IMG/VR virus record: IMGVR_UViG_3300046010_007214
Location: 1 to 31,023 of that record
DNA length: 31,023 bases
Strand: one strand, 5' to 3'
DNA from: a virus
Shown in pieces: positions 1 to 31,023 of the stretch (within the stretch, counting starts at the first letter, position 1; each line of letters begins with the position of its first letter). The notes under the pieces are model-generated. The model had not been told where the DNA came from. It did not search any database and was given only the letters and a program-made list of their open reading frames with translations. The translations under genes and the position numbers were made by a program.

Positions 1-2
1 TT

Positions 3-356
3 CCATCATCTAAGGTTAATATCACCTTTAAGATGTTGAAACAACTTGACCAAAAAAAGTTGCAAGAAGACATAGAAAAGAATAAAAAAATATTTAACGG
101 ACTATCAAAAATATCTTCAACACAATTGAAACATTATATATTATCAGTAGATGGTAATTATGATGCTAAGTATGTTAGAGATTTTGTGGATAAAAACATA
201 TTAGCATCTGATGCGAGAGCTTTGAGAAAATATATTGAAGAAGTTCAGCCCGGTATAAATCTGTCAGTGGAGGTGGCAGATAAAGAAACAGGGGAGACCT
301 TTCGCATTAATGCTCCCATCGGGGTACAGTTTTTTTGGCCTGACATTAAGTCATAA
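3..356 (+). CDS. Tail assembly chaperone, N-terminal part (T4 gp26/gp51-type), 5' end possibly outside window
   Basis: The frame is open to the left edge, so the gene may begin upstream; the first visible ATG is at 33 (107 aa from there). The C-terminal half carries a motif pattern I associate with T4-like tail-assembly proteins: a Gly-Asn-Tyr-Asp region, an 'ASDARALR' segment, then a Pro-Ile stretch ending in FFWPD. The frame stops at 354-356, just after FFWPD, while family members (from memory) continue into an 'YNLPV.lRR' domain. That domain is present here in the +1 frame (next entry). Its place directly upstream of the tape measure gene fits a chaperone that coats the tape measure during tail assembly. 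The function is inferred from motif and synteny; the family name is moderately certain. Confidence 0.6.
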   Translation, partial: PSSKVNITFKMLKQLDQKKLQEDIEKNKKIFNGLSKISSTQLKHYILSVDGNYDAKYVRDFVDKNILASDARALRKYIEEVQPGINLSVEVADKETGETFRINAPIGVQFFWPDIKS

Positions 357-519
357 ACTAGATGTTTATAAACAACTTCTAAACATAAGTTACAACAGCA
401 AAGGTTCATTATCATTTACTGAAGTGTATAATCTTCCTGTCTATGTAAGACGTATTTACATAGATGAGATACAGAGGTATGTAAAAGAAGAAAATCCTAA
501 GCAAAGTAAAAGAAGATAG
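310..519 (+). CDS. Tail assembly chaperone, C-terminal part in +1 frame (frameshift product or separate ORF)
   Basis: A 69-residue frame overlaps the previous gene by 47 nt and lies +1 relative to it. Its core (EVYNLPVYVRR followed by an IYIDEIQRYVKEE helix) looks like the natural continuation of the FFWPD chaperone family. An independent start at ATG 310 is possible: a purine-rich AGGGGAG lies about 14 nt upstream, but it is distant and the genome rarely uses Shine-Dalgarno sites. A ribosomal +1 (or -2) shift at the T7 run 330-336 would join both halves as ...QFF-GLTLSHKLDV.... This matches the well-known G/GT logic of tail chaperones upstream of tape measure genes. A sequencing indel in the homopolymer is the main alternative. 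Confidence 0.6.
   Translation: MLPSGYSFFGLTLSHKLDVYKQLLNISYNSKGSLSFTEVYNLPVYVRRIYIDEIQRYVKEENPKQSKRR
330..336 (+). promoter_or_regulatory. Candidate slippery site (T7 run) for +1/-2 frameshift
   Basis: Seven consecutive T are read as TTT TTT TGG in the upstream frame. A P-site tRNA-Phe on 333-335 can re-pair perfectly on 334-336 (+1) or 331-333 (-2), and both place the ribosome in the frame that encodes the C-terminal chaperone half. The zero-frame stop is only 18 nt downstream. No strong stimulatory hairpin is obvious by eye. Confidence 0.45.
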
Positions 520-580
520 TATTATTTAGCAATATTTGTTAAATATAGTATTCATATTATATTTATAGTAAAATATTTGT

Positions 581-796
581 ATGAACAAGCATAATTCAAA
601 AGTTTTGGAAGAGGGGTTTTTAGCGGGTATACTAGCATTATTCTCATTTGGTAAACAAGTGAAGATGTTACAGAGAATGTATACAGCAAGTAAAGACCCT
701 GAAATACAAGAGTTGATACATGATATAAAGTTCAATGAACAGCGTTACAAAGATGAGATAAGGAGATTAAAGAAGAAAAATCCTAATGTTAAGTAA
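581..796 (+). CDS. Small hypothetical protein between chaperone and tape measure
   Basis: A 71-residue protein with a short hydrophobic stretch near the N-terminus (GFLAGILALFSFG, about residues 12-24) followed by a charged helical region rich in Lys, Glu and Arg. Its stop codon overlaps the start of the tape measure gene (TAATG at 794-798), suggesting translational coupling. It is not recognised as a known family. Its position inside the tail cassette suggests a tail role, possibly membrane-associated or tape-measure-binding; this is inference from location only. Confidence 0.6.
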   Translation: MNKHNSKVLEEGFLAGILALFSFGKQVKMLQRMYTASKDPEIQELIHDIKFNEQRYKDEIRRLKKKNPNVK

Positions 797-3700
797 TGGC
801 TAAACAGAACAAAAATCCTTTAAAAGATTTAGAAGATTTAGGAAAAGCAGCGAGAGAAGAGGCTAAGAATTTAGCTTCTGATACTGAACAACTCCAAACT
901 AGACTAAAGCAATTTTTTAAAGAAAATACTAAATTAACATCAGCTCAATTACGTTCTGTTGCTGATGTATTGAAGAAGTATAAGGAATTACAAAAGATAC
1001 TAAATAATTTAGAAGTAAGTGGTGAGGATTATAAGAATACCGTAGAAAAACTAAGGGATTTATTGGAGGAAACCAATGAGCAGTTAGAGGAAAGTAAATC
1101 TTTATATGATATATTACAAAAAAAGCTTAATGAACAACTGAATAGTTTAGATAAGTTTGCTACGATAAAAGATAAGATAAATAATTTAGACCAAGCTAGT
1201 ATAGGATTAGTATCTAAAAATGCTGATAACTTAGATTTGAGTATACAAATATTAAGAGAAAGAGTTAGATTACTAGATAAAGCTCAATCACTTATTGATA
1301 TTAAAGAGTCTAAATTATTAGTTGATTCAGGTGTTTTTGATGCCTTAGTAAAAAGTGGGGTAGAATTTGACGAAGGAGTTTCATCAATAAGTAAAAAACT
1401 TAATGAGTTAAAGAATGATAGAAAAGCATTTATAGACGCTAAAGACACGGCTAATGTAAAAATAATTAATGAAGAAATAAATAGTCTTAGTAGTGATTTA
1501 TCAGAGTTAGCCGCTAAAGAAATAGCAAATAAGAAAAAATCAACAAATGCTTTAAAATCTGAGTTAGGGGTTAGAAGAGAGATAAATGATGCATATGAAG
1601 ATTATGTAAGGAGCGTTGATTCATCGTATACTAAGTATGCTGCTATAGCTAATCTGATTCCTTTCATAGGAGGTAACATATCAAAAGCATTCTTACAAGC
1701 TAAAGATATTTCTATAGATGCGGGTAAAGCTATTAGAGATACTTTTATAGAAACTAAAGACCCTATAAAAGCTTTAGCAGCGGGTATGAAAGTTATGAGA
1801 GGTCATATCGGTATGATGGGCCCTATAATCGGTGGAATGGTATTTGCATTTAAAGCAGTCCATGGTTTACTGAGTTCAATAAATGAGATAACAAAAGGTA
1901 TACAAGCTCAAACAGGGTTAGCATCTGTACAGGCATACGATTTATATAAGAATGCACTATCTGCACAAACTGCTTTCCATAATCAACTATCTACATTAGA
2001 AGATATAATTGCTGTTCAAACAGCATATATACAACAATATGGAAGATTTTCACAGTTAACTGACACTACATTAGTTCAGATATCAGATGCTGCTAAGGTA
2101 TTTGGATATGCCGCTGAAACTGCTTCTCAATTGCAGGGTACTTTTATGGAGTTGGGTGCTGATGAAAGTATTGCGGGAAATATGCAAGTTGCTGTGGGTA
2201 ATTTGGCTAAGGCAAATAAACTCGCACCCGGCGTGATTGCAAAAGACCTAGTAGATAATTCCGAATATCTCGCAACAAATTTCGCAGGAATGCCAATCGA
2301 AGCAGCAAAAGCAGCTATAGAGGTTCGTAAATTAGGATATAGTCTATCACAAGCAGCAAAAACTCAAGACCATTTATTCGATGTTCAAGGAAGTTTAACA
2401 GCACAGATGGAAGCATCTGTTGCCATGGGTAAATTGATAGATGTGAGTGCTGCAAGGAACTATGCTCTTCAAGGTGATACCGTGAAGATGATGCAAGAAA
2501 TCTCTAAGCAATCGGGTACTTATGCTGAGTTTCAAAAAGCTTCAGTACCTCAAAGAATGCTTTTAGCAAAAGCATTTGGTATGGAGGTTGGTGAATTGCA
2601 GAAGAGTTTATACATACGAGAGAAGTTAACAGGATTATCGGAAGAGGAACAGAAGTATGCTTTAGACCATTTAAAAACTTTGGATGGTGTAGAGAAGATG
2701 AGTGCAGGACAATTAAAGTCTGAAATATCAAAAGCTCAACAAGCTGAAAGATTTGATGTAGCATTAAGCAAAATTAAAAATGCACTTATAATAGCTGTAT
2801 TACCTTTAGTTGAAGCATTAGTTCCTGTGTTAGAAACTGCATCAAATATAATATCTGTGATGGCATTGATTATAAAAGGAGTTGGATTGGCATTTCAAGG
2901 TGTTGGATATATTATTGAGGGTTTACTAATGCCATTACAATTCATAAATGATATAATAGATGATGGTTTAACGGGAGCTGTCAAGAAGTTTATAGATGCT
3001 TTTAGTGATGGATTTTGGAGTTTTGCAAAAAATTTAATAGGTATAGCAAGTGGCGTAGGAATGGTATACCTTGCATTTTCCAAATTAAGCAAACTAAATT
3101 TTGGAAATATAACAAGTATGTTTAAGAATCTATTTAATATGGATACCTTAAAAAGTATACCCGCAAAAGTTAAAGGTATTTTTGATAAAGTGAGAGGAGC
3201 ATTCGGAGGTAGTAAAGCAGGTGTTACACCAACTGTAGGGGGACAAGCTCCCACACCACCAACTGTTGAAGGAAATGTTAAAGATAAGTTGAATGAAGGT
3301 ATTCAAGATTCCTCACAAACAGCAGATAAGATTAAACCTAAGTCAGGTCAAAATATAAAAGATTTCCTAAAGAATTTAGCAGCAGGACTTGGATACATGG
3401 GGAAGGGAAAAGTCTTGCTAGGAGCAGTTAATCTCATTCCGACATCTGTTGGGTTTATAGCAATGACACCTGCTATAATAGGTATGAAAGCATTATCATT
3501 AGTTGATGGAGAAGCATTTAAGAAAACTTTACAAGGAGTAGCATCAGGACTTAGGTCTATGGGTTCAGGCAAAGTGGCATTAGGTTCACTATCACTTATA
3601 AGTGCATCTGTGGGATTTATAGCTGCTATACCTGCTGTGGTAGGTATAAAGGCAATGTCATTGGTTGACGGTGATGCATTAAAGAAAACTTTGCAAGGTA

Positions 3701-4551
3701 TTGCATCAGGACTTAGGTCTATGGGTACAAGTAAAGTTCTGTTAGGTTCTGTAGCATTAGTATTAGCATCTGTTGGATTCATAGCTGCTATACCTGCTGC
3801 AATAGGTATGGCAGCATTAGGTTTAGCTGCTCCATTGGCAGCAACAGGTTTAACATTATTAGGTGTAGCATTAAATACATTCGGGGCTGCAATGGCTAAC
3901 CCTATGGCACTATTAGGATTAGCATTACTTGTGGGAACAGCCGTAGCATTAGGATATGCATTAAGTTTAGCAGCACCTGCTATACAAGCATTTGCAAGTT
4001 CTTTAGAATCGATGAGTATGGAAAGAGTACTTGCTATAGGATTGTTAGGCCCTGCATTAGTACTATTCAGTGCATCTGCTGTTATAGCAAGTTTAGGATT
4101 AATGGCAGCATCCATTGGATTTGCAGCATTTGCATTATCTTTTGGATATTTTGGAGACAAAGTATTACAATATTCTGACCCTATCTCACAACTATCAGAT
4201 TCTATATTATCTTTAGCTAATAGTTTCAAGGCATTACAATCTGTAGATATGTCTAAAATATCTACAAATGTAAAAACTTTGGGAGATGTTTCAGTAAAAT
4301 CCAACGCAACTGTAGATACAAAAATAAATTCTAATCCTATAAAAACAAAGAATACATCGAATGTTGATACAGAAACCAATCCTACATATAAAGATAGCAA
4401 TACAACATCTCAAAGTACAAATATTAATTATAAATTAGATAGATTACTAAATGTAATGCAACAGTATATATCCATGTCTCCACAGTTAGTTATTGAGTTT
4501 GATGATGGTACGGTAAGTAAATTGAAATCAAAACTTAAAAAAACTATATAA
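796..4551 (+). CDS. Tail length tape measure protein
   Basis: At 1251 residues this is the longest gene in the window, as expected for a protein whose length sets the tail length. The N-terminal third (about residues 1-260) is Lys/Glu/Leu-rich and looks like coiled coil. The middle (about 290-420 and 660-800) contains hydrophobic helices (for example MMGPIIGGMVFAFKAV and ALIIAVLPLVEALVPVL). Residues 855-1016 form three tandem copies of a 54-residue unit, followed by a long Ala/Leu/Gly-rich hydrophobic region to about 1130. The C-terminus is a Thr/Asn/Ser-rich linker. No lysozyme or peptidase motif was seen. It follows the chaperone genes and precedes baseplate genes, the standard tape-measure position. 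The next gene starts immediately after the stop. Confidence 0.9.
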   Translation: MAKQNKNPLKDLEDLGKAAREEAKNLASDTEQLQTRLKQFFKENTKLTSAQLRSVADVLKKYKELQKILNNLEVSGEDYKNTVEKLRDLLEETNEQLEESKSLYDILQKKLNEQLNSLDKFATIKDKINNLDQASIGLVSKNADNLDLSIQILRERVRLLDKAQSLIDIKESKLLVDSGVFDALVKSGVEFDEGVSSISKKLNELKNDRKAFIDAKDTANVKIINEEINSLSSDLSELAAKEIANKKKSTNALKSELGVRREINDAYEDYVRSVDSSYTKYAAIANLIPFIGGNISKAFLQAKDISIDAGKAIRDTFIETKDPIKALAAGMKVMRGHIGMMGPIIGGMVFAFKAVHGLLSSINEITKGIQAQTGLASVQAYDLYKNALSAQTAFHNQLSTLEDIIAVQTAYIQQYGRFSQLTDTTLVQISDAAKVFGYAAETASQLQGTFMELGADESIAGNMQVAVGNLAKANKLAPGVIAKDLVDNSEYLATNFAGMPIEAAKAAIEVRKLGYSLSQAAKTQDHLFDVQGSLTAQMEASVAMGKLIDVSAARNYALQGDTVKMMQEISKQSGTYAEFQKASVPQRMLLAKAFGMEVGELQKSLYIREKLTGLSEEEQKYALDHLKTLDGVEKMSAGQLKSEISKAQQAERFDVALSKIKNALIIAVLPLVEALVPVLETASNIISVMALIIKGVGLAFQGVGYIIEGLLMPLQFINDIIDDGLTGAVKKFIDAFSDGFWSFAKNLIGIASGVGMVYLAFSKLSKLNFGNITSMFKNLFNMDTLKSIPAKVKGIFDKVRGAFGGSKAGVTPTVGGQAPTPPTVEGNVKDKLNEGIQDSSQTADKIKPKSGQNIKDFLKNLAAGLGYMGKGKVLLGAVNLIPTSVGFIAMTPAIIGMKALSLVDGEAFKKTLQGVASGLRSMGSGKVALGSLSLISASVGFIAAIPAVVGIKAMSLVDGDALKKTLQGIASGLRSMGTSKVLLGSVALVLASVGFIAAIPAAIGMAALGLAAPLAATGLTLLGVALNTFGAAMANPMALLGLALLVGTAVALGYALSLAAPAIQAFASSLESMSMERVLAIGLLGPALVLFSASAVIASLGLMAASIGFAAFALSFGYFGDKVLQYSDPISQLSDSILSLANSFKALQSVDMSKISTNVKTLGDVSVKSNATVDTKINSNPIKTKNTSNVDTETNPTYKDSNTTSQSTNINYKLDRLLNVMQQYISMSPQLVIEFDDGTVSKLKSKLKKTI
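3358..3843 (+). repeat. Three tandem 162-bp (54-residue) repeats in the tape measure gene
   Basis: Units at 3358-3519, 3520-3681 and 3682-3843 encode residues 855-908, 909-962 and 963-1016. Shared features are KKTLQG(V/I)ASGLRSMG, then SVGFIAAIPA and (in the first two units) MSLVDG(E/D)A. Copies 2 and 3 are very similar, copy 1 is more diverged, and the third copy drifts into the Ala-rich region after its IPA segment. Confidence 0.85.
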
Positions 4552-5100
4552 ATGGCAAAATCAAGAAGTATATCATCTAGTCCTGTAAATAGTCCTAAAT
4601 CTTTCAAACCAAGATTTACTCAATTAATATTTAAAATTATACCATTACAATTAACAGTTACTTTTCCTGCATATCTAAATACTATATCTTCTAGGTTTGC
4701 ACCTAATTGGCAAGATTTTACAGAAATTGGCAGAGCTGACTCAAAAGTATTACTAGCTTCATTTGCAAAGGACGTAGATTTAAATTTTACCGTGGTTGCA
4801 GAAGGAGGTAGGTCAGATACTCAATCAATGTTTAATAAATTAGATGATTTAGCAAAAGGTACACTACCTAATTATTTCGAAGGCAATAAAGGATTTCAAG
4901 GTAACTTTGTAAATTTTACAATTGGAGATATATATATTAATGAAATTGGATATATAAACTCTTTAGATTACCAATGGGAAAATGATAAAACAAGTTGGAT
5001 AGATAATTTACCTGTATTAACAACTGTTAATATGACTCTAAGATGGATAGGTAAAAAAATGCCATCAGCAGCGGAAAATATATTCAGCAATAGAACATAA
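4552..5100 (+). CDS. Baseplate/tail-tube terminus protein (gp54/gp48-like, putative)
   Basis: A 182-residue protein starting directly after the tape measure stop. It contains FAPNWQDFTEIGRADSKVL, a pattern (W..F.E.GR.DS followed by an F/L-rich beta strand and a later N.L..L..G..P.Y region) I associate with T4-like baseplate proteins that cap or initiate the tail tube. The C-terminal part (GDIYINEIGYINSLDYQW, then LPVLTTVNMTLRW) resembles beta-barrel tube-like domains. In T4 the genes after tape measure gene 29 are 48 and 54, which supports the assignment. The choice between gp48-like, gp54-like and another tube-associated protein cannot be made by eye. Confidence 0.5.
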   Translation: MAKSRSISSSPVNSPKSFKPRFTQLIFKIIPLQLTVTFPAYLNTISSRFAPNWQDFTEIGRADSKVLLASFAKDVDLNFTVVAEGGRSDTQSMFNKLDDLAKGTLPNYFEGNKGFQGNFVNFTIGDIYINEIGYINSLDYQWENDKTSWIDNLPVLTTVNMTLRWIGKKMPSAAENIFSNRT

Positions 5101-5105
5101 TACTA

Positions 5106-5414
5106 ATGAACAGGTATAGAAAACTAGCATCGGAAATTAAGGATAAGTCTACTGAGAATGAAAGATATAGTTCTACATTTTATCCATCCATACCATTTAG
5201 ACAAAGCGATTTATATATATATTCTAGGAAATCAGATAGATTGGATTTATTAGCATTTGAATTTTACAAAGACCAAACATTATGGTGGGTTATAGCAAGA
5301 GCAAATGATTTAGGTAAAGGTAGTTTTACAGTTCCGTCAGGACGTAGACTTCGTATTCCATATCCTATAGATGAGTTAGAAATTCAAAAATTAATAGAAA
5401 ATGGACTTACTTAG
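5106..5414 (+). CDS. LysM-like baseplate protein (gp53/XkdP-type)
   Basis: A 102-residue protein with a clear LysM-like core: SDRLDLLAFEFYKDQTLWWVIARAND, then a VPSG..LRIP ending (about residues 43-90). This 'RLD.LA..fY.d..lWW.IA.aN......v..G..lrIP' pattern is typical of small myovirus baseplate or tail-hub proteins such as T4 gp53 and the LysM protein next to hub genes in PBSX-like phages. It sits between tape measure and a large hub-like gene, the same order as in PBSX-like tails. The last 14 nt overlap the next gene, indicating coupled translation. It probably links wedge or hub subunits rather than binding peptidoglycan. Confidence 0.65.
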   Translation: MNRYRKLASEIKDKSTENERYSSTFYPSIPFRQSDLYIYSRKSDRLDLLAFEFYKDQTLWWVIARANDLGKGSFTVPSGRRLRIPYPIDELEIQKLIENGLT

Positions 5415-7434
5415 GCAAAAATTTGATGATACTACATATAGTATAATGTCAACTCGGAAAAAGTTACATTATGATATGCGAAATGGAGCTGAAGACCTTA
5501 GTGGTGATTATAAACGTAGATTACCTGCGTGGGCTAGAATATCAATGCCAAACACTAAGTATCCGTCTCTTCAATCTAATTTAGGGGGGTATGAACAAAG
5601 CTATGACCATCAAGATACTAATAGACCTGTAAAGGCTATGCTAAAAAGTTTAAGTATAAAGAGAGTTACAGGAAAAGCTGAAAAAATGAATTTAACATTA
5701 GAGATAGATGTTGAATTCGAGGTATTTTCTTTTGATGAATTTGTTACTTATTCAAGGGCATATTTACGAAGAGAGAAGGATAGGAATCCGATAACGATAG
5801 AATGGGGTAATGGTTCTGATTATGGAGGTAGAGGTAGAGTATCCAATAAAATAGAGGGAGCGTATGTAATAGCGGGAGGTTATTCGAATACAGAATTAAA
5901 TACATATATATGTAGATTCAATGCGATTGGCCCTGCATCTGCTATAGCAAATCTTGACGTACTATCATGTGATGTATCTTATGTATTTCCTAATCAAGTA
6001 TTTAAGTATGGTAGTTTAGCATTCTCAGGTACTGAAAATGTTTCTAGCCTAATTACTAAGATAATGTATGACTTACAGGAAGGCGGTTCAAAGAGAACAT
6101 CTCAGTTCAGTGATGGGTACGAACCTAAATCAGTAGGAATGGCAGGAGGAAATCCTGTTGGAAAGATATACGAATATTTTCCCGGCAGTAATGCCTTCAT
6201 GGCATTCATATCCTCATTCATGAACAGCAAAGAAGAGAGAACAGGTATAGGCAGTGATGCTCACGAATATATATCCTTACAATATCTTGTAGATTTAATA
6301 AATAAAACTATAATTAAGGCAACTAATGATAAGTGTGGAAATAAATTTAAATTTAGAATTGGATTTGAAAAAGAGAATCCATACTCCTCAGTTCCTGCGA
6401 ATAAGCTAGGTAATAAATTTAGGTCAGGAGACCCTACGTCCGTATTATTTTTGGGGAGAGGTTCAGGAAATTATAAAAATAATGCAGGAAACGGAAAAGA
6501 TTTTGAAGTAGGAGGCTCATTCTTTAAGTCTAATTGTTTCTTAGGAGACCGTATTGCTCATAGATACATATTAATAAGTAGAAGATTTGTAGTAGATGAA
6601 TTACACCTAAAATTTCAAGAATTAAATACTGCTAGAGAAGAATCTACCAAGAACAAAGCAAATAAAACAGATAGAATCTCAGATGTTACATATAGCATTA
6701 AAGAATTCTTTGAAACTATTTTTTCGAGAATATCAAGATGTTCAGGTAATTTTGTTAATCTATCATTTAGATTACCTGACCCTACTAAAATAGACGATAA
6801 ATTTCAATTACAAGAATTAATTATTACAGATGCTTTAGCAGTTAGTGGTGCTCCGCATCCATTATTTGAGTTAGACCCTATAAAAGGTGATGGAAATTCT
6901 TTATCACTAGTTGTTGAAGGTAAATTACCAACAGATTTAGTTGATTTAGCATTAGTAACGGGCATACGAGAAGGTTCAGGCACTTCAGGTAAAATATCAG
7001 AAGACACCGAGTATCCTGACAATGTAGATAAGGAATACAAATCAATTATAAAAAAACTAACTTCAACAGATGAAAAAATAGGAGTATATGCTAGAATGGC
7101 TAAAAAAGATTTCAGTGAAGATACTATAGCAGATGCATGTTCATCATTGGCTGAATTTAAAAAAATACATAATGCTATAGAAGTTATTCGAGGTACGAGT
7201 ACTGATAATAAATTTAGTTTTATGGAATATTTTGATTTAGAAATGAAAATAGAAATGGAAGGGACATATCCTATCATAGCGGGTAATGTATTCACGTCAA
7301 CAAATTTACCTGATTTTGCAAGACCTAGCAACGGTATTGGGTTTGTTGTAATGGATGTTGAAGATAAAATAGATGCTACAGGAGTTTGGACAACATCTAT
7401 TAGCACGAGGGCATGTCCATATTTAAACATATAA
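5401..7434 (+). CDS. Large baseplate hub-like structural protein (putative)
   Basis: A 677-residue protein. Residues about 75-135 (KAMLKSLSIKRV... followed by alternating hydrophobic strands and a YLRREKDRNPITIEWG turn) look like the beta-rich start of a hub domain. The rest has many Gly/Ser-rich loops and no enzyme motif that I recognise. Its position after tape measure and a LysM-like gene corresponds to gp27/XkdQ-like hub genes. The assignment rests mainly on synteny and size; it could also be another large baseplate component. The ATG at 5401 overlaps the preceding stop by 14 nt; an in-frame ATG at 5446 is an alternative. Confidence 0.45.
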   Translation: MDLLRQKFDDTTYSIMSTRKKLHYDMRNGAEDLSGDYKRRLPAWARISMPNTKYPSLQSNLGGYEQSYDHQDTNRPVKAMLKSLSIKRVTGKAEKMNLTLEIDVEFEVFSFDEFVTYSRAYLRREKDRNPITIEWGNGSDYGGRGRVSNKIEGAYVIAGGYSNTELNTYICRFNAIGPASAIANLDVLSCDVSYVFPNQVFKYGSLAFSGTENVSSLITKIMYDLQEGGSKRTSQFSDGYEPKSVGMAGGNPVGKIYEYFPGSNAFMAFISSFMNSKEERTGIGSDAHEYISLQYLVDLINKTIIKATNDKCGNKFKFRIGFEKENPYSSVPANKLGNKFRSGDPTSVLFLGRGSGNYKNNAGNGKDFEVGGSFFKSNCFLGDRIAHRYILISRRFVVDELHLKFQELNTAREESTKNKANKTDRISDVTYSIKEFFETIFSRISRCSGNFVNLSFRLPDPTKIDDKFQLQELIITDALAVSGAPHPLFELDPIKGDGNSLSLVVEGKLPTDLVDLALVTGIREGSGTSGKISEDTEYPDNVDKEYKSIIKKLTSTDEKIGVYARMAKKDFSEDTIADACSSLAEFKKIHNAIEVIRGTSTDNKFSFMEYFDLEMKIEMEGTYPIIAGNVFTSTNLPDFARPSNGIGFVVMDVEDKIDATGVWTTSISTRACPYLNI

Positions 7435-7439
7435 TAAGT

Positions 7440-7961
7440 ATGAGAGAAGTAAAACATACCAAAGGTTTAGAATATTATACTATGAATGGTTTAGAGTATG
7501 TTGGACAATATTATATAAATCCTGAAAATAACATTGCATATATATATGACGATATGAAGGTTAATACTAAAATATTAATTCCTAGACATACGTTTAATAC
7601 AGAAACAATTAGACTTAGAAATATAACTAAGGGAGGTTACGAAGCACCTGTACCTATAAAAATAAAGCCAACTGATTTGGAGTATTCAGTAGGCATAGTA
7701 ACAAGGTATTTTGTGCAAAAAAGAAATTCACCATTGAATACTATAGTAGAAATAGACTCTGAACAATTCAGTAATATAAAATCTAATTCAAAAAAAAGTG
7801 GAATAGATTTAAATATATATAATTCAGTAAGTTTTCAATGGATGATTTCAGGTAATTCAAGGTATGTTCAAAATTTTAATTTAAGACAAATAAGAGATAA
7901 CTTGAAAGATTTCAAAGGATTAGATAATTTTTTAAAAAATAGTTTGGAATTTTATAAGTAA
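7440..7961 (+). CDS. Small tail/baseplate structural protein (putative)
   Basis: A 173-residue protein, last of the structural block. I chose ATG 7440, five nt after the previous stop, over an in-frame ATG at 7413 that would overlap the hub-like gene. The N-terminus has a Gly-Leu-Glu-Tyr-Val-Gly-Gln-Tyr-Tyr motif followed by polar strands; short 'G.YyvG.Yhih' elements of this kind occur in many phage structural proteins. No catalytic residues are evident. The next gene begins a different functional module with its own promoter-like element, so this is probably the end of a late operon. Confidence 0.5.
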   Translation: MREVKHTKGLEYYTMNGLEYVGQYYINPENNIAYIYDDMKVNTKILIPRHTFNTETIRLRNITKGGYEAPVPIKIKPTDLEYSVGIVTRYFVQKRNSPLNTIVEIDSEQFSNIKSNSKKSGIDLNIYNSVSFQWMISGNSRYVQNFNLRQIRDNLKDFKGLDNFLKNSLEFYK

Positions 7962-7987
7962 ATTTCAAAAATTTTAAAATAATACAG

Positions 7988-7995
7988 TATATTTG
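7988..7995 (+). promoter_or_regulatory. Candidate promoter -7 element TATATTTG upstream of replication module
   Basis: TATATTTG perfectly matches the Bacteroidota sigma -7 consensus TAnnTTTG and lies 20 nt upstream of ATG 8015, in one of the few intergenic gaps (7962-8014), exactly at the border between structural and replication genes. A TTG -33 element at the usual spacing is not visible. The identical octamer appears in the gap before 19521. Confidence 0.5.
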
Positions 7996-8014
7996 CATAA
8001 AGAAGTTACAAGAT

Positions 8015-9256
8015 ATGAATATAGTTATATGCATTCCAAGCAAGTATGGTCACTATCTTGACTCTAAGATAGGATTCATGTCTATATATGATGACTTTGA
8101 TAAGTCCATAAGACATTATCCTATAGATTTGACAGACGTGGAAAATGTGGAATTACCTAAAATTAGTACGAACTCTGTTGTAGTGAATAAGAGATTATTC
8201 GATACTCATTATAAATCTATAATATCTTATGATTTAGAGACTCAAGCTTGGTTGGGTGGTGAATCTGTAGATTTAGATGTTATAAATTTCAAGAAATATC
8301 TAAAACATTACAGGAGGTTGGATTACTATAGATATGTTCCATATTATGTATATGTAGCAATGTCTGAGAAACTTATACATACTATTTTAGATTGTAAAAA
8401 TTGCTTAGACATATCTAAGGCATCTGAATTTTATACAAATGTAGTTTATCCCTCTATAGAAATTATAGAAAAAAATTGTATGTATGTAGAATTAGATTCT
8501 TTCAACTCTAATTTTAATAGAAAATATTCCAATAACTTTATAAAAGTTCTCTATAATATTCATACTAAAACAGGTAGACCATCTAATGTATATGATGGAG
8601 TTAACTATTCAGCTATAAATAAAAAAGATGATAGTAGATTGAATTTTATAAGTAGATTTGATAGTGGGTATCTAGTTGAGTATGATTTTGACTCCTATCA
8701 CATTAGGATTATTGGAAAGTTATTAAACTATGATTTTTCAGATATAGAATCATTACACACACATTTTGCAAAAATGTATTTTAATACGGATACTATTACA
8801 GAATCTCAATATGAGGATAGTAAGAAGATAAGTTTTACTTTACTATATAAAGATGATAAAGACTTATGTGATAGGTATAATGTAGATTTTTTTAATAAAG
8901 TATATTCACTTAAAGAAAAAATTTGGGAGCAGTACCAAACTATAGGATATATAGAAAGCCCTATAACTCAAAGAAAACTTTCAGTAAGTGATGAAATGAA
9001 TAAATCAAAACTATTCAGTTATTATATACAAATGATAGAAACTGAACTTTCTATGCTATTTATACATGGAGTGAATACCTTGTTAGACAACAAAAAATCT
9101 AAGATGATATTATACACCTATGATTCAATATTAATAGATTATAACGTAGAAGATGGTTATGATTTATTAAAAGATGTAAAAAAAATATTAATTAATAGCA
9201 AGGTAAAAAAAGGACAAAACTACAAAGATATGGAGCTATTTAGCATCGTATGCTAA
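8015..9256 (+). CDS. Divergent compact family-A DNA polymerase-like protein
   Basis: A 413-residue protein lacking a 3'-5' exonuclease domain. Three polymerase motifs are visible. Before motif A is a TKTGRPSN element, like the 'T.TGRLSS..PNLQN' signature. Motif A is YDFDSYHIR with catalytic Asp224 (like DYSQIELR). Motif B is KKISFTLLY, with Lys270, Phe274 and Tyr278 in the positions of Lys758, Phe762 and Tyr766 of E. coli Pol I. Motif C is TYDSILID with Asp370; His and Glu of HDE are replaced by Tyr and Ser. The N-terminal 150 residues do not match known Pol I regions. Both catalytic Asp remain, so activity is possible. It leads the replication module just behind a promoter-like box. A second, more typical family-A polymerase is at 17144-19462, so this could be an accessory or specialised polymerase. 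Confidence 0.65.
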   Translation: MNIVICIPSKYGHYLDSKIGFMSIYDDFDKSIRHYPIDLTDVENVELPKISTNSVVVNKRLFDTHYKSIISYDLETQAWLGGESVDLDVINFKKYLKHYRRLDYYRYVPYYVYVAMSEKLIHTILDCKNCLDISKASEFYTNVVYPSIEIIEKNCMYVELDSFNSNFNRKYSNNFIKVLYNIHTKTGRPSNVYDGVNYSAINKKDDSRLNFISRFDSGYLVEYDFDSYHIRIIGKLLNYDFSDIESLHTHFAKMYFNTDTITESQYEDSKKISFTLLYKDDKDLCDRYNVDFFNKVYSLKEKIWEQYQTIGYIESPITQRKLSVSDEMNKSKLFSYYIQMIETELSMLFIHGVNTLLDNKKSKMILYTYDSILIDYNVEDGYDLLKDVKKILINSKVKKGQNYKDMELFSIVC

Positions 9257-9271
9257 CCAAAAAGATTTATT

Positions 9272-9703
9272 ATGAAAGGACAATTTTTATGTACATTTAC
9301 TTCTAATGATTCGCTGAGTCTAACTGTTGATTACTTATCAACGTATTATAAAATATATAACAATAAGTTTTATATGTACACAGACAGAGACAATCCACAT
9401 AGCTCGGTATTAGTTTATAATACTGAAGACAATTTAAGAGATGGTTTGGCTAAGAACACTATATCAATAAATAAGAAGAAACACACAAATACCTTATACA
9501 CCATTAATGCATTAAATTCATTAATCAAGGTATTGAACAATGGAATTTTAGATAAGAGTTATCAAATAGATTGGGAAAACTATAGGGATGTACTTCTTAT
9601 AGTGAAGAGATTTCCTGCTGACGAACAGTCTACTTCAGAAGCATATTTTGAAGAGAGATTAGTTTTTGTAAATTTGGATTTTAAAAAATCAATATATCTT
9701 TAA
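9272..9703 (+). CDS. Conserved-looking hypothetical protein of the replication module
   Basis: A 143-residue protein with two visible regions: an N-terminal beta-rich part with many Tyr and Asn, and a C-terminal stretch NTLYTINALNSLIKVLNNG... IDWENYRDVLLIVK that looks like an alpha-helical domain. No catalytic motif, Cys pair or membrane segment was recognised. It sits 15 nt after the polymerase-like gene and 22 nt before the SSB gene, so it is co-transcribed with core replication genes and may assist replication or transcription; this is inferred from position only. Confidence 0.6.
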   Translation: MKGQFLCTFTSNDSLSLTVDYLSTYYKIYNNKFYMYTDRDNPHSSVLVYNTEDNLRDGLAKNTISINKKKHTNTLYTINALNSLIKVLNNGILDKSYQIDWENYRDVLLIVKRFPADEQSTSEAYFEERLVFVNLDFKKSIYL

Positions 9704-9725
9704 TTTTAAACAAAATTTTTAAGTT

Positions 9726-10616
9726 ATGCCAATTAATTTCTCAGCTATTCAAGATGATATTAATCGCTTGAATAAAAAAACGTCAAAAGATTCAGCAAAG
9801 AATGATGATTTATTTTGGAAACCTGAAAAGGAACACATCATTAGAATCGTCCCCTACCCACACGACTCATCAGATTCACTAAGAAGAATTTACTTCCATT
9901 ACGGTTTATCAGAAAAACCTATTGTCTCACCTGTGACTTACGGAATGGATGACCCAATTATGCAGTGGGCTAAGAAACTACAAGCAGAGGGAAACAAAGA
10001 TTCTTGGATAAGAGGGAAGAAGTTAGAACCTAAATTGAGAGTATATGCTCCAATTTTGGTAAGAGGGGAAGAAAGCAAGGGAGTTAGATTTTATGGTTTT
10101 ACGGAAGCTGTTTATGCAACTTTAGCCAAATTTTTAAACAGTGGAGACTACGGAGATATATCAGACTTGACAAATGGTAACGACATCTATGTTGAGTACC
10201 ATAAGAAGCAAGGAGATGGATATCCTAGTACTTCAATTATGATTAAGCCTAATAAGACCGCTGCGTTTTCTGATAATGAAGTAGGTGCTAAAGCACTATC
10301 TGAAGTGCCAAAATTGGAAGATATTTTTAAAGCACCAACGAAAGAGGAGTTGATTAAAGTATTGGAAAATTATCTATATCCAAAGCCTAATACAGATTTT
10401 GTAGATAAGGCAATAGGTAATCATATGGCAGGTAATATTGCACCAACTTTTACTCCTAATAATAGTGGTGGAACTTCCCAATCATTAGGCATCCCGTCAC
10501 CAACTGTTGAATCATCAAATTCATCAAATGCTTTCTCAAGCAATCCGATGACTGTTGAGTCTCCTCAAGTGTCAAACGCTATGCTAGAATTCGAAAGGTT
10601 ACTTAATTCCAAATAA
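9726..10616 (+). CDS. gp32-like single-stranded DNA-binding protein
   Basis: A 296-residue protein matching the length and layout of T4 gp32-type SSBs. The N-terminal basic arm (residues about 1-30) is followed by the family hallmark FWKPEKEHIIRIVPYPH and an IYFHYGL segment. Next comes an OB-fold-like core (LRVYAPILVRGEE...KGVRFYGF, then DIYVEYHKKQGDGYP), and last a long Ser/Thr/Pro/Asn-rich linker ending in a short MLEFERLLNSK tail. No cysteine is present, so the zinc site of T4 gp32 is absent. It directly precedes uvsX (7-nt gap), and both products act on the same ssDNA in recombination-dependent replication. Confidence 0.85.
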   Translation: MPINFSAIQDDINRLNKKTSKDSAKNDDLFWKPEKEHIIRIVPYPHDSSDSLRRIYFHYGLSEKPIVSPVTYGMDDPIMQWAKKLQAEGNKDSWIRGKKLEPKLRVYAPILVRGEESKGVRFYGFTEAVYATLAKFLNSGDYGDISDLTNGNDIYVEYHKKQGDGYPSTSIMIKPNKTAAFSDNEVGAKALSEVPKLEDIFKAPTKEELIKVLENYLYPKPNTDFVDKAIGNHMAGNIAPTFTPNNSGGTSQSLGIPSPTVESSNSSNAFSSNPMTVESPQVSNAMLEFERLLNSK

Positions 10617-10623
10617 CTAAATA

Positions 10624-11769
10624 ATGTCTAAAAAAAATCATAACTCGATAGAGGAAGATTTAGCTGACTATGTAAACGGTATATTTAAAAAATCTACTGA
10701 TAAGGTTGCCTATTTCTTAGACGGTTCAGATTCGAATCCATCTGATATATCAGATTGGGTATCCTCAGGGAATGATATGTTAGACATTGCTATTTCAAAT
10801 AGAAAAAACGGTGGTTTTCCTGTAGGGAGAATCACCGAAATTTCGGGAATGGAGGCATCAGGTAAATCATTATTGGCTTGTCATGCAATGAAATCAACCC
10901 AAGAAAAAGGTGGAATAGCTGTTTATATAGATACTGAGAATGCGGCAAGTGAGGAATTCATGAAAGCTATAGGTGTCAATGTGTCTAAGATGTTGTATTT
11001 ATCAATGTATACTGTAGAAGATATATTTGATACGATAGAACAAATGATTATCGAAATCAGGAAAAAAAATCCTGACATACTACTTACTATTGTTATTGAT
11101 TCCATAATGGGAGCAACTACCAAAGCAGAAAAAGCTATTGGATTTGATAAACAGGGTTGGAATACTAGTAAGTCCATAATCATATCTCAAGCAATGAGAA
11201 AGATTACAAATTATATAGGCAGACACAAAGTATGTCTTATAATTACTAATCAACTTAGAGTAAGATTGGGAGCATTGGGTGGTGACATATATACTACTTC
11301 AGGAGGAAAAGGTATACCATTCCACTCATCTGTTAGACTAAGACTAGAAGCAGGTAAAAAAGTATCTGTAGAAAAGAATGGTAAGAAACATCATATCGGA
11401 GTAGAGTCTGTTGCTCATGTGAAGAAGAACAGATTAGGGCCTGCCAATAGAAGTATTAGCTATAAAATCTATTATAATTCAGGTATGGACAACTACGGTT
11501 CATGGTTGGATGAGATGTCTAATAGAAAGATAGTTGATTTAAACGGTGCATGGTATACTTACAGGGTTGTAGATAAAGAAACAGGAGAGGTACTTGAAGA
11601 GATTAAATTTCAATCTAAGCAATTTTACGATAAGATTATATCAAATCCAAAATATAAGGAAATTGTTTATAATCATTTATGTGATGAAATGATATTCAAG
11701 TATAATATAAATGAAGCTTTGGATACCGACACTATAATAATTGAAGAGGATAACGAAGATGATTACTGA
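10624..11769 (+). CDS. uvsX: UvsX/RecA-like recombinase
   Basis: A 381-residue RecA-family ATPase. Walker A is GMEASGKS (residues 75-82) and Walker B is LLTIVIDSI with Asp159. They are followed by the loop-1/2 region and a conserved ITNQLRVRLGALGGDIYTTSGGKGIPFHSS stretch of the T4 UvsX/RecA core (family pattern: Q.R...G.......~GG.a..~~ss.R). The C-terminus is acidic (DNEDDY), as in many recombinases. It should form filaments on ssDNA coated by the upstream gp32-like protein and catalyse strand exchange for repair and recombination-dependent replication. The last 11 nt overlap the start of the nuclease gene. Confidence 0.92.
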   Translation: MSKKNHNSIEEDLADYVNGIFKKSTDKVAYFLDGSDSNPSDISDWVSSGNDMLDIAISNRKNGGFPVGRITEISGMEASGKSLLACHAMKSTQEKGGIAVYIDTENAASEEFMKAIGVNVSKMLYLSMYTVEDIFDTIEQMIIEIRKKNPDILLTIVIDSIMGATTKAEKAIGFDKQGWNTSKSIIISQAMRKITNYIGRHKVCLIITNQLRVRLGALGGDIYTTSGGKGIPFHSSVRLRLEAGKKVSVEKNGKKHHIGVESVAHVKKNRLGPANRSISYKIYYNSGMDNYGSWLDEMSNRKIVDLNGAWYTYRVVDKETGEVLEEIKFQSKQFYDKIISNPKYKEIVYNHLCDEMIFKYNINEALDTDTIIIEEDNEDDY

Positions 11770-12793
11770 TTCATTTGAGGAATTTAAAAAGTTTAAGGAG
11801 AGTCAATCCTCAGAAAATGTAGTAGAGGATAAGATTTTGATTGTGGACGGCTTGAATGTTTTTATTAGAAATTTTCAAGCTGTCCCTACATTAAACTATG
11901 AAGGAGACCATGTTGGTGGAATACTAGGATTTTTCAGAACTATATATAAAGCAATAGTAGACTATTCTCCAACGTCTATATATGTAGTATTTGATGGAAA
12001 AGGTGGAAGTGTTAGAAGAAGACATTTGCATAAAGAATACAAGCAAAAAGTATTAAGTGCGGGTAGTTTCAATAGATTTGCTGATACTAGAGGAATTCTA
12101 AATGAGAATGAATCTAAAAGAATGCAGTTAAATTTATTAGTTAATTCTCTATCAATAATGCCTGTTAAAACAATTATAATAGATTGTGTGGAGGCTGATG
12201 ATGTGATAGCATATCTATGTAAACAGGTTCTTAGTAAGGAATCTTCCAAAATTATTATGAGTTCTGACAGAGATTATTTGCAGTTAATAGATGAGAAAAC
12301 TTTTGTATATTCGCATGAGAAGAAACTATTAATATCGGAAGAATCTACTGTATCATTATATGGTTACACTCCATTAAATTACTTAACATATAGATGTTTT
12401 GTGGGTGACAGAACTGATAACATAGCAGGTGTAAAGCAAGTTGGAGAAGTAGGATTGAATAAGCATTTCAATTTAAATACAACAGACAAACACATAACTA
12501 TAGATGATATAGTAGAGCAAAGTAAGATACAGTACAGTGCGAATCCTAAAGCAAAGATATTCGAAAATATAGTAAATCAGAGTGAGATTGCCTATAGGAA
12601 TTACGAACTTATGCAATTGCTAACACCCAATATGTCAGGGGATATACAATCTAATATATTAGCAATTTCAAAGAGAGACTTACCTGAATTAGAAGTACAG
12701 AAGTTACAAACCATTTTTTTCCATATAGAATTATGTAAAAATGAACATGATTTTTTATTTTGGAAAAATTATTTAAAAAACTTAAAGAAATGA
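11759..12793 (+). CDS. 5'-3' exonuclease / flap endonuclease (T4 RNase H-like)
   Basis: A 344-residue FEN-family nuclease with the full set of acidic metal ligands: VDGLNVF (Asp30), FDGKGG (Asp79), EADDVIAYL (Glu145, Asp147, Asp148), SSDRDYLQL (Asp170, Asp172) and GDRTDNIAG (Asp217, Asp220), followed by a helix-hairpin-helix-like GVKQVGEVG segment. It would remove RNA primers and flaps from lagging-strand fragments. The start is ATG 11759, overlapping the uvsX stop; an in-frame TTG at 11741 is less likely. The stop overlaps the helicase ATG (AATGA at 12789-12793). Confidence 0.9.
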   Translation: MITDSFEEFKKFKESQSSENVVEDKILIVDGLNVFIRNFQAVPTLNYEGDHVGGILGFFRTIYKAIVDYSPTSIYVVFDGKGGSVRRRHLHKEYKQKVLSAGSFNRFADTRGILNENESKRMQLNLLVNSLSIMPVKTIIIDCVEADDVIAYLCKQVLSKESSKIIMSSDRDYLQLIDEKTFVYSHEKKLLISEESTVSLYGYTPLNYLTYRCFVGDRTDNIAGVKQVGEVGLNKHFNLNTTDKHITIDDIVEQSKIQYSANPKAKIFENIVNQSEIAYRNYELMQLLTPNMSGDIQSNILAISKRDLPELEVQKLQTIFFHIELCKNEHDFLFWKNYLKNLKK

Positions 12794-14154
12794 CAAACAT
12801 CATAAGTAGTTACGGTAAAGATTTCGAATACAAATTAATTGTATCGTTAATTGATAATACTGCATTCCTAACTCAAATTTCGGATATATTAAAGCCAACT
12901 TATTTTTTTAGTAATGCATCTCAGTGGATTATAAAAAGTACACTAGATTATTATTTTAAATATGGACAATCCCCATCAATTACTGTGTTCAGTACTGAAT
13001 TAGCTAAGTTGCCTGATACTCAAAGTCTACTCAAGCAAGAGATACAAGAGTATTTTAGGAGGGCTGAAATGTATGCTAATTCGAATGATTTGAAATATGT
13101 ACAAGAACAATCTGTAGATTTTTGTAGAAATCAAGAAATTAAAAGAGCAATATTAGAATGTGTAGAGTTACTGAATGCTTCGGATTATGATGGAGTAAAA
13201 TCTACATTAGATGCGGCATTAAAATCAGGTTACACAAGAGACATAGGTCATATATACAAAGACCAATTTGAAGAAAGATATAGTGAAAATTTTAGAAATA
13301 CAGTTACTACAGGTTGGGAATGTATTGATGATTTACTTCAAGGTGGTTTAGCACCCGGAGAATTAGGAATAATAATAGCACCCGCGGGAGCAGGAAAATC
13401 ATGGGTACTATCAGCTTTAGGTGCTAATGCATTAATTGCAGGAAAGACCGTAGTACATTATACATTAGAGTTAAATAAAATATATACTGCAAGGAGATAT
13501 GACAGTATTATCACAGGGCTAAACAATTCAAATTTATTACTACATAAGGATAAAGTTGAGGATAAGGTAAAAAATTTAAAAGGAACTTTAATAGTAGAAC
13601 AGTTTGCTGCAAAAACTGCTTCGATATTAACTATGAAATCTCATATCGATAGATGCATAGGACAATCAAATACACCTGATTTGATAATAGTAGATTATGC
13701 TGATTTATTAAAAGGTCATAATAAAGAGTTGAGATTTGAATTAAAGCAAATTTATGAGGGACTTAGAAGTTTATCAGCGGAATATAACTGTCCTATATGG
13801 ACAGCTTCTCAAACAAATAGGTCAAGCCTAGATTCAGAAATTATAGAAGCAGATAAAATATCTGAAGATTATAGTAAGATAGCTATTGGTGATTTTATAA
13901 TGTCATTATCACGAAGAGCTGAAGATAAAGTATTAGGTATTGGAAGATTTCATGTTATTAAAAATAGATTTGGAGCAGATGGTGTAACATTTCCGACAAA
14001 GTTTGATGCTTCTAATGGTAATATAGAAATATTCAGAGAAAATTCGGGAGATGCTATGAAAATTAAAAAAGACGTATCATCTTTAGATAGTTCGAAAAGA
14101 GCTGAAGAAAGAGAATCTTTTTACAATATGTTTGCAGAATTCAAAAATTCTTAG
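12790..14154 (+). CDS. Replicative DNA helicase (DnaB/T4 gp41-like)
   Basis: A 454-residue RecA-fold hexameric helicase. The N-terminal about 150 residues form an all-helical domain similar in size to gp41/DnaB N-domains. The ATPase domain starts at TTGWECIDDLLQGGLAPGELG and has Walker A APAGAGKS (197-204), a conserved TLE after strand 2, Walker B DLIIVDYADLL (Asp302), motif H3/Q-like WTASQTNR, and a late Arg-rich SLSRRAEDK region typical of this family. ATG 12790 overlaps the preceding TGA, which is preferred to an in-frame TTG at 12760. No separate primase gene was seen in the window. Confidence 0.88.
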   Translation: MTNIISSYGKDFEYKLIVSLIDNTAFLTQISDILKPTYFFSNASQWIIKSTLDYYFKYGQSPSITVFSTELAKLPDTQSLLKQEIQEYFRRAEMYANSNDLKYVQEQSVDFCRNQEIKRAILECVELLNASDYDGVKSTLDAALKSGYTRDIGHIYKDQFEERYSENFRNTVTTGWECIDDLLQGGLAPGELGIIIAPAGAGKSWVLSALGANALIAGKTVVHYTLELNKIYTARRYDSIITGLNNSNLLLHKDKVEDKVKNLKGTLIVEQFAAKTASILTMKSHIDRCIGQSNTPDLIIVDYADLLKGHNKELRFELKQIYEGLRSLSAEYNCPIWTASQTNRSSLDSEIIEADKISEDYSKIAIGDFIMSLSRRAEDKVLGIGRFHVIKNRFGADGVTFPTKFDASNGNIEIFRENSGDAMKIKKDVSSLDSSKRAEERESFYNMFAEFKNS

Positions 14155-14207
14155 TGAATATATAATATTTATAGTTGCTTGAAATCATAACAAGAATAAA
14201 CATTATC

Positions 14208-15191
14208 ATGAAAAAGAAAAACATATTTGAGAGAAGAGTAAATATTCTTCCATATGAATATCCATCTTTATTAAAATACAAAGATGCTATTAGACATTCG
14301 TATTGGATTGATACAGAATACAATTTCACTACAGATATAAATGATTACAAAGTTAACATATCTGATGTTGAGAGAAGTATCATTAAGAAAACTATGTTAG
14401 CTATATCTCAAATAGAGGTTAATGTAAAAACTTTTTGGGCTGACATGTATAAGAGAATGCCCATAACGGAAATTGGTGATGTTGGTATGACATTTGCCGA
14501 GAGTGAAGTTCGTCATAAAGATGCATATGCAAGACTACTTAGAATACTAGGATTAGAAGATGAGTTTAGAACTGTCGTTGAAATCCCTGCTATAAGAGAT
14601 AGGATAGCTTACCTTTCAAAATACTTAGATGGTACTCGTAGTAGAGATGATAAAATGTATACTAAATCTGTATTATTATTTTCACTGTTCATAGAGCATG
14701 TATCATTATTTTCACAATTTCTGATAATGATGTCTTTCAATAAAGAGAGGAATATATTTAAAGGAATTTCAAATGTTGTAGAAGCTACATCTAAGGAAGA
14801 GGATATTCATGGAAACTTTGGTGCTGAAATTATAAATATAGTTAAGGAAGAGAATCCTGAATGGTTTGATGATGAATTCAATAGTTTGATATACTCTGCA
14901 TGTCAAAAGGCATACAAATCTGAATGTAAAATATTAGATTGGATTTTTGAAGATGGAGAGTTAGATTTCTTACCAAAGGAAACTATTAAACATTTTATAA
15001 TGAATAGATTTAATAATTCTTTGAATAGAATTCAAATGGATAGTATATTTGAGGTTGATAAAGATTTATTGAAGAGTGTTCATTGGTTTGATTTAGAGAT
15101 TACGTCAACAAAGGAAGGTGACTTCTTTTACAAAAGACAAATAGATTATTCCAAAAAAACAAAATCTATAACTGAAGACGATTTATTTTAA
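14208..15191 (+). CDS. nrdB: Class I ribonucleotide reductase small subunit (NrdB)
   Basis: A 327-residue ferritin-like protein. The diiron/radical signature is clear: E100-x2-H103-x3-Y107 (AESEVRHKDAY), equivalent to E115, H118 and Tyr122 of E. coli NrdB. The later helix has the EEDIHGNFG ligand pair (E and H). The C-terminus ends acidic/hydrophobic (ITEDDLF), as expected for the tail that docks into NrdA. The start is ATG 14208; an in-frame TTG at 14175 exists, but only the ATG fits. The product generates the tyrosyl radical used by the NrdA encoded directly downstream. Confidence 0.92.
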   Translation: MKKKNIFERRVNILPYEYPSLLKYKDAIRHSYWIDTEYNFTTDINDYKVNISDVERSIIKKTMLAISQIEVNVKTFWADMYKRMPITEIGDVGMTFAESEVRHKDAYARLLRILGLEDEFRTVVEIPAIRDRIAYLSKYLDGTRSRDDKMYTKSVLLFSLFIEHVSLFSQFLIMMSFNKERNIFKGISNVVEATSKEEDIHGNFGAEIINIVKEENPEWFDDEFNSLIYSACQKAYKSECKILDWIFEDGELDFLPKETIKHFIMNRFNNSLNRIQMDSIFEVDKDLLKSVHWFDLEITSTKEGDFFYKRQIDYSKKTKSITEDDLF

Positions 15192-15209
15192 ACCAAACAA
15201 CTAAAAAAA

Positions 15210-16850
15210 ATGAATTATAAAGATTATTATTGGCTTAACGAAGATTCGAGAACATTCCTGTCAAGAGGTTATATATCAGAGTCTGCTGAAGAGAGAGTGA
15301 GAGAAATTGCAATAGCAGCTGAAAGCATACTCCAAATAGAAGGATTTGCTAATAAGTTTGAAAACTACATGTCTAAAGGTTTCTATAGTTTATCGACTCC
15401 TGTATGGATTAACTTTGCAAAAGATAAAGGATTACCCATATCATGTTATGGTTCTTATGTGGATGACAGTTTGTTTAGTATGCTTGAAAGTTCAACAGAG
15501 ATTGGCATGATGTCTAAGTATGGGGGAGGAACTTCGGCATATCTAGGAAATATTAGACCAAGAGGTTCTGACATAAGAACAGGCGGGAGGGCTGACGGGC
15601 CTGTCCATTACTCAAAACTATATGATACTGCTGTAGATGTCTGTAAACAATCAGAGGCTCGTAGAGGCGCATGTGCAGTATATCTACCTGTAGAACATAA
15701 AGACATATTAGATTTCCTAGATATTGCAACTGAGGGCAATCCTATTCAAAATTTACAGTATGGAGTTACTATCGGAGATTCTTGGATGGAGGAGATGAAG
15801 AATGGAGATTCAGATAAGAGAAAAGTTTGGGCGAAGATAATCCAAAGAAGAGTAGAGCTAGGATACCCTTACATAATGTTCAGAGATACTTCCAATAGAA
15901 ACAGTCCGTATGCTAACATTAAACATAAGTATTCTACAGAGATAGTAGCAAGTAATTTGTGTTCCGAAATTCAACTTCCATCTAATTCAGAAGAATCATT
16001 TGTATGTTGCATAGGTTCTATAAATTTGCTACATTGGGAGGAAATTGTAAATACAGATGCTATAGAAGTGTACGTACAATTCTTGAATGCTGTTATAAAT
16101 GAATTCATACAAAAATCTGAGAATTTAGATGGTATGAGAAGAGCTCATAATTTCGCTAAGAATCATAGAGCTATCGGGGTAGGTGTTTTAGGATACCATT
16201 CATTATTACAATCTAAGTTAGTAGCATTTGAATCATTAGCAGCTAAACAGATTAATCATGCTATATTTAAGAGATTAAAAGAAAAATGTGATAATGCATC
16301 AATGGAGTTGTACGAGAGCAACCCTCAGAAATATAAATGTATTAGAGATAAATATGCTAATACAACTTTGATTGCTGTAGCTCCTACTAAGTCAACAAGT
16401 TTCATATTAGGTCAGGTATCTATGAGTATACAACCTTATAAATCAAATTATTTTGTAAATGATTTAGCGAAGATAAAAACAGTATATAAGAATCCATATT
16501 TAGAAAAAGAATTACAAAAATATGGTTTAGATACTGATGAGATTTGGGATAGCATTATGAAGAAGGATGGTTCTGTCCAACATCTAGATTTTCCAACTAA
16601 AGAAGTTTTTAGAACATTTTCAGAGATAAGTCCTAAAGAAATTGTATTACAAGCTGCTCAGAGACAGAAGTATATTGACCAAGCACAGAGTTTAAATCTC
16701 TCGATAGACCCATCGGTATCTGCTAAGGATATAAATATGTTATATATGTATGCGCATGAGGAGGGTGTTAAAACTTTGTATTATCAATATAGTAAGAGTT
16801 CAGCACAGGAATTTTCTCGAAACATATTAGATTGCAAAAGTTGTGAGTAA
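15210..16850 (+). CDS. nrdA: Class I ribonucleotide reductase large subunit (NrdA), short form
   Basis: A 546-residue catalytic subunit, clearly shorter than the roughly 760 residues of E. coli NrdA. Key residues are present: Cys79 (LPISCYGSY) and Cys266/267 (FVCCIGSINL) as the candidate redox pair, NLCSEIQL with Asn249, Cys251 and Glu253 in the active site, a near-C-terminal YYQYSKS Tyr pair for radical transfer, and a terminal DCKSC pair (Cys542, Cys545). The N-terminal ATP-cone allosteric domain is missing, so dATP feedback inhibition of overall activity is probably lost (inference). It pairs with nrdB to supply dNTPs. Its end overlaps the next GTG start by 8 nt. Confidence 0.92.
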   Translation: MNYKDYYWLNEDSRTFLSRGYISESAEERVREIAIAAESILQIEGFANKFENYMSKGFYSLSTPVWINFAKDKGLPISCYGSYVDDSLFSMLESSTEIGMMSKYGGGTSAYLGNIRPRGSDIRTGGRADGPVHYSKLYDTAVDVCKQSEARRGACAVYLPVEHKDILDFLDIATEGNPIQNLQYGVTIGDSWMEEMKNGDSDKRKVWAKIIQRRVELGYPYIMFRDTSNRNSPYANIKHKYSTEIVASNLCSEIQLPSNSEESFVCCIGSINLLHWEEIVNTDAIEVYVQFLNAVINEFIQKSENLDGMRRAHNFAKNHRAIGVGVLGYHSLLQSKLVAFESLAAKQINHAIFKRLKEKCDNASMELYESNPQKYKCIRDKYANTTLIAVAPTKSTSFILGQVSMSIQPYKSNYFVNDLAKIKTVYKNPYLEKELQKYGLDTDEIWDSIMKKDGSVQHLDFPTKEVFRTFSEISPKEIVLQAAQRQKYIDQAQSLNLSIDPSVSAKDINMLYMYAHEEGVKTLYYQYSKSSAQEFSRNILDCKSCE

Positions 16851-17124
16851 AAAAGATAAGGAACTGAGGGAAGAAGATATGCTGATAGCTAATAGAGTTC
16901 CACCTGGCGATAGGTGGACTCTCATCGACCCTAAACATAACTCAACATCAGATGATGTAATAGAAGGTCTTGTAGAGACTCTTAGCGAGTATATGAGAGC
17001 TACTAACTTTAGTGGAGATTATAAGTTATCACCACTAAAAGGAAAATTATATGCAATTTATGAAAATTATGTGGAGATTGAGAAACCAAAACCAAAGAAA
17101 TATGATTTATATGGTGAGTTTTGA
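16843..17124 (+). CDS. Small hypothetical protein between nrdA and DNA polymerase
   Basis: A 93-residue, charged protein starting at GTG 16843, overlapping the nrdA stop. It has a central helical segment (DDVIEGLVETLSEYMRATNF) and a Lys/Pro-rich C-terminus ending in KKYDLYGEF. No Cys pair and no glutaredoxin or thioredoxin motif are present, so it is not a redox partner of NrdA by sequence. The function is unknown; the position suggests a role in nucleotide supply or DNA synthesis. Confidence 0.6.
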   Translation: MSKKDKELREEDMLIANRVPPGDRWTLIDPKHNSTSDDVIEGLVETLSEYMRATNFSGDYKLSPLKGKLYAIYENYVEIEKPKPKKYDLYGEF

Positions 17125-17143
17125 TTAGTTATAAAAAAAGCAT

Positions 17144-17803
17144 ATGGACAAAATATATAAAACTGTATTTACTAGAGGTGAATTTTTAGAATTATTTGAT
17201 TCTATAGAAGCAACTAATATAGTAGCTGTCGATACAGAAACTACAGGTATAGATGTTCATACCGATTCTATAATAGGGGCATCATTTTCAACTAAAATAG
17301 GTAATGGATATTACATACCTACTCAAGTATATGACTCTGAATCTGATAGTTTAAAGGAATGTTATATAGATAGTATACCTTCTAAGGATATACTTAAACT
17401 AATATTAGAAAAGATAAAGAAAGATAAAAAGAAAGTTGTAATGCACAATGCTTCTTTTGATACTTCAATAATAAATAATCAATACGGAATAGATTTGCTT
17501 CCTGAATTATGGATGGATACTATGTTAGCAGTTCACACAGTACAAGAAGAGGGTGCATTTTCTTTTGGAACTCCATTCGGATTGAAATCTATTGCTCAAA
17601 TGTATCAACAAGAACTAGGATTAAATATAGAAGATGAAGCAAATAAGGAGCAGATTGAATTGAAAGATAGTATCCATAAGAATGGAGGTTCAACAACCAA
17701 AAATAAATATCAAATCTATAAAGCAGATTTAGACATACTATCTAAATATGCAGCAGCAGATACTGATTTAACTCTTAGAGTAGCTAATCTTTTTTATGGT
17801 TAG
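17144..17803 (+). CDS. polA: DNA polymerase I family, 3'-5' exonuclease domain (ends at in-frame TAG)
   Basis: A 219-residue DnaQ-fold exonuclease with all three motifs: Exo I AVDTETTG (Asp30, Glu32), Exo II VMHNASFD (Asp106) and Exo III YAAADTD (Tyr202-x3-Asp206). The reading frame continues without interruption into the polymerase domain except for a single TAG at 17801-17803; translated through, the junction reads LFYG-stop-LHEEKLDKFFFEDEV and then the polymerase. That is the normal layout of a Pol I-type enzyme, where the exonuclease is followed by a linker helix and the 'P....ME..Gi..d' start of the polymerase domain. As written it would give a stand-alone proofreading subunit. Confidence 0.85.
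   Translation: MDKIYKTVFTRGEFLELFDSIEATNIVAVDTETTGIDVHTDSIIGASFSTKIGNGYYIPTQVYDSESDSLKECYIDSIPSKDILKLILEKIKKDKKKVVMHNASFDTSIINNQYGIDLLPELWMDTMLAVHTVQEEGAFSFGTPFGLKSIAQMYQQELGLNIEDEANKEQIELKDSIHKNGGSTTKNKYQIYKADLDILSKYAAADTDLTLRVANLFYG
17801..17803 (+). other. In-frame amber codon between exonuclease and polymerase domains
   Basis: The codons run GGT TAG TTA CAT GAG in one frame. Fifteen sense codons separate the TAG from the first in-frame ATG (17849), and these encode residues that fit a Pol I linker helix. TAG also ends seven other clear genes in this window (519, 5414, 14154, 19969, 24533, 28184, 30127), so a general reassignment of TAG is unlikely. Candidates are programmed readthrough, local amber suppression, a recent nonsense mutation, or a genuine split of the enzyme into two chains. 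Confidence 0.8.
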
Positions 17804-17848
17804 TTACATGAGGAGAAACTAGATAAGTTTTTTTTCGAAGATGAAGTA

Positions 17849-19462
17849 ATGCCTGTATATAAGGAAGTTACAATTCCAATGGAAAGACGTGGAATTCAAT
17901 TAGATATAGAATTGCTACATAAGACAAAGGATGAAATGTTGAATGTAATAAATGAAAAGAAAAATGAAGTAATATCTGAATTAAAAATTATTAAAGGAGT
18001 AAAAGATTGGATATTTGAGCAATCATATGTGAATAACTTCCCACCAAAAAATAGAGGTGTCTTTGCTAAAATGTTAGTTAAAAATGCTAATTTAAATTTA
18101 TCTTTAGATGCTAAAGGAGAAGTAAGATTGCTTAAGAAAGAAATAGAAAAGTTGGAAGATTCTCCGTACAAAAGATTCTTAATAGACCATAACAGTGACC
18201 ATGGAGTTCATGTATCAGAACTATCTAAAATAAGTTTAATATTATGGATAGATTCTAATAATGGAGATTTAATTAATATACAATCTAAAAAGCATTTATC
18301 TGAAATAGCTTTTAACTATTTAGGTTTAAAACCTATATCTAAAACTGATTCAGGAACGTCACAGTTTAATGATATTTTTATAGAGAGCATAAGTTCAAAA
18401 TATACATGGGCTACTAAACTTAGAGTTTACAATAAGTTAGTTAAGATATATTCAACGTATGTAGAAAGATTGTTAGAGAAGAATAAGAATGGTATATTCT
18501 ACCCGTACTTTAAACAGCATGGTACAGTATCGGGAAGGTATGGGAGTGATTTACAGCAGTTACCTAAACCTAAAGAGGAGGGCGATGATGACCCTATAGT
18601 ATTAGAATTCAACAATAGGGTAAGAGCATTTTTTAAGGTTAGAGATGGGTATAAGTTTATAGATTCAGATTATGAATCATTAGAGCCCCATATATTTGCT
18701 AGTATATCAAATGATGTTAATTTGCAAGAAATATTCAATAAAGGTCATGATTTCTATAGTACAGTTGCTATACGAACTGAAAAGTTAGAAGGTGTATCTG
18801 CTGATAAGAATGCTCCTAATTTTCTTAAAAAGATTGATGCTAACAAGAGACAGAAAGCTAAGGCATATGCTTTAGGTATTGCTTATGGTATGACAGGATT
18901 TGCATTGGCTAAGAGTTTGAATATTAAAAAAGCAGAGGGAGAGGAACTTAGAGATGCTTACTTGGAGGGATTCCCCGGTGTGGCTGATTGGATTCAAGCC
19001 TCAAAAAAAGAATTTGAAAGTACAGGAATGATACGTAACAAGTTAGGAAGAGTAAGACATCTATGGAGAGGGAAGAAAGTGTTCGATGAATATGGGGATA
19101 AAGTATTAGACTATGACCATAGAGATAAATTAGTAAAAAAATTGGGAGAAGAACGTGCTATATCACTATATAGAGATTTAAAGAATGCTTACAACTCAAG
19201 TTTAAATTTTCAAATACAATCATTAGCTGCATCTATAGTAAACAGAGCAGCATTGCACATAAACAGAGAATTAAGTAAGAGAGGTTCTAAAGGACAAGTA
19301 ATAGCTCAGATACATGACCAATTAATTGTAGAGATTGAACAAGACAGGATAGAAGAGTTTATTCCAATAGTAAAGTATATTATGGAAAATACAACTACCC
19401 TAGATGGAGTTACATTGAAAGCTCCACCCGAAATAGCTACAAATTTTTTAGATGGTCATTAA
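17849..19462 (+). CDS. polA: DNA polymerase I family, polymerase domain
   Basis: A 537-residue polymerase domain in the same frame as the exonuclease gene. Signatures are GTVSGRYGSDLQQLPKP (residues about 225-242), motif A SDYESLEPH with Asp274, motif B R334-x3-K338...Y346-G347 (AKAYALGIAYGMTG) and motif C IHDQLIVEI with Asp490. The Glu of canonical HDE is Gln491, and the residue matching E. coli Phe762 is Leu342. Both catalytic Asp and the O-helix Arg/Lys/Tyr are intact, so it should be an active replicative enzyme. Independent translation would begin at ATG 17849 and would lack the linker helix encoded by 17804-17848; readthrough of the TAG would give a 772-residue enzyme. Confidence 0.88.
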   Translation: MPVYKEVTIPMERRGIQLDIELLHKTKDEMLNVINEKKNEVISELKIIKGVKDWIFEQSYVNNFPPKNRGVFAKMLVKNANLNLSLDAKGEVRLLKKEIEKLEDSPYKRFLIDHNSDHGVHVSELSKISLILWIDSNNGDLINIQSKKHLSEIAFNYLGLKPISKTDSGTSQFNDIFIESISSKYTWATKLRVYNKLVKIYSTYVERLLEKNKNGIFYPYFKQHGTVSGRYGSDLQQLPKPKEEGDDDPIVLEFNNRVRAFFKVRDGYKFIDSDYESLEPHIFASISNDVNLQEIFNKGHDFYSTVAIRTEKLEGVSADKNAPNFLKKIDANKRQKAKAYALGIAYGMTGFALAKSLNIKKAEGEELRDAYLEGFPGVADWIQASKKEFESTGMIRNKLGRVRHLWRGKKVFDEYGDKVLDYDHRDKLVKKLGEERAISLYRDLKNAYNSSLNFQIQSLAASIVNRAALHINRELSKRGSKGQVIAQIHDQLIVEIEQDRIEEFIPIVKYIMENTTTLDGVTLKAPPEIATNFLDGH

Positions 19463-19499
19463 TTTTTTTTAAAAAATGGTATTTATCAAAAATTATTAG

Positions 19500-19507
19500 T
19501 ATATTTG
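19500..19507 (+). promoter_or_regulatory. Candidate promoter -7 element TATATTTG upstream of zinc-ribbon gene
   Basis: A perfect TAnnTTTG box 13 nt upstream of ATG 19521, in the 58-nt gap that follows the polymerase gene. The same octamer precedes the replication module at 7988, and both are preceded by an AT-rich segment that includes CAAAAATT. The short distance to the start codon implies a very short leader. No -33 TTG is evident. Confidence 0.45.
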
Positions 19508-19520
19508 TAAAAATTATTCA

Positions 19521-19772
19521 ATGGGAAAGATTTTAGGTTTAGATGGAAATTCTAAACAAATGAATGTAAACATAGACATCACTGAGCATCCTACAATAAA
19601 ATGTAAGTCTTGTGAAGGTATATTCTTTACTAATGTAATATTATTAAAGAAGATAAGTAAAATTGCTACAGGAAGCACTAACGACCAATTAGTACCTATT
19701 CAAGTATTGAGATGTGCAGATTGTTATGAAGTGTTAGAAGAATCAGTTTCAAATCCAAAAATTTTGCAATGA
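19521..19772 (+). CDS. Small zinc-ribbon-like protein
   Basis: An 83-residue protein with two CxxC knuckles, KCKSCEGIFF (about residues 28-37) and RCADCYEVL (about residues 63-71), spaced like a zinc ribbon, with a basic ILLKKISK stretch between them. Small double-CxxC proteins of this form recur in T4-like phages of various hosts near replication genes; their role is mostly unknown. It follows a promoter-like element, and its stop overlaps the next start (ATGA, 19769-19772). Nucleic-acid or protein binding through zinc is the likely role. Confidence 0.65.
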   Translation: MGKILGLDGNSKQMNVNIDITEHPTIKCKSCEGIFFTNVILLKKISKIATGSTNDQLVPIQVLRCADCYEVLEESVSNPKILQ

Positions 19773-19969
19773 GTAAAATAGAAGAATCTGTTATTACTAA
19801 AATTAGAGAGAGAGCAGATATTGGTAAAAATAAATACGGTGTTACTATGGAAAGGAATGATTTAAACATTATACAATGGTTAACACATCTCCAAGAAGAA
19901 CTTATGGACGCAGCTGTATATTTAGAAAAGGTAATACAAAGTAATGAATATAGAGGAGATAAAAACTAG
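19769..19969 (+). CDS. Small MazG-like (all-alpha NTP pyrophosphohydrolase-type) protein
   Basis: A 66-residue helical protein with the pattern IRERADIGKNKYGVTMER, then WLTHLQEELMDAAVYLEKV. The EELMDA core matches the E-E-x2-D metal-binding helix of MazG/dUTPase-like all-alpha pyrophosphohydrolases. At 66 residues it holds only about half of a typical MazG domain, so it may need to oligomerise or may act as a binding protein. It overlaps both neighbours and lies among DNA metabolism genes, consistent with a nucleotide-pool role. Confidence 0.55.
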   Translation: MSKIEESVITKIRERADIGKNKYGVTMERNDLNIIQWLTHLQEELMDAAVYLEKVIQSNEYRGDKN

Positions 19970-20882
19970 AATTGTTGAGTCGTATAAAACATCTGTTGAT
20001 AGTGGAAGTGTTGGTAGAATATCTTATTCACAATATTCAAAGTATGCTAAATGTCCTAGAAGTTGGGAATTAGCATACAAAGAAAATCTTAGAACTAGAG
20101 ACCCGTCTATCCACACTTTGTTTGGTACTTCATTTCATGAAACTTTACAAGAGTATTTAGGATTGTATATGAACAATTCTTCAACAACTTCAACAGCGTA
20201 TGATTACAAGAATAGATTGAAAACCTTTATGGTTGAGAACTATACTAAAGATGTATCAGGCATTGAACATTTCACAACTCCTGAAGAACTAAATGATTTT
20301 TGGGAAGATGGAAATAATATAATGGACGAACTTATACCTAATATATATTCATATTATGACAAAAAAAGATATGATTTATTAGGAGTAGAAGTTCCATTAT
20401 ATATGAAAGCTACTGAACTAGACTTTGATGTAAACATGTTAGCATATGTAGATATAGTATTATATGATAAATTAACGTCTAGTATTGTTTTGGTTGACAT
20501 CAAAACAAGTTTTAAAGGTTGGAATAAATACATGAGAAATGATGTATTAAAACAATCTCAACTTTTGTTTTATAAATATTATTTCTCAAAACAATATGGA
20601 GTTCCTTATGAAAGCATAAATGTTAAGTTTATGATAGTTACGAGGAAGTTGGAATACGGTACTAGTAGAATAGCAATGTGTTCTATACCCGAAACAGCAA
20701 ATGACGTAAATAACTCCTTAAAAAATTTGACTGATTTTGTCGAAAATTCTTTTGAAAAAGATGGTTCATATAAAGAAAACATAACCTATCATGCTATATC
20801 AGGAGACCGAAACAAGAATTGCAAATATTGTGAGTTCAAAGATAGAGAAGACCTATGCCCTAAGAAAAGTAGAATCAAATGA
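19944..20882 (+). CDS. Cas4/RecB-type PD-(D/E)XK nuclease with Fe-S cysteine set
   Basis: A 312-residue nuclease. ISYSQYSKYAKCPRSW (Cys37) begins the typical RecB-nuclease domain, followed by GTSFHE (His65), AYVDIVL (Asp170), LVDIKTS (Asp185, Lys187) and QSQLLFYKYY (motif Q..Y). The C-terminus has C293-x2-C296-x8-C305, which with Cys37 makes the 1+3 cysteine arrangement of the 4Fe-4S staple in Cas4 and AddB nucleases. There is no neighbouring CRISPR array or cas1, so a phage DNA-end-processing role is more likely than spacer acquisition. The start at 19944 overlaps the preceding gene by 26 nt. Confidence 0.85.
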   Translation: MNIEEIKTRIVESYKTSVDSGSVGRISYSQYSKYAKCPRSWELAYKENLRTRDPSIHTLFGTSFHETLQEYLGLYMNNSSTTSTAYDYKNRLKTFMVENYTKDVSGIEHFTTPEELNDFWEDGNNIMDELIPNIYSYYDKKRYDLLGVEVPLYMKATELDFDVNMLAYVDIVLYDKLTSSIVLVDIKTSFKGWNKYMRNDVLKQSQLLFYKYYFSKQYGVPYESINVKFMIVTRKLEYGTSRIAMCSIPETANDVNNSLKNLTDFVENSFEKDGSYKENITYHAISGDRNKNCKYCEFKDREDLCPKKSRIK

Positions 20883-21291
20883 TTCTCCAATAAAAGTAGG
20901 AATTGTCAGTTGTATTAACTATCAAAACCATATTAACATAAGAGATGTTTTTATAGGATTAAAAAGTTTTAAACACGATTTTGTTATATTGGGTGGAGGA
21001 AATCAAATAGGTGCTGACTGTTATATAAAATCATTAAGTTTAGAATTAAACTATGGATTTATAGAGTATATTCCAAATCATTTTAATTACACAGAACATA
21101 GTTATTTTCCGAGAATGTTTCATAATAAAAGATACGATGTAGATAATATGAATTTAAGATATAAATATTTGTATTTTGATTGTGATATGATTATAATTTT
21201 AAAGAATAATAATAAGAAAGATGTTTTTATAGATAATTTGCTAAAGTATGTACAAAACTGTACTACTGATAAACCTACCTTAGTAATTTAA
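20791..21291 (+). CDS. SLOG/DUF2493-like nucleotide-binding protein (start uncertain)
   Basis: The conserved part begins at IKVGIVSCINYQNH and continues FVILGGGNQIGADCYIKSL (Gly-rich, like the 'vsGGa.GaD..a' motif of the SLOG/YpsA-related fold), then an FPRMFHNKRYD segment and YFDCDMIIIL, like the late 'aD.~i~f' strand. SLOG proteins bind nucleotides or nucleotide-derived signals; the role in phages is unclear. The in-frame starts are ATG 20791 (92-nt overlap with the nuclease gene) or GTG 20830; neither is close to the domain, which starts near base 20900. Overlap of this size suggests that translation is coupled to the nuclease. Confidence 0.55.
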   Translation: MLYQETETRIANIVSSKIEKTYALRKVESNDSPIKVGIVSCINYQNHINIRDVFIGLKSFKHDFVILGGGNQIGADCYIKSLSLELNYGFIEYIPNHFNYTEHSYFPRMFHNKRYDVDNMNLRYKYLYFDCDMIIILKNNNKKDVFIDNLLKYVQNCTTDKPTLVI

Positions 21292-21306
21292 ACTGTTATA
21301 TAATAT

Positions 21307-21855
21307 ATGGAATTATTAAAATTAAAAAAAAGTAAACCTGAGAAGAAAACAATACTGCTTCTTTCTGATGACTTAAGACTTCATTCAGGAATTGGTACTA
21401 TGAGTAGAGAAATTGTTGTCGGAACTGCTGAACATTATAATTGGTTTCAATTAGGGGCAGCAATCGAACACCCTGAAATAGGGAAGATAATTGATGTATC
21501 TGACGATGTTAACAATGAGTTAGGTATAGACCATGCAGATGTTAAAGTAATGCCTTGGAATGGATACGGAGACCCGCACATCTTAAGATACTTGATAAAA
21601 ACTATAAAGCCTGATGCTATAATCCATTTTACAGACCCAAGATTTTGGCAATGGTTGTATCAGATGGAACATGAAGTTAGGTCTCATTGTCCTATCATAT
21701 ACTACGCTATTTGGGATAACACTCCGTTTCCAAATTATAATTGGATGTCGTATGCTTCTTGCGATATGGTATTAGGAATTAGTAAACAATCACACAATAT
21801 ACATAAAAACGTATTAATTAATAACAATGTAAATATTATAGAATTATATGAGTAA
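21307..21855 (+). CDS. GT-B glycosyltransferase, N-terminal half
   Basis: A 182-residue polypeptide that looks like only the acceptor-side Rossmann domain of a GT4-type enzyme. KTILLLSDDLRLHSGIGTMSREIV is the classic opening (S....~GG.g......l), PDAIIHFTDPRFW and CPIIYYAIWDNTPFPNYNW follow, and the end CDMVLGISKQSHNIHKNVL is the usual last segment before the interdomain linker. It stops at 21855 and the next gene supplies the other domain, so the enzyme is encoded as two chains with an 8-nt overlap (ATGAGTAA). Confidence 0.7.
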   Translation: MELLKLKKSKPEKKTILLLSDDLRLHSGIGTMSREIVVGTAEHYNWFQLGAAIEHPEIGKIIDVSDDVNNELGIDHADVKVMPWNGYGDPHILRYLIKTIKPDAIIHFTDPRFWQWLYQMEHEVRSHCPIIYYAIWDNTPFPNYNWMSYASCDMVLGISKQSHNIHKNVLINNNVNIIELYE

Positions 21856-22777
21856 TAGAGTAGTTTATACGGCATTTGTACCTCATGGTATCAATTCAAA
21901 GTATTATCATCCCATTGAAGATGGACACAAAGATTTTACAGAGTTCAAAAATTTTGAGGATGAATTTAGAGTAAACAACAATGTAGATTTTTTGATATTT
22001 TGGAATAATAGAAATATTAGAAGAAAACAATCAGGAGACTTAATATTAGCATACCGAAAATTCTGTGATAGTCTACCCAAAGATAAATCTTCACGAGTAT
22101 GTTTATTGATGCATACTGAACCTGTAGATGAGAATGGTACGGATTTGATTGCAGTCAAGAATACCTTGTGCAATGATTACAAAGTTATATTCTCAGATAA
22201 GAAATTAGGAGTTAAAGAACTAAATTTCATGTATAACTTAGCTGATGTTACTGTAAATATTGCTAGTAACGAAGGATTTGGACTTAGCGGTGCTGAATCT
22301 ATTATGGCAGGTACTCCTATTATAAACAATGTTACAGGAGGTTTACAAGACCAATGTAGATTCTCAGACGAGAATGGTAATTGGATAGATTTTGATATGG
22401 ATGTATCATCTAACCATGCAGGTACATACAAGAATCATGGTGAATGGGTAAAACCTGTATTCCCGTCCAATAGGTCTTTACAAGGCTCTGTAGTAACTCC
22501 ATATATTTTTGATGATAGATGTAAATTCGAAGATGTTGCAGATGCTATAGCCTATTGGTATAACATGTCTAGGGATGATAGGAAAAATTTTGGGAAGAAG
22601 GGTAGAGAATGGGCTCTAACTAAAGAGAGTGGGATGTCTTCTATTGAAATGTCAAATAGATTTGTAAAGCATATAGATAGACTATTATCTGATTGGAAAC
22701 CTAGAGAATCTTTTACAGTAGAAAAAGTAGTAAGTCATATTGATAATTCATCTAAAAACATAGGAATAACTTGGTAA
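21848..22777 (+). CDS. GT-B glycosyltransferase, C-terminal (donor-binding) half
   Basis: A 309-residue polypeptide starting at ATG 21848 inside the end of the previous gene. VVYTAFVPHGINSKYYHPI is normally the linker between the two GT-B domains. It continues with a DFLIFWNNRNIRRKQSGDLILAYRKF strand-helix unit and the donor-site motif NIASNEGFGLSGAESIMAGTPII, with the E-x7-E-like Glu positions of GT4 enzymes. Together with the preceding gene it would form one complete glycosyltransferase. The in-frame TAG just upstream (21839-21841) shows that this frame cannot extend back, so it is a true two-gene arrangement with coupled translation or a very local frameshift. Confidence 0.72.
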   Translation: MSNRVVYTAFVPHGINSKYYHPIEDGHKDFTEFKNFEDEFRVNNNVDFLIFWNNRNIRRKQSGDLILAYRKFCDSLPKDKSSRVCLLMHTEPVDENGTDLIAVKNTLCNDYKVIFSDKKLGVKELNFMYNLADVTVNIASNEGFGLSGAESIMAGTPIINNVTGGLQDQCRFSDENGNWIDFDMDVSSNHAGTYKNHGEWVKPVFPSNRSLQGSVVTPYIFDDRCKFEDVADAIAYWYNMSRDDRKNFGKKGREWALTKESGMSSIEMSNRFVKHIDRLLSDWKPRESFTVEKVVSHIDNSSKNIGITW

Positions 22778-22778
22778 T

Positions 22779-24047
22779 ATGGTAAAAACAGTTTTAATGT
22801 ATGCTCCGATTATGACAAGGTCAGGATACGGAGACCACTCAAGAGATATTGCATACTCTATTATAAAAAATCCTAAATACAAATTAGAGATACATCCTTT
22901 AAATTGGGGCTCTACAGCATGGGATGGTTTAGATGTCAATACTGAAAAGGGTAAGATTATTGAGAAACATATAGTTAACAATGATACACCTAACCCTGAT
23001 ATATTTATACAGATAACAATTCCGAATGAATTTATCAGATTAGGAAAATATAATATAGGAATTACTGCGGGTATTGAAACAGATTTATGTAAACCTGAAT
23101 GGATTGAGGGATGCAATAATATGGATATGGTTATAGGTACGAGTAATCATACTATAGATGTATTCAAAAATTCAATATTTGATAAGCATGAAAAAGATAC
23201 AGACATATTAGTAGATACTGTAAAGTTAAAAGATTCTCTAAAACTAGAAGTATTATTTGAAGGAGTGGATACTTCAGTATATAAAACAGTATCTGTAACT
23301 TCGGATAAGATGCGAAGTATGTTAAATCCTATTAAAGAGTCTAATTGTTATTTATTTGTAGGTCATTGGTTGGAAGGTGATTTGGGACAAGACAGGAAAG
23401 ATGTCGGGATGCTCATTAAAATATTCTGTGAGACCTTTAAGAATAAACCATCTACTACAAGACCTGCATTAATTCTTAAAACAAGTGGTGCTAATTATAG
23501 TGTACATGATTTACAAGAGATGAAGTCAAGGATTAATTATATTACTAAGGAGATTAAAAACTGTCCATCGGTTTATATAATTCATGGTAATTTGACAGAA
23601 TCTGAAATGAATGAGCTATACAACTATTCTAAGATTAAAGCAATGATTTCGTTTACTAAGGGAGAGGGATTTGGAAGACCTTTATTAGAATTTACTACGT
23701 CAGGTAAACCTGTGGTAGCATCTAATTGGTCAGGTCAAGTTGATTTTTTAAATACCGAGATGTGTGTCCTCTTGCCCGGTGATTTGACAGACGTACACAA
23801 ATCTGTACAAAATGCATGGTTTATGAAAGAAGCTAAGTGGTTTACCGTAAATTATGTATATGCCATGAAAGTTTTACAGTCTTTGGAAAATAATTACAAA
23901 GAATATAAAAAAATGGCTGAAAATCAGAAAAAGTATACTAGTAAAAATTTTACATTTGAAAAAATGTCTGAGAAATTATATGGCATACTAGATAGTATTA
24001 AGGTAGCCGAAGAGATTGTTTTGAATCTTCCAAAATTAAAAATATAA
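22779..24047 (+). CDS. GT4-type (GT-B) glycosyltransferase
   Basis: A 422-residue complete GT-B enzyme. The N-domain opens with TVLMYAPIMTRSGYGDHSRDIA, and the domain break is near FEGVDTSVYK. The C-domain contains NCYLFVGHWLEGDLGQDRKDVGML and the donor signature SFTKGEGFGRPLLEFTTSGKPVVAS, followed by LLPGDL. The substrate cannot be read from sequence. It begins 1 nt after the previous stop and lies in the middle of the glycan gene block. Confidence 0.82.
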   Translation: MVKTVLMYAPIMTRSGYGDHSRDIAYSIIKNPKYKLEIHPLNWGSTAWDGLDVNTEKGKIIEKHIVNNDTPNPDIFIQITIPNEFIRLGKYNIGITAGIETDLCKPEWIEGCNNMDMVIGTSNHTIDVFKNSIFDKHEKDTDILVDTVKLKDSLKLEVLFEGVDTSVYKTVSVTSDKMRSMLNPIKESNCYLFVGHWLEGDLGQDRKDVGMLIKIFCETFKNKPSTTRPALILKTSGANYSVHDLQEMKSRINYITKEIKNCPSVYIIHGNLTESEMNELYNYSKIKAMISFTKGEGFGRPLLEFTTSGKPVVASNWSGQVDFLNTEMCVLLPGDLTDVHKSVQNAWFMKEAKWFTVNYVYAMKVLQSLENNYKEYKKMAENQKKYTSKNFTFEKMSEKLYGILDSIKVAEEIVLNLPKLKI

Positions 24048-24050
24048 ATT

Positions 24051-24533
24051 ATGAAAAGTAATTATGATGAAATATCTCCAATAACACATAATTTGAGTGT
24101 ATTGGTAGAACAGGACGATGCTACGGGACTTACGTCAAAAATATGTATGGATTCAGGTTATACAACAAATTCATTCCTTATTGATGGTTCTGAAACATTA
24201 AACAAGTTAGAAAGCAGTATTGCTAAAACAGCATTTAATTTTAGGGTGGTTGACGGAAATCGTAATGTTTGGATTCCATGTATGCAGGCCACTGATACGT
24301 CATCTATATATCCAATTCCTGATGACGTTGATGGTACAACATTTATGTGGCAGGTAACTCCTATAAAAAAATTAAGTGAAGATGAGTCTAAGAAATATCC
24401 TGACCCTAACAACATCGGAAAGTATTTAGAGAATTATATTGATTTTGAAAATTCTGTAAATTTCCCAAAGGATAAATTCACTGAAGCTTTCAAACATTTT
24501 GTTAATATATCTTATGAAAGTCTAAATAACTAG
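24051..24533 (+). CDS. Conserved-looking phage hypothetical protein
   Basis: A 160-residue protein with no recognised domain. Visible blocks are KICMDSGYTTNSFLIDGSE, VWIPCMQATDTSSIYPIPDD and a Trp-containing MWQVTPIKKLSEDE segment, followed by a helical C-terminus with several Phe. There is no membrane segment. It lies between two glycosyltransferase genes with 3-nt gaps on both sides, so it is co-translated with them. Proteins with this 'dm.sGyTT' style occur in T4-like phages as uncharacterised genes, but I cannot name a family. Confidence 0.6.
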   Translation: MKSNYDEISPITHNLSVLVEQDDATGLTSKICMDSGYTTNSFLIDGSETLNKLESSIAKTAFNFRVVDGNRNVWIPCMQATDTSSIYPIPDDVDGTTFMWQVTPIKKLSEDESKKYPDPNNIGKYLENYIDFENSVNFPKDKFTEAFKHFVNISYESLNN

Positions 24534-24536
24534 AAT

Positions 24537-25280
24537 ATGATAAGTTATTTAATTACAGTATGCAATGAACATGAAGAATTAGATAGATTACTTAAGTCTA
24601 TATTCCCTAAAGATGAAGATGAAGTAGTTATTCAATATGATACTAACCAAGTAACGTCTGAAGTTTTAGAGGTTATCGAAAGGTATGTTGAATTAAATTC
24701 TGATACTATAGTCCATGGAGAATCTTTTGATGGAGATTTCGCTAGGTATAAAAATGTAGCAAATTCACTATGTGAAAAGGATTGGATATTTCAGTTAGAT
24801 GCCGATGAATACCCTTCTAAAGATTTAGCTGAAAATATTACGGATATTATCCAATCAAATCCTGAGTCATTGGATTTAATATACATTCCAAGAGTAAATA
24901 CAGTTGATGGAATTACTATAGAACATATTAGGAAGTGGAATTGGAATATTAGCAGTGATGACTTAATACAGAACCATAGAGAAATAGAGAAATTTGATGA
25001 TAACTTTTTTATGCTTAAGCATTTTGATTTAGTAATATCTGAAAAGGAGATACAGGATAGATTAAGTATAATGTATAAAGAGCCTATCATAAATTTTCCT
25101 GATTATCAAGCAAGATTGTATAGGAATAAAGATACTATTCAATGGAAAGGTAAAGTTCATGAAACTGTCGTAGGAGCGTCTACAGTGTCTAGGCTTCCTT
25201 TAGATAAAGTTTATTGCTTATACCATCCTAAAAGTATTGATAGACAAGAAAAACAAAACGAATTATACAAAAGTTTATGA
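24537..25280 (+). CDS. GT2-type (GT-A) glycosyltransferase
   Basis: A 247-residue protein with a GT-A fold. The start MISYLITVCNEHEELDRLLKSI is the classic GT2 opening, DEVVIQYD lies in the nucleotide-binding region, and KDWIFQLDADEYP holds the metal-binding DxD (near residue 87). FPDYQARLYRNKDTIQWKGKVHE is the acceptor/helical part that follows in many GT2 members. The last 4 nt overlap the next gene (ATGA at 25277-25280). Donor and acceptor are unknown. Confidence 0.85.
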   Translation: MISYLITVCNEHEELDRLLKSIFPKDEDEVVIQYDTNQVTSEVLEVIERYVELNSDTIVHGESFDGDFARYKNVANSLCEKDWIFQLDADEYPSKDLAENITDIIQSNPESLDLIYIPRVNTVDGITIEHIRKWNWNISSDDLIQNHREIEKFDDNFFMLKHFDLVISEKEIQDRLSIMYKEPIINFPDYQARLYRNKDTIQWKGKVHETVVGASTVSRLPLDKVYCLYHPKSIDRQEKQNELYKSL

Positions 25281-26008
25281 ATTACATATACATAGTTAAT
25301 TTAGGAAATAATAAATATTCAAAATACTGTATAGATTCTTGGAAAATTTGGGGGAGAAGATACAACATCGAAGTTATAGAATATAATGTAGATGCAAATC
25401 CTAGTATAGAACCTCATTGGATGAAAGTATTTGCAACACAGGTATTACAAGAGTCTGATATAGAATTTGATAAGATAGCTATAGTAGATAATGATACTAT
25501 AGTTAATCCTAAATGCCCTAATTTCTTCGATAGCATTAAACCTAATGAGATTGGAGTATCTTTAGATGATACTGATTATGATTGGATAGTGAGAAGCATA
25601 GAAGCATACCATAAGCATCAGTTTAGTGATTTAGATATAGTTTCACCATTTGAGTACTTTAATTCAGGTTTCATAGTCTTAGATAGAAATTCAATAGATT
25701 TATACAAAGACATAGGAAATTATGTTTTAGCAAATTACAATAACTTGAATTCTATTCAAACTTCTTATGGAGTAGGTAGAGACCAAACGGTTTTGAATTT
25801 TCTGATAAGAAAATATATAAAAGAAAAGTATAATCATATATCTTTAAAAGTAATGGACATTCGATACAATGTTCAGGGACTAATATCTAAAAGGGCATTA
25901 AATAAGAATGTTATAAGTGAGTATACCTATGTAACTCATTTTAATGCTATGGATAGAGATTATAGAAATATGCTTATGGATGAATTATTTAATATGTACT
26001 ATGGCTAA
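25277..26008 (+). CDS. GT-A nucleotide-sugar transferase, paralogue 1
   Basis: A 243-residue protein with YSKYCIDSWKIWGRRYNIEV at the N-terminus, FDKIAIVDNDTIV (DxD metal site), a PFEYFNSGFIVLDR strand and a late GRDQTVLNFLIRK helix. This order (DxD, N.G....., D/EQ..lN) is typical of GT8-like or related nucleotide-diphospho-sugar transferases. It shares this whole framework with the next gene, so the two are tandem paralogues. The final codons overlap the next ATG at 26001. Confidence 0.75.
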   Translation: MNYIYIVNLGNNKYSKYCIDSWKIWGRRYNIEVIEYNVDANPSIEPHWMKVFATQVLQESDIEFDKIAIVDNDTIVNPKCPNFFDSIKPNEIGVSLDDTDYDWIVRSIEAYHKHQFSDLDIVSPFEYFNSGFIVLDRNSIDLYKDIGNYVLANYNNLNSIQTSYGVGRDQTVLNFLIRKYIKEKYNHISLKVMDIRYNVQGLISKRALNKNVISEYTYVTHFNAMDRDYRNMLMDELFNMYYG

Positions 26009-26750
26009 GAATTTAATATATATAATCAGCATAACAGTTGACTCTGCTAAGATTGACCATAATGAATACTCAAAATATTGTATAAAAAGTTGGGAGTATT
26101 GGTGTAAGAAGAATAACTGTGACCTTAAAGTAATCAAAACTAATGATGAACGATGTGGTAGAGTTGTGTGGAATAAAGAACTTATATTCGAACATGGAGT
26201 AGGTTATGATAAGATTGGTATAGTTGATGCCGATACTATGATAAAATGGGATGCACCTAATGTATTTGATATGTTCGAAGAAGATTTCTGCATGGTTAGA
26301 GATTTAGTTAATTGGGCTTGGGTATATGACAGCATAAAGAATTACGGTAAATTTTTTAAAGGAGTTCCACTAGACATTACAAATTATGGTAATACGGGTG
26401 TTATGTTTTTCCATAAACTATACTTACCTTTATTCGAAGAAATATTTAATTTCTATTTAGAAAATAGAACGGAGTTAGATAATTGGGATAAGGGGGGAGG
26501 ACGAGAGCAAACTATATTAAATTTCCATCTCGCAAAAAATAATGTCAATATAAAATTTTTGGATGGAAGTTGGAATATTCTAGGAATGTTTTCTAAAGGT
26601 TGGTTTAAGAGCAATACCCAATTGCATTCAGATGAACTACATATGATAAAGTATGGGAACATATGGCACTTTACAGGATTTGACATAGAGAGTAGAACTG
26701 AGAGAGTAAAACATGTATGGGATTTAGTAAAACATAACTATAATGGATAA
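26001..26750 (+). CDS. GT-A nucleotide-sugar transferase, paralogue 2
   Basis: A 249-residue protein using ATG 26001, which overlaps the previous stop; an earlier in-frame start at 25944 would add an unrelated leader. The motifs match the preceding gene one by one: EYSKYCIKSWEYWCKKNNCDLKV, DKIGIVDADTMIK (DxD), ITNYGNTGVMFFHK and GGREQTILNFHLAK. A later WHFTG fits the C-terminal metal-ligand His seen in GT8-like enzymes. Its 3' end is copy 1 of the 46-bp direct repeat that flanks the inserted cassette. The stop codon lies within ATGGATAA, which was probably the original overlap with the start of the gene now at 27453. Confidence 0.75.
   Translation: MAKNLIYIISITVDSAKIDHNEYSKYCIKSWEYWCKKNNCDLKVIKTNDERCGRVVWNKELIFEHGVGYDKIGIVDADTMIKWDAPNVFDMFEEDFCMVRDLVNWAWVYDSIKNYGKFFKGVPLDITNYGNTGVMFFHKLYLPLFEEIFNFYLENRTELDNWDKGGGREQTILNFHLAKNNVNIKFLDGSWNILGMFSKGWFKSNTQLHSDELHMIKYGNIWHFTGFDIESRTERVKHVWDLVKHNYNG
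26705..26750 (+). repeat. 46-bp direct repeat, copy 1 (left flank of inserted cassette)
   Basis: It matches 27415-27460 at 44 of 46 positions (differences at 26710 A/C and 26720 G/C), exactly 710 bp apart. This copy encodes the last residues and stop codon of the glycosyltransferase gene (frame ...VKHVWDLVKHNYNG). Confidence 0.95.
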
Positions 26751-26816
26751 TAACGAAATATAATTTTAAGATGGATTTTTTTTAAATTATATATATATAG
26801 TAAAAATAAAATACAG

Positions 26817-27365
26817 ATGAAATTAAGAAGATTTTTAACAACAATAACAAGAGAGTTATTGAACGAAAGGTTGGTGTTAGGTAAAAATGAAAGGGTTCAC
26901 CTTAGTAAAACACCTATTCAAAATATTGAAATTAAAAGTAAAAACAAAGATGTACTTGGAAAACCTAGTGGACTATGGTATGGTTTTGGAAGTAATTGGA
27001 TTAATTTCAAGAAGTATGGTGTTACTTGGGATGCTAAGGATAACACATCATTGAAAGATGTAATGAAGAGTGATGTCTATATTTATAAATTATATTTAGA
27101 TACGAGTAAAATTCTTACTTTGAACACTGAAGATTCATACATAGATTTCACAAGACAATATAGCACAAACACAAATTATCCATATAACATAGATTGGGAT
27201 TTAGTTTCCAAAAAATATAAAGGTATAGAATTTCCAAATTATGAAGATTTAAATGTTAGAGATTTACACCGAAAATCAAAAGAATATGAATGGATATATT
27301 CAATTGATATTAATTCAGGTTGTATTTGGGATGGTTCTGCGGTAAAAAAACATAGATTACTATAA
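26817..27365 (+). CDS. Inserted cassette gene, hypothetical; possible ADP-ribosyltransferase-like fold
   Basis: A 182-residue protein unrelated to its glycosyltransferase neighbours. The N-terminal basic helix is followed by VHLSKTPIQNIE, KPSGLWYGFGSNWINF, SDVYIYKLYLD, an IDWDLVSKKYKGIEF segment, and SIDINSGCIWDGSAV at the end. The H.S...i......kp.GlWys pattern and the D..SGCIW ending resemble a family of phage and bacterial proteins that I think adopt an ADP-ribosyltransferase-like fold, but this is weak recognition and no catalytic triad can be proven. The gene lies within a 710-bp unit bounded by 46-bp direct repeats, so it is likely a late acquisition (moron-like). It has its own AT-rich 66-nt leader. 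Confidence 0.55.
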   Translation: MKLRRFLTTITRELLNERLVLGKNERVHLSKTPIQNIEIKSKNKDVLGKPSGLWYGFGSNWINFKKYGVTWDAKDNTSLKDVMKSDVYIYKLYLDTSKILTLNTEDSYIDFTRQYSTNTNYPYNIDWDLVSKKYKGIEFPNYEDLNVRDLHRKSKEYEWIYSIDINSGCIWDGSAVKKHRLL

Positions 27366-27370
27366 AATTT

Positions 27371-27424
27371 ATGTGTTTTGTAAAAATTATTTTTGAGTTT
27401 TAAAACGAAACTCAAGTAACACAT
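27371..27424 (+). other. Nested hairpin at the right end of the inserted cassette
   Basis: An inner stem TTGAGTTT (27393-27400) pairs perfectly with AAACTCAA (27408-27415) across a 7-nt loop. An outer stem ATGTGTT (27371-27377) pairs with AACACAT (27418-27424). The structure lies between the cassette gene and the second direct repeat and overlaps the first bases of that repeat. It has no T-run on the 3' side, so it is not a classical intrinsic terminator; it may be an RNA structure that limits transcription or insulates the downstream start. Confidence 0.6.
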
Positions 27425-27460
27425 GTATGCGATTTAGTAAAACATAACTATAATGGATAA
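27415..27460 (+). repeat. 46-bp direct repeat, copy 2 (right flank of inserted cassette)
   Basis: A near-identical copy of 26705-26750. Here it is non-coding upstream sequence except for its last bases, which contain the ATG (27453) and first codons of the downstream glycosyltransferase. Translated in the old frame it would still read ...HNYNG-stop, showing that it derives from the end of the upstream gene. Confidence 0.95.
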
Positions 27461-28184
27461 TTCAGATATACTATTCGTAGTTCCGACTATAATGAATAGA
27501 CCTTTATACGAAATACTTAATTTGGAGAATTGCGCTAAAAATTTTCCTGAGTCAAGATTTTTATTTATATCTAACGTAGAGGATGAAAATTTCAGTAACT
27601 ACGAACCTACACTAGATAATATAGAGAAATATGTATCAGGAGTACAGTATTCTATAAGTGAAGCTATAAATAAAGGATATAGATTAAATCATTCAGAAGA
27701 GTATTTTTGCTTTTTACAATCAGATGTACATATAACAAAGGATAGTATAAATTCTATAAAGAACCTATGCAATGATGTTAATCTAAATGTTGGCGTTGTA
27801 GGTATAACTAAACATTCTAATTTTAATAGATTCAATAAAAGATTAGGTATGTATTATGGAATGGATATCCATAAAGTATTGTGGGCTGATGGTATCATGT
27901 TCTTTAAGATGTCTATGTTTGATAGCATTGGATTATTTGATACCTCATATTTTGGAGATAAGGAGAGTCAAGATTTTTGTTATAGAGCCCATGACTCAGG
28001 ATACAATAATCTATTTGTTGAATCTTGTACAGAAAATCATAGATGGATTCATAATTCAATAACATTTTCAGAGAAATCTAAAACTGATAATTCTAATTTT
28101 AGAAAATTAGTCACTGAATCAAGAAATATATTTGCAAAAAAATGGTACGAATGGGAAGACAGACAAACACATTTATTTGTGTAG
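27453..28184 (+). CDS. GT-A (GT2-like) glycosyltransferase
   Basis: A 243-residue protein. SDILFVVPTIMNRPLYEIL opens the fold. FCFLQSDVHITKDSI has a DxD-like SDVH at the expected place (near residue 90). VLWADGIMFFKMSMFDSIGLFDTSYFGDKESQDFCYRAHDSGY is the acceptor-side helix with an E/D pair typical of GT2 enzymes ('G.fde..F.....D.~~r....G'). The start codon lies inside the second 46-bp repeat. The 3' end overlaps the following gene by 43 nt. Confidence 0.78.
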   Translation: MDNSDILFVVPTIMNRPLYEILNLENCAKNFPESRFLFISNVEDENFSNYEPTLDNIEKYVSGVQYSISEAINKGYRLNHSEEYFCFLQSDVHITKDSINSIKNLCNDVNLNVGVVGITKHSNFNRFNKRLGMYYGMDIHKVLWADGIMFFKMSMFDSIGLFDTSYFGDKESQDFCYRAHDSGYNNLFVESCTENHRWIHNSITFSEKSKTDNSNFRKLVTESRNIFAKKWYEWEDRQTHLFV

Positions 28185-28843
28185 TATTTCATCACTCACA
28201 TCTTAGAACTGAGGGATATGAAATAGCTAAAGAATTTTATCAATCTTGGAAGGATTGCAAATTCAAAATGAATTTAGTCATACTAGATAATGAATCTACC
28301 TGTGATTTTGATTTCGTAGATAAAACAGAATGTGATTATATAAGAATAGATAGTCAAGAAGCTAATGGAGGTATCACAGGAGCTTGGAATACTGTATGTA
28401 AGTATGCTATAGATAAAGGTGCTGAAATCATAATGGGATTCAATGACGATATAATACTTAATGATTCATTAGAGGTATTAGCTTTAAATACTATAGATGA
28501 TAATAAAATATATGTACCAATAACAGATGGTATGCATGATGCATGGATTGAGCAGAAATCAGATGGTATTAAAGAAGGGTTTAGACTTACTGTAAAATCT
28601 ATAAATGGTTTTTTCATGTCTTTCACATCAGGATTTTGGAAACATAAATCTGTTGATAATAAATTATTTATAAATCACATATTTGATAATGGGGATTACA
28701 TTGATGATTGGGCAGGTCAAGAGTTAATGTTATGGCTTTGGAATTCAAAATATAATACAGATGCAGATATTATAGGAGATTGTTGGATTCATCATAAAAA
28801 GTTGCGAAGTTGGAAAAAAGCAAGAAAACACTATGAACGTTAA
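28142..28843 (+). CDS. GT-A glycosyltransferase-like protein
   Basis: A 233-residue protein. FICVVFHHSHLRTEGYEIAKEF and LVILDNESTCDFDF form the nucleotide-binding half. NGGITGAWNTVCKYAIDKGAEIIMGFNDDIILND is the classic GT2 'G...~~N.g...A.G.~i~~~DdD' region, with NDD as the metal-binding residues. A WAGQELMLWLW segment follows in the acceptor half. ATG 28142 overlaps the upstream gene by 43 nt; the in-frame ATG 28151 is equally possible. Confidence 0.75.
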   Translation: MVRMGRQTNTFICVVFHHSHLRTEGYEIAKEFYQSWKDCKFKMNLVILDNESTCDFDFVDKTECDYIRIDSQEANGGITGAWNTVCKYAIDKGAEIIMGFNDDIILNDSLEVLALNTIDDNKIYVPITDGMHDAWIEQKSDGIKEGFRLTVKSINGFFMSFTSGFWKHKSVDNKLFINHIFDNGDYIDDWAGQELMLWLWNSKYNTDADIIGDCWIHHKKLRSWKKARKHYER

Positions 28844-29495
28844 TCTTAAATTTACAATAAGTTCACATAAGAATTTTTATGATAAGACTTTAAATGTACT
28901 AGTACCAAGTCTACTAGATTCAGGTATTCCAAATAATGATATATATTTTTTTGTAGGAGGGTATGATGTATATGAAAGTATACCTAATGAATATAATATA
29001 AACCTATATAAAGCATCACATAATTCTATAGATTTTACAGGTTTAATATCAGTAATAGATTTGACTACTAAAGCAGACTATTGGTTTTTATGCCATGATA
29101 CTTGTAGAGTAGGTAGTAAATTCTATGATAGTATAAAAAATAATAACTTCAATACAGATACTATTAGATTAACTTCTGAAAATAGAAGTATGAATATAGG
29201 AGCATATAAACAAAGTTACATATATAGTATTAAAGAGAAAATACTTTCTTATAGAGGCAGCTCAAGTGCTGAATATAACATACAGAAATTAAAAAAAAGA
29301 TTGATAGATGAGGAGGATTCATTACTCAAATCAGATAGCATAGGAAATTTTAATAAGAGTCAAAGAAAGGTAATAGATTCTAACAACATATACGATAGCA
29401 ATGTAAGAAGAATCACAGAATATTTTCCCGATATAGATTTTTACAAGATGAAATCAAATTGGAAACCCAAAGAAGAGTACGAACTAAATATATAA
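28833..29495 (+). CDS. Putative GT-A glycosyltransferase-like protein
   Basis: A 220-residue protein opening with KFTISSHKNFYDKTLNVLVPSLLDSGIPNNDIYFFVGGYD, a strand-helix-strand layout like other phage glycosyltransferases of the GT-A type. WFLCHDTCRVG provides a possible D.x metal site, but a clean DxD is absent. The second half is Lys/Ser/Asn-rich and less typical. It starts inside the end of the previous gene (11-nt overlap). It may be a diverged or inactive family member. Confidence 0.55.
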   Translation: MNVNLKFTISSHKNFYDKTLNVLVPSLLDSGIPNNDIYFFVGGYDVYESIPNEYNINLYKASHNSIDFTGLISVIDLTTKADYWFLCHDTCRVGSKFYDSIKNNNFNTDTIRLTSENRSMNIGAYKQSYIYSIKEKILSYRGSSSAEYNIQKLKKRLIDEEDSLLKSDSIGNFNKSQRKVIDSNNIYDSNVRRITEYFPDIDFYKMKSNWKPKEEYELNI

Positions 29496-29497
29496 TA

Positions 29498-30127
29498 ATG
29501 AACGAAATTAACAAAAGTATTTACAACAATTTAGAATTACTTCCTGAAGATTTACAGGGTTGGAATGGAAATAGTAAGGTATTTAAACAACTTATAGACG
29601 CTGTTAATCCAAAAGTAATTATAGAAGTTGGAACTTGGAAAGGACTGTCTGCAATTACAATGGCAGAGCATATAAAACATACCAATAAATCCACAAAGAT
29701 ATATTGTGTTGATACTTGGTTAGGTGCTATAGAATTTTGGAGTTCTCACAAAAGCACTCCTGAAAGAGATTTGTTACTAAAGAATGGATATCCTAATATA
29801 TATTATCAATTTTTAAGTAATGTAGTTCATAGAAAAGTAGAGGATATCATAATACCATTTCCAAATACATCCTACATAGGATATTTATATTTTAAATCAC
29901 AAAATATAAAAGCAGATATGATATACATAGATGCATCTCATGATGAATTTGATGTGTACAATGATATTAAACATTATATGGAAATATTAAATACTAATGG
30001 AGTAATCTTCGGGGATGATTATAAAAGTTGGGAAGGCGTAAAAAAAGCTGTAGATAGGTATTCTTATGAAAATGATTTAGATGTTCAATTAGCAGAAAAT
30101 AATTTTTGGGTTATAAATAAAAAGTAG
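29498..30127 (+). CDS. Class I SAM-dependent methyltransferase (Methyltransf_24-like)
   Basis: A 209-residue protein from ATG 29498, two nt after the previous stop; an upstream in-frame ATG at 29459 would overlap that gene. VIIEVGTWKGLSAITMAEHI is motif I (glycine-rich SAM loop, slightly altered), IYCVDTWLGA holds the acidic ribose-binding residue, DMIYIDASHDEFDVYNDI is the motif IV/metal-binding block, and NGVIFGDDYKSWEGVKKAV completes the Methyltransf_24 pattern. Such enzymes usually O-methylate sugars or small molecules in glycan gene clusters, so it may cap or decorate the glycan made by its neighbours. Confidence 0.82.
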   Translation: MNEINKSIYNNLELLPEDLQGWNGNSKVFKQLIDAVNPKVIIEVGTWKGLSAITMAEHIKHTNKSTKIYCVDTWLGAIEFWSSHKSTPERDLLLKNGYPNIYYQFLSNVVHRKVEDIIIPFPNTSYIGYLYFKSQNIKADMIYIDASHDEFDVYNDIKHYMEILNTNGVIFGDDYKSWEGVKKAVDRYSYENDLDVQLAENNFWVINKK

Positions 30128-30128
30128 T

Positions 30129-31023
30129 ATGATGAAGTTGAAGACAAAAGAAAAGCCTAAGATAGCTATAGGAACTTTAATACAATGGTATGAAGTTGAA
30201 ATAGTTTCTGAATACTTAAAAAGTTTGGTAGAAGCTATAAAGTATTATTCAAAGTATAGAGGTACATATAATAAAGATTATGGTGTAGAAACTATATACT
30301 TAGATTTTGAGATACATTCAGGAACAATGCTAGAGAAACCTATAAATGATGTAAGGATATCTGATATAGTTACTCAAATTAAAAACACTATATCATCAGA
30401 AATATCTCAAAATATTCCTGATATAAATGTTTATATAAATGTTGTAGATAGAGTAAGAACTGTAGCAGATTACAGGAGAGATTTTAATACAGTGTTTTCT
30501 ACAATAACTGATATATTAGTTTGGGGGGAAACTGATATGATATTTCCCAAAGAATACTTAATAGCTATAGATGGATTACATGCATCAGAACAAACTGAAT
30601 CAAAATATGTTGCCACATTTGGAATAACTAAAATGTGGGATGATTCATGGAAACCATTAGAACATCGTAAAGTAACAGATAAACCATTCATAGAGGGAGA
30701 CACTGAGAATTGGTGGTCTGTTCGGCATACTATAACATTAGATGAATTGAATAATATTAACGATGAGGAAAGTAAATTTGAAATACTTAATATTAGTCCT
30801 TTAAAATTTAATGGATGTGGATTAGTTATATCATCTGAATTAGTAAAATCAGGTGTCAACATACCTAATAGTATATTTTTTGTTCATGAGGATACTGCTT
30901 TTATGTTAATGTGCCAAAGGATATTCCCAAAGTTAAAACAATATCATATAGCAAATATACTTATGGGACATAATAGAAAGCATCCTAAGAAAAGGTCTTA
31001 TATTCAAGGGGAGGAAGGAATAG
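30129..31023 (+). CDS. Glycosyltransferase-like protein (partial, runs off 3' end)
   Basis: An open frame from ATG 30129 (tandem ATG ATG) to the end of the window, at least 298 residues, with no stop. IAIGTLIQWYEVEIVSEYLKSLVEAIKYY starts a GT-A-like fold, DYRRDFN precedes an ILVWGETDMIFPKEYL segment with an ETD metal-binding candidate (near residue 138), and NGCGLVISSELV followed by IFFVHEDTAFMLMCQR resembles the acceptor-side 'G.g.~i........~~~~EDt.f' of these enzymes. It is separated from the methyltransferase stop by 1 nt. Assignment as a glycosyltransferase is moderately supported. Confidence 0.6.
   Translation, partial: MMKLKTKEKPKIAIGTLIQWYEVEIVSEYLKSLVEAIKYYSKYRGTYNKDYGVETIYLDFEIHSGTMLEKPINDVRISDIVTQIKNTISSEISQNIPDINVYINVVDRVRTVADYRRDFNTVFSTITDILVWGETDMIFPKEYLIAIDGLHASEQTESKYVATFGITKMWDDSWKPLEHRKVTDKPFIEGDTENWWSVRHTITLDELNNINDEESKFEILNISPLKFNGCGLVISSELVKSGVNIPNSIFFVHEDTAFMLMCQRIFPKLKQYHIANILMGHNRKHPKKRSYIQGEEGI

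Follow-up and report, generated by a model that had tools for sequence, protein, structure and literature searches.

Organisation of the polymerase locus

The window, meaning the whole 31,023-nucleotide stretch of viral DNA analysed here, carries on its forward strand a family-A DNA polymerase frame (17144–19462) whose sole interruption is a single in-frame TAG at 17801–17803. The part before the TAG (17144–17800) holds the 3'-5' exonuclease domain, with a Pfam match to DNA_pol_A_exo1 (PF01612) at residues 5–215 (E 3e-16). The part after it (17804–19462) ends in TAA and comprises a putative thumb region and the polymerase domain, matched by DNA_pol_A (PF00476) at residues 153–548 of this part (E 5e-61), with few amino-acid differences from relatives. 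PHROGs agree with Pfam, placing the exonuclease before the TAG and the family-A polymerase domain after it. PF01612 followed by PF00476 in one frame characterises a family-A DNA polymerase with a 3'-5' exonuclease, and this order is found both across the two window parts and in the intact protein of the close relative L003. The TAG is codon 220, five codons beyond the end of the exonuclease match, confirming the original prediction that it splits such a polymerase between its two domains. By a hand count on a phmmer alignment, it falls near residue 192 of the Klenow chain 1d9d.

The first in-frame ATG after the TAG lies at 17849–17851, 45 bases downstream. It encodes the conserved Met of an EVMP motif and probably lies within the protein instead of being an evolved start. 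The 15 intervening codons encode LHEEKLDKFFFEDEV and, as had been noticed beforehand, resemble a linker although no start codon precedes them. Their polymerase-like character reflects the fact that the relatives carry one unsplit polymerase gene. Upstream, a replication block spanning 11741–16850 precedes the polymerase and consists of a separate 5'-3' exonuclease (11741–12793), a DnaB-like helicase (12760–14154), and the small and large subunits of ribonucleotide reductase (14175–16850).

The stop position in related phages

A total of 23 IMG/VR loci related to the window polymerase were found, and the 18 that cover the linker were read. L019–L023, which are 24–25% identical and match only query residues 194–530, were left out of the codon reading. 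The 18 loci are not independent samples, as L001–L005 are alike in the linker stretch, as are L007, L008, and L016, and likewise L010 and L018. All 18 have a sense codon at the place of the TAG and a frame open through it, the frame of L016 stopping further on at its contig end. The codon is AAG in the six nearest relatives (98–99% identical) and in L009 and L017, AAA in L007, L008, and L016, and AGG in L010 and L018. Elsewhere it is GTC (L011), GTA (L012, L015), ATA (L013), or GAA (L014). The residue at this place therefore varies (K, R, V, I, E), whereas the FFF and EVMP just after it are identical in all 18 relatives and in the Flavobacterium phage vB_FspM_immuto (Immutovirus).

The family-A polymerase of vB_FspM_immuto, one of four records aligned, is the same exonuclease–polymerase gene. 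It has FFFEDEVMP in common with the window and is 49.6% identical over residues 1–537 of the second ORF. Unlike the window gene, it is unbroken, encoding 777 aa with no stop and with Val at the TAG place. The arrangement that would have spoken against an interrupted gene, with two unlinked genes in close relatives, is not seen, as immuto and all 18 loci read are unbroken at this place.

The stop allele was not found in an exact search of IMG/VR, a scan that did not include the window's own record and perhaps very near ones, and another copy in records outside the scan could have been missed. A 17-base pattern allowing either allele occurs at 18 places in IMG/VR. Six are polymerase loci on the contigs of L001–L006, all with the sense codon, and 12 lie outside the gene, three of these having the T letter. 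A megablast search using 24,000 of the window's 31,023 bases found no close relatives among named phages, and a search of genome contigs gave five loci at 27–32% identity and no close copy.

Private substitutions across the window

The window was compared with the six contigs that carry L001–L006 (G001–G006), of which G006 is more distant. Aligned pieces are 97.5–98.9% identical to the window in the other five contigs, except for two lower pieces in the variable gene at 796–4551 (94% in G001; 91% over 397 bases in G004), and 91–95% identical in G006. A substitution was counted as private to the window when at least three of the six relatives cover the position and all of these agree against the window. 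There are 92 such substitutions (64 synonymous, 21 missense, 6 intergenic, and 1 nonsense), the nonsense change being the TAG at 17801–17803. Without G006 the count is 168 (117 synonymous, 36 missense, 14 intergenic), with the same single nonsense change. Compared with the five nearest relatives, the TAG base is the only private substitution within 16585–18135, flanked by others at 16584 and 18136. No private substitution lies between the stop and 18136, and hence no new start has been created for the second part.

No gene-breaking indel private to the window was found in the aligned stretches. Without G006, 102 of the 168 private changes are synonymous transitions. The private transversions comprise 17 missense to 15 synonymous plus the nonsense change, compared with 74 to 55 in G001, and a generally error-prone contig was rejected as there is no missense excess relative to G001. 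The accuracy of the contig elsewhere in the aligned stretches argues against a generally error-rich assembly and is compatible with a real mutation. A chimeric join at the stop was also rejected, as private differences become frequent only from 18136 onwards and not at 17801.

Other differences between these contigs were observed along the window. Inside the ribonucleotide reductase small-subunit gene, G006 (L061 9593–11495, against window 14497–14504) has about 890 extra bases; no such insert appears in the alignments of the window with the other five relatives. This insert, which we take to resemble an intein, begins CHGEGTEILTLKGW and ends VLISGN before SEVRHKD, with a frame break near its end. 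At 15202, G001–G005 have an intergenic base that both the window and G006 lack, so its absence is not private to the window. Within ORF 796–4551 (1251 aa, no Pfam match), the stretch 2900–3630 is strongly divergent between phages that are otherwise about 98% identical, and alignments break at 3125–3334 in G002, G003, and G004. The stretch 26752–27414, which holds ORF 26817–27365 (no Pfam match), is missing from the G001 and G006 alignments and present in G003 and G005. The TAA (7432–7434) ending ORF 5401–7434 is TCA in G001 and G006, with the G001 frame only one codon longer.

Constraint and chance

Between the window and G003, the polymerase part shows 23 synonymous and 5 non-synonymous differences, a ratio of rates of 0.05. 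Between the intact G003 and G001, 28 synonymous and 5 non-synonymous codons differ. Judged from these comparisons, constraint on the polymerase part appears not visibly relaxed in the window and similar among intact copies. Retained constraint would follow from a very new stop, from an error, or from continued production of the protein, and does not separate these cases.

The position of the stop was set against chance using the intact L003 gene. Among its 6,948 single-base changes, 417 give a stop, and 11 of these one-base stops lie no more than 10 codons from the domain edge, set at residue 217. As about 3% of one-base stops land so close, the position needs no special explanation.

TAG usage and suppressor tRNAs

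TAG ends seven other ORFs of the window (310–519, 5106–5414, 12760–14154, 19769–19969, 24051–24533, 27453–28184, and 29459–30127). The relatives covering each of these (two to six of the six) keep a stop there, either TAG or, for one ORF in G006 and another in both G001 and G006, TAA. This bears out the view that TAG is a normal stop in at least seven genes of the window. The many in-frame TAGs and the loss of TAG as a terminator that mark a recoded genome are not seen in this 31-kb record.

One codon beyond ORF 24051–24533, which has no Pfam match, ORF 24537–25280, a family 2 glycosyltransferase, begins in the same frame with ATG. The TAG of the first ORF is kept in all five covering relatives, and we take the two ORFs to be neighbouring genes. 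The TTG start listed for ORF 29459–30127 is doubtful, as the fourth codon is a stop in G001 and G006.

No tRNA genes were found in the window, the 18 relative loci, or the whole records of 17 relatives, all of which are fragments. Relaxing the search to E up to 10 also found none in nine such fragmentary records including the window's, while across the standard and relaxed searches 14 of 14 control genomes gave matches. A suppressor tRNA encoded by the phage, which the original prediction had proposed looking for, is not seen in these fragments, and one may lie beyond them or in the host.

Readthrough, split polymerase and recoding as unlikely readings

Under functional readthrough or suppression, the lineage would carry the TAG, with both a lone exonuclease and a full polymerase produced through leaky termination or a host suppressor tRNA. 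The part after the TAG is indeed little changed in amino acids (the comparison with G003 above), yet intact relatives are similarly constrained and the constraint may predate the stop. RNA folding also gives this explanation some support. A 120-nt stretch containing the TAG folds more stably than any of its 200 shuffled versions (z −3.5), and in a scan of the gene the two stretches holding the TAG have the lowest z of 37 (−3.1 and −3.2, 60 shuffles each). Among the 12 sequences folded, window included, relatives with the sense codon fold less strongly, with z of −2.1 in L001 and L003 and −1.3 in L006.

Much of this fold is nevertheless present in relatives without the stop. The stop-free relatives L001, L003, L009, L012, and L017 also form the hairpin that follows the stop, so a readthrough-stimulating structure was rejected, and we read the hairpin as a consequence of the codons of EE..FFF. 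The stem at the stop itself is absent from the minimum-energy structures of all eight more distant relatives folded, although the L013 centroid has an 8-pair stem at about the TAG place. Programmed readthrough is marked by a stop conserved among relatives, and here it is absent from all 18 read. With no tRNA found in the window or the 17 relatives' fragmentary records, and with TAG terminating seven other ORFs, functional readthrough is very unlikely.

The stem at the stop is an imperfect inverted repeat (17780–17807, forward strand; arms 17780–17789 and 17798–17807) in which the changed base now pairs, a weak feature found post hoc. Of 415 possible one-base stops, 13 would fall in a stem of equal or greater length when G-U pairs are allowed, and 139 when only Watson-Crick pairs are counted. 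A template-switch origin of the TAG change in this quasi-palindrome is a weak, post hoc hint and suggestive at most. There is only a slim chance that the stop is a real amber allele at the exonuclease–polymerase boundary, circulating in this lineage, tolerated through readthrough or a host suppressor and representing an early step towards a polymerase split or amber tolerance, which may stem from template switching here as one mismatch became a pair.

A polymerase split into two genes, with the second half restarting at ATG 17849 and the two proteins assembling, would fit a stop at a domain edge with an in-frame ATG 45 bases later. The stop is, however, accompanied by no private change able to create a start or ribosome site, and the ATG is a conserved internal Met. 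A restart there would remove the 15 residues that include FFF and the EV of EVMP, which all 18 relatives read and immuto possess, and none of these 19 is split at the TAG place. No report of a family-A phage polymerase split here was found among the literature matches listed, a non-exhaustive set of titles and abstract openings. Such a split is highly improbable.

Amber or opal recoding in crAss-like phages likewise places in-frame stops in phage genes (PMC7886860). In the available text of that source, family-A polymerases and amber recoding both occur in these phages, suppressor tRNAs and recoding are not always found together, recoding is reported even where no tRNA was detected, and one genome is presented as beginning to build up TAGs. 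The cases in this text are mainly multi-gene, mostly involving late genes and often with suppressor tRNAs (PMC7886860), whereas the window has one affected gene in one record and no tRNA found. Phage-wide TAG recoding, or its beginning, can practically be dismissed, as the TAG at 17801–17803 is the only private nonsense change in the aligned stretches, no tRNA was found in these fragmentary records, and the remaining TAGs close ORFs in which the covering relatives retain a stop, with TAA in place of TAG in some relatives for two of these.

Origin of the stop and its consequences

Among the records examined, only the window carries the stop, with no other private change nearby and with the relatives intact. 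Very probably it is a single-base change confined to one record, in an ordinary single-gene phage polymerase, and either a miscall or a recent nonsense mutation. On this reading, a lysine codon of an ordinary family-A polymerase gene appears as a stop, through one base, in a single metagenome record, either because the consensus base was miscalled or because the phage lineage sampled very recently acquired a nonsense mutation. We infer about even odds between the two. Of the three origins originally proposed, readthrough, suppressor use, and recent nonsense change, only the last stands, alongside the assembly error that had been named as its refutation. Readthrough or suppression as a feature of the phage is not supported, given the 18 of 18 sense codons, the lack of a tRNA in the records searched, and the use of TAG to end other ORFs.

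A comparable situation is described in bacteria, where genes with in-frame stops can remain under purifying selection, placing a stop inside a constrained frame (PMC7918605). Many of those stops are evolutionarily conserved according to the available text, while the window's is private among the records examined. The same text also makes the case that nonsense substitutions of a passing kind are fairly frequent (PMC7918605), and the window's stop belongs at most to this group.

If the stop is real, we infer that the enzyme would be truncated after its exonuclease domain and defective unless rescued. For a genuine nonsense allele in a replication gene to appear as the consensus, some form of rescue would be required, which may come from low-level readthrough, a host suppressor, or a co-infecting intact phage. 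Neither a miscall nor a recent mutation makes the stop a feature of the phage group. As a caution, a stop that falls on a domain boundary may give an impression of design, yet about 3% of one-base stops in this gene land so close by chance. A private stop in a single metagenome record does not warrant annotation of this locus as a split polymerase or as recoding.
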